DNA from: an uncultured Bacteroidales bacterium | GTDB taxonomy: Bacteria > Bacteroidota > Bacteroidia > Bacteroidales > P3 | Length of the DNA: 64,000 nt | Direction of reading: 5' to 3' | Assembly: GCA_900318175.1 (NCBI GenBank) | Contig: ONJQ01000029.1 | Location: 32,549 to 96,548 of the forward strand | Made by a program: the position numbers and the translations under genes | Shown here: piece after piece, positions 1 to 64,000 of the stretch | How the letters are laid out: every line of letters begins with the position of its first letter | How positions within the stretch are numbered: position 1 is the first letter of the stretch | Notes under the pieces: generated by a model | Told to the model about the DNA's origin: nothing | The model's input: the letters and a program-made list of their open reading frames with translations, nothing else | Databases searched by the model: none

Positions 1-1
1 C

Positions 2-775
2 TTCTATACTCTCTCGCTGCCTTGCTCGCTGTGGTTCTTCGACCGCAACAAGCATGCCGACATCCGCGACAAAGTGCTCTTTATCGATGCCCGCAACTAC
101 TACACCGTAGTTGACCGCACCCTGAATGAATGGACCGAGTGGCAGCTGCGCAACATGCAAGCCATTGTACACTTGTATCGTGGCGAGAAAGAGAAATACC
201 TTGCCTTGATGAATGACTACGACGAGGCTATTGCCGAGGCAGTCGCAGCTTTGGAAGAGAAAGGCCAGCCATTCAGCGAACTAATCGACCGCGACACCCA
301 AGGTCATTTCTGGGGAACGATGGGGTGGATAGCTAATGCCGGTCAGGATTATGCGAAAATGCGTGAGGCCATTGAAGACCAGATATCCCAGACAAAAGCC
401 TGTGTGAAATCGGCAGAAGACTACATAGAGAAGCGCAAAGTAAAGGCAATGCGTCTGGCTGGTGAAGAGTTCTGCAATGACCTCAACAGCATCATCACCA
501 TTCTTGACGAGCGAGATTGGCTGGTGTCGAAATTCGGCACCGACGGTACTTATCAGGACATCCTTGGTCTCTGCAAAATAGCCACCATTCAGGAGATTGA
601 GGAAAAGAACTACTCGCTCACTCCCGGTGCTTATGTGGGTGTGGCCGAGCAGGAGGACGACGGAGTGGATTTCCACGAGCGCATGAACGAGATACATGCC
701 GAATTGGCGCAGCTGAACAGCGAAGCCAACACCCTGATGGCTGAGATACAAAAAGCATGGGAGGAGCTGAAATGA
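2..775 (+). CDS. hsdM: Type I restriction-modification DNA methyltransferase (M) subunit, C-terminal part
   Basis: The reading frame is open from the window edge and has no start here, so only about 257 C-terminal residues are present. It opens with a FYTLSLPCSLWFFDRNK stretch followed by a DARN motif, which is characteristic of the distal part of HsdM adenine methyltransferases. The rest is a helical C-terminal region with coiled-coil character. HsdM uses S-adenosylmethionine to methylate adenine in the host recognition site and forms the M2S core with HsdS. The catalytic NPPY/F motif lies outside the window. Its stop overlaps the next start (ATGA), so translation is coupled to the DUF1016 gene. 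Family and operon position agree. Confidence 0.9.
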   Translation, partial: FYTLSLPCSLWFFDRNKHADIRDKVLFIDARNYYTVVDRTLNEWTEWQLRNMQAIVHLYRGEKEKYLALMNDYDEAIAEAVAALEEKGQPFSELIDRDTQGHFWGTMGWIANAGQDYAKMREAIEDQISQTKACVKSAEDYIEKRKVKAMRLAGEEFCNDLNSIITILDERDWLVSKFGTDGTYQDILGLCKIATIQEIEEKNYSLTPGAYVGVAEQEDDGVDFHERMNEIHAELAQLNSEANTLMAEIQKAWEELK

Positions 776-1137
776 ATGAGTTAGAGAAGAACAACGATAA
801 ACTGTTACAGACCGTAGCAGTTATCAAAGAAGCCATCCTGCAAGGTCAATACGAGGCTGCTAAAGGAGTGAGTAACATCCTGTTGGCGTTGTATTTTGGT
901 ATAGGCAAATATGTGTCGCAACAATCGCGCAAAGGCACATGGGGTACTGGCGCTTTGGAGACCATCAGCGGCCAGCTGCGCCGTGAGCTACCGGGATTGA
1001 GAGGCTATTCTGCAACCCAATTGAAAGAAATGCGTCTTTTTTATGAGGCATGGATAATGCTTGATACCAATTCTTCGGTTGCATTAAAGCAGCTGATGAG
1101 CGGCAAAGACCAAAATGATAAGGAGGACGAGGCATGA
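772..1137 (+). CDS. DUF1016 N-terminal domain protein within type I RM operon
   Basis: The product is 121 residues, starting at the ATG that overlaps the hsdM stop; an in-frame ATG at 757 lies inside hsdM and is less likely. The segment with LYFGIGKYVSQQSRKGTWGTG and the following LRRELPGLRGYSATQLKEMR match the N-terminal helical domain of DUF1016 (YhcG-type) proteins. In full-length YhcG this is followed by a PD-(D/E)XK nuclease domain, which is absent. The gene overlaps both hsdM and hsdS by four bases, so it is part of the restriction operon. An accessory or DNA-binding role is inferred only. The ending looks natural rather than frameshifted. Confidence 0.75.
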   Translation: MNELEKNNDKLLQTVAVIKEAILQGQYEAAKGVSNILLALYFGIGKYVSQQSRKGTWGTGALETISGQLRRELPGLRGYSATQLKEMRLFYEAWIMLDTNSSVALKQLMSGKDQNDKEDEA

Positions 1138-2273
1138 GTGAGGTCAAATTGAAAGACATTACTATTAGTATAACAGATGGTAAACATGGTGATTGCAGAG
1201 GGGAAAATGATTCTGGATATTATTTTGTCAGTTGTAAAGATGTGTACGATGGGCTTATTCATTATGACAACGCTCGTCAAATAATGGAAGATGATTTCTT
1301 GGATGCTGACAAACGAACTAAACTTTCAGCTAATGATATTTTAGTAACAAACAGCGGCACCATTGGGAGAATGGCGCTTGTTAAAGACGTCCCTGAAACA
1401 AGACGAACAACATTCCAAAAAAGTGTTGCTATTGTAAAGCCAAATACAGACAAAGTATTACCTATATATTTGTATTACCTCCTTCAGAGTAAGGTTTATG
1501 ATTTCGTCAATAGTTCTAATGGGGCAGCTCAAAAGAATCTTCTGCTATCTACGATGAGAGAATTTGATTTAGAGATAGAAGATGACGTAAATATTCAACA
1601 CTGTATTGCCACCATCCTCTCCCGTTACGACTCTTTGATAGAGAACTATCAGAAGCAGATAAAGCTGTTGGAGGAAGCAGCGCAGCGACTCTATAAGGAA
1701 TGGTTCGTTGACCTCCACTTTCCAGGCTATGAAAACACAAAGATTGTCGATGGTGTTCCAGAGGGGTGGGAAAATGCGAAACTTGGTGATCTGGTGGAGT
1801 TCAAAAGAGGAAAAACAATAACGAAGAAAGAAGTAATTGAAGGACCAATCCCTGTTGTTGCAGGTGGAATTAATCCTGCATACTATTGTAATATGTCAAA
1901 CACAGCTGAACGGGTAATAACAATAAGCGCTTCTGGTTATGCTGGATTTGTAAAATTGTATTATGAAAGAATATGGGCTTCTGATTGCTCGTTCATTGAT
2001 GTTTCAACCACAGATTTTTTGCATTTTGTATATTGTTACCTCAAATTAAAACAGACTTCAATATATAATATGCAAAGAGGCTCCGCACAACAACATGTTT
2101 ATGCAAAAGACATCAATTCGTTGGATTTATGCATTCCCATCAAAAGCGTGCTCAAATCTTTTGAAGGGAAGGCATCTAAATATTTTGATACAATATCTTA
2201 TCTCCAATATCAAATCCGCCTCCTCACCGAAGCCCGCGACCGCTTGCTTCCCAACCTTTTAAAAATGAAATAA
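1134..2273 (+). CDS. hsdS: Type I restriction enzyme specificity (S) subunit
   Basis: This 379-residue protein has the usual two-half layout. TRD1 covers about residues 1-150. A conserved spacer helix (SRYDSLIENYQKQIKLLEEA, then RLYKEWFVDL) follows at about 160-200. TRD2 begins near VPEGWENAKLGDLVEFKRGK and ends in a second helix (LLTEARDRLLPNLLK). The two target-recognition domains read the two halves of a bipartite DNA site and the helices set the spacing. Both TRDs are AT-rich compared with the spacer, consistent with the usual exchange of TRDs by recombination. The gene overlaps the DUF1016 gene by four bases and is followed 20 bases later by the AIPR gene. Confidence 0.92.
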   Translation: MSEVKLKDITISITDGKHGDCRGENDSGYYFVSCKDVYDGLIHYDNARQIMEDDFLDADKRTKLSANDILVTNSGTIGRMALVKDVPETRRTTFQKSVAIVKPNTDKVLPIYLYYLLQSKVYDFVNSSNGAAQKNLLLSTMREFDLEIEDDVNIQHCIATILSRYDSLIENYQKQIKLLEEAAQRLYKEWFVDLHFPGYENTKIVDGVPEGWENAKLGDLVEFKRGKTITKKEVIEGPIPVVAGGINPAYYCNMSNTAERVITISASGYAGFVKLYYERIWASDCSFIDVSTTDFLHFVYCYLKLKQTSIYNMQRGSAQQHVYAKDINSLDLCIPIKSVLKSFEGKASKYFDTISYLQYQIRLLTEARDRLLPNLLKMK

Positions 2274-2293
2274 CCATTAAATAAAATATTATT

Positions 2294-4015
2294 ATGAGAA
2301 AAGCCGAATCACTAACGAGCAATCAGATCCTTGTAAAAAGCATTGTATCAAAGGAATTCAAGGAAGATGCAGCAAATTACAAAAATGAAAATGAATATTT
2401 TGAATTTTTTTCTGCTAGTCAGATTTTAAAAAATCTCAATCTTAGTAATGAAGAGATATCTGATGGTATTGTGGGCGGAGGTAATGATGGGGGGTGTGAT
2501 GCAATATATGTATTATTAAATGGTGAACGAGTGACATCTGATATGTTGTCAGGTTTAAAAGTCACCAAAGGCTCAATACTTGAATTAATAATCATTCAAG
2601 CAAAAATGACAATGGGCTTTAGTGAAGATGCCATTATGAAATTCAAAACGACATCGGAGAACCTATTGCCACTTGATTGTGATAATAAAGAATATGAGAA
2701 ACGATATAATGAGGATGTACTTGATGAATTTAAACTTTTTAGAGATATCATTACTACATATATTACTAGTCAGATCGTTATCTCCATTAAATACTTCTAT
2801 TCGACTTTAGCAGCCAATGATATTCATGAAAATGTAATTAACCAAAAAGATGAGCTGATTTTAAAAGTACGTGGTATATTCCCTACTGCAAAAGTTGCTT
2901 TTGATTTTGTTCATGCGGATGAACTAATGTCTTATTACAATAAAGATGTAGATTTCACTGGTATACTAACTCTTTCAGAGAGTCCAATTTCTCTTGGAGG
3001 AAATGATTATGTTGCACTAATCAATTTGTCTAATTATTTTAATTTTATTGTAGACAATACTGGTAAACTACGATATGGCATTTTTGACTCTAACGTTAGA
3101 GATTATCAAGGAAATAATTCTGTGAACTCCGATATAGCCAATACGTTGTCTGAAAGAAATACAGAAACCGATTTTTGGTGGTTGAACAATGGCGTTACAA
3201 TAATAGCGGAAGAATTAAGGCCAATAACAACAAAATCACTAGAAATAAAAAATCCCGAAGTTGTTAATGGACTTCAGACATCAAGAGAGATATTCAATTA
3301 CTTTTCTAAAGATTCTGGTTTGTTAGATTCGGAGAAAAGGAATATATTGGTTAGAATTATATGCCCGAAAGAAGAAAGTTCTAGAGATAAAGTAATATTT
3401 GCAACAAATAACCAAACCAGTATTCCGAAGTATTCATTAAGAGTTACTGATAATATTCATCTCCAGATTGAAGGATATTTTAAAACAAAGGGGCTGTATT
3501 ATGATAGGCGAAAAAACTACTATAAAAACAGAAATAAAAAGAGTTCGGAAATAATAGGAGTTCCATTTTTGGCTCAATGCTTGATTACACTAGTGTTAAA
3601 GCAACCTGATTATGCGAGAGCTCGGCCCTCTTCGCTACTTGCTGATAATAATACATATCACTTGTTATATGAGGCATCCCCTAACCTTGAAGCTTATTAC
3701 AGAGTGGCAAAAACCGGGAAAATAGTGAAGAATATTGTTGATTTATCGGAGGGGCTTGAGAGGTCTGAAAAAAGCGATATTCTTTTTTATGTATTGTATG
3801 CTGTCGTTTCCAAAAAGATGAAAACAACAGATATTACGTTTGACAAATTAAAAGATTTTGATTTTGAAACACTTTCGGATGAAGAAATAAACAATAGTAA
3901 AGAACTTGTATATCAACTATACAAAGAAGAAGGCGGAAATAGTCGAGTTGCAAAGAGCTCAACATTTATAAAAAAGGTAATTGATAAATTGAATATGCAA
4001 CAAGAAACTTCTTGA
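2294..4015 (+). CDS. AIPR family protein (abortive-infection / phage-resistance type)
   Basis: The 573-residue product carries the hallmarks of the AIPR family: WWLNNGVTIIAEE, then VVNGLQTSREIFNYF, then VRIICPKE with FATNNQTSI near residues 290-390. The N-terminal part has GGGNDGGCDAIYV (Asp69) followed by ELIIIQAKM (Gln102, Lys104). This resembles a PD-(D/E)XK nuclease core, which is my inference. AIPR proteins occur in abortive-infection and restriction islands and are thought to act against phage. Codon use is AT-rich, unlike hsdR and the chromosomal genes to the right, suggesting separate acquisition. It sits between hsdS and the Septu-like pair on the same strand. Confidence 0.85.
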   Translation: MRKAESLTSNQILVKSIVSKEFKEDAANYKNENEYFEFFSASQILKNLNLSNEEISDGIVGGGNDGGCDAIYVLLNGERVTSDMLSGLKVTKGSILELIIIQAKMTMGFSEDAIMKFKTTSENLLPLDCDNKEYEKRYNEDVLDEFKLFRDIITTYITSQIVISIKYFYSTLAANDIHENVINQKDELILKVRGIFPTAKVAFDFVHADELMSYYNKDVDFTGILTLSESPISLGGNDYVALINLSNYFNFIVDNTGKLRYGIFDSNVRDYQGNNSVNSDIANTLSERNTETDFWWLNNGVTIIAEELRPITTKSLEIKNPEVVNGLQTSREIFNYFSKDSGLLDSEKRNILVRIICPKEESSRDKVIFATNNQTSIPKYSLRVTDNIHLQIEGYFKTKGLYYDRRKNYYKNRNKKSSEIIGVPFLAQCLITLVLKQPDYARARPSSLLADNNTYHLLYEASPNLEAYYRVAKTGKIVKNIVDLSEGLERSEKSDILFYVLYAVVSKKMKTTDITFDKLKDFDFETLSDEEINNSKELVYQLYKEEGGNSRVAKSSTFIKKVIDKLNMQQETS

Positions 4016-4211
4016 TGACATTTCTGATGAGGATGGTGGCATTTTTATATTACTTTTTTATGTTATATAACAAAAAGAATATAGCAAAAATCAACCGATA
4101 CTTAAGAATACCTCTGTGCATTTTATTATCGGTATTTCAAACAATAATTATCATAAAACTACGTTATTCATTGAAAATAAAAAAGTCAAACTATTTTGTC
4201 AAAAAAGTCTA

Positions 4212-5534
4212 ATGCGCGAAATTGATATTAAGAACTTCCGGTGTTACGGATCCAAAAGGATGGAATTCAGGAGCGGCGTTAACCTGCTGATTGGCGATAA
4301 CGCTGTCGGTAAAACCTCTTTGTTGCGAGCATGCAACCTGGTAATCAATTCGTTCTTTTCAGGATACAGCGACGAGAATACCACATGGAGAAGTGCTGAG
4401 AACAATGATTTCAGAATTACTAGTGTCGCTGAGCAACCAGTTGAAATTGCATTCAGATTGGGTGAGTGGGACCTGTTTCCACTAGAAATACCAAGTGCCA
4501 ATGTACATATTATTCCAACATTGAATGATATTTATAAAATAGAGAAGAAGTCTAAAAAGAACTCACGAAATCTCGTTTCAGGACTTAATTCTCTAAAAAT
4601 ATACGCATCCAATCTCCAAAAGTATTCACACGTTTTGGTGGACGGAAAGGTCAAGCAGAATCACGTCTTGCCTGTTTATGGTTTTTTTTCGACTGAGGAC
4701 ATTCACTCCATTCGCAAGATTGACAAAGAAAAGTTCAAAAACCTCACCCCAAAGCCGTCATTCGGCTATTATGAAAGCTATGACTGCAAGGGACTGATGG
4801 ACTGCTGGATTAAACGGTTACTTGTACTAAAAGAAGCAAAAAAGGGAGAAGAGGAAATAATAACAGTGAACAATGCCATCATAGAAGCACTAGGTCCACA
4901 AGGATGCAATATTATCGACGACATGGAAATTCGTCACAACGATGGAAAAGTCTATTTTCATTTTACTGACGAGCGTGAAATAGAATCGGGAATGCTCTCC
5001 GATGGTTATCGCAGACTGGTAAATATTGTGATGGATATTGCCATTCGGTGCGCTTTGCTGAATAAGACTATGTTCGGAAACAAATGCTACAAGGAAACTC
5101 ACGGCACAGTTATCATCGATGAAATCGACGAACATCTCCACCCCTCTATTCAGGTTCGCATATTGAAAGCCCTGCAGAAGGCTTTCCCAAAAATACAGTT
5201 CATCGTTAGCACCCACTCACCCTTGGTGATTTCATCGGTAGAGTCTCATCCTTACAATGTTGTGTACAAACTTGGATATGATGATAAAACAAGAGAATAT
5301 ACCCATCATGAACTGAATGTTTATGGAATGGATGCCTCGACTATAATTGAGACTTATATGGGGCAAGAGGCTCGTGATATTGATGTAAGCAACAATATCA
5401 AGGAAGTTCAATCTCTTATCGATAAACAAAAACTACCTGAAGCCAAAGCAGCATTGATGGTTCTTGGACAGAAAATGGCACAGGGTGACCCGGAATTAGC
5501 CAAGATGGAAACACTAATATCTTTTCTTGAATAA
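4212..5534 (+). CDS. ptuA: Septu-like AAA/ABC-type ATPase PtuA
   Basis: I start the gene at the ATG followed by REIDIKNFRCYG, giving 440 residues; an upstream in-frame ATG at 4116 adds a non-conserved AT-rich tail. The fold is the RecF/OLD type. Walker A is GDNAVGKTS (about residues 28-36), an ABC-like signature is ESGMLSDGYRRL (about 258-269), Walker B is TVIIDEIDEHLHP (about 298-310), and a switch histidine lies in VSTHSPLV. The next gene encodes an HNH protein of the PtuB type six bases downstream. The pairing is that of the Septu anti-phage system, where the ATPase is thought to control the nuclease. Septu assignment rests on the pair, not on the ATPase alone. Confidence 0.82.
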   Translation: MREIDIKNFRCYGSKRMEFRSGVNLLIGDNAVGKTSLLRACNLVINSFFSGYSDENTTWRSAENNDFRITSVAEQPVEIAFRLGEWDLFPLEIPSANVHIIPTLNDIYKIEKKSKKNSRNLVSGLNSLKIYASNLQKYSHVLVDGKVKQNHVLPVYGFFSTEDIHSIRKIDKEKFKNLTPKPSFGYYESYDCKGLMDCWIKRLLVLKEAKKGEEEIITVNNAIIEALGPQGCNIIDDMEIRHNDGKVYFHFTDEREIESGMLSDGYRRLVNIVMDIAIRCALLNKTMFGNKCYKETHGTVIIDEIDEHLHPSIQVRILKALQKAFPKIQFIVSTHSPLVISSVESHPYNVVYKLGYDDKTREYTHHELNVYGMDASTIIETYMGQEARDIDVSNNIKEVQSLIDKQKLPEAKAALMVLGQKMAQGDPELAKMETLISFLE

Positions 5535-5539
5535 CTACT

Positions 5540-6217
5540 ATGATACTGATAAAAAAGAGCAAAGAACCCCAAAAGTGGACTGAATACCGTTCCACTCCAG
5601 GAGTCGATTATCAAGCAATTCCAGAATTGGTGGATTCGCTATTGAAAGAGCAGGGATATATCTGTGCATATTGCATGAGGAGGATTCCCACAAAAGATAG
5701 AGTATACAATAAAGACGGGGTTACTTTTAGCGAGACAAAAGAAGACCATCGAGTCGAGCATATCAAGAGTAGAGTGAAACATGATGATCTGAAACTCAAT
5801 TATACTAATATGGTCATCTGCTGTCCAGGGCATATCGGTGATGAGCCCCATTGCGACAGGTTGAAAGGCAGTGAAGACATCTCATTCTCACCACTTGATA
5901 CTATGTTCATAAATACTCTTTCTTATACTACTGATGGTAAAATTGAATCTTCGAATCATGCATATCAGACCGAAATAGAGAATATTCTCAACTTGAACAC
6001 CAAACTGCTGATGCTTGGACGGAAAGAGGCAAGGGATGAAGCAATCAAGAATGTCAACTATTTGTGCAAAAAAAATGGCACATGGAACAAGGCTGCAATT
6101 GAAAGGTGTCTGGCAAAGTATGATAATATGCATGTGAATGGCAATAAAAAAGAGTACTATCCATATTGCGGAATCATTTCATGGTATCTTAGAAAGAAAC
6201 TAAAACAGCTTTCATAA
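5540..6217 (+). CDS. ptuB: Septu-like HNH endonuclease PtuB (TIGR02646-like)
   Basis: This 225-residue protein has a CAYC pair at residues 42-45, a VEHIKSR motif with His74, the N-rich LNYTNMVICC segment at about 85-95, and CDRLKG at 105-110. This is the order seen in HNH nucleases of the TIGR02646 family, which partner RecF-like ATPases in Septu and in some retron systems. It lies six bases after ptuA and is clearly co-transcribed. No reverse transcriptase or ncRNA is nearby, so Septu is preferred over a retron. Degradation of invader or cellular DNA on activation is the expected role, by analogy. Confidence 0.85.
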   Translation: MILIKKSKEPQKWTEYRSTPGVDYQAIPELVDSLLKEQGYICAYCMRRIPTKDRVYNKDGVTFSETKEDHRVEHIKSRVKHDDLKLNYTNMVICCPGHIGDEPHCDRLKGSEDISFSPLDTMFINTLSYTTDGKIESSNHAYQTEIENILNLNTKLLMLGRKEARDEAIKNVNYLCKKNGTWNKAAIERCLAKYDNMHVNGNKKEYYPYCGIISWYLRKKLKQLS

Positions 6218-6238
6218 AAGAAAAGATAAAGCGATACT

Positions 6239-9200
6239 ATGTCATACGATTATAGCGAAGACCAACTGATACAGAAAAGCACCGCCGACTTCATGGAGAA
6301 GGAGTTGGGGTGGACGAGCATATATGCTTTCGACAAAGAGGTGCTTGGCCCTGACGGCACCCTTGGTCGCAACAGTTACCACGAGGTGTTGCTGCTACGC
6401 CATTTACGCAAGGCGTTGAAGACGCTGAATCCGTGGCTGACGGACAAGCAGATGCAGGAGGCTGTGGAGCGTATGACGGAATACATGAGCAGCCAGACGC
6501 TGATGCAGATTAATGAGCAGAAGTATCAGTACATTAAAGATGGTGTGCCTGTGACTCGTGTAAAACCGAGCGGAGAGACGGAAGAGGTGAAGGCTAAGGT
6601 CATCGACTTTGCTTCGCCCAACAAGAACGAGTTTCTCTGTGTGCGTGAGCTATGGGTGCATGGGGCTTTGTATCGCCGTAGGGCCGACATTGTAGGTTTC
6701 GTGAACGGTCTGCCACTGCTCTTTATGGAGCTGAAAAACCATGATGTGGAGGTACGGAGTGCTTTTGACGATAACTACCGCGACTATCTCGACACCATTC
6801 CCCAGCTGTTTCGGTTCAACGCCTTGATTATGTTCAGCAACGGCTTGGAAGCCCGTGTGGGAACAATAGACTCGAAGTGGGAGTTCTTCCATGAGTGGAA
6901 ACGCTTGAACGAGATGGAGACTGGCAACATAGAGCTGCCCACTATGTTGAAGGGTATCTGCAAGAAAGAGTATTTCCTCGACCTGCTGGAGAACTTTATC
7001 CTCTACGACCACAGCGAAGGCACCACCGTGAAGATTCTGGCACGCAACCACCAGTATTTGGGGGTGAACCAGGCGGTGGAGATGTACCGCAACCGCAAGT
7101 ATGTGAACGGAAAGCTAGGCGTGTTTTGGCACACACAGGGCAGCGGCAAGAGCTATTCGATGCTGTTTCTGGCACAGAAGATAAGGCGCAAGTTTGAAGG
7201 CTCACCCACCATTCTTGTGCTGACCGACCGAGACGAACTAAACAAGCAGATAAGCAACACTTTTGAAAACTGCGGGCTGTTGGGCAATGTAAAAGCCAAA
7301 AAATTTATAGCCAGCAGTGGCGAGGACTTGGTGACAAAACTACGTGGCAATCCTTCGTTTATCTTCTCGTTGATGCAGAAATTCAACGACCCCAAAGCAG
7401 AGCCCATCTATCCCGACCATGACATCATTGTGATGAGCGACGAGGCACACCGCACACAGAACGGAATCTTCGCCGACAACCTTATGCATCTGCTACCGAC
7501 TGCCAACCGCATCGGCTTTACAGGAACACCTCTCTTGAAAAACGATCATATCACTGAGCGGACCTTTGGCGGTTATGTGAGTATCTACGACTTCAAACGG
7601 GCAGTAGAGGACAAAGCCACCGTACCGCTCTTTTATGAGAACAGAGGAGAACGGCTGCAAGAGCTGAAGAACCCCGAAATCAATGAGGAGATAGCTGCAG
7701 CTTTGGAACAGGCTGGGGATATGGATGCTTCACAGCTGGCCAAGTTGGAGCGTGAATTTGCCAGAGAGGTGCATCTGCTCACTGCCAAAAAGCGTTTGCG
7801 CATCGTGGCACAGGATTTCGTACGCCACTACAGCGACCTGTGGACTTCGGGTAAGGCGATGTTTGTATGCTACAACAAGGTGACGTGCGTACAGATGTAC
7901 AACTACGCCCAGGAATACTGGCAGCAAGAGATAAAACGCCTGCAAGTGACCATCGACAAATGTGATTCGCAACAGGAAGTACAGGAGATGCGCCGCAAAC
8001 TGGCGTGGATGCAGGAAACGGAAATGGCCGTGGTGGTATCGCAGGAGCAGAACGAGATACAGACTTTCCAGAAATGGGGACTCGACATACTGCCTCATCG
8101 CGAGAAGATGGAGAAACGCGAGCTGGACAAGGAATTCAAAGACCCCGACTCGAAGTTCCGAGTGGTGTTTGTCTGTGCTATGTGGCTGACAGGTTTCGAC
8201 GTGAAAACGCTTTCGTGCCTTTATCTCGACAAACCCATGAAAGCTCATACGCTGATGCAGACCATCGCACGTGCCAACCGAGTAGCAGAGGGCAAGACAA
8301 ACGGACTGGTGGTTGACTATATAGGCATCGTCAAAGCTTTACGTCAGGCATTGGCCGACTATACCGCCAATCCGGAAGGGCATGAAGGCGGAAACGACCC
8401 GACGGTTAACAAAGAGGAACTAATCAAACATGTCGTAGAAGCCATTGATGCCGCTAAGTCATTCTTGAAAGAACATGAGATTGAACTGGACAGTTTAATT
8501 CATGCTAAAGATGGTTTTGTTAGACTCGTGTTGTTAAAGGAGGCCGCTAACGCCATGTGTGAGACGCTGGAGATAAGAAAAACCTATTGTACTTTTGCCT
8601 CTACGTTGTTGAATCTATGGAAATATCTCGACCGTGAGGACATCACACATGAAATGAAACAGCAGAAGGATGCCATAGAGGCCATCTACAAAGAGTTGCA
8701 AAAAAAACGCAAGCATGCGGATATCACCGACCTCAGTGTGGCTATCAGCGAGATAATAAATGAGCACATCGAAATGGAAGAAGTTGAGATAGCTGACATC
8801 GATCCGTTCAGGCGTTTTGACATCAGCGGCATCAACTTTGAATTATTACGCCGTGAGTTTGCCCGAAGCCGTGAAAAGAATCTGGTCATGAAAGATATTC
8901 AGGAACTATTGCAGGAACGTATAGCCAGAATGCTTGCAGCCAATCCTTCGCGCATCAATTTTTACGAGAAATACCAACAAATCATTTCGGACTACAACAA
9001 AGAGCAAGACAGGGTGACAATTGAGAATACTTTTGAAGAACTGATGAAGTTGTCGAATGACTTGGAAGAGGAAGAAAAACGATATATTCGTGAAGGCTTT
9101 GAAAATGATGAGCAATTGTCGCTGTATGACGTACTGATGAAAGACAATCTCACGAAAGAGGATATCAAAAAGATAAAGAAGGTTGCAAAGGAGCTACTGG

Positions 9201-9391
9201 AAAAAATCAAGACATTATTGTCCCAAATGGACCACCCCTTCGACAAAGATGAAACCAAGGCTACACTGAACATTACCATTCGCGACATCTTGTGGAGAAG
9301 GCTACCCGACAGTTATCCCGACGAGAGCATCATCTTCTACCGCGATGCTGTATACAACTACTTCAGACAGCGATATAGCAATGTGGCATAA
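6239..9391 (+). CDS. hsdR: Type I restriction enzyme motor/endonuclease (R) subunit
   Basis: The full-length 1050-residue subunit has an N-terminal PD-(D/E)XK nuclease (RRADIVGF with Asp near residue 149, and FMELKNHD with ELK near 163-165). A superfamily-2 translocase follows, with Walker A HTQGSGKSYS near residue 300 and a DEAHR box near 401. Later motifs include GFTGTPL and MWLTGFDVKTL, and a helical C-terminal domain contacts the methylase. With M2S it cleaves unmethylated DNA at a distance after ATP-driven translocation. It is separated from its hsdM and hsdS partners by three other defence genes. The frame is intact. It is the last intact gene of the island. Confidence 0.95.
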   Translation: MSYDYSEDQLIQKSTADFMEKELGWTSIYAFDKEVLGPDGTLGRNSYHEVLLLRHLRKALKTLNPWLTDKQMQEAVERMTEYMSSQTLMQINEQKYQYIKDGVPVTRVKPSGETEEVKAKVIDFASPNKNEFLCVRELWVHGALYRRRADIVGFVNGLPLLFMELKNHDVEVRSAFDDNYRDYLDTIPQLFRFNALIMFSNGLEARVGTIDSKWEFFHEWKRLNEMETGNIELPTMLKGICKKEYFLDLLENFILYDHSEGTTVKILARNHQYLGVNQAVEMYRNRKYVNGKLGVFWHTQGSGKSYSMLFLAQKIRRKFEGSPTILVLTDRDELNKQISNTFENCGLLGNVKAKKFIASSGEDLVTKLRGNPSFIFSLMQKFNDPKAEPIYPDHDIIVMSDEAHRTQNGIFADNLMHLLPTANRIGFTGTPLLKNDHITERTFGGYVSIYDFKRAVEDKATVPLFYENRGERLQELKNPEINEEIAAALEQAGDMDASQLAKLEREFAREVHLLTAKKRLRIVAQDFVRHYSDLWTSGKAMFVCYNKVTCVQMYNYAQEYWQQEIKRLQVTIDKCDSQQEVQEMRRKLAWMQETEMAVVVSQEQNEIQTFQKWGLDILPHREKMEKRELDKEFKDPDSKFRVVFVCAMWLTGFDVKTLSCLYLDKPMKAHTLMQTIARANRVAEGKTNGLVVDYIGIVKALRQALADYTANPEGHEGGNDPTVNKEELIKHVVEAIDAAKSFLKEHEIELDSLIHAKDGFVRLVLLKEAANAMCETLEIRKTYCTFASTLLNLWKYLDREDITHEMKQQKDAIEAIYKELQKKRKHADITDLSVAISEIINEHIEMEEVEIADIDPFRRFDISGINFELLRREFARSREKNLVMKDIQELLQERIARMLAANPSRINFYEKYQQIISDYNKEQDRVTIENTFEELMKLSNDLEEEEKRYIREGFENDEQLSLYDVLMKDNLTKEDIKKIKKVAKELLEKIKTLLSQMDHPFDKDETKATLNITIRDILWRRLPDSYPDESIIFYRDAVYNYFRQRYSNVA

Positions 9392-9437
9392 TTGTTGAAA
9401 AGAAACCTGTTTCTTTGCACCCGAAATAGAGTTGCAG

Positions 9438-9525
9438 GCGTTACAGTGTAACGGTGTAACAGCTCGAAAAGATTGCCCGGCAGGGGAATGGTGTCGGGCT
9501 AAACCTAACTGTAACGCTGTAACGC
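9438..9525. repeat. Inverted GTTACAG motif repeats at the island edge
   Basis: GCGTTACAG and a second GTGTAACAG-like copy at 9438-9462 face CTGTAACGCTGTAACGC at 9509-9525 across about 46 bases. The motif lies exactly between the end of hsdR and the point where tatD homology begins. It could be a scar or a terminal repeat of an inserted element. Only the repeat itself is seen; a mobile origin is inferred. Confidence 0.45.
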
Positions 9526-9539
9526 TTGGTGTTGGGGGA

Positions 9540-9974
9540 GGGGAGATAGGCCTTGATCTGTATTGGGACAAAACCTACTTGGAGCAGCAACGCGAGGTGC
9601 TGAAGCAGCAGATGCGGTGGGCAAGGGAATTGGGCTTCCTGAACTTCGGCACCTACAAAGGTGTCATGCACTGCTTCGGGGGCAGCGTGCAGCAGGCCCA
9701 TAAAGCCGTCGAGATGGGTTTCCACCTCGGTATCGGCGGCGTGGTGACCTTCAAGAATGCCACTATGGCCGAGGTCGTAGCTTCGGTGCCCCTCCAAAGT
9801 ATCCTGTTGGAGACCGATGCTCCCTACCTTGCTCCCGTGCCCTATCGCGGCAAACGCAATGAGAGTGCCTACATCCCTGTCATAGCCGAGAAAATTGCAG
9901 CCCTCAAAGGTGTCTCCATCGCCGAAGTGGACGAGGTGACATCTGCCTCGGCCACCGTTCTGTTTGGTCTGTAA
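9540..9974 (+). pseudogene. tatD: tatD-family metallo-DNase remnant
   Basis: Homology to TatD hydrolases starts at GEIGLDLYWDKTYLEQQ and ends with LLETDAPYLAPVPYRGKRNE and a C-terminal helix. The first 90 or so residues, with the HxH metal site, are missing. In addition about 25 residues are lost in frame between RWARELG and KGVMHCFGG, removing the PVVIHxRD segment that supplies another metal-ligand histidine. The reading frame is open and continues upstream into unrelated sequence with an ATG at 9432, but the product cannot be an active TatD enzyme. It lies immediately after the restriction island, so the island may have replaced or interrupted the 5' half. Confidence 0.8.
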
Positions 9975-9985
9975 TGGCCGCAGTA

Positions 9986-10765
9986 CTATAGGCGATAGCC
10001 TATCCGGGCTATGAACATCAAGGGGTTTATGAAGTCGCCTTTAAACACCATGCTTCCCTGTTGGAGAGACCTGTCCCCAGCGGCCCGATAGTTGAAGTCC
10101 TCATAACCCTCAATCAGAACAGCCCCCATGCCCCACAATCCCAGGTCGGCCAGCCAGTGCCGGCTCTCTGTCAGTCCCACTGCCACCCGCCAGGCGGCCG
10201 TCACCTTAGTGCTGTAGTGGTCCACATAAGAGTAGTCATATAGTTGCAAGTTGCCAACCTCGATAGGTTGGGTGCCGCCCAGCATCTCTGCACTGCGGTT
10301 GGTAATGATGTTGAAGCCCAAGCCGGCCTGTGCTGTAACATAGAAATTGTACTTCTGGTTGATGGGGGTCTCGTAATGGAGGCCCGCCAGCACGGGGATA
10401 TGTAGAAAAAGGGGCTGGGTAAGCTTCACGGTGGCAAAATTGCGGCGCAGATTGGCCAGAGTAGTGATGCGGTTGACTCTGATTTCGGAGTTCACCCCAT
10501 TGATGACCAAGTCGGTGCTGAGGGCTATGCTCATCCGGCTGCTGTCGCGGGTGGGAATGTGGTAAGCCATACCCAGGTTGCCTCCCATTCCAGCACCGGC
10601 CAGGCTGCCGCCTGTCGTCAGTGCCCACCTGTTGCTGGCAAGGTCGGCTTTGGCATAATCGCCCAGCGGCAATGTCCATCCGGCATAAAAGTTCCACCTG
10701 TCATGTTGCGCTGCGGATGTGAAGGCCAGGGCCGCAAAAAGGATAGTTGCAATTGCTTTCTTCAT
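9986..10765 (-). CDS. Outer-membrane beta-barrel protein, function unknown
   Basis: The 259-residue product has a Sec signal peptide (MKKAIATILFAALAFTSAAQ) and then alternating amphipathic strands ending in the aromatic/hydrophobic terminus IARIGYRL. That is the pattern of Bacteroidota outer-membrane barrel proteins. No enzymatic motif is visible. It is transcribed away from rnfA, and its 3' end converges on the tatD remnant with an 11-base gap. A porin-like or structural role is possible, but I do not recognise a named family. Confidence 0.72.
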   Translation of the reverse strand: MKKAIATILFAALAFTSAAQHDRWNFYAGWTLPLGDYAKADLASNRWALTTGGSLAGAGMGGNLGMAYHIPTRDSSRMSIALSTDLVINGVNSEIRVNRITTLANLRRNFATVKLTQPLFLHIPVLAGLHYETPINQKYNFYVTAQAGLGFNIITNRSAEMLGGTQPIEVGNLQLYDYSYVDHYSTKVTAAWRVAVGLTESRHWLADLGLWGMGAVLIEGYEDFNYRAAGDRSLQQGSMVFKGDFINPLMFIARIGYRL

Positions 10766-10884
10766 AGGATGAATGCTGTTTTTATCATTGCCACGATAAA
10801 CGCAAAAAGGGGGGAGATATTACATGGCGGTACATTTTTTTCGGTCAAAGGCACAATAAAACTGCATGAATGAAAAAAAATATG

Positions 10885-10892
10885 TAAATTTG
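10885..10892 (+). promoter_or_regulatory. -7 element upstream of rnfA
   Basis: TAAATTTG fits the Bacteroidota -7 consensus TAnnTTTG and lies about 50 bases before the rnfA start. No TTG is found at the usual 19-base spacing, so only half of the promoter is supported. Confidence 0.55.
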
Positions 10893-10940
10893 CAGTCCGA
10901 ATATAATATCAAAATTGTAGAATAAAACTTTAATAATACT

Positions 10941-11528
10941 ATGGGTATCAGTATTTTTGCTTTGATTATCGGAGCTATATTTGTCAACAATGTTGTGTTG
11001 GCTCAGTTCCTTGGCATCTGTCCTTTCCTTGGAGTTTCTAAGGATGTGAAGAGTTCAATAGGTATGGGAGGCGCCGTGCTTTTCGTCATGTTGCTTGCCA
11101 CCCTGGTCACCTATCTTATCTACAATTATGTGTTGGTGCCCTTCAATCTGGGCTACCTCCAGACCATTGCCTACATCCTTGTCATTGCTGGCTTGGTTCA
11201 GATGGTCGAGATTGTTCTCAAGAAGATTGCCCCTGCCCTGTACCAGACGCTGGGTGTCTTCCTCCCGCTCATCACCACCAACTGTGCCGTCCTTGGCGTG
11301 GCCATCCTCGTTGTGCAGAAGAACATGAACCTGCTTGAGAGCATCGTTTATGCTGCCAGCATTGCCGTGGGCTTCACCCTGGCACTGGTCATCTTTGCCG
11401 GCCTCCGCGAGCAGATGGAGCTCACCGGTGTCCCCAAGGGCATGAAGGGTGTCCCCATCGCTTTGGTCACCGCTGGCATCCTTGCCATGGCATTTATGGG
11501 CTTCAATGGTCTCGTTCCGCTGCCGTAA
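10941..11528 (+). CDS. rnfA: Rnf/Rsx electron-transport complex subunit A
   Basis: This 195-residue membrane protein aligns through its length with RnfA/RsxA: FVNNVVLAQFLGICPFLGVS, LITTNCAVLGVAI and FAGLREQMELTGVPKGMKG. It has about six transmembrane helices. RnfA is an inner-membrane subunit of the ferredoxin:NAD+ oxidoreductase that pumps Na+ or H+. In related genomes it normally sits with rnfB, C, D, G and E. Here none of those genes flank it: a divergent porin-like gene lies upstream and a small lipoprotein gene downstream. It has its own -7 element. The identification is secure; the isolation is unusual. Confidence 0.93.
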   Translation: MGISIFALIIGAIFVNNVVLAQFLGICPFLGVSKDVKSSIGMGGAVLFVMLLATLVTYLIYNYVLVPFNLGYLQTIAYILVIAGLVQMVEIVLKKIAPALYQTLGVFLPLITTNCAVLGVAILVVQKNMNLLESIVYAASIAVGFTLALVIFAGLREQMELTGVPKGMKGVPIALVTAGILAMAFMGFNGLVPLP

Positions 11529-11704
11529 ATGCGTCCAAAAAGACCCTCATTTTTCGTTTTTCGACACTAAAAAAGGCTGAATTTCAAGAAAAAAGAACTC
11601 GACGCGAGCCGAAAATCAGAATTTTAACATTTTGAATTTTAACATTTTGGCGAAGCGTTAAGATTTTTTGACATTTTTTTTCTTTTTAGTCGTGGAAATT
11701 GTAG

Positions 11705-11712
11705 TACTTTTG
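11705..11712 (+). promoter_or_regulatory. -7 element upstream of small lipoprotein gene
   Basis: TACTTTTG followed by CA fits the Bacteroidota -7 consensus. It lies about 95 bases before the ATG at 11808, implying a long leader. The region 11529-11704 holds two copies of GAATTTTAACATTTT and no gene that I can support. Confidence 0.6.
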
Positions 11713-11807
11713 CATTCGATTTGAAACAACAACAAAGCCTGTTTCAATCGGCAAAAAAGAAAACATTTTAAACTAATAGAAAAGATAACTTTAAAAAATT
11801 CAAAGAG

Positions 11808-12005
11808 ATGAAAAAAGTAATGTTCCTTATGGCTGTCGCCGGCATGTTCGCCTTTGCAGCTTGCAACAACACCCCCGCTGAGACCGAAACTATCGATACC
11901 GCTGCTGTGGTTGAGGAAATGGTCGAAGAGCCCATCGTTGACAGCGCTGTTGAGACTATGGCTGAAGAGGCCGTTGCCGAGGTTGCTACCGAGGTTGCCG
12001 AATAA
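11808..12005 (+). CDS. Small acidic lipoprotein
   Basis: The 65-residue product has a lipoprotein signal sequence with the lipobox FAAC (Cys19). The mature part of about 46 residues is almost entirely Glu, Ala, Val, Thr and Asp, with no aromatic residues and a strong negative charge. It is bracketed by its own -7 element and a strong terminator, so it is a monocistronic, probably well expressed gene. No family is recognised. It may be an abundant outer-membrane or periplasmic lipoprotein; function is unknown. Confidence 0.75.
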   Translation: MKKVMFLMAVAGMFAFAACNNTPAETETIDTAAVVEEMVEEPIVDSAVETMAEEAVAEVATEVAE

Positions 12006-12030
12006 TCATTCGACATTACCAACAGAATGA

Positions 12031-12067
12031 AGGAGACTGTCCGTCTGGACGGTCTCCTTTCTTTTTT
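12031..12067 (+). terminator. Intrinsic terminator after small lipoprotein gene
   Basis: AGGAGAC-GTCC and GGAC-GTCTCCT pair across a TCTG-type loop, followed by a T-rich tract. Confidence 0.85.
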
Positions 12068-12091
12068 GCCTCTACCCAAGAGGTTTTTTTG

Positions 12092-12121
12092 TTGCTGGTT
12101 CGTTTTTTTTTCGTATCTTTG
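12092..12121 (+). promoter_or_regulatory. Promoter of trpS
   Basis: TTG at 12092-12094, a 19-base spacer, then TATCTTTG at 12114-12121. This places transcription start near 12128, downstream of the in-frame ATG at 12089, and therefore decides the start of trpS. Confidence 0.8.
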
Positions 12122-12172
12122 CATTCCCGCGGAGTGTCTCTGCGGCCTATTGTTTTATTCATTTATCACTCT

Positions 12173-13189
12173 ATGTCTATGACTGATAACATCAAGCGTG
12201 AGGTTGTGTGCAGCGGCATCCGCCCTACGGGCAACCTGCATCTGGGCAACTATTTCGGCGCCCTCCGCAATTTCGTGAAGCTGCAGGAGCAGTATGACTG
12301 CTACTTTTTCGTGGCGGACTACCATTCGCTGACCACTCATCCCACTCCGGGCAACCTGTATCAGAATGCCCGTCAGATATTGGTGCAATACTTGGCTGTC
12401 GGCCTCGACCCCGAACGCGCTACCATCTATTTCCAGAGCGACCTCCCGCAGACCGCGGAGCTCTACCTCTTCTTTAATATGAATGCCTACCTTGGCGAGC
12501 TGGAGCGCGTCACCTCCTTCAAGGACAAGGTGCGCCAGAACCCCAACAATGTGAACGCCGGTCTGCTGACCTATCCCACGCTGATGGCGGCGGACATCCT
12601 AATCCACAAGGCCACGCGCGTGCCGGTGGGTAAGGACCAGGAGCAGCACTTGGAGATGACCCGTACCTACGCCCAGCGTTTCAATAGCATGTATGGCAGC
12701 GAGGTCTTCCCGTTGCCGCAAGCCGTGGGCTCTCCCGCCGGTCTGGTGAAAATCCCTGCCCTGAACGGCAGCGGCAAGATGGGCAAGAGTGAAGGTGAAG
12801 CCAGCACCATCTTCCTTACCGACGAGCCCTCCGTCATCCGCAAGAAGATTATGAAGGCCAAGAGCGACAGCGGCCCCACCGAGATGAACCAAAAGAAACC
12901 CGAGGAGATTGAGAACCTCTTCAGTCTGCTGAAGGCTGTCTCCAAGCTGGAGACCGTCGAGTATTTCGACGACCTCTACAACCGCTGCCAGATTCGTTAC
13001 GGCGACCTCAAGAAACAGCTGGCCGAGGATATGGTGGCCTTTGTCGAGCCGCTGCGCCAGCGCATCCTTGAAGTGGGTGCCGACGAGGAGGGCCTCCGCC
13101 GCATCATCGACCGCGGCAAGGAGAAGGCCCGCGCCAGTGCCGACCGCACCATCGCCGAGGTCCGCCACGTCATAGGCTACAGGGACTGA
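12173..13189 (+). CDS. trpS: Tryptophan--tRNA ligase
   Basis: This class I aminoacyl-tRNA synthetase charges tRNA-Trp with tryptophan using ATP. The HIGH-type signature appears as PTGNLHLGNYFGAL (about residues 18-31) and the KMSKS loop as GSGKMGKSEGEAS (about 200-212). Its 338 residues match the usual length. I start at 12173; the ATG at 12179, two codons later, is equally possible. An ATG at 12089 is excluded because it lies upstream of the promoter. No terminator separates it from manC, so the two may be co-transcribed. Confidence 0.95.
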   Translation: MSMTDNIKREVVCSGIRPTGNLHLGNYFGALRNFVKLQEQYDCYFFVADYHSLTTHPTPGNLYQNARQILVQYLAVGLDPERATIYFQSDLPQTAELYLFFNMNAYLGELERVTSFKDKVRQNPNNVNAGLLTYPTLMAADILIHKATRVPVGKDQEQHLEMTRTYAQRFNSMYGSEVFPLPQAVGSPAGLVKIPALNGSGKMGKSEGEASTIFLTDEPSVIRKKIMKAKSDSGPTEMNQKKPEEIENLFSLLKAVSKLETVEYFDDLYNRCQIRYGDLKKQLAEDMVAFVEPLRQRILEVGADEEGLRRIIDRGKEKARASADRTIAEVRHVIGYRD

Positions 13190-13235
13190 ACCCCTCTCAA
13201 ATCTATTATAGCTATCACCCCTAAATCAAATAACC

Positions 13236-14303
13236 ATGAGCAACCGTTACTGCATCATCATGGCCGGCGGCATTGGCAGCCGTTTCTGGCCCCTCAGCAA
13301 GAACAACTACCCCAAACAGTTCCTTGACATCTTGGGGACTGGCAAGAGTTTCATCCGCAGCACCTTTGAGCGTTTCCTGCCCGTGGTGCCCGCTGAGAAC
13401 TTCCTGGTGGTGACCAACGCCGCCTACAAGAGCATGGTGCTGGAGCATCTGCCCGAACTGAAGCCGGAACAGGTGCTGTGCGAGCCCATGCGCCGCAACA
13501 CCGCTCCCTGCATCGCCTACGCCAACTACCGCATCCTCTCGCGCAACCCCGAGGCCAGCATTGTGGTCACCCCTGCCGACCACCTCGTCACCAACGAAGT
13601 GGAGTTCCAGCGCATCATCCGAGTGGGCATGGACTTTGTCGAAGACCCCACCCACGCCGACGCTCTCCTCACCATAGGCATCAAGCCCTCGCGCCCCGAG
13701 ACGGGCTATGGCTACATTGAGTGGAATGCGGACCGCGACGGCTCCTCAGCCCAAGAGGTGAAGCCTGTGGTCAACTTCAAGGAGAAACCCAATCTGGAGA
13801 CTGCCAAGCAATACCTCGCCTCTGGCCGTTACCTTTGGAACGCCGGCATCTTCGTCTGGTCGCTGCAGGGTATCCGCCGCGCCTATCACGATTACCTGCC
13901 CGACATGGAGCAGCTCTTCGACAGCGGCCGTGCCCTCTTTGGCACCGAGAAGGAGCAAGCTTTCATCAATGATATGTTCCCGCAGTGCGAGAACATCAGT
14001 ATCGACTACGGCGTGATGGAGCGTTCCCCCAACCGCTTCACCATCCCCGCCGACTTCGGCTGGAGCGACATCGGCACCTGGGGCTCCCTCTACGAGCACG
14101 CCGCCCACGACGCAGCCCAAAATGCCGTCAGCGGCCACGCCGTGCTGGAGCAGACCCGCAACAGCGTCGTCAACATCGAGCCCGGCTATGAGGCCGTCGT
14201 GCAGGGTATGGACCGCTGCCTTGTGGCCTTGCGCGACCACAGCCTGCTGGTGTGCCGCCTCGATGACGAGCAGAACATCAAGCACTGGATAGAACGCCTG
14301 TAG
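13236..14303 (+). CDS. manC: Mannose-1-phosphate guanylyltransferase
   Basis: The 355-residue cytoplasmic enzyme makes GDP-mannose from GTP and mannose-1-phosphate for capsule, LPS and glycoprotein synthesis. The nucleotidyltransferase signature MAGGIGSRFWPLSK with YPKQFLD is at residues 9-30. CEPMRRNTAPCIAYA, VVTPADHLV, the sugar-binding ETGYGYIEW and the active-site NFKEKP (about 180) follow in order. WNAGIFVW and FGWSDIGTWGSLYEH complete the family pattern. It lacks the C-terminal isomerase domain of bifunctional ManC. It lies 46 bases after trpS and is closed by a terminator. Confidence 0.93.
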   Translation: MSNRYCIIMAGGIGSRFWPLSKNNYPKQFLDILGTGKSFIRSTFERFLPVVPAENFLVVTNAAYKSMVLEHLPELKPEQVLCEPMRRNTAPCIAYANYRILSRNPEASIVVTPADHLVTNEVEFQRIIRVGMDFVEDPTHADALLTIGIKPSRPETGYGYIEWNADRDGSSAQEVKPVVNFKEKPNLETAKQYLASGRYLWNAGIFVWSLQGIRRAYHDYLPDMEQLFDSGRALFGTEKEQAFINDMFPQCENISIDYGVMERSPNRFTIPADFGWSDIGTWGSLYEHAAHDAAQNAVSGHAVLEQTRNSVVNIEPGYEAVVQGMDRCLVALRDHSLLVCRLDDEQNIKHWIERL

Positions 14304-14320
14304 GCAACAATATTCCCATG

Positions 14321-14365
14321 AAGCAGGATTTTTTATACACCGTGTGTAAGAAATCCTGCTTTTTT
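14321..14365 (+). terminator. Intrinsic terminator after manC
   Basis: AAGCAGGATTT pairs with AAATCCTGCTT, with further pairing of TACACC/GTGTA inside, followed by TTTTT. Confidence 0.85.
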
Positions 14366-14394
14366 GCGTCTATATAAGCAAACAACACACCATA

Positions 14395-14895
14395 ATGAAA
14401 AAGACCCCGCTCATCCTCCTGTTTGCCGCCCTGCTGCTGACGGCCTGTGACCCCGGATACACCATGGAGTTTGCCATCGACAATCAAACCACCCATGCCG
14501 TCACCATCCAGTCGCTCCAGCCCGTCGACACCGTGGGCCACACCACCTCCCGGCTCACCCCCCTTTCGGCACCGGCGCAGACCGACACAGTTGTATGGGT
14601 GACCGGCGGATTGGGGCATGCCTCAATTAATATTATAGCCAAGGATATTGAGTGGCACAACTACGGCGACAGCGTGCAGCTCCGTTTCGACGACGGCCGC
14701 GCCCTCAACTACTACCGCGACAGTACCGGCTTCGATGCACTCTACCGTTTCGAGGATGCCAATGCCGACACCTCGCTCTACCGCTACGAGGAGATTGTCA
14801 ACCAGCGACCGCCTTTCAAAGGCAATGCACGTTACGGCAAAGTCACCCTCGTCGTCACCGACAGCCTGTATAACATGAGCAGCCCGCGTCCATGA
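14395..14895 (+). CDS. Lipoprotein of ECF sigma operon, unknown function
   Basis: The 166-residue product starts with a lipoprotein signal and lipobox LTAC (Cys18). The mature part is beta-rich (MEFAIDNQTTHAVTIQSL onward) with no motif I recognise. Its last codons overlap the start of the sigma factor gene (ATGA), so the two are translationally coupled. The coupling suggests it belongs to the same envelope-response unit, perhaps as a periplasmic sensor. That is inference from position only. Confidence 0.75.
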   Translation: MKKTPLILLFAALLLTACDPGYTMEFAIDNQTTHAVTIQSLQPVDTVGHTTSRLTPLSAPAQTDTVVWVTGGLGHASINIIAKDIEWHNYGDSVQLRFDDGRALNYYRDSTGFDALYRFEDANADTSLYRYEEIVNQRPPFKGNARYGKVTLVVTDSLYNMSSPRP

Positions 14896-15368
14896 CCGAC
14901 GACGAGTTCATAGCCCAGCTCTCACAACACGAGCGCCTCCTGCACAGCATCAGCGTCACCTTCGCCCGCGGCGACGCCGAAGTGGAGAAGGACATCTACC
15001 AGGAGATACTCTACAACCTGTGGCGCACCCGCGACCGCTACAACGGGCAGTGCTCGATAAAGAACTGGCTCTACCGTGTGGGGTTGAACACCGCCATCAG
15101 CCTTTGGCGGCAGGAGAAGAAACGGGTGCAAACCACCCCGATAACGCCCCTCATGGAAGACACCGTCGCTGAGGAGCCCTCCAGCCCCCTCTACGACGAA
15201 CTCTACCGGCTTATCGACCTCCTGCCCAAAGACGACCAGGCGTTGGTGTTCCTCTACATCGACGGCGCCACCGAGGAGGAGATGGCCTCCGTTCTCGGCA
15301 TATCGAAAAGCAATGTGGGTGTCCGCATCCACCGCGTGAAACAAAAACTATCCAAACTAAAACCCTAA
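14892..15368 (+). CDS. ECF-type RNA polymerase sigma factor
   Basis: The 158-residue protein has the two-domain layout of extracytoplasmic function sigma factors. Region 2 includes EKDIYQEILYNLWRTRDRY and IKNWLYRVGLNTAI (about residues 30-75). Region 4 includes LPKDDQALVFLYIDGATEEE and VLGISKSNVGVRIHRVKQKL (about 110-155), a helix-turn-helix that reads the -35 region. It is coupled to the upstream lipoprotein and is followed six bases later by a membrane protein that may act as anti-sigma. The envelope-protein neighbours suggest it controls its own operon. Confidence 0.9.
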   Translation: MTDDEFIAQLSQHERLLHSISVTFARGDAEVEKDIYQEILYNLWRTRDRYNGQCSIKNWLYRVGLNTAISLWRQEKKRVQTTPITPLMEDTVAEEPSSPLYDELYRLIDLLPKDDQALVFLYIDGATEEEMASVLGISKSNVGVRIHRVKQKLSKLKP

Positions 15369-15373
15369 GTGTT

Positions 15374-15955
15374 ATGGAAGATATACTGGACCAACTGCGC
15401 GACAGCCGCCTCAACCGACCCCCGCAGCGGCAGCGCGAAATCAATATCAACGACCTCTCCGCCCACAACAAGGCCCACGCGGCCTACGACCACCTGCGCT
15501 GGAGGCTCAACTGGGGCTTGCCCGGCAGCATAGTGCTCATGCTTGTTGTCGCGGCATTGGCTCCCTATTATGTCCACTCGCTGCCCTACTTCGTCTGCTA
15601 CGCCGTAGTGCAGCTAATCACCATCGTGCGGGTGATGATTGCCGTGCAGATGTACATCGCCATCCGTCACCTCGACCCCACACGTCCCGTGGCCGAAGTC
15701 AACGCCTATGCCGACCGCATGACCCTCCTGCAGCGTTTCAATCACCACTATACCCTCTACATCAAGCTGCCCCTCACCGTCTGTCTCGGTCCCCTCTTCG
15801 GTCCCCCGATGGGCTTTGACTTCTTCAGCTACAAGTGGGTCCTCTACCTGTGGATTGTCCTCTGCGTCGTGCTGCTCTCGCTCAATGCCTGGGGCATTGT
15901 CCGCTCCTTCCGTAAATTAGATGCTGCTATCGAAAACATCAAAAACAACAACTAA
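15374..15955 (+). CDS. Membrane protein downstream of ECF sigma factor (possible anti-sigma)
   Basis: The 193-residue product has a charged cytoplasmic N-terminus of about 50 residues and then four predicted transmembrane segments (starting near GSIVLMLVVAALA, FVCYAVVQLITIV, LPLTVCLGPLFG and YLWIVLCVVLLSL). Genes of this shape often follow ECF sigma genes in Bacteroidales. No known anti-sigma domain is recognisable, so an anti-sigma role is only suggested by position. It begins six bases after the sigma gene. Confidence 0.72.
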   Translation: MEDILDQLRDSRLNRPPQRQREININDLSAHNKAHAAYDHLRWRLNWGLPGSIVLMLVVAALAPYYVHSLPYFVCYAVVQLITIVRVMIAVQMYIAIRHLDPTRPVAEVNAYADRMTLLQRFNHHYTLYIKLPLTVCLGPLFGPPMGFDFFSYKWVLYLWIVLCVVLLSLNAWGIVRSFRKLDAAIENIKNNN

Positions 15956-15967
15956 AAACATGCAGAT

Positions 15968-16687
15968 ATGAAAACGACTAGGTTATTCATCCTTTGTGCA
16001 GCCGTTGCAACCTTGATGACAGGTTGTGGTGTATACAACCCAATGACGGTACACATACCCCTCATCCACGAGCGTGGCGAGGTGCAGGTAGAGGGTGCCT
16101 TACTGCCAACGACCAGATGGCCTGTCCCCCTCGACATGCGTGCCTCGGTGGCGTGGGGCATCACAAACAATCTGGCTGTGCAGGCCGCTATCGACCCCTT
16201 CCGCTCTTATTCGCAGGCCATGGCCGGTTTATTCTTCCCGCTGGAGAACAACTTTGTGTGGGAAATCTACGTCGGCGTGGGCACGGGCAAGGGCCGTCAG
16301 TCTAATATTGGGGGCATGGAGCCTTGGACAATCCCCAGCGGAACGTTCCGGTCGGTCTTTGTGCAAGGCGATGCCGGGTGGCTCGAAATGACCCGCAAGG
16401 GCCATCTCGACCTCGCTTTCAGCCTCAAGACGGGAGTACTGAAGGGCGAGATAAAGGTGGGCAAGGGTGTTCCTTATGAAGTGAACGGTGAATGGATAAC
16501 AGATTATGCCACTACACTTGCCGACAACATTCTACTGGAACCCACAGTTGAGCTGCGCTTCGGCTGGGAACGCTTCAAGTTCAACGTCAAGGCGGGACTC
16601 TGTTATCTGGTGCCGTGGCGGCCCGAAGGCTATCATATCAGTCAGGGACTCCTCAGTCTTGGCGCTGGCATGAGCTACCGCTTCTGA
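15968..16687 (+). CDS. Lipoprotein / outer-membrane protein of ECF operon
   Basis: The 239-residue protein has a lipobox LMTGC (Cys20), then a beta-rich body that ends in a terminal aromatic (LGAGMSYRF). This looks like a lipidated outer-membrane barrel or barrel-associated protein. It lies 12 bases after the membrane protein gene and ends the four-gene unit just before a long bidirectional terminator. No named family is recognised. Confidence 0.72.
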   Translation: MKTTRLFILCAAVATLMTGCGVYNPMTVHIPLIHERGEVQVEGALLPTTRWPVPLDMRASVAWGITNNLAVQAAIDPFRSYSQAMAGLFFPLENNFVWEIYVGVGTGKGRQSNIGGMEPWTIPSGTFRSVFVQGDAGWLEMTRKGHLDLAFSLKTGVLKGEIKVGKGVPYEVNGEWITDYATTLADNILLEPTVELRFGWERFKFNVKAGLCYLVPWRPEGYHISQGLLSLGAGMSYRF

Positions 16688-16723
16688 TTCCCTGCACCCG
16701 TTTTTTTTCACGGCTTTGTAATA

Positions 16724-16778
16724 CTTGTTTCCCACTTGTTTTACACTTTTTTAAAATGTAAAACAAGTGGGAAACAAG
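16724..16778. terminator. Bidirectional terminator with 22-bp perfect arms
   Basis: An inverted repeat begins CTTGTTTCCCACTTG and ends CAAGTGGGAAACAAG; the 22-base arms pair without mismatch around an 11-base T/A-rich loop. It lies between two convergent genes and would serve both. Confidence 0.8.
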
Positions 16779-16796
16779 AGGCGAAAGGGTTGGCAG

Positions 16797-18494
16797 TTAT
16801 TTCACCTGCAGCACTTCGCCGTGGTCGTTGACTATGGCGCGGTAGAACCAATCGGGGTAGGGGGGCTGCTGCGGGAAGCGCACCACTCCGGTGGGGGTGG
16901 TCTCTATCCGGCCGTCTTTCACGTGCTTGATGTTGCCGTCGATATAGCGCATAAGGAGCAGATGGTCCAGTTCGGTCCAAGCGTGCATCATGATGCCGGC
17001 CAGCTGGTGGCTGAGGACGGTGAGCTGCTGGGGAGTGGCGGTGGAGTCGAGACGGGAGACGCGGTCGGCAAACATCTTTTCAAGGGTGTTCTGGCAGGTG
17101 CGCACGTCCACTATCATGGAGTCGTAGCGGAGGTAGCAGAAGTTGCTGACGCGGTTGAAGAGCCAGAAGGCCGCCGTGGGCGAGTACTGGCTCATGGAGC
17201 CGTTGCCCTCGCGGAAGCAGAGGGGGATGCTGTCGATGGCGCAGAACATGGGGCAGTAGCAGGTGCTGTAGGTGTCGTCGACACCGAACCAGATGATGCC
17301 GCCCAAATGGTTGGGAAGCCAGTTGCGGCATTGTGCCACAAAGCTGAAGCCGGTCTGCTGGGTGCTGATGGCACGCTCGTGGATGTACTCTTTGCCGTCC
17401 ACCTTGAAGTCCATGGGGCGCCAGCGGTAGGGGCAGTGGAAGGGGCCTGCGCCCACGTCCTGGGTCATGTCCATGGGGGTGCCCTCAAAATGGTCGCGCA
17501 TCAGCTCCATCACATCATGGGTGTGGAGTTTCAGGGCCGGTTCTATCCAGAGGGGGAGGCGTTCGGCCTTGGGATCGCCCATGGCGTAGTCCTGGTAACG
17601 CTGCATGTCGGGGGCTATGCGGTTGAAGACGGCGTAGACGCGGGCTTCACAGGCACGGAGGCCGGAGAAGGTGAGGGGGTTGTAGGTGTCGGCAAAGCTG
17701 AAGTCGGCATCGGTGTGTTTGGGTTTGCCGTTGTAGACGGCAAAGCCGTTCTTCTTGGCAAAGGAGATGACGTCGTGGCTGTAGACGCATTCCACTTCGG
17801 GGTTGTTGATATAGTCGAGGTGGAGACTGCTGATGGCGGGATGGGGGCCGCGCTTGCGCCAGCGGGAGGGCTCCTGCGGGAAGGTGGTGATGCGGGCCTG
17901 GTTGGCGTGTGCGCTGACGTAGCCTTCCGGCACACGGCGTGCCACCCACACGGCGCCTTTCTCCTGTCCCTTGCTGGTAATCTCGAAGAGCCACACCTCG
18001 TCGGGGTCGCAGAGGGAGAAGGTCTCGCCCCCGTCGGCATAGCCGTAGGTGTCCACAAGGTCGGCCATGATGCGGATGGCCTCGCGGCAGTTGCGGGCGC
18101 GCTGCAGGGCGAGGTAGATGAGGTTGCCGTAGTCAATGCCCTCTGGGTTGCCCTTGCTGAGGGGCTCGATGCCGCCCCAGGTGGTCTCGCCCATGGCAAA
18201 CTGGTGCTCGTTGATGAAACCCACTACGCGGTAGGTGCGGGGGGCTTGTGGGATGTCGATCTGGTGCTTGAGGCTGCCGTAGTTGTAGAGGCTGAGCATC
18301 TCGCCCGCGGGATGGATGCCGCCGGGGTGGAAACGCAGCTGGCCGTAGCGCGTGTGGCTGTCCGCAGCGTAGGTGATCATGGTGCTGCCGTCGGCGGTGG
18401 CTCCGCGGGTGACGAGGATGTTGGTGCATGCCTTGCCTTGCCACATGGTCAGGGCAAGCAGCAGCAGGGCGAGGAGGGTGGTTTTGATGTGCAT
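16797..18494 (-). CDS. C69-family dipeptidase (peptidase U34)
   Basis: The 565-residue product has a signal peptide ending at KA, directly followed by Cys23 in ACTNILVTRGATADGS. C69 peptidases use an N-terminal Cys as nucleophile, so cleavage after Ala22 would both export and activate the enzyme. Conserved features follow: WGGIEP, YGYADGGETFSLCDPDEVWLFEI and VSAHANQARI. Such enzymes release dipeptides from peptides outside the cytoplasm. The gene has its own minus-strand -7 element, runs convergently to the ECF operon and shares its terminator. Confidence 0.92.
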   Translation of the reverse strand: MHIKTTLLALLLLALTMWQGKACTNILVTRGATADGSTMITYAADSHTRYGQLRFHPGGIHPAGEMLSLYNYGSLKHQIDIPQAPRTYRVVGFINEHQFAMGETTWGGIEPLSKGNPEGIDYGNLIYLALQRARNCREAIRIMADLVDTYGYADGGETFSLCDPDEVWLFEITSKGQEKGAVWVARRVPEGYVSAHANQARITTFPQEPSRWRKRGPHPAISSLHLDYINNPEVECVYSHDVISFAKKNGFAVYNGKPKHTDADFSFADTYNPLTFSGLRACEARVYAVFNRIAPDMQRYQDYAMGDPKAERLPLWIEPALKLHTHDVMELMRDHFEGTPMDMTQDVGAGPFHCPYRWRPMDFKVDGKEYIHERAISTQQTGFSFVAQCRNWLPNHLGGIIWFGVDDTYSTCYCPMFCAIDSIPLCFREGNGSMSQYSPTAAFWLFNRVSNFCYLRYDSMIVDVRTCQNTLEKMFADRVSRLDSTATPQQLTVLSHQLAGIMMHAWTELDHLLLMRYIDGNIKHVKDGRIETTPTGVVRFPQQPPYPDWFYRAIVNDHGEVLQVK

Positions 18495-18552
18495 GATGTC
18501 AAATGTTTGATGAATAATGTATTACATGGGTTCTGCGAAAAGAGCCACATTG

Positions 18553-18560
18553 CAAAGATA
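18553..18560 (-). promoter_or_regulatory. -7 element of C69 peptidase gene
   Basis: On the minus strand this reads TATCTTTG followed by CA, fitting TAnnTTTG. It is about 60 bases before the start codon. No TTG at the canonical spacing. Confidence 0.6.
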
Positions 18561-18657
18561 CGAAATTAATAGTGAAAAAAGGAAAATGAAAAACGAAATC
18601 GGGAACACCTGCCTATTATACTTTCCTTTTTTCACACATCAATTCAAAAAAAAGTTG

Positions 18658-18665
18658 TATTTTTG
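18658..18665 (+). promoter_or_regulatory. -7 element of the gene at 18688
   Basis: TATTTTTG followed by CATCC fits the -7 consensus. It lies inside the long open frame that begins at 18517, so it rules out the upstream start codon. Confidence 0.62.
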
Positions 18666-18687
18666 CATCCTCAAAATAAGGACAACT

Positions 18688-19362
18688 ATGGAATTGAAAG
18701 AATCGTTAAAACAACTCGTCTTCAGCAAAACGCTGCTCAAACAGCAGGTGTTCACCACCACGAAAGAGGCTTTCGAGTTGTTCCGCCATACCGCCGCCGA
18801 GCTGATTGACCAGTTTCAGAAGCAGGCCCATACCGAAGGCAAGGAGATAATGTTTGAGTTTAAGGACCACGGCGATTTCGAGTTCGAGGTGCGCTTTGGG
18901 GGCGATGTGCTGGTGTTCTACATGCACAGCAATGTGTTCGAGTTCTCGCGCGACCACCAGGTGATGAAGTCGCCCTACATCCACGAGGACCCGCGCCGCT
19001 CGTATTGCGGGGTCATCAGGATATACAACTTCCTGTCGGATTCGTTTGTCTACCAACGCGACCAAGACTTGGGCTATATGATTGGCAGAGTGTTTGTTAA
19101 TGTGGAGAACCACTACTTCATTGAGGGCAAGCGCGAGTTGGGTATGTTGTACAATAATTTCAATACTTCGCTGATTACCAATGAGTCAGTGCAAAGTATC
19201 GTAGAGTCGGCCATCGAGTACACCACAAATTTTGATTTATTAACACCTCCATACGATGAAGTGAAGATGGTTTCGGTGGGTGAAATGAGGAACGATATGG
19301 ACAAAAAAACGATGGCTACTGGCAAGCGTTTAGGCTTTAGGTTTCAGGCAGATACGGACTAA
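18688..19362 (+). CDS. Conserved hypothetical protein
   Basis: With the ATG just downstream of the -7 element the product has 224 residues and begins MELKESLKQL. It is soluble, without signal peptide or transmembrane segment. It has an alpha-helical N-terminus, a beta-rich middle (FEVRFGGDVLVFYMHSNVFEF) and a tail of charged residues. I do not recognise a family or catalytic motif. It is followed by the tRNA-Glu promoter, so it appears to be a single-gene unit. Confidence 0.7.
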   Translation: MELKESLKQLVFSKTLLKQQVFTTTKEAFELFRHTAAELIDQFQKQAHTEGKEIMFEFKDHGDFEFEVRFGGDVLVFYMHSNVFEFSRDHQVMKSPYIHEDPRRSYCGVIRIYNFLSDSFVYQRDQDLGYMIGRVFVNVENHYFIEGKRELGMLYNNFNTSLITNESVQSIVESAIEYTTNFDLLTPPYDEVKMVSVGEMRNDMDKKTMATGKRLGFRFQADTD

Positions 19363-19400
19363 TTTGCGACGTTGTCCACAAAAAAAGGTGAAAAAATATT

Positions 19401-19430
19401 TTGCCAATCCAAAAAAAGTTAGTAATTTTG
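19401..19430 (+). promoter_or_regulatory. Promoter of tRNA-Glu and rpsT
   Basis: TTG at 19401-19403, a 19-base spacer, then TAATTTTG at 19423-19430, followed by CACCCGC. Confidence 0.82.
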
Positions 19431-19453
19431 CACCCGCTTTTAGAGAGCAAAAA

Positions 19454-19531
19454 GGTCCGTTCGTCTAGTTGGCCTAGGACGTAAGATTTTCATTCTTAAA
19501 ATCGCGGGTTCGAATCCCGCACGGACTACCA
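19454..19531 (+). tRNA. tRNA-Glu(TTC)
   Basis: Acceptor strands GGTCCGT and ACGGACT pair (with a terminal G-U), followed by A and an encoded CCA. The anticodon stem TAAGA/TCTTA frames the loop TTTTCAT with anticodon TTC. The T arm is GCGGG-TTCGAAT-CCCGC. It has its own promoter and is followed 24 bases later by rpsT. Confidence 0.95.
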
Positions 19532-19555
19532 GATAAAAAAGTATAAAAAAGAATT

Positions 19556-19722
19556 ATGGCACATCACAACTCTGCAAAAAAAAGAATCCGTTCCAACGAA
19601 AAACCGAGAGACTGCCCAAGATGGTTTCCATCATCGACAAGCTCGCCAAGCGTTCCGTAATCCACAAGAACAAGGCTGCCAATCTGAAATCCAAGCTCCA
19701 GAAGAAGGTCAACGCTATGTAA
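19556..19722 (+). pseudogene. rpsT: 30S ribosomal protein S20, disrupted by internal deletion
   Basis: The first frame reads MAHHNSAKKRIRSNEK, the conserved S20 N-terminus, then runs out of homology and stops after 34 residues. A second frame supplies the conserved C-terminus: LPKMVSIIDKLAKRSVIHKN and KAANLKSKLQKKVNAM, ending at 19722. The two halves are in different frames, and about 28-30 central codons are missing compared with the usual 84-residue protein. S20 binds 16S rRNA early in 30S assembly. It is dispensable in some bacteria but its loss is rare. An assembly error is as likely as a real deletion. Position after tRNA-Glu supports a former working gene. Confidence 0.85.
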
Positions 19723-19745
19723 TAAGAGGATTCCAAGAATATAAA

Positions 19746-19773
19746 AGCCGATGCACACCGCATCGGCTTTTTT
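19746..19773 (+). terminator. Intrinsic terminator after rpsT
   Basis: AGCCGATGC and GCATCGGCT pair around ACACC, followed by TTTTTT. Confidence 0.88.
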
Positions 19774-20107
19774 GTTGCATGTCGTGAGGGGAGGAGTGTC
19801 GACAGGAAGGGCCCGGTGCCGCCCGAGCGTGAGGGAAAGCCCCGATGGTCTTGGGGTATGAGGCCCTGCGGGCTTGCCTCTGCGGAGTGATTGTTTAGGA
19901 TTTGACTGGTAATTAGTGCTTTATGTTCATTCCGTTTTCGATGCACCCGAAATGGGTGCAGGGAACCCCCTATTTTTCGTAAAAAAGATGCTTCTTTGCC
20001 CCGTTTTGCAGGGGTGTGAGAGGTGTGGTGGGTATAAAAAATCATTTTTTAATAGGTTGAAGAATAGTGTGTTGTAAATTATTTTCAAGAAAAATTCATT
20101 TTTTTCT
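19774..20107. other. Intergenic stretch without a supported gene
   Basis: I see no gene here. The only structure is a small hairpin, TGCACCC-GAAAT-GGGTGCA, at 19942-19960, preceded by TTTTCGA. A minus-strand open frame crosses the area but has no recognisable content. Confidence 0.5.
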
Positions 20108-20137
20108 TTGCTGAATGGGAAAAAAGTCGTACTTTTG
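20108..20137 (+). promoter_or_regulatory. Promoter of tRNA-Asp and tmRNA
   Basis: TTG at 20108-20110, 19 bases, then TACTTTTG at 20130-20137 followed by CACCCGC, the same start region as the tRNA-Glu promoter. Confidence 0.82.
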
Positions 20138-20186
20138 CACCCGCAATTGAGAGATAAAGAGAGGTCTTTAAATCATGGTGTAAAAC

Positions 20187-20264
20187 GGTCCGGTAGTTCA
20201 GTTTGGTTAGAATACATGCCTGTCACGCATGGGGTCGCGAGTTCGAGTCTCGTCCGGACCGCCA
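20187..20264 (+). tRNA. tRNA-Asp(GTC)
   Basis: GGTCCGG pairs with CCGGACC, then G and an encoded CCA. The anticodon arm CATGC-CTGTCAC-GCATG carries GTC. The T arm is CGAG-TTCGAGT-CTCG type. tmRNA follows 57 bases downstream. Confidence 0.95.
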
Positions 20265-20321
20265 AACGAAAAGGAGTCCTCAAAGATTTTGGGGACTTTT
20301 TTTTTGCTACATACCTCTACC

Positions 20322-20713
20322 GGGGCTGACCGGTTTTGACAGCAAGGAGGGGGATTTGTAAGCATGCAGGCTCACGCATCAGCAGCCTTAAAAACCGATG
20401 CAGAAAGATAATTGGCGAAAATAACTACGCTCTTGCTGCCTAACCGAAGTATAGTAGGTTAGCTTAATCCCCGCAACAGTTGCAGGGACAAGACATCTCC
20501 CACCGACCCCGCCCGTCGGTCGGTGACCCGGAGGTGCTCATGAGAACGGGATAGTCGGTGGTTCGCCTCGCGCCCCCGATGAAGTTTTAGAGGCTAAGGC
20601 CTGCCTTGGGTGCCTTTGTCCAGAGCCGGCTCGACAATCAATCAGAGGATAAGCATGTAGAAAGCACATCTGTCACTTGTTTGGACGAGGGTTCGACTCC
20701 CTCCAGCTCCACA
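20322..20713 (+). ncRNA. ssrA: Transfer-messenger RNA (tmRNA)
   Basis: The 5' end GGGGCTGACCGGTTTTGAC and the 3' end with TTCGACTCC...CAGCTCC form the tRNA-like domain (acceptor GGGGCTG/CAGCTCC). The body is about 390 bases. The resume frame at 20414-20443 encodes the tag GENNYALAA and TAA, the tag known from Bacteroides and Porphyromonas. tmRNA rescues stalled ribosomes with SmpB and marks the peptide for proteolysis. The 3' end is embedded in an unusual inverted and direct repeat. No full CCA is encoded (CCACA). Confidence 0.95.
20414..20443 (+). other. tmRNA proteolysis-tag reading frame
   Basis: Nine codons GGC GAA AAT AAC TAC GCT ... then TAA, giving GENNYALAA. The LAA end is the degron read by ClpXP-type proteases. 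Confidence 0.9.
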
Positions 20714-20762
20714 AAAAAAGACCGCCTGAGAGCGGTCTTTTTTTTGTAGCTGGAGGGAGTCG
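20694..20762. repeat. Palindrome joining tmRNA 3' end to its mirrored copy
   Basis: CGACTCCCTCCAGCT at 20694-20708 (tmRNA T-arm/acceptor end) is mirrored exactly by AGCTGGAGGGAGTCG at 20748-20762, with the terminator hairpin nested at the centre. The mirrored half is not explained by tmRNA or by termination. Confidence 0.8.
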
Positions 20763-20809
20763 GAAGCATGAGGAGTTTCGGAGGTGAGGGTGTTCCGCTC
20801 CTCGGCTCC
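20701..20809 (+). repeat. Direct repeat, copy 1 (tmRNA tail plus terminator)
   Basis: About 109 bases from the last 13 bases of tmRNA through the terminator to CTCGGCTCC. They recur at 20854-20963 with about four differences (one single-base T-run insertion and three substitutions). Confidence 0.85.
20713..20745 (+). terminator. Intrinsic terminator of tmRNA
   Basis: AAAGACCGC and GCGGTCTTT pair around CTGAGA, followed by a T run. Confidence 0.9.
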
Positions 20810-20853
20810 CCGCCTCGCTCGCTGGCGGAACGGCCACAGGCAGTTCCTTTCTT

Positions 20854-20963
20854 CTCCAGCTCCACAAAGAAAGACCGCCTGAGAGCGGTCTTTTTTTTTG
20901 TAGCTGGAGGGAGTCGGAAGCATGAGAAGTGTCGGAGGTGAGGGTGTTCCGCTCCTCGGCTCC
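20854..20963 (+). repeat. Direct repeat, copy 2 of tmRNA tail and terminator
   Basis: Second copy of the 109-base unit, 153 bases downstream of the first, including a second terminator hairpin at 20868-20899. It runs directly into the SpoU methyltransferase fragment. Confidence 0.85.
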
Positions 20964-21208
20964 TGCGGCCTTCCCGTTGTGGGAGCCCTGTTAGAGGGGC
21001 AGAACCTCTGGGGCTCCCCGTCGCCCCTGCCTTCGCTCTCCAGTGGCTCCGTACTCGTGGTGGGCAACGAGGGCCGTGGCCTCACCCCGCAGGTCAGGGA
21101 GTGCGTCACCGCCCCGTCACCATCCCCAACCTCGGCGGCACTGCCGAGTCCCTCAACGCCACCGTGGCCTGAGCCATCCTCATGGCGCAGATGCTGCAAA
21201 AACCGTAA
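20940..21208 (+). pseudogene. SpoU/TrmH-family RNA 2'-O-methyltransferase, C-terminal fragment
   Basis: One frame gives VVGALLEGQNLWG and VLVVGNEGRGLTPQVREC. After a frameshift near 21108 a second frame gives VTIPNLGGTAESLNATVA, a TGA in place of a sense codon, then AILMAQMLQKP and TAA. These are motif 2 (GNEGxG) and motif 3 (IPxxGxxESLNxxxA) of SpoU methyltransferases, which methylate ribose in rRNA or tRNA through a knotted fold. Only the last 80 or so residues are left and two lesions are present, so it is a dead fragment. It abuts the repeated tmRNA tail. Confidence 0.82.
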
Positions 21209-21589
21209 CGCCGCCACCCCGCGCCTACGGCCTCTGCGGTGCTATTCATACCTCAAAAGCGAAAAGCAGTCCCATTGGCGTATTAATTCATTAACGGTTT
21301 TCCACGTTCAAAACCCCAGCGACCCCAAAACGCCCGTTCAACGCTCCTTCTATATTGAGTCAATATTGAAGGAGCGTTGAACGAAGGTTGAAGGGTCGCA
21401 TCAGTAGCCTGAATACATGGTCTTTACGCCACCCCTACCGACGCCTTCATACAAATGCTCAGTGAGTTGCAGACAGCTCGCAGCCTTGGGAAGGGCAACA
21501 CATCCCATCACTACCCAAAAGTTTCATGGCTTTCTCCAAACTACAGACACTGGGTTATGCGGGTGAACCACAAAAGACCATCACTTTTG
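21209..21589. other. Intergenic stretch with palindrome, no supported gene
   Basis: Apart from the palindrome at 21335-21383 I see no coding signal or RNA gene. The sequence between the SpoU fragment and the next promoter looks like decayed DNA. Confidence 0.5.
21335..21383. repeat. Near-perfect 24-bp-arm palindrome
   Basis: Arms beginning CGTTCAACGCTCCTTC and ending GAAGGAGCGTTGAACG pair with one mismatch around a single central G. Flanking GCGACCC (21320 area) and GGGTCGC (21393 area) extend the symmetry after a gap. There is no T tract, so it is not a standard terminator. Confidence 0.75.
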
Positions 21590-21619
21590 TTGTAATGTCG
21601 GGGAAATTATGTATCTTTG
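21590..21619 (+). promoter_or_regulatory. Promoter of DUF4062-TPR gene
   Basis: TTG at 21590-21592, 19 bases, then TATCTTTG at 21612-21619 followed by CA. The start codon is 21 bases downstream. Confidence 0.8.
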
Positions 21620-21639
21620 CAATTTGAAAAACTATCCCT

Positions 21640-23691
21640 ATGGAGCAAAAAACATATAGCGTTTACAAGGTCTTTTTGGCCAGTAGCAATGAGTTGGCGG
21701 ATGACCGGAAGCATTTTGATGATAATATTCACAAGATAAATCATGTGCTGAATGGTTTGGGTTACCATATTGAGGTGGTGCAATGGGAGTTTCTGGACCC
21801 CGCGATGCCCGACGATGGTAGGAGTCAGGATGAATACAACCGGCAGCTGAAGGATTGCGACGAGTGTATAGTCCTGTTTTGGCGCAAACTGGGGAAATAC
21901 ACGAAGGAGGAATTGGATACCGCCTACAAGGAGAAATACTCGGACGGACGCCTGTCGCGTCTTACTGTTTATTTCAAAGATAGTGCGCCAGGAAGCATAA
22001 CACCAGAGTTGAAGTTGTTCAGGAAGCAGTTCCCCCAAATCCATAATGAGCGATACCCTTCTTCGTACAGAAGCATCGAGTCCGTGGAGAGCGATTTCCT
22101 CCTCTACTTTGTCCAGCGGGAGGGCATCACCACCTCGGCAAGGGTGACGTTGAGTGATTCCCAAATATTGTTGAATGGAAAGCCTGTCGGCGAGATTTCC
22201 AAGATGTCGCTGGCGTACGGGAACAAGCCGTACCAGAAATTGCTCAACGATGTGGCCGAACTGGAGCAGGGCTTGCAGTCGGCTAAGGGTACGGTGCGTT
22301 TGGCTTTGAATACAGCCCTGGAAGGGAAAAGGAAGGAACTGCAAGAGATGGAGGAGAAACTCTTTGCCATTGCGCAGACCATCATGCGGATTACCATTGA
22401 CGACCCTGATGACGAACAGGTGAGGCAAGCGAAGGATTACGCAGCGGAAGGCAAATTTGAGGAAGCACTCGCCTTGCTGGGCGAAGACGAACTGATAGCC
22501 GAAGCCCAGCGTTTGTCCGCTTTGGCAGCGGCTGTCAAAAATAAGCAAAGAGTATCGGTTGAGAAGATAGTGCTGCGCATACAGCTGCTGTCCGCTGCCA
22601 AGTCTGATAACACTTGGGTGCAGCAATGCATCAACCTTTACAGGCAAGCGGTGGCGTTTGCCCGCCCATGCTATGCTCCCTTCGACTTGGCAAGTCTGGT
22701 TTTCAGTCAAGCAACGTTTCTTCAAGAGAACAATCAATTCAAAGAGGCGGCGGAGGCTTATCTGGAAGTGCTGTCCTATCTACGAGAGCAAGGAGACTTG
22801 CCCAATGTTGCCACGACGCTGAACAATCTGGCCAACCTCCACAGCGACACCCACGACTTCAAGGCGGCCGAGAAGGAATACCAAGAGGCGTTGGCAATAT
22901 ATAGGGAGTTGGCCAAGACAACGCCCGAGGCGTATCTGCCTGATGTGGCCGGGACGCTGAACAATTTGGCCAACCTCCACAGCTACACCCACGACTTCAA
23001 GACAGCCGAGAAGGAATACCAAGAGGCGTTGGCAATATATAAGGAGTTGGCCCAGTCAACGCCCGAGGCGTATCTGCCTGATGTGGCTATGACGCTGAAC
23101 AATTTGGCAGTCCTCCACAAAGACACCCATGACTTCAAGGCAGCCGAGGAGGAATACCGAGAGGCGTTGGGTATCCGTCGGGAGTTGGCCAAGACAACGC
23201 CCGAGGCGTATCTGCCTTATGTGGCCGGGACGCTGAACAATTTGGCCAACCTCCACAGAAACACCCACGACTTCGAGGCAGCCGAGGAGGAATACCAAGA
23301 GGCGTTGGGTATCCGTCGGGAGTTGGCCAAGACAACGCCCGAGGCGTACCTGCCCAATGTGGCCACGACGCTGAACAATTTGGCCATCCTCCACTGTTAC
23401 ATTCACGACTTCAAGGCAGCCGAGAAGGAATACCAAGAGGCGTTGGCAAAATATAGGGAGTTGGCCAGGACAACGCCCGAGGCGTATTTGCCTTATGTGG
23501 CTATTACGCTATACAATATGGCCATTCTCTTTGTACAACAAGAGCAGTACGGGGATGCTGAGAAGGCTGCAGAGGAGTCCTTGGCAATCTATCAGCAGAT
23601 GGCGCAAAAGAGCGAGTCGGCTTTTGGCTCAGATGTGAAGAATGCGCAGCAACTGCTTGATATAATCCGCAAAGTTATGCAGTCCGCTTAA
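21640..23691 (+). CDS. DUF4062 and tetratricopeptide-repeat protein
   Basis: The 683-residue soluble protein starts with a DUF4062 domain (YKVFLASSNELADDRKHF, then GYHIEVVQWE and CDECIVLFWRKLGKYTKEEL; about residues 8-150). A linker with a coiled-coil segment (about 200-260) follows, then helical repeats. From about residue 388 there are five TPR-type units of 46 residues (LNNLANLHxxxHDFxAAExE, then a TPEAYLP linker) and a sixth diverged one. DUF4062 is found at the N-terminus of STAND/NACHT-type and TPR proteins. No NTPase module is visible here. A sensing or defence role is plausible but unproven. It is monocistronic with a clear promoter and terminator. Confidence 0.85.
   Translation: MEQKTYSVYKVFLASSNELADDRKHFDDNIHKINHVLNGLGYHIEVVQWEFLDPAMPDDGRSQDEYNRQLKDCDECIVLFWRKLGKYTKEELDTAYKEKYSDGRLSRLTVYFKDSAPGSITPELKLFRKQFPQIHNERYPSSYRSIESVESDFLLYFVQREGITTSARVTLSDSQILLNGKPVGEISKMSLAYGNKPYQKLLNDVAELEQGLQSAKGTVRLALNTALEGKRKELQEMEEKLFAIAQTIMRITIDDPDDEQVRQAKDYAAEGKFEEALALLGEDELIAEAQRLSALAAAVKNKQRVSVEKIVLRIQLLSAAKSDNTWVQQCINLYRQAVAFARPCYAPFDLASLVFSQATFLQENNQFKEAAEAYLEVLSYLREQGDLPNVATTLNNLANLHSDTHDFKAAEKEYQEALAIYRELAKTTPEAYLPDVAGTLNNLANLHSYTHDFKTAEKEYQEALAIYKELAQSTPEAYLPDVAMTLNNLAVLHKDTHDFKAAEEEYREALGIRRELAKTTPEAYLPYVAGTLNNLANLHRNTHDFEAAEEEYQEALGIRRELAKTTPEAYLPNVATTLNNLAILHCYIHDFKAAEKEYQEALAKYRELARTTPEAYLPYVAITLYNMAILFVQQEQYGDAEKAAEESLAIYQQMAQKSESAFGSDVKNAQQLLDIIRKVMQSA
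22801..23490 (+). repeat. Five tandem 138-bp TPR-coding repeats
   Basis: Units start near 22801, 22939, 23077, 23215 and 23353. Blocks such as ACGCCCGAGGCGTATCTGCC and ACGCTGAACAATTTGGCC are identical or nearly so between units at DNA level. Differences cluster at a few codons (for example HSDTHDF, HSYTHDF, HKDTHDF, HRNTHDF, HCYIHDF). This indicates recent expansion or ongoing homogenisation. Confidence 0.9.
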
Positions 23692-23713
23692 AGGGGAGGC
23701 TTGTTATGGACAA

Positions 23714-23762
23714 AAAGCATTGCCGTTGGCTGATGGCCAAAGGCAGTGCTTGTTTCGTTTTG
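23714..23762 (+). terminator. Terminator after DUF4062-TPR gene
   Basis: AAGCATTGCC-TTGGC and GGCCAA-GGCAGTGCTT form an imperfect hairpin, followed by TGTTTCGTTTT. The rest of 23763-23896 holds nothing that I can support. Confidence 0.65.
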
Positions 23763-23896
23763 AGGAGGTATGATGGGGGCTGAAAGCGGAATGAGGGCTG
23801 AGGACAATAAGTGGCTGTTGAGAGGGGGAGTTGTAGTTATTTGCAAAACTGAGGAAAAAAAGAGCATCGAAAGGGCAATATATTAAAAATAATTAG

Positions 23897-23904
23897 TATT
23901 TTTG
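23897..23904 (+). promoter_or_regulatory. -7 element of the T9SS cargo operon
   Basis: TATTTTTG followed by CATTTG, about 108 bases before the start at 24012. It also excludes the upstream in-frame start at 23958 only weakly; the signal peptide decides that start. Confidence 0.55.
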
Positions 23905-24011
23905 CATTTGTAAGTTGTTCGGCTTTGTGCACAGATTAATAGGCATGAAGCCGAAGATTGAGGCATTACTATAGAGACAAGAAAACAAATATTAATCAAA
24001 ATTATCAGACA

Positions 24012-25703
24012 ATGAATGTAAAAGTACGTTTTTTGGCAGCGATAGCGGTGCTGTTAGCATTGCCGTTCGCCGCCGGGGCACAGGACAAGCCGTGTGACCC
24101 CATCAATTCACTGCCGTGGTGGGAGGACTTCCAGGCCTACCCCCACAACACTACGCCCCCTACGGAGCCAGCCTGTTGGCACTTCCAGGGCACCAACGAG
24201 CCCTCCATTGGTTCCTACAACATCAATGGCGGCTACCTGACTTGTGTGCTGGACCTCTACAGCACTGGCGAGACATGGGCAGTGCTGCAGAACCCCTTCG
24301 ACACTACGGTGTCCGTAAACCATCTGCAGGTGACCTTCAGCGCCGGTAAGTCGCGCAATGATGCCTCGCTGAATTCCGACCTGATTATCGGCATCTGCAA
24401 GAACCCCACCAACCCTGTGGGCAACTTCACCCCGCTGGACACGGTGTTGGCCATTCCTTACTGCTCGCCTGACACGATGGCGCGTTTCACGGTCGACTTT
24501 TCGGGCTACACGGACACGGGCCGTTACTTCTGCTTTTTGACCAAGCCGCTGCTGTCGTCGGGTGTGAACTTCCTGGCCATCGACAGCCTGGTGTTCAACT
24601 TTAACGACCACTGCATGGTGCCTGATCACTTCAGGGTGGGATTTGTGACCGACCAATCCGCCACCTTTGACTGGAACCAGTACAGCTCCGGCCACGCCGA
24701 TTTGGAATACAAGCGGGTGTCCGACACTGGCTGGACCACCCTGCCTGTGATGGGCCGCAGCTACACCTACACTGCTTTTGCACCCAACACGGCCTATATG
24801 GCCCGCTTGCGTCAGGACTGCTCCTTGGCCTACAACGGCTACTCTGACTGGTCCGACACTGTCTATTTCACCACCGACACCGTGCGTTGCCGCATGCCGC
24901 AGAATCTGCTCTCCACGGACATTGGCAACTCCACTGCCACGTTCCAGTGGACCACGAGCGGTTCCGCCACCTCGTGGGAGGTGCATGTGTTCAACAGCAC
25001 CTACGACCGCACCTTCACCTCCAACACCAACAGCTACACGGTGACGGGCTTGACCTACGGCACCAACTATCGCGTCTGTGTGCGTTCCATGTGCGACGCC
25101 ACCAACACCTCCGAGTGGACCGACACCATCATGTTCACCACCAGCGAGTGCTTCCCCGTCAACAATGTCGTTGCCGCCCCGCGGGTGCACGACGCTCAGA
25201 TTGACTGGACCGAGGGCACCAGCTCCACGGGTGAGTGGGAAGTGGTGTATGGTCTTGCCGGCTTTGCCGATGGCGACGAGCTGGGCTCAGTTGCCGTTTC
25301 CGGCACAGCGCATGTCGTCATCACGGATCTTGATTCCGCCACGGCCTACACCGCCAAGGTCCGCACGCTCTGTGCCGACGACCGCACCAGCGAGTTCCGT
25401 TCCGTGACCTTCACCACCCTTCCCGGCCAGCAACACGAAGGCATAGAGGTGGTGAAAGATGTGCAGGTGAAAATCTATCCCAACCCGGCAACCAGCAGTG
25501 CCACCATTGCCGTCGGCGGTGTTGGCGGGCAGGTGAATGTGGCCATCATTGCTGTTGATGGCCGCACGGTGCAGACCTTCACTAAAGACTGCCCTGCCGA
25601 CTGCGAAGTGGTTCTTGATGTCGACGGACTGACCGAGGGCACCTATCTGGTGCGCGTCAAAGGCGAAAAGTTCGAGACCGTCCAAAAACTTAATGTCCAA
25701 TAA
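24012..25703 (+). CDS. Secreted fibronectin type III protein with T9SS type A sorting domain
   Basis: I start at the ATG giving MNVKVRFLAAIAVLLALPFAAGA, a clear signal peptide; the product has 563 residues. Order: a jelly-roll/anchor-J-like domain (SLPWWEDFQAYPHN to about residue 200), three fibronectin type III-like domains (about 205-480, with repeated FAPNTAYMARLR and LTYGTNYRVCVRSMC strands), and a C-terminal sorting domain (VKIYPNPATSSATI to KLNVQ). The sorting domain sends the protein through the type IX secretion system to the cell surface. It is co-transcribed with the giant protein 20 bases downstream. Ligand unknown; adhesion is likely. Confidence 0.85.
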   Translation: MNVKVRFLAAIAVLLALPFAAGAQDKPCDPINSLPWWEDFQAYPHNTTPPTEPACWHFQGTNEPSIGSYNINGGYLTCVLDLYSTGETWAVLQNPFDTTVSVNHLQVTFSAGKSRNDASLNSDLIIGICKNPTNPVGNFTPLDTVLAIPYCSPDTMARFTVDFSGYTDTGRYFCFLTKPLLSSGVNFLAIDSLVFNFNDHCMVPDHFRVGFVTDQSATFDWNQYSSGHADLEYKRVSDTGWTTLPVMGRSYTYTAFAPNTAYMARLRQDCSLAYNGYSDWSDTVYFTTDTVRCRMPQNLLSTDIGNSTATFQWTTSGSATSWEVHVFNSTYDRTFTSNTNSYTVTGLTYGTNYRVCVRSMCDATNTSEWTDTIMFTTSECFPVNNVVAAPRVHDAQIDWTEGTSSTGEWEVVYGLAGFADGDELGSVAVSGTAHVVITDLDSATAYTAKVRTLCADDRTSEFRSVTFTTLPGQQHEGIEVVKDVQVKIYPNPATSSATIAVGGVGGQVNVAIIAVDGRTVQTFTKDCPADCEVVLDVDGLTEGTYLVRVKGEKFETVQKLNVQ

Positions 25704-25723
25704 CAGTTTAGCAAGTGATTACT

Positions 25724-28700
25724 ATGAAGAATTTATTTAGAAATATTGCGTTGCTTGCAGCTGTTGTGCTGCCATTAGCAACATGGGGACAGTCCTACCA
25801 GTCCGTTCCCTACACCACGGGTTTCGAAGGCCTCTCCACAGGCGACCAGCCTACGGGCTGGGTGGCCTACGAGAGCGTCACCACGAGCCTTGCCACCTTC
25901 CCCTGTGCTTACAACTGGTCCGGCAATGCCCGCAACGGCAGTGTGTACTATGAGTTTGAGTTCGCGTCGGGTTCGGCTGTGCGCACGCTGCTTGCAGCCA
26001 CCTGCGAGTTTGCCGACCCCAGCAATCTGATGGTGGACTTCTATGCCTCAACCATTGCCTCCTATGCTCCCACCCTGTTCGAGGTGGGTGTGATGGAGGA
26101 CACGGTCTTTGTCCCCGTGGATACGGTGACGCTGACCAATGCCGGTTCGTTCAGCTCGTCGTCCTACTACCACTACCGCGTGTATCTGGTAGAGTACACG
26201 GGTACTGGTCACCGCATTGCCTTCCGTGCATATAAAAGCGGTACGGGACAGATGACCCTGTTCCTTGACGACCTGACTGTCTCCACTGCGCCCACCTGTG
26301 CCTATATGCCCGGCACCCCGAGCGCCACGGTCGATTCCAACAGCGCCACCCTGACATGGAGTGCTCCCTCCGTCTCGGCTGGCTACTTCATCTATATGAA
26401 CAACGACAGCTCATGGTACTATTCCTCTACCAACAGCTATTCCTTCTATGCCCTCAATCCCAACACGCAGTACAGCGGTTATATCTACAACACCTGCAAC
26501 GGCAGCGACACCAGCGAGGCTGTACCCTTCAGCTTCCGCACTGCCTGCGGCATGACCGTCCTGCCCCTCGTCGAAGACTTTGAGAGTGGCGGCAGCGTGC
26601 CTCCCTGCTGGACCATCACCGAGTCCACGGGTTCCTATCCCACCGTGTATAGCAGCTATGCCCATAACGGCTCCCACTGCTTCCGCATGTATAGCACGGG
26701 TACCTATCAGTCTTTAGCCTCACCGCTCATCTACACCGACCTCAACCTCCTTCAGGTGAAGTTTTGGGCAAGGAAATCATCCACCTACTACACATCCGCC
26801 TTCGCCGTGGGTTACACCACCAGCCTTGATTCAGTAGCCAATGCTGTTTGGGTGGATACCGTTGACCTTGGCACAGACTATACTGAATACCTCTATCAAT
26901 TTGAGAATGCCCCGTCCGCCAACGGCTATATCATCTTCCGCAAGACCACCTATTCCGGCGACTACGGCTCCATCTATATTGACGACATAGAGATTTCATT
27001 AGCTCCCAGCTGCACCTCCATGCCCGGCACCCCTGTGGTTGACGCTGTCGACTCCAACAGTGCCACACTCCATTGGAACAGCGCAGCCGCTGGTGGCTAC
27101 TATGCTCTGTATGTCCAAGAGGACAACACGTGGTTCAACGTCTACGACACCTCCTACACCATCACTGGCCTCACTCCGAACACCCCCTATTCGGGCCGCC
27201 TCTACAACATCTGCCTTTCCGGCGACACCAGCAACTGCACCTACTTCAGCTTCCGCACCTCCTGTGGCGCCACTCAATTGCCCCTTGTGGAAGACTTTGA
27301 CGGCTATGGCGGTGGGTTCCCCTCCTGCTGGCGCGTCACCGAGTCCTCCGGCACATATCCCTACGTCTCTTCCAGTGCCGGTCGCAGCGGCTATGGCCTT
27401 TACAACTATGCCAGCAGTACTAACCTTTCCATTGCCTCTCCGCGCATAGAGCAGCCCATCAACACCATCGAGACCAAGTTCTGGGCACGTGAGACCGGCA
27501 ATGACAACATGCGCGTGGCTGTTGGCTATGTCACCAACCTCGACTCGGTAAGCACCAGTGCTGTGTGGGTTGACACCTTATACCTCACCACCGACTGGGC
27601 CGAATACACTACAAGCTTCGCCCACCTTACCACTGGCGACACGGGTCACGTTGTCTACCGCAAACTCTCTGGCGGATACAATTATGTCTACATCGACGAC
27701 ATCACCATCCGCGAAATCCGCAACTGTGGCTATCCTGATAATTTTGTCTCCACAGGCACTGCCTCCGGCACTATGTCCTTGGCTTGGAGCGACAGCCTCG
27801 GCTCCATGTGGGAAGTGGTGTACGGACCTGCCGGTATCAACCCCGACACCGTGCTCACCAACACGCAGACAACCACCATCCCCTCCATCACCATCATCGG
27901 TCTTGAGGACTCCATCACTTACGACTTCTACGTCCGCTCCCTTTGCTCCGGCGAGAGCAGCTATTGGCAGGGACCCATCACTGCTCGTCCCAACCTCTAT
28001 GTCATGACCGCCAACGCTGCCGACACCGTTTCCATGTGTGGCGGTACCATTGTGGACGATGGTGGCTTAGACGGCAACTACTCCTATTCCCAAAACTCCA
28101 CCCTTGTGGTGTATCCGACTGACAACACACAGACCATCCGTGTCCGTGGTAGCTACCACACCTATTCCTCCGACCCCTATTATGGTCAGCTCACCATCTA
28201 TGAGGGCGTTGGCACCACTGGCCGAGTACTCGGCTCCTTCTCAGGTCAGGACACCCTCAATGTGGCCTCTCTGCAAGGTGCTGTCACCATCACCTTCGTC
28301 TCGACGGGTTATAGCTCCTACTACACCTCTTCGGGCTACGAGCTCGGTCTCAGCTGCGAACCCATGGCCTCCTGCAACCCCGTCTATAATGTCGAGGTGA
28401 CTGACGTGGCCGGTGCTTCCGCCATCGTCAATTGGCAATATGGCACCCTCGTTACTCCCCAAAGCTTCACCGTTACCGTCACCGACACTGCACTTGGAGC
28501 TTCCACCTCCTACACTGTGGCAGACACCGTGCGCAGCTATCAGCTCAGCGGCCTCACACAGACCACTACCTACCTTGTCACCGTCACGGCCAACTGCACT
28601 GGCACCGACGTCAGCAATCCCGAGGGAGTTTACTTCACCACCACCTGCTATGTGGGTGGCGAGTTGCAAGTGGGTAACGGCAATGCCAATGCCAGCAGCT

Positions 28701-31700
28701 ACCCCATCAATACCTACTACAATTACACCCTCTGCCAGATACTCTACGACAATGTCACCGTCTCCTCACTCACCGACACCATCTTCGGAGTGAAACTCTA
28801 TCATTCCTCTGGCCCCAACACTACCCGCGATGTGGTCATCTATCTCGATACCACAAGCCGTGCCTCACTCAACGGCAACAGCGATTATGTTGCGATGGAC
28901 AGCTCCAAGATTGTCTATAGCGGTTCTCACAATGTCCACGAAGGCTGGAACACTTTCACCTTCGCTACTCCCTGGGTGCGTCCCAACACCACGACCAACC
29001 TTGTCCTCACCTTTGATGACAACACGGGTTCCTATTCCAGCACTTCCAACTGGCAGGCTACTTCTGGTCAGACGGGCACCACACTCTATGCCTATGGCGA
29101 TGGCACCAATTATGATCCCGCCTCAACCTCGATCAGTTTCAGCACTACCGACACACGTCCCAACGTTGTGTTTGTGGCTCCTTGCGCTGATGCCTCCTGT
29201 GTGCCTCCCAGTGTGACCGTCACTGGTACCAGTTCCACCAGCGTCACGCTCAACTGGGTCCCTGGCCTCACCGAGACGGCTTGGACTGTAGAGTATCGCA
29301 TGGTTTCCGATACGGCCTGGACTGTTGCGCTGGCTTCCACCACTGCACAGACCCATACCATCACCGGCCTCTATGCCAACACCGCCTACGCCTTCCGCGT
29401 GGGAAGCCTCTGCCCTGTCAGCTCCGAGGTGCCTTACACCACCGTTGCAGCCCGCACTGCTTGCGCCGTAATGAGCCGCAGTTCTCTCCCCTTGTTCGAG
29501 AACTTCGATAGCTACTCCACTGGCGACCTACCAAACTGCTGGCTTGCTCCCATGACAGGCTCCAGCTCTTCCGGATCCTTCCCCGGATGCTACAATAGTT
29601 CCTACAATGCCTATAGTGGCAACATCTATTTCGAGATGGAAAGCAGCACTGGCCAGACTGAAATCTTCGCCCTTCCCGCCATCGACACCATCGACGGCAT
29701 TGAAGTCATCTTCTACGCTGCTGGCTACAGCTACTATGCTCCCAATGCCTTCGAAGTCGGTGTTTGGGAAGGTGACTCCGTCTTCCTCCCCCTTGACACC
29801 ATTGATATTGACTACTCAGGCTATTACACCTATCGCCCCTACTACGTGCGGATCAACTATAGTGGTACCAGCAACCGCATTGCCTTCCGCACTACGGGTT
29901 CTTCCAGCTACACGCTCTTTATCGAAGACCTCACCATCCATGTGCCCAACCCCTGCGACTCGGTTTCGAACATTGTGTTTGACACCATTGGGATGAGCCG
30001 TCTCTCCATCTCCTGGACCGACACTGCTGCCACTGGCAATTACACTGTCAAGATTGGCACCACCAACAATCCCGCCGCGGCCTTCTTCACAGGCACAACA
30101 ACGTCCACACACTACACCTTCACAGGCCTCTCTGGCATCACAACCTACTATGTCTGGGTCTATGCCAACTGCTCTGTGGGTCTCAGCGATCCTGCCACGG
30201 CTTCGGCTACTACCCTGGCTTCCGACCCCCATTTCCTGCCTTACTTTAACACCTTTGAGGACACCACCGATGTCTTCTCGGTTTATCAGCTTTCCGGCAC
30301 CAATACTTGGTACACGGGTTCGGCTGTCAGCCATGACGGCAGCAGGAGCATGTACGTAACCAACGACGGTGGTACCACTAATGCCTACACCAACACCACC
30401 CAGTCTATCTCCTTTGCCGTGACCTATATCCAGATTCCTTACGACAGCTCCTATGCTATCAGTTACGATTGGCGTTGCCAAGGCGAAGGCAGTTACGACC
30501 TGATGCGTCTTGCCCTTGTCCCCGAAGGCTATGACTTCTCTTCGTCCTTCACCTCCATCAACCGCTACAGCAACACCCTTCCCACCGGCTGGATTCCTTT
30601 GGACGGAGGCAAGCGTAACCTCCGCAACACCTGGCAGCACGATGAGAACTCCGTGCGCGTTGACGCTGGCAACTACTACCTCACTCTGGTTTGGACCAAC
30701 GACAATCATTTTGGTTCCAACCCCGCAGCTGCCATTGACAACCTCTCCGTCCAGCTCCTCACCTGTCCCGCTCCCGAGGGTCTCACCGCCTCCTCTGCCA
30801 CCTCTCATTCTATCGATGTCAGCTGGTCCGCTGGGGCTGCGTCGTCGTGGATAGTGGAATATGGCGTCAGCGGTTTCACCCGCGGCATGGGAACCACAAC
30901 CACCGTTACCACTACCAACATCACACTCTCCGGCCTTGCTCCCACCACCTCCTACGACATCTATGTACGTCCCATCTGTGGTGCCACCGACTCTGGTTTC
31001 GTGGCCATGGTCAACTGCATCACTGGATGCGACAGCGTCATCAACAACTTCCCCTGGGTCGAGGACTTTGAGTATGGCATCTCCTGCTGGGAGCAGTACT
31101 TCTCCCGTGGCGACGTGGCCTGGACCACCGGCAATGGCGGCAATGCCTACGGCGGTATTCCTGGTGCTGCCACAGGTCAAAGCAATGCACGATTCACCTG
31201 CAACAGCTACAACCAGTACACCACCTACCTCATCACGCCCATGCTCAACATCCAAAGCGATGAAGAGGTCATGATGACCTTCTTCCACGCCCAGCCCGCT
31301 TGGGGCACCGACCAGGACACTCTCGCCGTCCTTTATCGCACCAGCCCCGACTCCGCTTGGCACTACCTCGCCTCTTGGAACGGAAATATCGACCATTGGC
31401 AGGCCGACACCGTCATGCTGCCCAACCCCACATCGACCTATCAAGTGGCCTTCATGGCCCACTCCGGTTTCGGTCTGGGCATCCTGCTTGACAGCATCGT
31501 CGTCTACGGCTCCGAGTCCTGCACACGTCCTATCATGGCCAATGCCAATGTCGGTTCCACCTCCGTCACAGCTACGTGGGTCAGTCCCGCCGCCACGTTT
31601 GACGTAGCCATCAAACCTGCCAATGCAAGCACCTGGCCTGCTCCCACTCGCATCACCTCCCACACCTTCACCTTCACCGGTCTCGAACCTTCGACTGCCT

Positions 31701-32596
31701 ACAACTATCGCATCCGCAGCATTTGCAATGATACCTCCTACTCCTTCTGGACAACGGTCAACTGCATCACCGATACCCTTGTGTGCTATGTGCCGGAAGA
31801 GCTTGCCATCGTCGACTACGACTTCCAGAGCGTCACCATCACTTGGGGTGCCGATGTCACCAACCATGCACTGGCCTACGTTGTCAACGTGTTCAACAGC
31901 GCTGTGCAGATGTACGACACCGTCTACAGCAACAACGCAACCATCACGGGTCTTTATTCTGACATGAACTACAATGTCCGAGTCCGTGCGCAGTGCTCCG
32001 CTGCCACCTATAGCGACTGGTGCGAGGCTCTTGTCTTCAGCACCTCATCCTGCCAGCCCGTTGCCGATGTGGCCGTCAGCGATGTGACCGACTATAGTGC
32101 CACCGTTACCTGGACACCGCAAGGTGATGCCACACAGTGGGAAGTCACCTACGGCTATAGTGGCTTCAATGAGGGCACAGGCACCTCTAAGACGGTTAAC
32201 TCACCCTCTGCTACCCTTGTGGGACTGGAGTATGATACCCCCTACGACGTCTATGTCCGTTCCCTCTGCTCCGATGAGGTGTATAGCTTCTGGTCGCAAC
32301 CCGTCACCTTCACCACTCTCCCACATGTTGGAATCAACGATGTTGCTGACGGTGTCAACTGCACCATCTACCCCAACCCCGCTACCACCGAGACCACCAT
32401 TATCATTAGTGGAGCAAACGGCACTGTCACCATCACCGTGGTCGACATGGAAGGTCGTACCGTAGCCACCGAGGATCTCACCTGCTCCGCCGACTGCACC
32501 AAGCAGATGACACTGCAGAGCCTCGCACAAGGTGCCTACTTTGTCCGTATCGTGGGTGACAACATCAACATGGTCCGCAAACTCGTGGTTCGCTAA
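25724..32596 (+). CDS. Giant secreted multidomain adhesin-like protein, T9SS type A sorting domain
   Basis: Start chosen at the ATG before KNLFRNIALLAAVVLPLATWGQ, a signal peptide; a GTG nine bases upstream is less likely. The 2290-residue protein alternates anchor-J/MAM-like modules (LPLVEDFESGG...CW patterns at about 25-190, 280-430, 530-660, 1250-1400, 1480-1680 and 1760-1920) with fibronectin type III-like modules. A CUB-like domain (CGGTIVDDGGLDGNYSYSQ) lies near residue 770. It ends in a sorting domain (CTIYPNPATTETTIIISG to RKLVVR). Threonine, serine and tyrosine are abundant. A surface adhesin or glycan/protein-binding role is inferred from architecture. The gene is C-rich at third positions. 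Confidence 0.85.
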   Translation: MKNLFRNIALLAAVVLPLATWGQSYQSVPYTTGFEGLSTGDQPTGWVAYESVTTSLATFPCAYNWSGNARNGSVYYEFEFASGSAVRTLLAATCEFADPSNLMVDFYASTIASYAPTLFEVGVMEDTVFVPVDTVTLTNAGSFSSSSYYHYRVYLVEYTGTGHRIAFRAYKSGTGQMTLFLDDLTVSTAPTCAYMPGTPSATVDSNSATLTWSAPSVSAGYFIYMNNDSSWYYSSTNSYSFYALNPNTQYSGYIYNTCNGSDTSEAVPFSFRTACGMTVLPLVEDFESGGSVPPCWTITESTGSYPTVYSSYAHNGSHCFRMYSTGTYQSLASPLIYTDLNLLQVKFWARKSSTYYTSAFAVGYTTSLDSVANAVWVDTVDLGTDYTEYLYQFENAPSANGYIIFRKTTYSGDYGSIYIDDIEISLAPSCTSMPGTPVVDAVDSNSATLHWNSAAAGGYYALYVQEDNTWFNVYDTSYTITGLTPNTPYSGRLYNICLSGDTSNCTYFSFRTSCGATQLPLVEDFDGYGGGFPSCWRVTESSGTYPYVSSSAGRSGYGLYNYASSTNLSIASPRIEQPINTIETKFWARETGNDNMRVAVGYVTNLDSVSTSAVWVDTLYLTTDWAEYTTSFAHLTTGDTGHVVYRKLSGGYNYVYIDDITIREIRNCGYPDNFVSTGTASGTMSLAWSDSLGSMWEVVYGPAGINPDTVLTNTQTTTIPSITIIGLEDSITYDFYVRSLCSGESSYWQGPITARPNLYVMTANAADTVSMCGGTIVDDGGLDGNYSYSQNSTLVVYPTDNTQTIRVRGSYHTYSSDPYYGQLTIYEGVGTTGRVLGSFSGQDTLNVASLQGAVTITFVSTGYSSYYTSSGYELGLSCEPMASCNPVYNVEVTDVAGASAIVNWQYGTLVTPQSFTVTVTDTALGASTSYTVADTVRSYQLSGLTQTTTYLVTVTANCTGTDVSNPEGVYFTTTCYVGGELQVGNGNANASSYPINTYYNYTLCQILYDNVTVSSLTDTIFGVKLYHSSGPNTTRDVVIYLDTTSRASLNGNSDYVAMDSSKIVYSGSHNVHEGWNTFTFATPWVRPNTTTNLVLTFDDNTGSYSSTSNWQATSGQTGTTLYAYGDGTNYDPASTSISFSTTDTRPNVVFVAPCADASCVPPSVTVTGTSSTSVTLNWVPGLTETAWTVEYRMVSDTAWTVALASTTAQTHTITGLYANTAYAFRVGSLCPVSSEVPYTTVAARTACAVMSRSSLPLFENFDSYSTGDLPNCWLAPMTGSSSSGSFPGCYNSSYNAYSGNIYFEMESSTGQTEIFALPAIDTIDGIEVIFYAAGYSYYAPNAFEVGVWEGDSVFLPLDTIDIDYSGYYTYRPYYVRINYSGTSNRIAFRTTGSSSYTLFIEDLTIHVPNPCDSVSNIVFDTIGMSRLSISWTDTAATGNYTVKIGTTNNPAAAFFTGTTTSTHYTFTGLSGITTYYVWVYANCSVGLSDPATASATTLASDPHFLPYFNTFEDTTDVFSVYQLSGTNTWYTGSAVSHDGSRSMYVTNDGGTTNAYTNTTQSISFAVTYIQIPYDSSYAISYDWRCQGEGSYDLMRLALVPEGYDFSSSFTSINRYSNTLPTGWIPLDGGKRNLRNTWQHDENSVRVDAGNYYLTLVWTNDNHFGSNPAAAIDNLSVQLLTCPAPEGLTASSATSHSIDVSWSAGAASSWIVEYGVSGFTRGMGTTTTVTTTNITLSGLAPTTSYDIYVRPICGATDSGFVAMVNCITGCDSVINNFPWVEDFEYGISCWEQYFSRGDVAWTTGNGGNAYGGIPGAATGQSNARFTCNSYNQYTTYLITPMLNIQSDEEVMMTFFHAQPAWGTDQDTLAVLYRTSPDSAWHYLASWNGNIDHWQADTVMLPNPTSTYQVAFMAHSGFGLGILLDSIVVYGSESCTRPIMANANVGSTSVTATWVSPAATFDVAIKPANASTWPAPTRITSHTFTFTGLEPSTAYNYRIRSICNDTSYSFWTTVNCITDTLVCYVPEELAIVDYDFQSVTITWGADVTNHALAYVVNVFNSAVQMYDTVYSNNATITGLYSDMNYNVRVRAQCSAATYSDWCEALVFSTSSCQPVADVAVSDVTDYSATVTWTPQGDATQWEVTYGYSGFNEGTGTSKTVNSPSATLVGLEYDTPYDVYVRSLCSDEVYSFWSQPVTFTTLPHVGINDVADGVNCTIYPNPATTETTIIISGANGTVTITVVDMEGRTVATEDLTCSADCTKQMTLQSLAQGAYFVRIVGDNINMVRKLVVR

Positions 32597-32694
32597 CCCC
32601 TCGGCTGCAACCACTGTTGGTGGAGAATAAAACCGAAAACTGAAAATTGAAATCTGGTACATTCAACCGTTTTCCATTTCACTTTTCACTTACA

Positions 32695-32722
32695 AAGGAG
32701 TGCCCCCGGGCACTCCTTTTTT
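32695..32722 (+). terminator. Terminator of the T9SS cargo operon
   Basis: AAAGGAGTGCCC and GGGCACTCCTTTTTT pair with a tiny C loop and a T tract. Confidence 0.85.
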
Positions 32723-32754
32723 GTCTCCCCCTCCACTCTGTCACTCTGGATTCT

Positions 32755-33825
32755 AAGGTGCCGCAGCAGTTCCCCTCTTGAGAGGGGTTAGGGGTATGAA
32801 AGAAGGAAATGTAGCATACCCCCGGCCCCTTTGAAAAGGGGAGCTCGCGGGAGCGGGTCACTGGCTATGGTGGTTGACAATGGTATTGCCTTTTTGGAGT
32901 TTCCAAAGGAGCGTCAGCCCTTCCCCTCTTGAGAGGGGTTAGGGGTATGAAGAAGAAAAAAGCCGCATACCCCCAGCCCCTTTGAAAAGGGGATCTCGCG
33001 GGAGCGGGTCACTGGCTACGGTAGTTGACAATTGAATTGCCTTTTGGAGTTTCCTGTGGTGCGTCAGCAGTTCCCCTCTTGAGAGGGGTCAGGGGTATGA
33101 AAGAAGGAAATGTAGCATACCCCCAACCCCTTTGAAAAGGGGAGCTCGCGGGAGCGGGTCGCCGACTACGGTGGTTGACAATTGAATTTCCTTTTTTGGA
33201 GCCCCCTAAGGTGCGTCAGCCCTTCCCCTCTTGAGAGGGGGTAGGGGTATGAAAGAAGGAAATGTAGCATACCCCCAGCCCCTTTGAAAAGGGGAGCTCG
33301 CGGGAGCGGGTCGCCGACTACGGTGGTTGATAATTGAAATGCCTAGCCCCTTTGAAAAGGGGAGCTCGCGGGAGCGGGTCGCTGGCCACGGTGGTTGACA
33401 ATTGAATTGCCTTTTTGGAGCCATCCTGTGATGCGTCAGCCTTTCCCCTCTTGAGAGGGGGTAGGGGTATGAAAGAAGAAAAAAGCCTCATACCCCCGAC
33501 CCCTTTGAAAAGGGGAGCTCGCGGGAGCGGGTCACTGGCTACGGTGGTTGACAATTGTATTTCCTTTTTTGGAGCCCCCTAAGGTGCGTCAGCCTTTCCC
33601 CTCTTGAGAGGGGCCAGGGGTATGAAAGAAGAAAAAAGCCTCATACCCCCAACCCCTTTGAAAAGGGGAGCTCGCGGGAGCGGGTCACTGGCTATGGTGG
33701 TTGACAATAGAATGTCTATAGGAGCCCCTTGTGGTGCGTCAGCCATTCCCCTCTTGAGAGGGGGTAGGGGTATGAAAAAGGGAAATGCAGCATACCCTCA
33801 GCCCCTTTGAAAAGGGGTGTTCATG
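32755..33825. repeat. Tandem array of hairpin-bearing ~151-bp repeats
   Basis: Seven units start with CCCCTCTTGAGAGGGG at 32772, 32923, 33073, 33225, 33445, 33598 and 33748. Each continues with a GGGGTATG...CATACCCC pair and CCCCTTTGAAAAGGGG, then GAGCTCGCGGGAGCGGGTC and a variable TGGTGGTTGACAAT stretch. The two 16-base elements can also pair with one another, giving a hairpin of about 70 bases per unit. One extra partial unit (second element only) lies near 33346. No protein is encoded. The array lies between convergent T9SS genes. Confidence 0.9.
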
Positions 33826-33857
33826 CGTGCGGGGTTAGTGCTGCAACGTTTAGGAGG

Positions 33858-36800
33858 TTAGTTGGGTTTGCGCATCACTTCGATGACACCGTTGTGCTGG
33901 ACACTTCCGTCGCTGCCTTGGCCTACAAAGCGATAGTAGTAGGTGCCGTCAGGCGCGTTGGTGAGGTCGGGATTCCAAAACTGGTCTTCTCGGCTGATAT
34001 TGTCAACTTGGTAGACAAGATGGCCCCAGCGGTCATAGATGGAGAGTTTATTGTAGGGATAACGGTTGTACTCAATGAGGTTGGAGATGTAGAAAATGTC
34101 GTTGTATCCATCGTTGTTGGGGGTGACGGTGTTGGGGAACTGGAGTGTGGAGGGGACGATACGGACGGTGTCGACAATGGTGTCAGCGCAGTAGAGGGTG
34201 TCGCCATGGAGGCCGATGTTTATCTGGGTGAGCGTGAGCCATACGCGGTAGGTGGCGGGGAGCTCGACGTCGGTGGTGTCCCAACGGTAGGAGGGGTTGG
34301 TGACGGAAGTGGTGTCGACATCATCAGGCGGAGTGTCGTCGCCGGAGCTAAAGGGTTGTTTCTCGAACTGCCAGAAGGAGGAGCAAGTGGAGTCTAACGG
34401 GATGGAGTTGTTGTGGAAAGTGGTGTAGGGGTGGAGTTCGGAGGTCTGCGTTGTGTCCCAGAAGAAGGAGGCTGTGGGCGAGGGAATGACGTGGATGCCG
34501 GTGGGGTTGAAGAGGGTGTCGGTGCAGCCATTGTCATCGTTGACGGCGAGGAAGAAGGTGTAGGTACCAGTCTTATAGGAGTGGGTGAGAAAGAGTGTTC
34601 TGTCGTAGGGGCCGGCACCTTGGGCGCGGGTGGTGCTGTCGCCGAAGTGCCATATGCTGGCGGTGGCGAGGTTGGAGCGGTTGCGGAAGTAGAGGGTGTA
34701 GGGGCTGCAGCCTTCCCACAGGGTGTCGGCAGTGGAGGTCCAGTGGAGACTGTCGTCAGAAATCTCCCAAAGGGCGTGGAAGTCTGGGTTGTTTAGTTTG
34801 AGCTTGGTATGGTAGAGGCTGTCGCAGCCTTGGATGGTGTAGAAAGTGTCAGTGATGTTGGCAGGGGCATAATAGGCTTGGCCACGCAGGTAGTAGGGCT
34901 GGCGGGGGCAAAGGGTGACAGAGTCGTAGAAGTCGTATCGGGGATGGAGGGTGAGGTCGATGTGGAAGGCGCTGTCGCAGCCGTAGACGTTGAGGTAGGT
35001 GACGGAGTAGCTGCCGGAGGAGGTGAGGAGGGTATCGTGGAAGCGATAGTCGGCACCTTCGCAAACGGTGTCGACGGTGTAGTCGTGGAAGGCGGGATGT
35101 ACGGTGAGATTTAAGTGGACTACGCTGTCACATCCGGCATGGGTGTGGAGACTGTCGGTATAGGCGCCGCTTTGATAGACGACACGATTATAGAGTTGAT
35201 AGCCGTGGTCGTCGCATGCTTCGGCATCGGCGTGTGTCTCGAAATTGGGCATGGTGACGAGTGTGAGGTGGTAGATGCTGTCGCAGCCATGGGGAGTATG
35301 GAAGGTGCTTTCGTAGTACTGAGTAGTGTAGGGATCGGATCCAGCAGCAACGGTGATACCGTAGCGGTTGTAGGATTGGTTGGAGCAGAGGGTGTCGGTG
35401 ATGGTGAAGAGGTAGGAGGGATGTACGGTGAGGAAAAGGAGTGTCTCGACGATGCTGTCCGGGGCGAAGGACTGCCGGACGATGTAGGCGCCGGTCTGTG
35501 TAAAGGCGGAGCCAGAGAGATGGAAGGTGTCGCCTTGGCAGATGGCGGTTGTGATGGTGTCGTAGTGGATGCAGGGTGAGGGGATGAGGATGCGGACGAC
35601 GGTGTCGTTATAGCAAGAGCCGTGTGCAAGGGCGGCACGGAGGCGTACATAGTGGTATCCGGGTTCGAAGATGTGGGTGGGGTGACGGAGGTAGCTGCTG
35701 TCGCCATCGCCGAAATCCCAAATGTAGGATTCGCACTCCATGGATGTGAGCTGTGTGAGCTCAGGGTCGGAGGCGGCACAACTGAGGTTCTGGAAGCGGA
35801 CTTTGACACGGCAGTCGATGGTGTCGACAAAACTGTAGGTGAAATTGGGGTAGGGGAAGATGTTGCCTACGATGACAGTCTTCTCGAAGTAACAGTTGGA
35901 CTCGGAATTGCCAACGAAAGAGGCGCGACAGACGTAGGTCCCAGCCTGTGAACTGCTGTAAGAACGGGTGGTGTCAAGGATAACGTTAGAGCTGTCGGTG
36001 TTATACCACTGATAGCGGAAGCCTTCGGGGGCTGTGAAGGTATTGGTCTGGACGTTGCCGCAGGAACCTGCGTGGATGTATTTCTGGTCGCAGGAGAGAG
36101 TGAAGTAGGCGTAGCCAAAATGGCCCGTCTGGGCGCAGTCGTAGGTGGTGAGTTTGACAAAGATGCGCTGGCCTTGGAAGGGTTCGAGGTCTATGCCGAC
36201 GGCGGTCCAATCCTTCCAAAGGACGGTGGAGGTGTCGTATTGGTAGGTGTTCCAGTTGAGTGAGTCGGAGGAGACGAAGTTGGCAGAGTAACATTCAGGA
36301 ATGATGGGGGTGTCGTATTCATTTACGATGGAGAAACGGAAACGGGGCTGGTCCTGAGGTTGGTGGTTGGGGTTTTCCAGTACGGCAGCATAACGCAGGA
36401 GGAGGATGTCGGCAGTAGCGGTGTCAACGATGTATTCGTAAGTGATGCTTTCGGCTTCACCACCGTAGTTCCAGTTGCCGAGACGGACTGAGTAGTCGTA
36501 GTACTGCGGGATGGTGCGGAGTAGGTTGCCCGTGCGGGGGTCACGGTAGGAGGTGTCAATCATGACGGTGTGGCGGGAGTATATGTTATCTGGGCCATAG
36601 TCGACGACTCCATCGTACATGTCGGGATAGTTGACTTCGCCATAGCGGCAGCGGGTGTGGCAGGAGTAGAGGTTGGCAAAGTCGATACATTTGTCTCCCC
36701 CCGCGCAGAATTGGAACCAGGTGGTGTCAATGCACTCGACGGCGTTGTTGGTGATGAAGAGTTGGTATTGGGTGCCGTCAATAAGGTTGTCGAGGTGTAC

Positions 36801-39800
36801 GGTGCGGTTGGAGGTAGAGATAGAGTCCATGTGGTCGGCGTCAGGGCCGTACCAGACGGTCCAGTGGTTGGCGGAACTGTTGTCGTCCCAGCGGATGCGG
36901 CAGGTGGTATCGGTCATGAGGTCGGTGCGGATGTTGCCGATGGTATTAAAGAAGACTTGGAAATCGAAACCAGAGGCATTGAGCGTGTCCCCGTTGCTGT
37001 TAAATATGATACAAATATTGCCGGTGGAGGAATGGATTTCGATGTTGTCGTTGTCTCCTTGCCAGTTGGATAGGTACCAGGTCCAAGAGCCCTCGTCGTA
37101 GATGGTGATGTTGTCATTGCCATGGATGTGGACATTGCCGCGGAGAACTATTGGGTCGCCGGTGTTGGAGTGGATATGCAGGGATTGGTTGCCGTTGTAA
37201 TGGTAGTTGTGCGGGCCGCCAATGTCGAGGAGGGTGTAGCATCGGTTGATGTCGAGGGTGATGGAGGTGTCGACATTGTAGGGCATGATGATGATGGAGC
37301 TGTCGCAGGTGGTGATGAAACTGGATTTGACAGGAGCGTTGCAGTTCACCACACTCTCGTTGCTCCAGAGGTAGCAGATGTATTGACGGTCAGGTATGAG
37401 TCCGGTGAAGTGATAGGAACGGGAGGTAGTGGTGACGGTGTCCAGCATGCGTTCGTCGGGGCCGTAGGCTATCCACCAACGTGTAGCGTCGGAGGTGTCA
37501 ACCCAGGTGAGTGTGGCGGTGGAACAGGTGACCGCTGAGGGAGTGATCTGATGGATGGCGTAGTTCATCAGCACTTCGAAGTCAAAGCCCTCACCATTGC
37601 CATGGATGTCAGGGTCGGTAACGGCCACTATGCAAAGGTATCCGCTGGGTGAGGAGACAAAAGTGTTGCCAATGCCACTATAGTCGGTCGCAGTGTGCCC
37701 GGTGTTGATGTGGAGGTAACTGCTGCCAAGGTTGTAATTGCCGTTGACAGAGAGCCCTCGACCGTCGGAGGAGTTGAAGTCGTGGTCCATTGTACAGTTT
37801 GGGAAAGGAGGGTTGAATCCACCGTTGTCGTAGATATGGACACACTCGGAGGAGGGGATAATGTCGAAGTTGCTCTCAACGTTAGAATGGCGGCCAATGC
37901 TGCCGAGAATTGTGTTATGGTATTGCGTAATCCAGATGTTGGGGTCATGGGGCATGCGAATGCCGTAGACGGATGGAATGACGCAGGGGGTGGAACTGAA
38001 ATTGCTTTCAATATCAATATAGCACTGCGAGTTGCGGTGGAGACCAGTGAGGGTGGCTTGCGGTGTTGAGGTGGTTATGGTACGGAGGGAGTCCATGTGG
38101 AGTCCGTAGGTGACGGTCCATTGGTTGGCTGCAGAGGTGTCCTGCCAAGTGATGGCCATGGAGGTGTCCGTCTGCCAAAGGGTGTCGAGGGAGTGGAGGG
38201 TGGGGTAGAAAATAATGTTCAAGGCAAAGCCTGAGTAGTTAATGGCCTCGTTGGTGGTGAGGGTCAGATAGGCTATGCCGTCGGGGTAGTAGTTATCGTA
38301 GACCCCCCAGTAGGAGTAGCCATTGGAGCCGTTGCTATTGAAGGAGATGAGGTCGCCGACATCGATAGTGCCAAAAAGGCGGAAACCGAGCCCCGTGGTG
38401 GAACGGATGACGATGGTGGATGTGTCGCTGGAGTAGTAGTTGCCGATTCCGCCTGGGTCATAGACGGTGTAGCACTCGCCGGGGGTAATCCACACGGTGT
38501 CCCGCGAGTGGGAGTTCATTACAATGTCATTGTTATTGAGTGTGGCGAAGTTGTAGGTTTGCAGGTTGCAGGTCTGCTCAGCGGCTGTGCGGCTGATGCG
38601 GAATCGATAGTTGGTGGAAGGTTGGAGACCTGTGAGGGTGGTGTGGTTGGTGGCACTTTGGATGGTTGTCCATGTGTTGCCGGAGGTATAGCTGATGTGC
38701 CAAGGACCGGCGAAACTGCTGTTGTCGGACCAACTGATTTCAGCACTGGTGCTTTTGATGTGAATTGCCTGGACTTCTTCAATGGGGAGGGTGTCCTGAT
38801 CAATGTGGAGGTGGAACCCATGGCGGAAGTTTCGCTCATTGGTGAGCCATCGTAGACGGAGGAACCCGTTCTGGCTTTGGACGCGAAAGCGGTTGCCGTT
38901 GTACCATGTCCAGTTGCCATCAAAACAATTGTCGTAGTAGTCGCTGTTGGATGGGATGTTGCTTGTGCAGAGGAGATCCGAGTTGTCGTATCCGTTTTGC
39001 TGAATGTCTAAAAGACTTTCGTAGTCGAACTCGCCCGTGAGGAAGAAATCGCTCCCGTCGGTGGAGACAATGATGAGATGGCTGGTGTCGTAGTTGAAAT
39101 AGCTGTGTCCCTCGCCGCCAGCATCAAGAATGGTGTAGCATTGGCCGGGGGTGACACGGAGGGTATCAACTCCGCGGTAAGGCATGATGACGGTGTTGCT
39201 GTCGCCACCCTGAGTAATGAATGCTTTGCGGTTGGGGAAATGGCATGTTGTGGAGACTCCCTGCCGTGTGACATAGTAGACGTATTGCGTGCCAGGCATA
39301 AGCCCCGTCAGGGTAACAGAGGGCGTGGCGGAAAAGACGGTGGCATAGTTGTCTTCTTCATAGCAGTAGTGAACCTGCCAGCCGTTGGAGGTGGGCGCAG
39401 GGTCGTCCCATGTCAAGGTGGCGGTGGTGGAGCCCACGGCAGTGGCTTGTAGGTTGGTGATGGCGGTGTCCATCTGTATGATGTTGAAGGCAAACCCAAG
39501 GCCGTTCTCGTCGGGGTTGGAGGTGATACCAAGGGTGCAAGTGCCGTCGGCACAATAAATTTCTAAGTCGCTATTGCTGTTGGTATAGTTGTGCCAACTG
39601 CCATCATAATAGATGCAGAGGAGGTCTGGCGAGGTAATGTTATACCATCCCTTCAGGCTGAACCCCTCTCCGTTGGCAGTGCGGAGGGTGTAGATTGAGT
39701 AGTCGGAGCTGAAATAGCTGCCGGAACCGCCAGCGTCAACAACGGTGTAGCAGTTGCCTGGCATCAGCACGGTGGTGTCTGCTTTGCGGTAGGGCATGAT

Positions 39801-41108
39801 AAGGGTGTCACTCATGCCGGCAGTGATGAAGGAATGGCGATAGGGGATGACGCAGGGCTGGGTGACATTGCCCTCGATGGTGTAGAGATACTGCTTGGCG
39901 GTATCAAGGCCGGTGAGCGTAATGCTGGGTGTGGAGACGGTTCGGCTAATCCAGTTGCCATCGTTGGGTGAATAGCGGACTGTCCACTGGGTTGAGGCCG
40001 AAGTGTCCGTCCACTGCAAGGTGGCTGTAGTAGTGGTGACATCGGTGACGGTGGGAACAATCACATGGTTGTTTTCCCACAGGGTGTTGAAGAGGAACTT
40101 GGTTCTTCCTGTATGTTGGAAGGATGCATTGCCATTCGGGAAATAGATCTTATGGTTCCGATGGCTGTTCTGGTCCCAGTAGTAGATGCTGCTCCCAAAC
40201 CCATAGCCAGTGTTCCATCTGGCTTGGAGTGTGTAGTTGGAGGACCACCCGTCGACATAGAAACCGGTGTTGTCCGTTGTGGAGATGTTTGTGTTAGCCC
40301 AGCCAGTTGACAGGTTGTTCCTGCCAGGGCCGGAAGTAGAATTGATGGTATAGCAGGTGCCGCTCGTCAAGTTGAAGTTGCTGCCGCTTGGCTCGGTGTA
40401 GAGCATGTTGTCGGGGTGGCCTGCAATGAAGTACTTCCGTAACACTTCCATGCAGGCTGTGGCGTTACTCTGTATGTAATAGCCGTAGTAGGTGTTGTTT
40501 CTCAGCCCCGTGATAGTGACGGAGCGGGTGTTGCTACTGACGGTATGCAACGAGTCCTCGTCGCAGAAATAGGTGATGGTCCACTCAGTAGCATCCGCCT
40601 GGCTGTCCTCCCAAGTGAGGGTGACGGTGCTGTCGTCCACCGTTTGCGAACCCCAGTTGTAGATGGTGTTTGGGTAGAGCACCCTTATCTCGAATCCCTG
40701 GAAAGAGGCGTATGCGTTTGAGTGGAAGTGAATCAAGGTGCCTTCTTCCCCTACGCTCCATGTGTTCTCGCCTACACCGCAATAGCGATAATAGCTATTG
40801 TTGCTGTCGGCGGAATAGTACATATCGAAGTAGTCGTTGCAGTCGCCGTTGGCGCTGGTCTGATAGTTCATCCGCAATTTGAAGTTGCCCGATGTGGAAC
40901 GGATATATAGCCATGAGTCCTCGTTGTTCGTGTAGTTTGAGTATCCGCCAGGGTCAAGTATGGTGTAGCAATTCTGCCTGTTGACGGTCAGTGAGTCAAT
41001 CCCTCGGTGGGGCATCACCACTACCTGTTGACCTACCAGCCAACCTGGCAACAATGCTATCAGCAGCATGATTATTCTTATGGGAAGATGTCTTTTTGTA
41101 TATTGCAT
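33858..41108 (-). CDS. Giant secreted protein with CUB-like/FN3, PKD and T9SS type B (gliding) sorting domains
   Basis: The 2416-residue product has a signal peptide (MQYTKRHLPIRIIMLLIALL to GQQ). About eight modules follow, each a CUB-like domain (CYTILDPGGYSNYTNNEDSW type) and a fibronectin III-like domain (TLTWEDSQADATEWTITYF type), to about residue 1490. Then come a PKD domain (YIWDFGDGDSSYLRHPTHIF), four repeats ending GCDSxYHLxL, a second PKD-like region, and the C-terminal NTVTPNNDGYNDIFYIS to GVIEVMRKPN. The last is the gliding-motility-associated type B sorting domain of T9SS substrates. It has a minus-strand -7 element and converges on the type A operon. Adhesion or surface-layer role inferred. 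Confidence 0.87.
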   Translation of the reverse strand: MQYTKRHLPIRIIMLLIALLPGWLVGQQVVVMPHRGIDSLTVNRQNCYTILDPGGYSNYTNNEDSWLYIRSTSGNFKLRMNYQTSANGDCNDYFDMYYSADSNNSYYRYCGVGENTWSVGEEGTLIHFHSNAYASFQGFEIRVLYPNTIYNWGSQTVDDSTVTLTWEDSQADATEWTITYFCDEDSLHTVSSNTRSVTITGLRNNTYYGYYIQSNATACMEVLRKYFIAGHPDNMLYTEPSGSNFNLTSGTCYTINSTSGPGRNNLSTGWANTNISTTDNTGFYVDGWSSNYTLQARWNTGYGFGSSIYYWDQNSHRNHKIYFPNGNASFQHTGRTKFLFNTLWENNHVIVPTVTDVTTTTATLQWTDTSASTQWTVRYSPNDGNWISRTVSTPSITLTGLDTAKQYLYTIEGNVTQPCVIPYRHSFITAGMSDTLIMPYRKADTTVLMPGNCYTVVDAGGSGSYFSSDYSIYTLRTANGEGFSLKGWYNITSPDLLCIYYDGSWHNYTNSNSDLEIYCADGTCTLGITSNPDENGLGFAFNIIQMDTAITNLQATAVGSTTATLTWDDPAPTSNGWQVHYCYEEDNYATVFSATPSVTLTGLMPGTQYVYYVTRQGVSTTCHFPNRKAFITQGGDSNTVIMPYRGVDTLRVTPGQCYTILDAGGEGHSYFNYDTSHLIIVSTDGSDFFLTGEFDYESLLDIQQNGYDNSDLLCTSNIPSNSDYYDNCFDGNWTWYNGNRFRVQSQNGFLRLRWLTNERNFRHGFHLHIDQDTLPIEEVQAIHIKSTSAEISWSDNSSFAGPWHISYTSGNTWTTIQSATNHTTLTGLQPSTNYRFRISRTAAEQTCNLQTYNFATLNNNDIVMNSHSRDTVWITPGECYTVYDPGGIGNYYSSDTSTIVIRSTTGLGFRLFGTIDVGDLISFNSNGSNGYSYWGVYDNYYPDGIAYLTLTTNEAINYSGFALNIIFYPTLHSLDTLWQTDTSMAITWQDTSAANQWTVTYGLHMDSLRTITTSTPQATLTGLHRNSQCYIDIESNFSSTPCVIPSVYGIRMPHDPNIWITQYHNTILGSIGRHSNVESNFDIIPSSECVHIYDNGGFNPPFPNCTMDHDFNSSDGRGLSVNGNYNLGSSYLHINTGHTATDYSGIGNTFVSSPSGYLCIVAVTDPDIHGNGEGFDFEVLMNYAIHQITPSAVTCSTATLTWVDTSDATRWWIAYGPDERMLDTVTTTSRSYHFTGLIPDRQYICYLWSNESVVNCNAPVKSSFITTCDSSIIIMPYNVDTSITLDINRCYTLLDIGGPHNYHYNGNQSLHIHSNTGDPIVLRGNVHIHGNDNITIYDEGSWTWYLSNWQGDNDNIEIHSSTGNICIIFNSNGDTLNASGFDFQVFFNTIGNIRTDLMTDTTCRIRWDDNSSANHWTVWYGPDADHMDSISTSNRTVHLDNLIDGTQYQLFITNNAVECIDTTWFQFCAGGDKCIDFANLYSCHTRCRYGEVNYPDMYDGVVDYGPDNIYSRHTVMIDTSYRDPRTGNLLRTIPQYYDYSVRLGNWNYGGEAESITYEYIVDTATADILLLRYAAVLENPNHQPQDQPRFRFSIVNEYDTPIIPECYSANFVSSDSLNWNTYQYDTSTVLWKDWTAVGIDLEPFQGQRIFVKLTTYDCAQTGHFGYAYFTLSCDQKYIHAGSCGNVQTNTFTAPEGFRYQWYNTDSSNVILDTTRSYSSSQAGTYVCRASFVGNSESNCYFEKTVIVGNIFPYPNFTYSFVDTIDCRVKVRFQNLSCAASDPELTQLTSMECESYIWDFGDGDSSYLRHPTHIFEPGYHYVRLRAALAHGSCYNDTVVRILIPSPCIHYDTITTAICQGDTFHLSGSAFTQTGAYIVRQSFAPDSIVETLLFLTVHPSYLFTITDTLCSNQSYNRYGITVAAGSDPYTTQYYESTFHTPHGCDSIYHLTLVTMPNFETHADAEACDDHGYQLYNRVVYQSGAYTDSLHTHAGCDSVVHLNLTVHPAFHDYTVDTVCEGADYRFHDTLLTSSGSYSVTYLNVYGCDSAFHIDLTLHPRYDFYDSVTLCPRQPYYLRGQAYYAPANITDTFYTIQGCDSLYHTKLKLNNPDFHALWEISDDSLHWTSTADTLWEGCSPYTLYFRNRSNLATASIWHFGDSTTRAQGAGPYDRTLFLTHSYKTGTYTFFLAVNDDNGCTDTLFNPTGIHVIPSPTASFFWDTTQTSELHPYTTFHNNSIPLDSTCSSFWQFEKQPFSSGDDTPPDDVDTTSVTNPSYRWDTTDVELPATYRVWLTLTQINIGLHGDTLYCADTIVDTVRIVPSTLQFPNTVTPNNDGYNDIFYISNLIEYNRYPYNKLSIYDRWGHLVYQVDNISREDQFWNPDLTNAPDGTYYYRFVGQGSDGSVQHNGVIEVMRKPN

Positions 41109-41138
41109 GTGTACTTATTTTTATATAAAAACGCTGTG

Positions 41139-41146
41139 CAAAAATA
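41139..41146 (-). promoter_or_regulatory. -7 element of the 2416-aa protein gene
   Basis: Minus-strand TATTTTTG followed by CACAGC, about 31 bases before the start codon. Confidence 0.6.
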
Positions 41147-41183
41147 CGACTTTTTTTTTATATATACAGTTTGCATTTTGTTG

Positions 41184-41213
41184 AAAAAAGAAAGCCTCCC
41201 ATTCGAGAGGCTT
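41184..41213 (-). terminator. Terminator for nrdJ
   Basis: AAGCCTC and GAGGCTT pair around eight bases; read on the minus strand the stem is followed by TTTCTTTTTT. It stands between nrdJ and the next minus-strand promoter. A second hairpin (GGTGCC/GGCACC) near 41353-41373 lies closer to nrdJ but lacks a T tract in that direction. Confidence 0.7.
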
Positions 41214-41387
41214 CTCCGGTGATATCAAAAATGTCAATAAAGTATTGGTTCCCAATTGTTAGTGTTTTTATTCTTTGTCAGTCAGCACTTTTCTGACGGG
41301 TGCTGTCAAAAGTGCTCTGTCTGTAGCTTTGCAGGGCTTTCGCTCTTCACTAAGGGTGCCCTTTGGCACCTTTTGGGGAAGCAAGGT

Positions 41388-43967
41388 TTAGCTGCACTTG
41401 GACCAGCCGCAGTTCGGGCAGCTCTTGCATCCGTTGGTGTAGATGATCTTCGAGCCGCAGTCAGGGCAGGTCTCTCCCGTCTCGGTGCCGTCCTTGATGT
41501 AGCGTTTCAGCGCGCGGGCCACACCGTTGGACCACGTGGTGATGCTGTCCACATCGAAGTTCAGTTTGCCAATCAGGTCCACCACATTGGGTATCGGCAT
41601 GCCGTGGCGCAGGATGCCGCTGATGAGTTTGGCATAGTTCCAGTACTCCTTTTTGAACATGCGGGACAATCCCTCCATGGTGACGTGGTAGCCGTCCTGA
41701 TCCAGATACTGGAAGTCGTAGCGTGCGTGTTCCTGTCCGGGCTCCTTGACGCGGATTACCCAGCCTTTCTCAACCCATTTGGGCAGCACAAAGCTCTCTG
41801 CGCGACCTGTGAAAATCTCGTAGGGGCGGTGTTCGTACATGCCCACCACGGCAATCCAGTCCTCTTTCTCGTTCTTGAAGCGCACCACCTCGGCCTCCAG
41901 CTTCTTGGGGCGTTTGGGTGCCTTGTTCTCGATAAACTCGCTGCAGTTCTTGTTCTCGCTTTTCGACACCAGCACGCCGTGGCGGGAGCCGTCGCGATAG
42001 ATGGTGCAGCCCTTGCAGCCCGACTCCCACGCCGTCTGATAGATTGTACTTACTATTTCCTCCGAGGTTTCTTTCGGGATGTTGACGGTGACGCTGATGG
42101 AGTGGTCCACCCATTTCTGGATGGCACCCTGCATCTTTACCTTGTTCACCCAGTCGATGTCGGCCGAGGTGGCTTTGTAGTAGGGCGAGGTGGCTATGAG
42201 GCGGTCAATCTCCTTGTCGTCCAAGTTCTCGATCTTTTCCATGCTGTAGCCTTTCAGCTTCAGCCAGTCGATAAACTTGGGATGGAGCACATTGTATTCC
42301 TCAAAGTAGTCGCCGTTCTCGTCCTTCACTATTTTGTGTTTAGAGGTGTCTTTATCGTTGGGGTTGATTTTCTTGCGGCGTTTGTAACTCACCAAGAAGA
42401 CCGGCTCGATGCCCGATGTGGTCTGTGTGCAGATGCTCACCGTGCCTGTGGGTGCTATGGTCAGCAGGGCGATGTTGCGTCGACCGTTCTGCACCATCTC
42501 GGTGTACATTTTCGGGTCGGCCTCGGCCAGCCGTTGGATGAAGGGATTCAGCTTTTCGCGGTTGGCATCGTAGAGGGGGAAGCTGCCACGCTCCTTGGCC
42601 ATGGTGACCGACGAGCCGTAGGCTGTGCAGGCCAGGGTGCGCTGCACCTTCACTGCAAAGTCGGTCGCCTCGTCTGTGCCATAGCGCAGACCCATGGCGG
42701 CCAGCATGTCGCCCTCGGCGGTGATGCCCAAGCCCGTGCGGCGGCCTTCGAGACATTTCATCTTGATGTTCAGCCACAGGTTGCGCTCCACGCTCTTGAT
42801 GTCGTCCCCCTCGGGGTCGCTGTCAATCTTGGCCAGTATCTTGTTCACCTTCTCCAGCTCAAGGTCAATTAGGTCGTCCATCAAGCGTTGTGCCTTGGCA
42901 ATATGGTCGCGGAACTTGTCGAAGTTGAAAGTAGCCTCGGGCGTGAAGGGGTTGTCGACATAGCTGTACAGGTTCACGGCAATCAGTCGGCAGCTGTCGT
43001 AGGGGCACAGCGGAATCTCGCCACAGGGGTTGGTGGAGACGGTGCGGTAGCCAAAATCGGCATAGCAGTCCGGCACGCTCTCGCGCAGGATGGTGTCCCA
43101 GAACAGCACGCCAGGCTCCGCCGAGGCCCAGGCGTTGTGGATAATCTTCTTCCACAGGGCGCGGGCGTCGATTTCCTGCCGCACCAAGGGGTTGGGCGAG
43201 TCCACCGGATACTGCTGCACGAAGGGCTTCCCGTCGCGCACGCACTTCATAAACTCGTCCGTGATTTTAACACTCACGTTGGCTCCCGTAATCTTGCCCT
43301 GCTCCAGCTTTGCATCAATAAACTGCTCGGCATTGGGGTGCTTGATGCTTATGCTCAACATCAGGGCTCCGCGTCGTCCGCCTTGTGCCACCTCGCGTGT
43401 GGTGTTGCTGTATCGTTCCATGAAGGGGACTATGCCCGTCGATGTCAACGCGCTGTTCTTCACAGGGCTGCCGGCAGGGCGTATGTGCGTCAGGTCGTGC
43501 CCCACGCCGCCACGCCGCTTCATCAGCTGCACCTGCTCCTGGTCTATTTTCATAATGCCGCCATACGAGTCGCTGGCGCCGCTGTTGCCAATCACAAAGC
43601 AGTTGGACAGCGACACCACCTGGAAGTCGTTGCCAATGCCCGACATGGGGCTGCCCTGCGGTATGACGTAGCGGAAGTCTTTCAGTAATTCATATATTGT
43701 CTCCTCCTCCATCGGGTTGGGGTAGTTGCGCTCTATGCGGGCGAACTCCGAGGCCAGACGGTGGTGCATCATGTCCGGATTCAGTTCGTAGATTTTGTTG
43801 TCGTCGCGCAAGGCGTATTTGTTCATCCACACATTGGCCGCAAGTTCGTCTCCTCCAAAGTATTCAATGGACGATTTCATGATCTCGTCTGGCATATATT
43901 GTGTATATGTCTTTGGTCTAATGTGTTGATTATCATTACCGAAATCTAAAAACATGTCGGACTGCAT
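41388..43967 (-). CDS. nrdJ: Adenosylcobalamin-dependent (class II) ribonucleotide reductase
   Basis: The 859-residue enzyme reduces ribonucleotides to deoxyribonucleotides using a radical from coenzyme B12. Conserved segments include LSNCFVIGNSGASDSYGGIM, RRGGVGHDLTHIRPAGSPV, the NPCGEIPLCPYDSC active-site loop (about residue 317) and APTGTVSICTQTTSGIEPVF (about 484). A C-terminal zinc ribbon follows (CPDCGSK...CPNCGWSKCS). This is the TIGR02504-type architecture. The enzyme works with or without oxygen. No cobalamin riboswitch motif is recognisable upstream. It is a single-gene unit. Confidence 0.94.
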   Translation of the reverse strand: MQSDMFLDFGNDNQHIRPKTYTQYMPDEIMKSSIEYFGGDELAANVWMNKYALRDDNKIYELNPDMMHHRLASEFARIERNYPNPMEEETIYELLKDFRYVIPQGSPMSGIGNDFQVVSLSNCFVIGNSGASDSYGGIMKIDQEQVQLMKRRGGVGHDLTHIRPAGSPVKNSALTSTGIVPFMERYSNTTREVAQGGRRGALMLSISIKHPNAEQFIDAKLEQGKITGANVSVKITDEFMKCVRDGKPFVQQYPVDSPNPLVRQEIDARALWKKIIHNAWASAEPGVLFWDTILRESVPDCYADFGYRTVSTNPCGEIPLCPYDSCRLIAVNLYSYVDNPFTPEATFNFDKFRDHIAKAQRLMDDLIDLELEKVNKILAKIDSDPEGDDIKSVERNLWLNIKMKCLEGRRTGLGITAEGDMLAAMGLRYGTDEATDFAVKVQRTLACTAYGSSVTMAKERGSFPLYDANREKLNPFIQRLAEADPKMYTEMVQNGRRNIALLTIAPTGTVSICTQTTSGIEPVFLVSYKRRKKINPNDKDTSKHKIVKDENGDYFEEYNVLHPKFIDWLKLKGYSMEKIENLDDKEIDRLIATSPYYKATSADIDWVNKVKMQGAIQKWVDHSISVTVNIPKETSEEIVSTIYQTAWESGCKGCTIYRDGSRHGVLVSKSENKNCSEFIENKAPKRPKKLEAEVVRFKNEKEDWIAVVGMYEHRPYEIFTGRAESFVLPKWVEKGWVIRVKEPGQEHARYDFQYLDQDGYHVTMEGLSRMFKKEYWNYAKLISGILRHGMPIPNVVDLIGKLNFDVDSITTWSNGVARALKRYIKDGTETGETCPDCGSKIIYTNGCKSCPNCGWSKCS

Positions 43968-44275
43968 AAAGGCAAAAATTTATAAGTTTGACAATAACAA
44001 ATGATTACTGCGTTGACGCATTTTTTTTTCAGACTGCTAAAGTACACATAACTTTCCTAATAACATGAAATGAGTTATCAACAACTTCCGTTTTTTTGTA
44101 TTCAAAGACCTGTAGTACAACCATTAATCCGATAATAACGCATCCCATCATCCCCCCATTCGCTGCCCCTTGCCCTCCCCGCACCTCCTCAGCCCCTTTC
44201 TGCCCCCGCGGTGCATGCAGGTGAGGGCAGCCGTCGCTTGTGTGACTTTTTTCTCGCTGTGTCCAAAATATATTG
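43968..44275. other. Divergent intergenic region, nothing supported
   Basis: No gene or RNA motif is supported. The stretch 44147-44215 is C-rich. The start of nrdJ transcription must lie here but no clean -7 element is visible on the minus strand. Confidence 0.5.
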
Positions 44276-44283
44276 TATCTTTG
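44276..44283 (+). promoter_or_regulatory. -7 element of the EFR1-type gene
   Basis: TATCTTTG followed by CATTG, about 55 bases before the ATG at 44338; it lies downstream of the in-frame start at 44170, which is therefore rejected. Confidence 0.6.
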
Positions 44284-44337
44284 CATTGTCAATGCGGCTC
44301 AGGTCCGCGCCAGTATCATTGTAAAAACAAGCGCTTT

Positions 44338-45093
44338 ATGATTTTCTACTATTCAGGGTGCGGCAACAGCCGCTATGCAGCAGAGCGCCTCGCCAAGGCA
44401 CTGGACGAAAGACTGGTTTTCATCCCTCAGGCCTCGCGCGAGGATAAGGTGGACTACACTGTGAGGCCACGCGAGTCCGTGGGCTTTGTCTTCCCCATCT
44501 ATTCCTGGCGGCCTCCGCAACTGGTGTTGGACTTCGTGGGTAGGCTGCGGCTGGCGGGAACGCCCGCTTACACCTTCATGCTTGTCACCTATGGCGACGA
44601 TGCCGGGATGGCCGATGCCGTGTTGGGCAAAACCCTTTCGGCGGTCGGGCTGCGGCTTGACGCCGCCTTCGGAGTGGCCATGCCCAACACCTATGTCAAC
44701 ATGCCCTTTATGAATGTCGATTCGCCGCAGGTGGAACAGAGCAAGCTGTCACAGGCCAAAATCCGCCTTGCCGAGCTGGTGCAGGCCATCAAAGAGCGTC
44801 GCACCGGGGTGGACCTGAAGCGCGGCGCCATGCCAAGGCTCAAGACCTACGCCATCGGCAAGGGCTTCAACCAATGGGTCTCGGACAAGAAGTACTTTGC
44901 CACCGATGCCTGTGTGGGCTGCGGGCTTTGCGCCAGCGTCTGCCCCCTGCAGAACATCTCCCTGGTGGACGGCCATCCCCGTTGGCACGGACATTGCACA
45001 CATTGCGAGGCCTGCTACCACTATTGCCTGCAGAACGCCGTCCAGTTTGGCCGCGCCACCCGCGGCAAAGGGCAGTACCACTACAGCGACTGA
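44338..45093 (+). CDS. EFR1-family flavodoxin/4Fe-4S ferredoxin protein
   Basis: The 251-residue protein begins MIFYYSGCGNSRYAAERLAK, a flavodoxin-like FMN-binding start (GxGNSxxxA). GFVFPIYSWRPP and VTYGDDAGMA continue the flavodoxin-like fold to about residue 160. Two 4Fe-4S clusters follow: CVGCGLCASVCP near residue 192 and CTHCEACYHYCLQNAVQFGR near residue 221. This is the layout of EFR1 (ferredoxin with flavodoxin-like N-terminus) proteins, which carry electrons in anaerobes. Redox partner unknown. Start fixed by the -7 element at 44276. Confidence 0.9.
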   Translation: MIFYYSGCGNSRYAAERLAKALDERLVFIPQASREDKVDYTVRPRESVGFVFPIYSWRPPQLVLDFVGRLRLAGTPAYTFMLVTYGDDAGMADAVLGKTLSAVGLRLDAAFGVAMPNTYVNMPFMNVDSPQVEQSKLSQAKIRLAELVQAIKERRTGVDLKRGAMPRLKTYAIGKGFNQWVSDKKYFATDACVGCGLCASVCPLQNISLVDGHPRWHGHCTHCEACYHYCLQNAVQFGRATRGKGQYHYSD

Positions 45094-45190
45094 CCCTCAA
45101 GGGGCGCTGGCTGGCACTCGCCCTTTGCCCTCCTTCCGCTCCGTCTGCCACCAATAGACTCTTTGTACCCCCTGTTTATATTCTTGTGCA

Positions 45191-45267
45191 GAAACAAAAT
45201 AGAAACAAAATAGAAACAAAATAGAAACAAAATAGAAATAACATAGAAACAAAATAGAAAAAATATG
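45191..45267. repeat. Tandem 11-bp repeat, seven units
   Basis: GAAACAAAATA occurs four times in a row, then a variant GAAATAACATA, another exact copy, and a degenerate seventh unit. It lies between the EFR1 gene and the ribosomal cluster. The period is close to one helical turn. The rest of 45094-45481 shows no gene. Confidence 0.92.
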
Positions 45268-45481
45268 CCCGAGGTGATGCCCAATTAGGGCGCGGACTAT
45301 GTCGCCACAGAGCTGTTGGCCGCACGCTGAAGGGCGTTTTGAGAAGGGCGGGGGCAGGGGCTGTTGATAACTTGGCGACGGCAGCAAGAAAAATGTATCG
45401 ATTTTTTTTTGTAAAACGCTGAAATATAATTCCTCCAAAGAATTTTAAGATTATTTAACGTTGAGTAATCACGTTGTTATT

Positions 45482-45511
45482 TTGTGGGGTGAAAAAATAG
45501 TTGTAATTTTG
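45482..45511 (+). promoter_or_regulatory. Promoter of the str/S10 ribosomal cluster
   Basis: TTG at 45482-45484, a 19-base spacer, then TAATTTTG at 45504-45511 followed by CATTCC. It precedes rpsL by about 80 bases and is the only clear promoter that I see for the whole cluster. Confidence 0.82.
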
Positions 45512-45592
45512 CATTCCATTTCAAGGGTAATTTATGCCCCTTGAAAACAACGGAAAACATTAATAATTAAATATATAACATCAAAAGACAAA

Positions 45593-45976
45593 ATGCCAAC
45601 AATTCAGCAATTAGTTCGCAAAGGACGCCAGCAGATGGAGTATAAGTCGAAATCTCCCGCTTTGGACAGCTGCCCCCAGCGTCGCGGCGTCTGCACCCGT
45701 GTGTACACCACCACCCCGAAAAAACCTAACTCGGCAATGCGTAAAGTTGCCCGTGTGCGCCTCACCAACCAGAAAGAGGTCAACGCCTACATCCCCGGCG
45801 AGGGCCACAACCTGCAGGAGCACTCCATTGTTATGATCCGTGGTGGCCGTGTAAAGGACCTTCCCGGCGTGCGTTATCACATCATCCGCGGTGCATTGGA
45901 TACCAGCGGAGTTGACGGTCGTCGCCAGCGTCGTTCCAAATATGGTGCAAAGCGCCCGAAACAGGCTTCGAAGTAA
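45593..45976 (+). CDS. rpsL: 30S ribosomal protein S12
   Basis: 127 residues. S12 sits at the decoding centre of the 30S subunit and controls accuracy. The signature [20 protein letters not shown] carries the lysine where streptomycin resistance arises, and [17 protein letters not shown] carries the second such site; both are wild type in form. First gene of the str part of the cluster, preceded by the main promoter and followed by rpsG. Confidence 0.97.
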
Positions 45977-46000
45977 TAAGCAAGATTATAAGGATATAAA

Positions 46001-46048
46001 ATGAATAAGGAGCTGCGCAAGCAGTTCGTTAATGCAAAAGAGAAATGA
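46001..46048 (+). other. Possible 15-codon leader frame overlapping rpsG
   Basis: ATG at 46001 opens a frame encoding [15 protein letters not shown], whose TGA overlaps the rpsG ATG (ATGA). It could be translated and couple rpsL to rpsG, or be chance. No homology is recognised. Confidence 0.3.
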
Positions 46049-46473
46049 GAAAAGCTAAACCCAGAAAACGTATCATCCTTCCGGATCCCAAATATAACGA
46101 CGTGCTCGTTACCAAGTTTGTCAACAACCTGATGTTGGGTGGCAAGAAGACCATTGACCGCACCAAGGAAGACGGTATCGAAGTGTGGAAGAAGGCTCTG
46201 GCCAACATCACTCCTTCTGTCGAGGTGAAGAGCCGCCGCATTGGTGGTGCCACTTTCCAGGTGCCTACCGAAATCCGCCCCGAGCGCAAACAGTCTATCG
46301 GCATGAAGAACCTCATCAGCTTCAGCCGCAAGCGCAGTGAGAAGACCATGGCCCTGAAACTGGCCGCCGAGATCCAGGCTGCTTATAAGGAAGAGGGTGC
46401 CGCCTTCAAACGTAAAGAGGATATCCACCGTATGGCAGAGGCCAACAAGGCTTTCTCGCACTTCCGTTTCTAA
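46045..46473 (+). CDS. rpsG: 30S ribosomal protein S7, internally shortened
   Basis: 142 residues against about 156-158 normally. S7 binds the 3' domain of 16S rRNA near the E site and nucleates the head of the 30S subunit. N-terminus ([15 protein letters not shown]) and C-terminus ([15 protein letters not shown]) are normal, as is [18 protein letters not shown]. Between [11 protein letters not shown] and [10 protein letters not shown] the usual AxxIxYxAL helix is missing, a loss of about 13-16 codons that keeps the frame. The deletion removes part of the conserved core, so it is either an assembly fault or an unusual S7. Confidence 0.9.
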
Positions 46474-46545
46474 GTTATTAATTAAGAAATTCTATAAGAT
46501 TCTTTTTAAAGGAATATTAAAAGCCCAAGCAAAACCCATTAATCC

Positions 46546-48636
46546 ATGTCAGACCTAAAATATACAAGGAATATTGGCATCATGGCCCATATCGACGCCG
46601 GCAAGACGACGACGACCGAGCGCATACTTTTCTATACCGGCAAAAACTACAAGCTGGGAGAGACGCACGAGGGGTCCGCCACAATGGACTGGATGGTCCA
46701 GGAGCAGGAACGTGGTATCACTATCACCTCTGCCGCTACAACTGTATATTGGGACTGGCATGACCAGCGCTACAAGTACAACATCATTGACACTCCGGGT
46801 CACGTGGATTTCACGGTCGAGGTGGAGCGCTCGCTCCGCGTTCTCGACGGCGCCATCGCCATCTTCTGTGCGGTGGGTGGTGTGGAACCCCAGTCGGAGA
46901 CTGTGTGGCGCCAGGCCGACAAGTACGGTGTGCCTCGCATCGCGTTCGTCAACAAGATGGACCGTGCCGGTGCCGACTTCTTCGGTGTGGTGAACCAGAT
47001 TAAGGAGCGCTTGGGTGCCAATCCTATCCCCATCGAGATTCCCATCGGACAGGAGGATTTGTACAAGGGCGTTGTGGACCTGATTGCCAACAGGGCTCTG
47101 GTATGGGATGAGACGTCGAACGGTCAGCGTTTCGAGGAGATTCCTATGCCTGCCGACTTGAAGGACATCGCCGCTGAGTACCGCCAGAAACTTGTCGAGG
47201 GCGTGGCCGAGGAGAACGAGGCCCTGCTGGAGAAGTTCTTTGACGACCCCGATTCCATCACTGCCGAAGAGATTATAGCCGAAATCCGCAAGGCTACGCT
47301 GGCCAAGAAGATTGTGCCTGTGATGTGCGGGTCGGCCTTCAAGAACAAGGGTGTGCAGACCCTGCTCGACGCTGTGGCTGCATTCCTGCCCAGCCCCCTT
47401 GACATGAAAGAGGTGGACGGCATCAACCCCAAGACCGAGCAGCCTGAGATGCGCCCCATCGACGTGAAGGCCCCCTTCTCGGCTTTGGCTTTCAAGATTG
47501 CCACCGACCCCTATGTGGGCCGTCTCTGCTTCTTCCGTGTCTACAGCGGTTCGCTGGAGTCGGGTTCGTATGTCTACAATGCCAACACTGGCAAGAAGGA
47601 ACGCATCAGCCGCATCATGCAGATGCACTCCAACAAGCAGAACCCCCTGGACCGTATCGAGGCTGGCGACATCGGAGCCGCTGTCGGTTTCAAGGACATC
47701 AAGACGGGTCATACCCTCTGCGATGAGAAACACCCCATCATTCTTGAGTCGATGAAGTTCCCCGAACCCGTTATCAGCATCGCTGTCGAGCCGCTGACAC
47801 AGGGCGACATGGACAAGTTGACCAATGCACTGACCAAGCTGGTGGAGGAGGATCCCACATTCCGCGTCAAGAGCGACGAAGTGTCGGGACAGACCATCAT
47901 CAGCGGTATGGGCGAGCTGCATCTGGACATCATCTTGGATCGTCTGCGTCGCGAGTTCTCGGTCGAGGTGAACCAGGGCCGTCCGCAGGTTGCCTACAAG
48001 GAGGCTATCACTGCCACGGTTCAGCACCACGAGATTTACAAGAAGCAGACGGGTGGTAAGGGTAAGTTTGCTGACATCCTGTTCGAAATCGGTCCTGCCG
48101 ACGAGGGCGTGACGGGTCTGCAGTTTGTCAACGAGGTGAAGGGTGGCAACATTCCTAAAGAATATATCCCTGCTATCGAGAAGGGTTTCAAGGAAGCCAT
48201 GCAGAACGGTGTTCTTGCAGGCTATCCGATGGACAGCATGAAGGTTACCGTACTGGACGGTTCGTTCCATCCCGTGGACAGCGACCAGTTGTCGTTCGAG
48301 GTTTGCGCCAAGATTGGTTTCAAGGAGGCTTGCCGCAAGGCTTCGCCAGTGCTGCTTGAGCCCATCATGAAGCTTGAGGTGCTGACCCCGGATGCATACG
48401 TGGGCGATGTGACGGGCGACTTGAACCGCCGCCGCGGCATGCTGGAGAACATCGTGGCCAAGGTGGGCGTACAGGCCATCCACGCTATGGTACCTCTGGA
48501 GCAGATGTTCGGCTACGTGACTTCGCTGCGTACCATCACTTCGGGACGTGCCAACTCGACCATGGAGTTCTCGCACTATGCCGAGGTGAGCCGTGACCAG
48601 CAGGATAACATATTAAAGAATAAATATAATAATTAA
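46546..48636 (+). CDS. fusA: Elongation factor G
   Basis: Full-length, 696 residues. This GTPase drives translocation of tRNA and mRNA on the ribosome. G1 [12 protein letters not shown] (residues 14-25), switch [13 protein letters not shown]3 DTPGHVDF and G4 NKMDRAGAD are present, as are the domain IV and V segments. Third gene of the cluster, followed directly by rpsJ without tuf, as is usual in Bacteroidota. Confidence 0.98.
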
Positions 48637-48651
48637 TAAATATCATCAACC

Positions 48652-48960
48652 GTGAGTCAAAGAATTAGAATCAAACTGAAATCTTACGACCACAATCTCG
48701 TCGACAAGTCCGCCGAGAAGATCGTTAAGACCGTCAAAATGACGGGCGCAGTTGTGAATGGCCCCATTCCGCTGCCGACAAACAAAAAGATTTTCACTGT
48801 CAACCGCTCTACTTTCGTCAACAAGAAGAGCCGTGAGCAGTTTGAACTGAGCACCTACAAGCGCCTTATGGACATTGACATCAACGACCGTGCCAAGACC
48901 ATCGACGCGCTGATGAAGCTGGAGCTGCCCAGTGGTGTTGAAGTGGAAATCAAAGTGTGA
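48652..48960 (+). CDS. rpsJ: 30S ribosomal protein S10
   Basis: 102 residues, starting at GTG (the only start that preserves the conserved [20 protein letters not shown] terminus). S10 is a 30S head protein and also the NusE partner of NusB/NusG in antitermination. The loop [17 protein letters not shown] is conserved. It begins 15 bases after fusA. Confidence 0.96.
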
Positions 48961-48984
48961 AATTAAACTCAGCCAATGTGCGTA

Positions 48985-49000
48985 GTCATCGACCGATGAC
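48985..49000 (+). promoter_or_regulatory. Hairpin between rpsJ and rplC
   Basis: GTCATCG-AC-CGATGAC forms a tight stem 48 bases before rplC. No T tract follows, so it is not a plain terminator; a processing or leader role is possible. Confidence 0.4.
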
Positions 49001-49047
49001 GAGAATAAGCTGAAAACTAAAAATCAAAACAATCCAAAGTAAAAACA

Positions 49048-49677
49048 ATGTCAGGATTAATTGGTAAAAAAATTGGAATGACCAGTCTTTTTGATGCCGA
49101 CGGAAAGCAAATTCCGTGCACAGTTATTGAAGCTGGTCCTTGTGTGGTAACACAAGTGAGAACCATCGAGAAAGATGGTTATGAGGCCATCCAGTTGGCT
49201 TTTGGTGAGCAAAAGGAAAGCCGCGTCACCAAGCCTATGAGAGGCCATTTTGCAAAGGCCAACACTACTCCCAAACGCTATCTCGCAGAGTTCAGCCGCT
49301 TTGAGGAAGGCCACAAGAAGAAATATGGTGAAGTTTTGACAGTTGAAGTCTTCCAGGAAGGCGAGTTTGTCGACGTTGTGGGAACCTCGAAAGGTAAGGG
49401 TTTCCAGGGCGTTGTCAAGAGACACGGTTTTGGCGGTGTCGGTGACTTGACTCACGGCCAGCACGACCGCCTGCGTGCCCCCGGTTCAATCGGCGCAAGT
49501 TCCTATCCTTCGCGCATCTTCAAAGGCATGCGTATGGCTGGTCAGACGGGTAACCACAAGGTGAAGATTCAGAATCTTCAGGTTGTCAAGATTATCCCCG
49601 AAAAGAATTTAATGTTAGTGAAAGGTTCTGTACCGGGACCCAAAGGATCAATAATAAAACTTGAAAGATGGAGTTAA
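49048..49677 (+). CDS. rplC: 50S ribosomal protein L3
   Basis: 209 residues. L3 binds 23S rRNA close to the peptidyl-transferase centre and is among the first assembly proteins. [16 protein letters not shown], the long loop with [20 protein letters not shown] and the terminal [16 protein letters not shown] match the family. Its 3' end overlaps rplD by ten bases, so the two are coupled. Confidence 0.97.
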
Positions 49678-50300
49678 AAGTCTATAACATCAACGGAAGC
49701 GAAACCGGTAGAACCATCACCCTCGACGATTCTATCTTCGCTATTGAGCCCAACCAGCATGCAATCTATCTCGATTGCAAACAGTATTTGGCAGACAACC
49801 GCCAGGGCACCCATAAGGCCAAGGAGCGCAGCGAGAACGCCCATAGCACCCGTAAACTGAAACGTCAGAAGGGTACCGGCGGCGCGCGTTCCGGCGATTT
49901 GAAGAGCCCCGTTTTCGTGGGTGGTGGCCGTATCTTTGGACCCCAACCCCGCGACTACCGCTTCAAACTGAACATTAAAGTGAAGCGCTTGGCTCGCCGT
50001 TCCGCCCTCAGCGCCAAGGTAGCCGAGAACGCAATGACCGTTGTCGATAACATCAACATCGAGGCCCCCAAGACAAAAAAGATGATTGAAATCCTCAACA
50101 ATCTTAAATTGGCTGATAAAAAATCATTAATTGTTGTTGAGAATCAAAATAATTTCGTATCTTTGTCTGCTCGAAACCTCCAGAAGGTTAAGGTTGTAAG
50201 CGTGTCGCAGTTAAATACTTACGACATTATGAATGCAGCCAATATCCTCATCACTGAAGGCTCTTTCGGCGAAATTAGCCGCGTTTTGGCAACAAAATAA
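49668..50300 (+). CDS. rplD: 50S ribosomal protein L4
   Basis: 210 residues. L4 lines the exit tunnel; in E. coli it also represses the S10 operon. The extended loop appears as [20 protein letters not shown] followed by [13 protein letters not shown]. The C-terminal globular part (NVLVVxxQ-like [10 protein letters not shown]) is normal. Start overlaps rplC. Whether it autoregulates here is unknown. Confidence 0.97.
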
Positions 50301-50334
50301 AGTAGTTAGTAAATCGAATTAAGAAAGTTTAACG

Positions 50335-50685
50335 ATGAATATCATAGTAAAACCTCTGATAAGCGAAAAGATGACGAGAATCTCCGAGGCAGCCGCTTCT
50401 CCCAAGCTGAACCGCATTCAGCGCGACAAGAACAAGCCCGCCCCGAAGGTGCTGAATCGTTATGGCTTTGTTGTCGACAAGCGTGCCAATAAAATTGAGA
50501 TTAAGAATGCCGTCGAGCAGTTCTATGGCGTGAAGGTTCTTGACGTGAACACCATGAACTATTCGGGCAAGGTGAAGGCTCGCTACACCAAGGCTGGCTA
50601 TCTTGTGGGTCGTACCAACGCTTTCAAGAAAGCTATCGTAACCCTGGCCGAAGGCGACAGCATCGACTTCTACGCAAACATTTAA
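50335..50685 (+). CDS. rplW: 50S ribosomal protein L23 with an N-terminal insertion
   Basis: 116 residues against about 96 in relatives. L23 sits at the tunnel exit and docks trigger factor and SRP. The conserved NIIVKPLISEKMT and RYGFVVDKRANKIEIKNAVE are separated by about 20 extra residues rich in Lys, Arg and Pro (AAASPKLNRIQRDKNKPAPK). The insertion repeats LNR on both sides. The rest (GRTNAFKKAIVTLAEGDSID) is normal. It could be lineage-specific or a duplication. Confidence 0.95.
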   Translation: MNIIVKPLISEKMTRISEAAASPKLNRIQRDKNKPAPKVLNRYGFVVDKRANKIEIKNAVEQFYGVKVLDVNTMNYSGKVKARYTKAGYLVGRTNAFKKAIVTLAEGDSIDFYANI

Positions 50686-50694
50686 AAATCAATG

Positions 50695-50729
50695 GCCGAA
50701 GGCGAGGAAATCTTTTCCAAGCCTTCGGC
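50695..50729 (+). promoter_or_regulatory. Long hairpin between rplW and rplB
   Basis: GCCGAAGGC and GCCTTCGGC pair perfectly, with a second GGAAA/TTTCC stem inside. There is no T tract after it. It lies 63 bases before rplB in the longest gap of the S10 part and may be a leader or processing element. Confidence 0.6.
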
Positions 50730-50791
50730 AGTATTAAAAACAATATAAAATAATAGTAATAGTCCACTGATAAGCGACTAAAAAGAAAAAA

Positions 50792-51616
50792 ATGGCTTTA
50801 AAGAAAATTAAACCGACAACCCCCGGTCAGCGTCACAAGATTGTTGTCACCAATGACGACATTACAACCAGCAAGCCGGAAAAGAGTTTGGTGTGTGGCT
50901 ACTCCAAGAGCGGTGGCCGCAATAACCAAGGTAAGATGACCATGCGCTATTTGGGCGGTGGTCATAAGCAGTTGTATCGCTTTGTCGATTTCAAGAGAGA
51001 CAAGGACGGTATTCCCGCTGTTGTAAAGACTATTGAGTATGACCCCAATCGCAGCTCCCGCATCGCATTGGTGTTCTATGCCGACGGTGAGAAGCGTTAT
51101 ATCCTCGCTCCCCAGGGCTTAAAAGTGGGTCAGACCGTTATGTCCGGTAAGGGTGTGGCTCCCGAAGTGGGTAACACGCTTTTGCTGTCCGAGATTCCTT
51201 TCGGCACGCTGATTCACAACATTGAGCTTCGTCCTGGCCAGGGCGCCAAGATGGTGCGCAGTGCTGGTGCTTATGCTCAGTTGATGTCCCGCGATGACAA
51301 GTATGCTATCATCAAGATGCCGAGCGGTGAGATGCGCATGATCCTTCAGGCTTGCCGCGCCACTGTGGGTATTGTCTCGAATCCTGAGCACAACCTTGAG
51401 GTTGGTGGTAAGGCTGGTCGCAACCGTTGGCTGGGTCGCCGTCCGCGCAACCGCGGTGTTGTCATGAACCCTGTTGACCACCCGATGGGCGGTGGTGAGG
51501 GCCGTCAGAGCGGCGGACATCCTCGCAGCCGTAAGGGTATCCCGGCTAAGGGCTACAAGACACGCGCTCCTAAGAAACAGTCGAGCAAGTACATTGTCGA
51601 AAGAAGAAAGAAGTAA
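50792..51616 (+). CDS. rplB: 50S ribosomal protein L2
   Basis: 274 residues. L2 bridges the subunits and is needed for peptidyl-transferase activity. [20 protein letters not shown], the [17 protein letters not shown] stretch and the C-terminal [20 protein letters not shown] with the essential His are all present. Preceded by a long hairpin. Confidence 0.98.
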
Positions 51617-51635
51617 CCATTAAAAGAAGAAGAAA

Positions 51636-51914
51636 ATGAGTCGTTCATTAAAGAAAGGTCCGTATATCTTCCATAAACTGGAGAAGAGAGTCATTGATGC
51701 CCAGCAGTCTAACAAGAAGGTTACCATCAAGACTTGGAGCCGCTCCTCTATGATTTCTCCTGATTTCGTGGGACAGACTATCGCTGTGCACAATGGGAAC
51801 AAATTTATCCCTGTGTATGTCACCGAGAATATGGTAGGACACAAGCTGGGCGAGTTCGCTCCCACCCGCATCTTCCGCGGCCATGCCGGATCTAAAGACA
51901 AAGCTAAGAAATAA
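51636..51914 (+). CDS. rpsS: 30S ribosomal protein S19
   Basis: 92 residues. S19 binds the head of 16S rRNA with S13 and contacts t[35 protein letters not shown] and [20 protein letters not shown] are typical. Lies 19 bases after rplB. Confidence 0.97.
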
Positions 51915-51942
51915 TTAGTCCAAATAGAAAGATAAATAAGAA

Positions 51943-52380
51943 ATGGGACGTAGAAAAAAAGATAGTGCAGATGCACGCAAAGAAGCCAATAAGACCCTCT
52001 ACGTGGCAAAGTTGATGAACAATCCCACTTCGCCGCGCAAGACCCGTCTCGTCGCCGATATGATTCGCGGCGTTGATGTAGATAAAGCTCTGGGCATTTT
52101 GAAGTACTGCCCCAGAGAGTCCGCACCTAAGATGTATAAGCTGGTGCTTAGCGCTGTTGCTAACTGGCAGGCCAAGAATGAAGGCAAGCGTTTGGAGGAC
52201 AGTCAACTCTATGTGAAACAGATTATGGTTGACGAAGGCCGCACGATGAAACGTATGCGTACCGCTCCCCAGGGCCGTGGATACAGAATCCGCAAACGCA
52301 GCAACCACATCACTGTCATTCTCGGCAGCCGTGTTGAAGAGGCTCCTGTGGCTCCTAAAGCTGAAGAAGAAAACAAATAG
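51943..52380 (+). CDS. rplV: 50S ribosomal protein L22
   Basis: 145 residues. L22 contacts all 23S domains and its hairpin lines the exit tunnel. [20 protein letters not shown] and the loop [20 protein letters not shown] are conserved. An acidic tail ([10 protein letters not shown]) extends past the usual end. Confidence 0.96.
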
Positions 52381-52405
52381 TAATTAAATAAGAAGAAAGT
52401 CAACA

Positions 52406-53164
52406 ATGGGACAAAAAACTAACCCAATTGGAAATCGTTTAGGCATTATCCGCGGATGGGATTCTAACTGGTTTGGCGGCCGCAGATTCGAGCAGAAGCT
52501 CGTCGAGGACGACAAAATCCGCAAATATCTCAATGCCCGTCTCGCCAAGGCCAGCGTCTCGAAGATTTACATCGAGAGAACCCTTAAGCTCCTTACCGTG
52601 ACTATCAACACCGCTCGTCCGGGTCTGATCATCGGCAAGGCTGGCAGCGAGGTCGACAAACTGAAAGAAGAATTGAAGAAACTCACTGGCAAGGACGTCC
52701 AGATTAACATTTCGGAGGTGAAGCGCCCCGAGCTCGATGCTGTCCTTGTTGCCCAGAATATCGCAAAGCAGATTGAGGGGCGTGTGCAGTATCGCCGCGC
52801 CATCAAGAACGCCATCGTCTCCACTATGCGTTCCGGTGCCGAGGGTATTAAGGTTTCTATCGCCGGCCGTATCGGTGGCGCTGAAATCGCCCGTAGCGAG
52901 CATTACAAAGAGGGCCGTACTCCCCTCCATACTCTCCGTGCTGACATCGACTACGCTCATGCCGAGGCTCATACCACTTATGGCCGTATTGGTGTGAAGG
53001 TCTATATCTGCCGTGGAGTTGTCTATGGCAAGCGTGAATTAGTTCCTTCGACCGTTGGCGGTCAGCAGAAGGATCATCGTCCTGCAATGGGTGGCGAGCG
53101 TCGTTCCGGCAATGGTGCACCCCGTCGTCGTTCGGGCAATAACAGAAATAACAACAGTAAATAA
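52406..53164 (+). CDS. rpsC: 30S ribosomal protein S3
   Basis: 252 residues. S3 forms part of the mRNA entry site. [20 protein letters not shown], the KH-domain segment [20 protein letters not shown] (GxxG) and the C-terminal [20 protein letters not shown] are normal. The basic Asn-rich tail ([13 protein letters not shown]) is common in the phylum. It is followed by a 63-base gap with two ACGCTAAACA copies. Confidence 0.97.
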
Positions 53165-53227
53165 AATAGGTTAGTGGTTGGAGTTATAGAAAAACGCTAA
53201 ACACTCAACGCTAAACAATAAGAGAAA

Positions 53228-53664
53228 ATGTTACAACCTAAGAAAACAAGATATAGAAAGCAGCAGAAGGGTAAAATTAAAGGCAATGCTTTCCGTGGTC
53301 ACGAGTTGGCTTTCGGTACCTTTCTTTCGGTACCTTTGGTATCAAGTCCCTGGAGACCTGTTTCATCACAGGCCGTCAAATAGAGGCTGCACGTCAAGCT
53401 GTAACACGTCACATGAAACGTGAAGGTCAGATTTGGATTCGTATTTTCCCGGACAAGCCCATCACCAAGAAACCTAACGAGGTCCGTATGGGTAAAGGTA
53501 AGGGTGCTCCCGAGTACTTCGTGGCTCGCGTCATGCCCGGCACCATCTTGTTCGAGTGCGAGGGTGTCCCCATGGATATTGCTAAGGAGGCTCTCCGTCT
53601 GGCAGCCCAAAAGCTCCCCATCTCGACCAAGTTTGTTGTTAAAAGAGATTATATCGAAGAATAA
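53228..53664 (+). pseudogene. rplP: 50S ribosomal protein L16, frameshifted by a 14-bp duplication
   Basis: Frame one reads [20 protein letters not shown] to GHELAFGTF and then stops at 53381. Frame two supplies the rest: [47 protein letters not shown], and a normal end VVKRDYIEE at 53664. The frames are joined by an exact tandem copy of CTTTCGGTACCTTT (53310-53323 and 53324-53337). Removing one copy restores a full-length 140-residue L16. L16 is needed for 50S maturation and tRNA accommodation and is normally essential. An assembly or sequencing artefact is the simplest reading; true mutation or recoding is less likely. Confidence 0.93.
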
Positions 53665-53678
53665 AAGAAGATACAGTC

Positions 53679-53888
53679 ATGAAAAACGAAATTGTTTTAA
53701 AAGAACTCACGACTGCCGAGTTAAAGGAAAAACTGGATACCGAGCGTTCCATGTATCAGAAGATGCTGATGACCCATGCTGTTTCGCCCTTGGAGAATCC
53801 TAACAAAATAAAAGAAAGTAGAAAAACCATTGCCCGCTGTCTCACTGAACTTCGCGCCCGCGAGATCGCTGAGCAGAAGCAGAACTAA
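53679..53888 (+). CDS. rpmC: 50S ribosomal protein L29
   Basis: 69 residues, two-helix protein next to L23 at the tunnel exit. [20 protein letters not shown] and [20 protein letters not shown] fit the family. Lies 14 bases after rplP and eight bases before rpsQ. Confidence 0.95.
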
Positions 53889-53896
53889 CAGTAGAT

Positions 53897-54151
53897 ATGG
53901 AAAGAAATTTAAGAAAAGAAAGAGTTGGTGTTGTGGTGAGCAACAAGATGGACAAGACCATTGTCATCAAGGTCGAGCGTAAGGTCAAGCACCCCCTGTA
54001 TGGCAAGTTCGTTAAAAAGTCCACCAAATTCATGGCTCATGACGAGAAGAACGAGTGCAACATTGGCGACACCGTCCGTATCATGGAAACCCGCCCGCTG
54101 AGCAAGAATAAGTGCTGGCGCCTCGTTGAAATCGTCGAAAAAGCTAAGTAA
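53897..54151 (+). CDS. rpsQ: 30S ribosomal protein S17
   Basis: 84 residues, OB-fold protein binding the 5' domain of 16S r[37 protein letters not shown] and the [11 protein letters not shown] segment are diagnostic. Confidence 0.96.
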
Positions 54152-54187
54152 TTGTCACAACGTCCAAGACAAAAAGATTGAAAAGAA

Positions 54188-54556
54188 ATGATACAACAAG
54201 AAACCAGAATGACCGTTGCCGATAACAGTGGAGCCAAGAGTGCTCTCTGTATTCGCGTCCTCGGTGGCACCAAGAAGCGTTATGCCACGATTGGCGACAC
54301 TATTGTGGTGGCCATCAAAGATGCCATTCCTTCCGGCAACATTAAAAAAGGAGCCGTTTCTAAGGCTGTGGTTGTCCGCACCAAGAAAGAGATTCGCCGT
54401 AATGATGGTAGCTACATCCGCTTCGACGACAACGCATGTGTCCTGCTCACCGCTAACGATGAGCTTCGCGGCACCCGTATCTTCGGACCCGTCGCACGCG
54501 AACTCCGCGACAAACAGTTCACGAAGATTGTTTCATTGGCTCCCGAAGTATTGTAA
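54188..54556 (+). CDS. rplN: 50S ribosomal protein L14
   Basis: 122 residues. L14 lies at the subunit interface near the translational GTPase site. [38 protein letters not shown] and [20 protein letters not shown] are conserved. Confidence 0.97.
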
Positions 54557-54578
54557 ACATTAAAAAGAAGAGAAAGAA

Positions 54579-54893
54579 ATGAAATTGCACGTAAAAAAAG
54601 GGGATACCGTTATGGTGATTGCCGGCGAAGATAAAGGCAAGACCGGCAAGGTGCTGAAGGTTTATCCCGAAAAGAATCGCGCCATCGTGGAAGGTCGTAA
54701 CCTCGTTAAGAAGCATACCAAACCCAGTGCCAAGAACACTCAGGGAGGTATTATCGAGCAGGAAGCACCTATCCATCTGTCTAACCTTATGGTCATGGAT
54801 GGTAAGACTCCCACCCGCATTGGCCGTAAAATCAGCGAAAAGACTGGTAAACTCGTTCGTTATTCCAAAAAATCAGGGGAGGAGATTAAATAA
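54579..54893 (+). CDS. rplX: 50S ribosomal protein L24
   Basis: 104 residues. KOW-motif protein that starts 50S assembly. [20 protein letters not shown] holds the KOW segment; [20 protein letters not shown] and VSNLM-like [10 protein letters not shown] follow. Its stop shares a base with the rplE start (TAATG), so the two are coupled. Confidence 0.96.
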
Positions 54894-55453
54894 TGGCATA
54901 CATTCCTACATTAAAGACCAAATATAAGGAGGAGATTCTGCCCGCACTGATGAAAGAGTATGGCTATAAAACTGTCATGCAGGCTCCCCGTCTGAAGAAA
55001 ATCACGTTGAACCAAGGTCTTGGCAAGGCTGCTATCGCTGATAAGAAAGTTATCGACAAGGGTATCGAGGAGATGACTCTTATCGCCGGACAGAAAGCCG
55101 TTGCCACCAAGTCCCGCAAAGATATTTCGAACTTCAAACTGCGTCGCGGCATGCCTATCGGTGTTCGTGTGACCCTCCGTGGCGAACGCATGTATGAGTT
55201 CCTTGAGCGTCTTATCACTGCCTCTATCCCCCGTATCCGTGACTTCCGCGGTATCAATGACAAGGGCTTTGACGGTAAGGGCAACTACACCTTCGGTATC
55301 TCTGAGCAGATTATCTTCCCCGAGATCGACATCGACAAAATCGATCGCATCCAGGGTATGGATATCACTTTCGTGACCTCTGCCAACACCGATAAAGAGG
55401 CCATGTCCCTGCTCAAGCTGTTTGGCATACCTTTTAAGAATCAACAAAAATAA
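54893..55453 (+). CDS. rplE: 50S ribosomal protein L5
   Basis: 186 residues. L5 carries 5S rRNA and contacts the P-site t[43 protein letters not shown] and [20 protein letters not shown] are family signatures. Start overlaps the rplX stop by one base. Confidence 0.97.
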
Positions 55454-55459
55454 AAGATA

Positions 55460-55759
55460 ATGGCAAAAGAATCAATCAAAGCAAGAGAGCGCAAAAGAGC
55501 TAAGATGGTGGCCCGTTATGCTGCCAAGCGTGCTGCTCTGAAGGAAATCGTCCGCACGGGTGAACCCGAGGAGGTCGAGAAGGCTGTCATCGCTCTTCAG
55601 AAGCTTCCCAAGAATGCTTGCCCCATCCGCATGCACAACCGTTGCCAGCTCACTGGACGCCCCAAGGGTTACATGCGTCAGTTCGGCATTTCGCGTATCA
55701 ACTTCCGCGAGATGGCAGTCAGTGGACTGATTCCTGGTGTTAAAAAGTCAAGTTGGTAA
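55460..55759 (+). CDS. rpsN: 30S ribosomal protein S14 (zinc-free type)
   Basis: 99 residues, the long form without the CxxC pairs. [20 protein letters not shown] and [24 protein letters not shown] [20 protein letters not shown] identify it. It binds the 30S head late in assembly. Six bases after rplE. Confidence 0.96.
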
Positions 55760-55837
55760 TATTAATCAGTAATCATTGGTAGCTTTGCAAGTTGGCAAAA
55801 AACCAATACTACAAAACTTAAAATCAAGAATAATAAC

Positions 55838-56239
55838 ATGGTAACAGATCCTATTGCAGATTACTTGACCCGTATGCGCAATGCCATTGCCGCTAAGCAT
55901 CGGATTGTTGAAATTCCTGCATCTAAATTGAAAAAAGAGATCACCAAGATCTTGTTTGAAAAAGGTTACATCCTGAACTACAAATTCGAGAATGAGGGAC
56001 AGCACAACCAGAGCATCAAGATTGCTCTGAAATATCATCCTGTGACGAAGATTTCCGCCATCGCCGAGCTTAAGCGCGTCAGCTCCCCTGGTCTGCGCCG
56101 CTATGTCTCCGTTGACGAAATGCCCCGTGTTCTCAACGGTCTTGGCATCGCTATCATCTCCACGTCCAAGGGCCTTATGACCGACAAGGAAGCCCGTACG
56201 CTTAATGTGGGCGGAGAAGTGATTTGTTATATCAGCTAA
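55838..56239 (+). CDS. rpsH: 30S ribosomal protein S8
   Basis: 133 residues. S8 binds the central domain of 16S rRNA; in E. coli it represses the spc operon. [39 protein letters not shown] and [20 protein letters not shown] are conserved. A 78-base gap with an AAACC-rich stretch precedes it. Confidence 0.97.
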
Positions 56240-56260
56240 TCAAAAGAGAGGAGTTAAGAA

Positions 56261-56815
56261 ATGTCAAGAATAGGTAAAATGCCCATCAGCCTGCCCGCAG
56301 GTGTTGAAGTGAAAGTTTCTTCCGACAACGTAATTACCGTCAAAGGACCCAAAGGTGAGTTGACTCAGAAAATCGACCCCGCCATCAATGTCAAACTTGA
56401 GGATGGTGTCCTCCATTTTGAACGTCCCTCTGATAGCAAAGAGCATAAGGCCATGCACGGTCTTTATCGTGCTTTAGTTGCCAACATGGTGAAAGGTGTC
56501 TCTGAAGGTTTCAAATGCGTTCAGGAAGTCATCGGAGTCGGCTACAAAGTGCAGGCTACTGGCAATGTCATGGAGATGGATTTGGGCTACAGCCACAAGA
56601 TTTTCTTCGAGCTGGCTCCCGAAATCCATGTCGAGACTGTCACCGAGAAAGGTAAGAATCCTATCATCACCATGACCTGCTGCGACAAGCAGATTCTGGG
56701 TCAGGCCGCTGCCAAAATCCGCTCCTTGCGCAAACCTGAACCTTATAAGGGCAAGGGTATCCGCTTCCAGGGCGAAGAGATTAGAAAGAAAGCTGGTAAG
56801 GCTGCTGCTAAGTAA
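56261..56815 (+). CDS. rplF: 50S ribosomal protein L6
   Basis: 184 residues with the two related domains of L6, which supports the sarcin-ricin loop. MSRIGKMPISLPAGVEVKVS and the C-terminal EPYKGKGIRFQGEEIRKKAG are diagnostic. Confidence 0.97.
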   Translation: MSRIGKMPISLPAGVEVKVSSDNVITVKGPKGELTQKIDPAINVKLEDGVLHFERPSDSKEHKAMHGLYRALVANMVKGVSEGFKCVQEVIGVGYKVQATGNVMEMDLGYSHKIFFELAPEIHVETVTEKGKNPIITMTCCDKQILGQAAAKIRSLRKPEPYKGKGIRFQGEEIRKKAGKAAAK

Positions 56816-56845
56816 TAATCATTAGAACGCCAAAGAAAAACAATT

Positions 56846-57199
56846 ATGGCTACAAGAAAAGATATAAGAAGAACAAAAATTAAATTCCGCATTCGTCATA
56901 AGATAAGCGGTACCGCTGAAATGCCGCGTCTGTCTGTGTTCAGAAGCAATAAGGAAATTTATGCACAGGTTATTGACGATGTAAAAGGTGTGACACTGGC
57001 CGCAGCTTCCTCTCGTGAGAAAGGTGTTGAAAAGAGTGGCACAAAAAGCGAAATGGCCGCCAAGATTGGTAAACTCTTGGCCGAGCGTGCCGTCGCTGCT
57101 GGTATCAATGCTGTGGTGTTTGACCGCAACGGTTATCTCTACCACGGTCGTGTTAAATCGTTGGCCGATGGTGCCAGAGAAGGTGGTTTAAAATTCTAA
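56846..57199 (+). CDS. rplR: 50S ribosomal protein L18
   Basis: 117 residues. L18 binds 5S rRNA with L5. [35 protein letters not shown] and [20 protein letters not shown] match the family. Four bases separate it from rpsE. Confidence 0.96.
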
Positions 57200-57203
57200 A
57201 GTC

Positions 57204-57722
57204 ATGGCAGAAGTAAACGTTAAAAGAGTAAAATCGAGCGAAATCGAGTTTAAAGATCGTCTTGTTGCAATCAATCGTGTAACCAAGGTCACCAAGGGTG
57301 GTAGAACATTCACCTTTGCAGCCATCGTCGTTATCGGTAACGAAAACGGTGTTGTAGGTTACGGTCTCGGCAAGGCTAAGGAAGTTCAAGCTGCCATCCA
57401 GAAGGGTGTTGACGATGCCAAAAAGAACCTCATCAAGGTTCCCGTACTGAAAGGCACTATCCCCCACGAGCAGTGCGGTAAGTACAGCGGTGCTCGCGTG
57501 TTCCTCAAACCCGCTGCCCCTGGTACTGGTGTTATCGCCGGTGGTGCTATGCGCGCCGTCTTGGAGAGCGTAGGTGTGAAGGACGTGCTTGCTAAGTGCA
57601 AGGGCTCTTCCAACCCCCACAGTGTTGTCAAGGCTACCATCAATGCACTGTTGCAAATGAAAGATCCTTACATGGTTGCCGAGCTCCGTGGTATCACCCT
57701 CGACAAAGTGTTTAATGGTTAA
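57204..57722 (+). CDS. rpsE: 30S ribosomal protein S5
   Basis: 172 residues. S5 acts in decoding fidelity and mRNA unwinding with S3 and S4. [40 protein letters not shown] and [20 protein letters not shown] are the family signatures. Confidence 0.97.
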
Positions 57723-57740
57723 TCATAGGAGAACAGAATC

Positions 57741-57926
57741 ATGGCAGAAAAGACTTTAAAGATTAAGCAGGTTAGAAGCACCATCGGACACCCCGCACGT
57801 CAGAAGAAAACTATGGCTGCTTTGGGTCTCAGAAAAATCAACCACGAACGCACGGTGGTCGCAACCCCCCAGATTCTTGGTATGATTGAGAAGGTGAAAC
57901 ACTTAATCACTGTTGAAGAAATATAA
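57741..57926 (+). CDS. rpmD: 50S ribosomal protein L30
   Basis: 61 residues. KIKQVRSTIGHPARQKKTMA and ALGLRKINHERTVV match L30. It lies between rpsE and rplO, the usual place. Confidence 0.95.
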   Translation: MAEKTLKIKQVRSTIGHPARQKKTMAALGLRKINHERTVVATPQILGMIEKVKHLITVEEI

Positions 57927-57941
57927 TTAATGTTGAAATGC

Positions 57942-57978
57942 AGCCACCTGCTGAGGTCTGCGACTTGAGCTGGTGGCT
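57942..57978 (+). promoter_or_regulatory. Symmetric long hairpin before rplO
   Basis: A 37-base element pairs AGCCACC/GGTGGCT, GCT/AGC and AGGTC/GACTT around a TGC loop, with single-base symmetric mismatches between the blocks. It lies 21 bases before rplO. There is no T tract, so a structured leader or processing site is more likely than a terminator. Confidence 0.65.
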
Positions 57979-57998
57979 TCAAAACAAAAAAGAATATT

Positions 57999-58448
57999 AT
58001 GAACTTAAATAATCTCCAACCCGCAAAAGGTTCCATCCATCATTCCAAACGTGTCGGACGTGGTGCCGGCTCTGGTAAAGGTGGCACTTCCACCCGTGGT
58101 AACAAGGGTGCCAAGGCTCGTTCTGGCTATCACCAGAAGGTTGGTTTCGAAGGTGGTCAGATGCCCATCTATCGTCGCCTTCCCAAGTTCGGCTTCAAGA
58201 ACATCAACCGCATTGAGTATGTCGGTATCAACATCGATACCCTCAACGCTCTTGCCGAGGCTAAGAATATTACCGACTTCAACGTTGATGTTTTCATGCA
58301 GAACGGTCTCATCTCCGGTAAGGATCGCATCAAAATCCTTGGCCGTGGTGAATTGAGCAAGGCCATCAACGTAACAGCCCACGCTTTCTCGGCTACTGCA
58401 AAACAGGCTATCGAGACCAAGGGTGGTGTTGCCACAGTTATAGAATAA
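57999..58448 (+). CDS. rplO: 50S ribosomal protein L15
   Basis: 149 residues. L15 is a late 50S assembly protein with a long basic N-terminal extension. MNLNNLQPAKGSIHHSKRVG, RGAGSGKGGTSTRGNKGAKA and GGQMPIYRRLPKFGFKN are typical. Preceded by a structured hairpin and followed by a 91-base gap before secY. Confidence 0.97.
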   Translation: MNLNNLQPAKGSIHHSKRVGRGAGSGKGGTSTRGNKGAKARSGYHQKVGFEGGQMPIYRRLPKFGFKNINRIEYVGINIDTLNALAEAKNITDFNVDVFMQNGLISGKDRIKILGRGELSKAINVTAHAFSATAKQAIETKGGVATVIE

Positions 58449-58454
58449 AGTTTA

Positions 58455-58516
58455 TGGAGTTGGTGTAGTTAATGTTGTAGTAGCAAAACTTCATCAACTT
58501 CATGACTCCATCAACT
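58455..58516 (+). promoter_or_regulatory. Imperfect hairpin before secY
   Basis: ATGGAGT near 58454 can pair with ACTCCAT near 58504, with further TTGGTGTAGTT/AACTTCATCAA pairing and a bulge. It may act as a leader structure of secY. Weak by itself. Confidence 0.35.
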
Positions 58517-58539
58517 TCAAAACTTAAAAATAAACAATA

Positions 58540-59898
58540 ATGAAGAGATTAATACAGACACTCAAAAACATCTGGTCGATTGAAGATCTGCGGAAACGAA
58601 TTCTTTACACTTTGGGTTTAGTGCTTGTTTACCGCATTGGTTGCTATGTCGCCCTGCCTGGTGTCGATCCTACGCAGTTGCAGAATCTGCAGAATCAGGG
58701 TTCTGAGGGTCTGATGGGTCTGTTGAACATGTTCTCTGGTGGTGCATTCTCCAATGCCTCCATCTTCGCTCTGGGTATCATGCCCTACATCACTGCATCC
58801 ATCGTGATTCAGCTGTTTGTCATGGTTGTTCCTTATTTCCAGAAGATGCAGCACGACGGTGAAAACGGCCGCAGAAAGATGAATCAGATTACCCGTCTGC
58901 TCACGGTTGCCATTACTGGTTTCCAAGCTCCTGCCTACATCACCAACATGATGTATCAGCTCGGTGCCTCCTCAACCGCCATTTATCCTTTCGACGGCAG
59001 CTCCCCCACGTGGACTTTCTGGGCATCCAGCATCATTATCTTGATTGCCGGAACTCTTTTTGTCATGTGGTTGGGTGAGCGTATTACCGAAAAAGGTGTT
59101 GGCAACGGTATCTCTCTGTTGATTATGATTGGTATCATCGCTCGTCTGCCTTTTGCCCTCTTTGGTGAATTCGTTTCTCGTCTCACCGATGCTGGTGGCG
59201 GTCTTGTGATGTTCTTGATTGAGATTGTGGCCCTGCTCGCCGTCATTCTGCTTGTCATCCTGCTTGTTCAGGGTACTCGCCGAATTCCCGTGCAGTATGC
59301 AAAACGCATTGTCGGCAACCGCCAGTATGGTGGTGTCCGTCAATACATCCCCATCAAAGTCAATGCTGCAGGTGTTATGCCTATCATTTTTGCTCAGGCA
59401 ATCATGTTCATCCCCATTACTTTCATGGGATTCACCGGCAACTCCGACTCTAAGTTCTGGATGGCATTTACCGATTTCAACGGTTTCTGGTACAATGTGG
59501 TGTTCTTCATCTTAGTTGTCCTGTTCACCTACTTCTACACGGCAATTGCTATCAATCCTAACCAAATGGCCGAAGACATGAAGAAGAACGGTGGTTTCAT
59601 ACCCGGTGTTAAACCCGGTAAAAAGACTGCCGAATATCTCGAAGGCATTCTTTCTAAGATTACCCTTCCCGGTTCCATCTTCCTGGCCATCGTTGCTATC
59701 CTTCCTGCTATCATCCGTCTCTTTGGTGTCAACACCCAGTTTGCCCAGTTCTACGGCGGCACCTCGCTGCTCATCTTGGTCGGTGTTATCCTCGATACAT
59801 TGCAGCAGATTGAAAGCCATCTGCTCATGCGTCACTACGATGGTCTCACCAAGACTGGCCGCATCAAAGGTCGTACCTCTATGTCAGTACAGGCATAA
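58540..59898 (+). CDS. secY: Preprotein translocase channel subunit SecY
   Basis: 452 residues with ten predicted transmembrane helices. SecY forms the protein-conducting pore of the Sec translocon in the inner membrane. YRIGCYVALPGVDP, GIMPYITASIVIQLFVMVVP and GERITEKGVGNGISLLIMIG are signatures. The C-terminal cytoplasmic loop contains the GFIPGVKPGKKTAEYLEGIL segment. It exports the signal-peptide proteins seen elsewhere in the window. Confidence 0.97.
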   Translation: MKRLIQTLKNIWSIEDLRKRILYTLGLVLVYRIGCYVALPGVDPTQLQNLQNQGSEGLMGLLNMFSGGAFSNASIFALGIMPYITASIVIQLFVMVVPYFQKMQHDGENGRRKMNQITRLLTVAITGFQAPAYITNMMYQLGASSTAIYPFDGSSPTWTFWASSIIILIAGTLFVMWLGERITEKGVGNGISLLIMIGIIARLPFALFGEFVSRLTDAGGGLVMFLIEIVALLAVILLVILLVQGTRRIPVQYAKRIVGNRQYGGVRQYIPIKVNAAGVMPIIFAQAIMFIPITFMGFTGNSDSKFWMAFTDFNGFWYNVVFFILVVLFTYFYTAIAINPNQMAEDMKKNGGFIPGVKPGKKTAEYLEGILSKITLPGSIFLAIVAILPAIIRLFGVNTQFAQFYGGTSLLILVGVILDTLQQIESHLLMRHYDGLTKTGRIKGRTSMSVQA

Positions 59899-59916
59899 TA
59901 ACACAATCATTGCGTA

Positions 59917-60687
59917 ATGATACTACTCAAGACAAAAGAAGAAATAGAACTGATACGTGATAGTGCCCGTCTCCTCGGCAAGACTCTTGCCGAGGTGGGC
60001 CGTCATATTCAGCCCGGTGTCACAACTGCTTTCCTCGATAACATAGGTGAGCAGTATATCCGTGACAATGGGGGCATCCCCCTTTGCAAGGGCTATGAAG
60101 GTTTCCCTGCCGCCTTTTGCATCTCTGTCAATGATGTCGTTGTGCATGGCATTCCTTCGGACAAATTCTTCATCAAAGAAGGCGACAACGTCTCCCTTGA
60201 TTGTGTCATTGAGTTGAACGGCTACGTTTCTGATTCCGCCTATACTTTCACCTGTGGCGAGTGCACTCCCGAACTTCAGCGTCTGCTGAAAGTGACCAAA
60301 GAGGCACTCTATATCGGTCTCGAAAAGTGCAAAGCCGGCAATCGTGTCGGTGATATTGGCCATGCTGTCCAGCAGCACTGTGAAAAGAACGGCTACTCCA
60401 TCGTTCGTGAACTCTGTGGACATGGCGTTGGTTTCAAGATGCACGAAAGCCCCAATGTTCCCAACTATGGTGTCCCTGGCACAGGTCCTCTGCTCAAAGA
60501 AGGAATGGTCATTGCTGTCGAGCCTATGGTCTGCATGGGTTCCAAAAATGTTGTTTTCTCTCGTGAAGATGGCTGGACCTGCCGCACCAAAGATGGCAAA
60601 CCAGCAGCACACTTTGAGCATACAGTTGCCATCGGAGCCAACGGGCCCGATATTCTCTCTACATTCGATTTCATTGAACAACAATAA
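59917..60687 (+). CDS. map: Methionine aminopeptidase, type I
   Basis: 256 residues. It removes the initiator methionine from new proteins and uses two metal ions. The ligands are in place: DCVIELNGYVSDSAYTF (two Asp), CGHGVGFKMHE (His), VIAVEPMVCMG (Glu) and HFEHTVAIG (Glu). It lies 18 bases after secY, the common Bacteroidota order secY-map-infA. Confidence 0.96.
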   Translation: MILLKTKEEIELIRDSARLLGKTLAEVGRHIQPGVTTAFLDNIGEQYIRDNGGIPLCKGYEGFPAAFCISVNDVVVHGIPSDKFFIKEGDNVSLDCVIELNGYVSDSAYTFTCGECTPELQRLLKVTKEALYIGLEKCKAGNRVGDIGHAVQQHCEKNGYSIVRELCGHGVGFKMHESPNVPNYGVPGTGPLLKEGMVIAVEPMVCMGSKNVVFSREDGWTCRTKDGKPAAHFEHTVAIGANGPDILSTFDFIEQQ

Positions 60688-60715
60688 TTATAGTACGACA
60701 AGTAGATATTAATAA

Positions 60716-60934
60716 ATGGCTAAACAATCATCCATACAACTTGACGGAACAGTAACCGAATCTTTAGGCAATGCCATGTTCCGCGTCGAATTGGAAAACG
60801 GGCATCAAATCATCGCCCACATTTCCGGCAAGATGCGCATGCACTACATCAAGATTCTCCCTGGAGACAAAGTCTCTATCGAAATGTCCCCCTACGATCT
60901 TACCAAAGGTCGTATCACCTATCGTCACAAATAA
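60716..60934 (+). CDS. infA: Translation initiation factor IF-1
   Basis: 72 residues, single S1/OB-fold domain. IF-1 blocks the A site during initiation. [40 protein letters not shown] and [13 protein letters not shown] are highly conserved. Confidence 0.97.
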
Positions 60935-60973
60935 TTGTTGTCACACAAACCGCTCAGTGAAACTGATATTAGA

Positions 60974-60987
60974 ATTAATCGATTAAT
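60974..60987. repeat. Perfect 14-bp palindrome before rpmJ
   Basis: ATTAATCGATTAAT, eleven bases upstream of the rpmJ start. It could be an operator or chance; nothing else supports a regulator here. Confidence 0.35.
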
Positions 60988-60997
60988 ACAATAAAAA

Positions 60998-61114
60998 ATG
61001 AAAGTAAGAGTTTCTGTAAAGAAAAGATCCCCTGAATGCAAGGTTGTCCGCCGTCACGGGGTCGTCTATGTAATCAACAAGAAGAATCCTAAGTTCAAAC
61101 AAAGACAAGGATGA
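60998..61114 (+). CDS. rpmJ: 50S ribosomal protein L36 (zinc-free type)
   Basis: 38 residues: [20 protein letters not shown], then [17 protein letters not shown]. The short protein stabilises 23S rRNA near the GTPase centre. Three of the four zinc ligands of the C+ form are replaced, so this is the zinc-independent type usual in Bacteroidota. It sits between infA and rpsM. Confidence 0.95.
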
Positions 61115-61143
61115 TTAACTAACAAAAAGAATAAAAAGAATTT

Positions 61144-61521
61144 ATGGCAAGAATTGCAGGTATTGACTTACCCAAAAACAAAAGAGGAGTTATAGGTTTG
61201 ACCTATATCTACGGTATCGGAAGAAGCCTTGCATCCGAGATTCTGGCAAAAGCCGGCATCGACGAGAACAAGAAAGTGCAAGACTGGACCGATGATGAAC
61301 AGAACACCCTCCGCACCATCATCAATGATGAGTACAAAGTCGAAGGTGCCCTCCGTTCCGAAGTTCAAATGAACATCAAACGACTGATGGACATTGGCTG
61401 CTATCGCGGCATCCGTCACCGTCTCGGTCTTCCTCTGCGTGGTCAGAGCACCAAGAACAACGCTCGTACTCGTAAGGGTAAGAAGAAAACAATCGCTAAC
61501 AAAAAGAAAGCTACCAAGTAA
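61144..61521 (+). CDS. rpsM: 30S ribosomal protein S13
   Basis: 125 residues. S13 contacts P-site tRNA and forms subunit bridges. [33 protein letters not shown] and [20 protein letters not shown] are diagnostic. The basic tail ends in KKAT K. Confidence 0.97.
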
Positions 61522-61607
61522 CAAGTAAAGTGTAGCAACCCTCTGCGGACTATATTTGAACATGGAGCAGAAGGTAAACAAGTAGAATCAAGCACAATTA
61601 AAAAATT

Positions 61608-61997
61608 ATGGCAAAAACTTCTAAACCGACCAAAAAGAGAGTCGTAAAAGTTGAACCTCTTGGAAGAGCATGCATCTTTGCTTCTTTCAACAACGTTATT
61701 ATTTCGTTGACTAATAATGCCGGTCAAGTGATTTCTTGGTCGTCTGCAGGAAAAATGGGCTTCCGCGGATCGAAGAAAAACACTCCGTATGCCGCTCAGA
61801 TGGCTGCGGAAGATTGCGGTAAAGTTGCTTATGATTTGGGCCTAAGAAAAGTCAAAGTCTTTGTGAAAGGACCTGGTTCAGGGCGCGAGTCTGCTATCCG
61901 TGCTATCAATGGCTGTGGCATTGAAGTGACCGAAATCGTCGACGTCACCCCGCTGCCCCACAATGGTTGCCGTCCCCCCAAACGCCGTCGCGTCTAA
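61608..61997 (+). CDS. rpsK: 30S ribosomal protein S11
   Basis: 129 residues. S11 lies on the 30S platform near the Shine-Dalgarno helix. [40 protein letters not shown] and the C-terminal [16 protein letters not shown] are conserved. An 86-base gap separates it from rpsM. Confidence 0.97.
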
Positions 61998-62075
61998 TTC
62001 GTTTTGAATGGAGGGTCTCACCCCGTGTCGTCTCCCTCTGTTCGCAGTCTGTAACAATTTTCAAAACAGTAAACA

Positions 62076-62681
62076 ATGGCAAGATACACAGGTCCAAAAA
62101 CCAAAATAGCAAGAAAGTTCCACGAACCTATTTACGGTCCCGATAAGAACTACGAAAAGAAACCTTACGCTCCGGGCATGCACGGCCAGAACCGTCGCCG
62201 TGGTAAAGTCTCGGAGTATGGCATCCAGCTTCAGGAGAAGCAGAAGGCCAAATATACCTATGGCATTCTCGAACGCCAATTCCGCAAACTCTATGCCGAA
62301 GCCTCCCGTCGTGGCGGTATCACCGGTGAAGAGCTCATGAAACTCATCGAATCCCGTCTGGACAATGTTGTCTATCGTCTCGGCATCGCCTGCAGCCGTG
62401 CACAAGCCCGCCAGCTCGTGTCCCATCGTCACATCGCTGTCAATGGCAACGTAGTCAACATCCCCTCCTACGAATTGAAAGTGGGTGATGTCATTTCCGT
62501 CCGTGAGCGTTCCAAGTCCTTGGAGATTATTTCCGACAATCTCGCTTCCCGTGCCAACAATTATGCTTGGCTGGAGTGGGATGGTGCCACACTCTCCGGT
62601 AAGTTCATCAACTACCCCGAGCGCACCGAAATCCCCGAGAACATCAACGAACAGCTCATTGTCGAACTCTACTCTAAGTAG
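62076..62681 (+). CDS. rpsD: 30S ribosomal protein S4
   Basis: 201 residues. S4 starts 30S assembly and in E. coli represses the alpha operon. [20 protein letters not shown], the [20 protein letters not shown] segment and the S4 domain ([20 protein letters not shown]) are normal. Confidence 0.97.
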
Positions 62682-62782
62682 TAGTGTTTTCGTAGCCCAA
62701 GGCTTGCTACTGTCTGTCCTTCTTTGCAGCCAGTACATAAGAGTCAGGGTCAGTGAAACAAATTATCAAGAAAGCAATTAAA

Positions 62783-63775
62783 ATGGCAATATTATCTTTC
62801 CAGAAACCCGACAAGGTGGTCATGCTCGAGGCCGACGATTTCCGTGGCGTTTTCGAATTCCGTCCTTTGGAACCCGGCTACGGCATCACCATCGGCAATG
62901 CGCTGCGCCGTGTATTGCTCTCTTCCCTCGAAGGCTTTGCAATCACCTCTGTACGCATTGAAGGTGTCGACCATGAATTCTCCTCCCTCCCCGGTGTGGT
63001 TGAGGACATGACCGACATCATCCTTAAGCTGAAGCAAATCCGTTTTCGTCGCCAAATCGAAGAGTTTGAGACGGAGAAGGTCTCTTTTGTTGTTGTCGGA
63101 CAGCCTGTCTTCAAAGCTGGCGACCTCAACAGCCATCTCAATGGCTTCCAAGTTCTCAACCCTGAACTTGAAATCTGCCACATGGAGACTACCACCGAGC
63201 TCAAGATTGAACTCACCATCGAGAAAGGCCGCGGCTACGTTCCCGCCGACGAGAACAAAAAGCCGGGCGACCCAATCGGTGTTATCGCTGTCGACTCTAT
63301 CCATACGCCTATCAAAAATGTCAAATACGAAGTCTCCGACTATCGTGTCGAGCAGCGTACGGACTACGAAAAACTGACCTTCGACATTCAGACCGACGGC
63401 TCTATCCATCCGAAAGAGGCTTTGAAAGAAGCTGCCACCATCCTCATCCAGCACTTCATGCTCTTCAGCGACGAGCGCATCACGCTCGAAGCTGAACCCA
63501 AGCCCGTGCAGGAAGAGTTCGACGAAAGCACCGTCTATACCCGTCAGCTCCTCAAGACCAAGTTGGTCGACATGGACCTCTCCGTCCGTGCGCTCAACTG
63601 CCTTAAGGCTGCTGAGGTTGAGACCCTTGGCGATTTGGTCTCCTTCAACAAGGCCGACCTTCTGAAGTTCAGAAACTTCGGCAAGAAATCGCTCACCGAG
63701 CTTGAGAACCTTGTTGCTTCTAAGAACCTCGAATTCGGTATGAATATTAGTAAGTTTAAATTAGATAAAGAATAA
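62783..63775 (+). CDS. rpoA: DNA-directed RNA polymerase subunit alpha
   Basis: 330 residues from the ATG giving [20 protein letters not shown]; an upstream in-frame start at 62753 adds ten non-conserved residues. The N-terminal domain ([20 protein letters not shown]) dimerises and assembles beta and beta-prime. The C-terminal domain ([20 protein letters not shown], then [13 protein letters not shown]) binds UP elements and activators. A hairpin GTAGC/GCTAC lies in the gap before it. Confidence 0.97.
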
Positions 63776-63781
63776 ATAGAA

Positions 63782-64000
63782 ATGAGACACGGTTGTAAAA
63801 TAAATCATCTGTCAAGAACCCACGCACATCGCGTTGCTATGCTCTCCAACATGGCCACCTCTCTCATCCTTGAGAAGAGAATTGAGACCACGCTGGCAAA
63901 GGCCAAAGCACTCCGAGTATATGTCGAGCCCCTCATCAATCGCTCCAAAGAGGACACCACCAACAACCGCCGTGTTGTCTTCAGCTACCTCCACAGCAAA
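63782..64000 (+). CDS. rplQ: 50S ribosomal protein L17, truncated by window end
   Basis: The 73 codons present read [20 protein letters not shown] to VVFSYLHSK and are in frame to the last base. L17 lies near the tunnel exit and is the usual last gene of the alpha operon. The C-terminus is outside the window. Confidence 0.95.

Follow-up and report, generated by a model that had tools for sequence, protein, structure and literature searches.

We find it likely that a type I restriction operon in the genome of an uncultured Bacteroidales bacterium has accreted defence modules by recombination within a frame of core genes, and that an AbiU gene and a PtuAB gene pair are two such modules. Defence genes cluster, and some of them sit inside restriction operons; the route by which they enter is poorly understood. 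The pieces of core genes that lie at boundaries between modules in these operons (hereafter 'scars') would be direct molecular traces of capture events. Such scars allow defence modules to be predicted from scar-bounded intervals and acquisitions to be ordered in time, and they let one ask whether flanking homology alone, or a selected partnership with the restriction enzyme, is at work. The gene content, the diversity and turnover of the inserted genes (the 'cargo'), the scars, and the link between scars and multi-gene gaps are direct observations, from which we infer how the modules recombined into the operon and in what order they were captured.

The operon lies in a stretch of 64,000 nucleotides, which we call the window. 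Its genes all occupy the plus strand, in the order hsdM-DUF1016-hsdS-AIPR-PtuA-PtuB-hsdR (Table 1). A first-pass annotation, made from the sequence alone, had proposed these genes in this order on one strand, and had suggested a profile search for PtuA, PtuB and AIPR; open reading frame calls together with Pfam, PADLOC and NCBIfam profiles bear out every gene, and PADLOC or Pfam profiles match all three of the latter. The full hsdM frame encodes 641 amino acids and enters the window from upstream on the same contig (C52; L006:11398-13323). Since hsdM, hsdS and hsdR are all present and intact by profile match, this is, by gene content, a type I restriction-modification operon.

Table 1. Features of the restriction operon in the window (positions in nucleotides of the window).
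Feature	Position	Strand	Basis
hsdM, 3' part, methyltransferase subunit	2..775	+	PF02384, E 4e-13; PADLOC MTase_I, 3e-72
DUF1016/YhcG gene lacking its nuclease domain (in-frame deletion); cargo in slot 1, the hsdM-hsdS gap	772..1137	+	PF17761 only
hsdS, specificity subunit	1134..2273	+	PF01420, E 5e-27; PADLOC Specificity_I, 1e-64
AbiU/AIPR-family protein; first module in slot 2, the hsdS-hsdR gap	2294..4015	+	PF10592, 1e-36; PADLOC AbiU
N-terminal domain of AbiU, predicted to be a PD-(D/E)XK-like nuclease	2294..2959	+	E37, D65, D69, Q102, K104
AbiU middle domain, tentative ParB/Noc/KorB-like arrangement	2996..3418	+	fold comparison
Degenerate hsdR 5' remnant (hsdR nt 6-44), AbiU/PtuA boundary scar	4073..4111	+	84.6% to L059 hsdR
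PtuA, Septu ABC-type ATPase	4212..5534	+	PADLOC PDLC00272, E 1e-208
PtuB, Septu HNH-type nuclease	5540..6217	+	PADLOC PDLC00322, E 4e-66
hsdR, restriction subunit	6239..9391	+	TIGR00348, 486 bits (cut-off 284.55), 2e-145

The junctions are mostly tight: hsdM overlaps the DUF1016 gene, which in turn overlaps hsdS, and the spacing is 20 bp from hsdS to AIPR, 5 bp from PtuA to PtuB, and 21 bp from PtuB to hsdR. Thus, the short gaps claimed at first pass hold for most junctions and fail for AIPR-PtuA, where 196 bp (24.5% GC) separate the genes if PtuA starts at 4212. This ATG is probably the true start, in preference to the GTG at 4116, because three relatives align from it. Judging from the layout, the genes of the operon may be co-transcribed. 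The full Bacteroidetes-type promoter pattern has no match in positions 1-9391; a scan with the promoter consensus gives a total close to the shuffled mean (26 versus 20.7), with one plus-strand match before PtuA, at 4102-4129 (9/12), as a candidate internal promoter. Upstream of hsdM, at a distance of 6 bp, lies what we take, from its sequence, to be a DUF2971-like gene, preceded by a presumably Fic-like one. With respect to composition, the inserted genes are indeed AT-rich compared to hsdR (GC content 32.1% in AIPR, 40.4% in PtuA and 38.5% in PtuB, versus 48.2% in hsdR, and 51.6% in the hsdM end), but hsdS, at 37.6%, is likewise AT-rich.

The window's slot 1 cargo is itself a remnant. PF17761 (DUF1016_N, E 2e-15) is its sole Pfam match, and in an alignment with the DNA of a full-length relative (L037) ~370 bp at the start and ~63 bp at the end align while the ~861 bp between are absent, in frame, so that the product consists of an N-terminal part fused to the final ~20 residues. 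In the relative, the absent segment contains the PF06250 YhcG PD-(D/E)XK nuclease domain. By this alignment, the window gene has lost that domain through an in-frame deletion.

A search with HsdR of species-level genomes, mostly metagenome assemblies, returned 108 relatives, from which we took the best 80. These loci are a non-random sample, because they were found through hsdR patterns and are the best 80 of 108. Hsd genes were readable on both sides of the gap (hsdS and hsdR) in 69 loci, whose hsdR is 74-86% identical to that of the window; the other 11 were left out because their contigs end too early. Within this sample, slot 2 measures at most 100 bp in 11/69 operons and is larger in 58/69. 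The order hsdS-AIPR-ptuA-ptuB-hsdR, for which the first-pass annotation had recommended a search, occurs in none of the 69, and BLAST against a reference set finds AbiU and PtuAB together in none of them; we therefore reject a conserved AIPR-Septu unit.

What fills it is diverse. By BLAST against the reference set, slot 2 holds Fic-like genes in eight of the 69 relatives, McrBC in six, PtuAB in three (L048, L049 and L066), and AbiU in two (L029, 75% identical, and L060, 51%). Scans of representatives add GmrSD/NsnA-like, AlbA_2/Schlafen-like, RhuM, dGTPase, FRG and IVP genes, and more Fic families; the function of each cargo gene is putative, as these names come from sequence likeness. In total there are 33 clusters, 39 cargo sets, and at least 15 kinds of cargo. 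The genome of the window carries a second operon of the same kind (contig C36), whose gap contains McrB and McrC. The cargo is laid out uniformly: 87 of the 89 slot 2 frames of at least 120 amino acids lie on the operon strand (one exception, in L089, falls within a split hsdR), the median junctions over 50 loci are 18 bp from hsdS to cargo and 6 bp from cargo to hsdR, and cargo GC is lower than hsdR GC in 46/50 loci. An integron-like cassette array, which would have a dedicated integrase and recombination site, was also considered; the cargo representatives scanned (20 by Pfam; 10 by PADLOC, of which four were repeats) include no integrase. One of the cargo clusters, K5, encodes an IS200-like Y1 transposase.

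We compared the rate of cargo exchange with the divergence of hsdR using 42 pairs of loci with complete hsdR at 95% identity or more; loci recur among these pairs, which are hence not independent of each other. The cargo set is the same in only 7/42 pairs and different in 35/42, and when truncated hsdR genes are included, cargo is shared in 8/65. Over the 35 differing pairs, the initial 300 nt of hsdR have a median DNA identity of 88.7%, much like the 89.1% of the remainder, but the 100 nt before the hsdR start codon align at a median of 50%. Median protein identity is 91.9% for HsdM (26 pairs) and 39.1% for HsdS. Since hsdM and hsdR are similar while HsdS and the DNA upstream of hsdR diverge, we regard hsdM and hsdR as a stable frame between which hsdS and cargo are exchanged.

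The same arrangement might reflect dedicated coupling; that is, the cargo would guard HsdRMS, which would keep it inactive and release it once restriction is inhibited or evaded by a phage, in the manner of PrrC at EcoprrI. Septu triggered by failed restriction, as suggested at first pass, would be one such case. The parallel has some appeal, for prrC too lies inside a type I operon and, in the excerpts available of the published reports, PtuAB pairs also attack tRNA. Moreover, slot-borne proteins form clades of their own: slot PtuA is one clade (99/99; four of the seven rows of the tree), as is slot AbiU (100/100; three of 16 rows). Four PtuA searches over overlapping sets of 190, 395, 393 and 395 genomes, with E limits of 1e-40, 1e-60, 1e-80 and 1e-30, each returned the window genome and one other, namely G104, G588, G212 and G248, respectively. 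In G588 and G212 the PtuAB pair sits between brxC and pglX in a BREX type 1 operon, another methylation-based system, as coupling might lead one to expect; in G104, PtuA lies in another defence neighbourhood on a short contig, and G248 has a remote PtuA (33%) outside any restriction-modification operon. A viral-collection contig (L109) reads hsdM-(362-aa gene)-hsdS-PtuA-PtuB, the L066 lineage again; we dropped it as a fifth independent case, its PtuA being 100% identical to that of L066.

Several observations nevertheless make coupling unlikely. At least 15 kinds of cargo turn over faster than hsdR diverges, a poor fit to a protein-specific partnership, and the 11 operons with a gap of at most 100 bp have no cargo to be coupled. 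Relatives of AbiU occur outside restriction-modification operons: in 11 viral contigs BLAST finds no adjacent hsdM, hsdS or hsdR (in one, L099, a distant partial frame resembles hsdR weakly, at 27%), and among 27 plasmid records that match AbiU, the four neighbourhoods opened all lack an annotated hsd gene. PtuA has no plasmid match at E 1e-40. Recombination through flanking homology would by itself also yield slot-limited clades, and the PtuA clade depends on the rows used: the seven-row tree left out the long branch L117 (the 33% sequence of G248), and a nine-row tree that includes it has no well-supported branch. That unrelated cargo is swapped so quickly speaks against a need for contact with HsdRMS in most modules.

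The scars speak to the route by which a frame with exchangeable contents could be filled. We searched the 60 slot 2 gaps longer than 100 bp (58 relatives, the window and C36) for the 5'-terminal 300 nt of 63 hsdR genes. This yielded 14 places in 14 gaps, of which we removed L088 and L089, where the resident hsdR is split, leaving 12/60 gaps. The 12 pieces begin at nt 1 or 2 of hsdR (nt 6 in the window), measure 39-236 nt, and are flanked by cargo genes. As controls, segments from hsdR +1200, +1800 and +2400, from the hsdR 3' end and from the hsdM 5' end found nothing in the same gaps; the segment at hsdR +600 found the two split hsdR genes and one 25-nt match; and shuffled gaps contained no match to the hsdR 5' end. 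The 3' end of hsdS directly follows the hsdR piece in six loci (L030, L034, L045, L066, L068 and L095), a clear hsdS remnant precedes it in L090, and in L020, L033, L086 and L089 an hsdS 3' remnant lies between cargo genes where no hsdR piece was detected. Short words are shared at some scar junctions.

Scars of either kind are confined to gaps with several genes: they occur in 16/28 gaps that hold at least two cargo genes versus 0/32 gaps with one or none (Fisher 2e-7), and for hsdR scars alone the counts are 12/28 and 0/32 (Fisher 2e-5). The two sets differ in how they were curated, since the hsdR set was edited only by removing split genes, whereas the hsdS remnants were selected by visual inspection, which kept 11 of 18 plus-strand places. 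Those dropped were palindromic repeats (L024, L036, L073, L077 and L087), a frayed hsdS end (L092) and an AT-rich match (L030:4479); a minus-strand control gave seven places, mostly palindromic repeats. When a mixed null was sampled from slot windows, its scores were as high as those of the hsdS remnants, because the slots hold further remnants. No scar is found in the other 12/28 multi-gene gaps, seven of which (L036, L044, L048, L049, L077, L091 and C36) contain a single known or recurrent pair or set, such as McrBC, PtuAB, Nsn-like genes, or K5 with K21. L066, L068 and L095 share the same junction before McrBC and differ in the upstream module (PtuAB; K13; and RhuM-like with K2, respectively). 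On these sequences, then, the upstream module has been swapped while scar, McrBC and hsdR were retained.

The scar of the window itself is the weakest of the set, yet it stands at the position that the model predicts. Its 39 nt match the hsdR 5' end of L059 (BLAST E 1e-6), the only one of the 63 hsdR queries to match at E ≤ 1e-3. The alignment scores 48, whereas 300 shuffled gaps reach at most 37 and 300 real slot windows at most 29; against the window's own hsdR the score falls to 25. A search of the AbiU-PtuA gap for an hsdS 3' remnant found none.

Slot 1 behaves similarly. Pieces of the hsdM 3' end lie between tandem cargo in 8/9 multi-gene gaps, L048 being the one without, and in L047 and L064 the hsdM piece is preceded by 26-31 nt of the hsdS 5' end. 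Among loci whose slot 1 contains one or no cargo gene of at least 120 amino acids, 3/53 matched: L095 strongly, accompanied by a Y1 transposase-type gene, and L073 and L058 weakly. Such junctions might instead arise by tandem duplication in place, which would create hsdR5'::hsdS3', followed by the replacement of one copy by other cargo. This process predicts the same layout, and the short words at some junctions would suit it; in slot 2, moreover, most scars score alike against own and other hsdR genes, and so do not discriminate between duplication and capture. In 5/8 slot 1 linkers, however, the hsdM piece resembles a foreign hsdM far more than it does the resident gene, which favours capture from a foreign operon, and the window scar fits a foreign hsdR better than its own. 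We therefore consider duplication in place improbable. Chance stacking of unrelated insertions between hsdS and hsdR, as in an ordinary defence island, would agree with the AT-rich and diverse cargo, but we give it very little credence, given that 58/69 relatives are filled at the same points, with nearly all frames on one strand, such short median junctions, and scars tied to multi-gene gaps.

Capture by recombination, then, is the reading we prefer, and it would proceed as follows. In a lineage of type I operons common in rumen and gut Bacteroidales, hsdM and hsdR would be kept, while hsdS and accessory defence genes are exchanged in the two gaps. New modules would arrive through recombination between operons of this type, with one side joined through core-gene homology and the other illegitimately, shortly inside the neighbouring core gene. 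When an incoming module is added beside a resident one, a scar would be left, consisting of an hsdR 5' end, an hsdS 3' end, or a combination of the two. AbiU and PtuAB of the window would be two captured modules, separated by a degenerate hsdR 5' scar. The boundary remnants in multi-gene gaps, together with the window scar, indicate that modules were probably captured one after another. A bolder version, which we hold to be about evenly balanced between right and wrong, treats the operons as integrase-free cassette arrays: units of the form hsdS3'-cargo-hsdR5' or hsdM3'-cargo-hsdS5' would travel and stack, outpacing a 5% change in hsdR, with scars recording their order. If so, the AbiU-Septu stack is the record of a two-step acquisition.

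The AIPR product matches the PADLOC AbiU profile (PDLC02357, E 4e-182) over its whole length, residues 10-567 of 573 aligning to positions 2-535 of 537, and it also matches PHROG 1841 (Abi-alpha-like; 1e-52). Its N-terminus does look like a PD-(D/E)XK nuclease, as noted at first pass: the acidic residues and the QxK motif listed in Table 1 are invariant in 13/13 aligned sequences, and the domain is predicted to be mixed alpha/beta, with restriction nucleases as best fold matches; nuclease activity is a prediction. AbiU has no match among solved structures. An N-terminal HEPN RNase domain has been proposed in print for AIPR proteins (PMC3506569, in the part available to us), and is here a very doubtful assignment, considering the mixed alpha/beta prediction, the invariant E, D, D and QxK, and the restriction nucleases among the top fold matches. 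Pfam finds no HEPN domain in AIPR; the fold list contains restriction nucleases, and absence of HEPN from such a list is no proof. The AIPR result would thus correct a published domain assignment, and it provides residues for mutation.

The PtuA gene adjoins that of an HNH protein, PtuB, on the same strand, the gene pair by which Septu is recognized; its anti-phage role here is putative, judged from the genes. PtuA is 59-68% identical to its closest slot relatives and matches the E. coli PtuA structure 8ee4 at E 6e-28, whereas PtuB has no PDB match at E ≤ 0.01. The motifs GDNxVGKT and IDEIDEH, which we take to be Walker A and B, are conserved in 4/4 PtuA sequences, and PtuB shares its Cys/His/Asn positions with the slot relatives. 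NCBIfam scores fall below their cut-offs (PtuA 164.2 bits versus 500, PtuB 79.1 versus 150, TIGR02646 43.1 versus 52.15). Because the PtuA and PtuB models were built for the effectors of retron Ec78, these scores speak against membership of retron I-A and not against Septu. We rejected the idea that the pair is part of a retron, since the frames read include none and the retron-trained models score far below cut-off.

By analogy with relatives, restriction and methylation by HsdRMS would form a first barrier, with PtuAB and AbiU behind it as largely independent, infection-activated nucleases. As the cargo lies on the operon strand with tight spacing, it is presumably expressed with the restriction genes; membership of the operon would thus confer joint expression and joint transfer.

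Among known systems, AIPR proteins are described as frequently associated with restriction-modification (PMC3506569, in part), an association that the window protein shares along with its whole-length AbiU match; it differs in that the printed HEPN call finds no support, the fold comparison pointing to PD-(D/E)XK and, tentatively, a ParB-like domain. With Septu, including the effectors of retron I-A, the window pair shares an ABC-type ATPase adjoining an HNH protein, with PADLOC matches to both; published pairs cut tRNA-Tyr (PMC11555353, PMC13096335) and, as cited in PMC11555353, cleave nicked DNA, according to the excerpts at hand. The window pair differs in its setting in a restriction-modification operon, its distance from the solved PtuA, and the lack of a retron in the frames read. 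ABC-ATPase/HNH pairs also occur inside BREX loci (PMC12839542, in the portion available), where OLD-ABC ATPases and nucleases are backup effectors. These pairs are similar, and PtuAB occupies the brxC-pglX position in two genomes, but their host system is BREX, while that of the window is type I restriction-modification. PrrC, by the partial text available, is an accessory nuclease embedded in the type I operon EcoprrI, where it cuts tRNA and is under the control of the restriction enzyme, which binds and frees it; for AbiU and PtuAB of the window, no comparable control is known.

Finally, defence genes between hsdS and hsdR of type I operons were already known (PMC12255303, PMC11411939, PMC12707154), and the excerpted text of PMC12255303 names this site a potential recombination hotspot. 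In the open-licence PMC literature, preprints excluded, we found no report of core-gene scars or of a turnover rate, and these are what we take to be new. Thus, as with DarTG2 of EPEC, TgvAB of Vibrio cholerae and RloF of Campylobacter jejuni, insofar as the excerpts describe them, a defence gene lies between hsdS and hsdR; unlike in those cases, two unrelated modules are stacked here, their turnover is measured against hsdR, and core-gene scars mark the boundaries between modules.

The type I operon is bordered on both sides by similar, partial tatD-like genes (see table), which in a DNA alignment share one stretch of 108 bp with 98% identity and another of 195 bp with 83% identity. This pair may be a trace of an event in which the entire island was inserted or duplicated, or it may reflect an assembly problem. 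Directly 5' of hsdM there lies a further gene, which we take from its sequence to be DUF2971-like, and the site upstream of hsdM is possibly a third cargo position. Such a gene recurs immediately ahead of hsdM in a few operons, those of loci L045 and L032 among them.

Coordinates of the features discussed
Feature	Location	Remark
Promoter pattern, example matches	window 12088-12121, 19400-19430, 20107-20137, 45481-45511	
Partial tatD-like gene	window 9530-9974	downstream of operon; lacks N-terminal part
Partial tatD-like gene	L006:8302-8958 (C52, the window's contig)	other flank
DUF2971-like gene	L006:10618-11391	directly 5' of hsdM
DUF2971-like gene	L010:13346-14119	directly 5' of hsdM
Second type I operon	L007 (G000:C36:96000-115000), 4596-14231	same lineage
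PtuAB in BREX type 1 operon	L115:7348-9244	between brxC and pglX
PtuAB in BREX type 1 operon	L116:7861-9766	between brxC and pglX

TTTG-N18-22-TANNTTTG, the pattern of Bacteroidetes-type promoters, has 6 matches in the window, versus 0.74 expected in shuffles; none of these six matches falls inside its defence operon part.

In the second type I operon of the window's genome, McrB and McrC fill the hsdS-hsdR gap, and the hsdM-hsdS gap is empty. PtuAB is also nested in BREX operons of other Bacteroidota (n=2). In the related locus L049 (7916-9987), PtuA is 61% identical to that of the window and PtuB only 26%, and because of this disparity the two proteins of this Septu pair seem to have had separate histories.

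Repeated palindromes of the form CGCCC(T/C)GAA(A/G)GGGC stand close to the hsdS 3' ends in seven related operons (L024, L036, L047, L073, L077, L087 and L090). In several of these operons the gap also contains a small gene for a transposase of the Y1 (IS200-like) type. Together, the palindromes and this gene resemble REP elements with their transposase.
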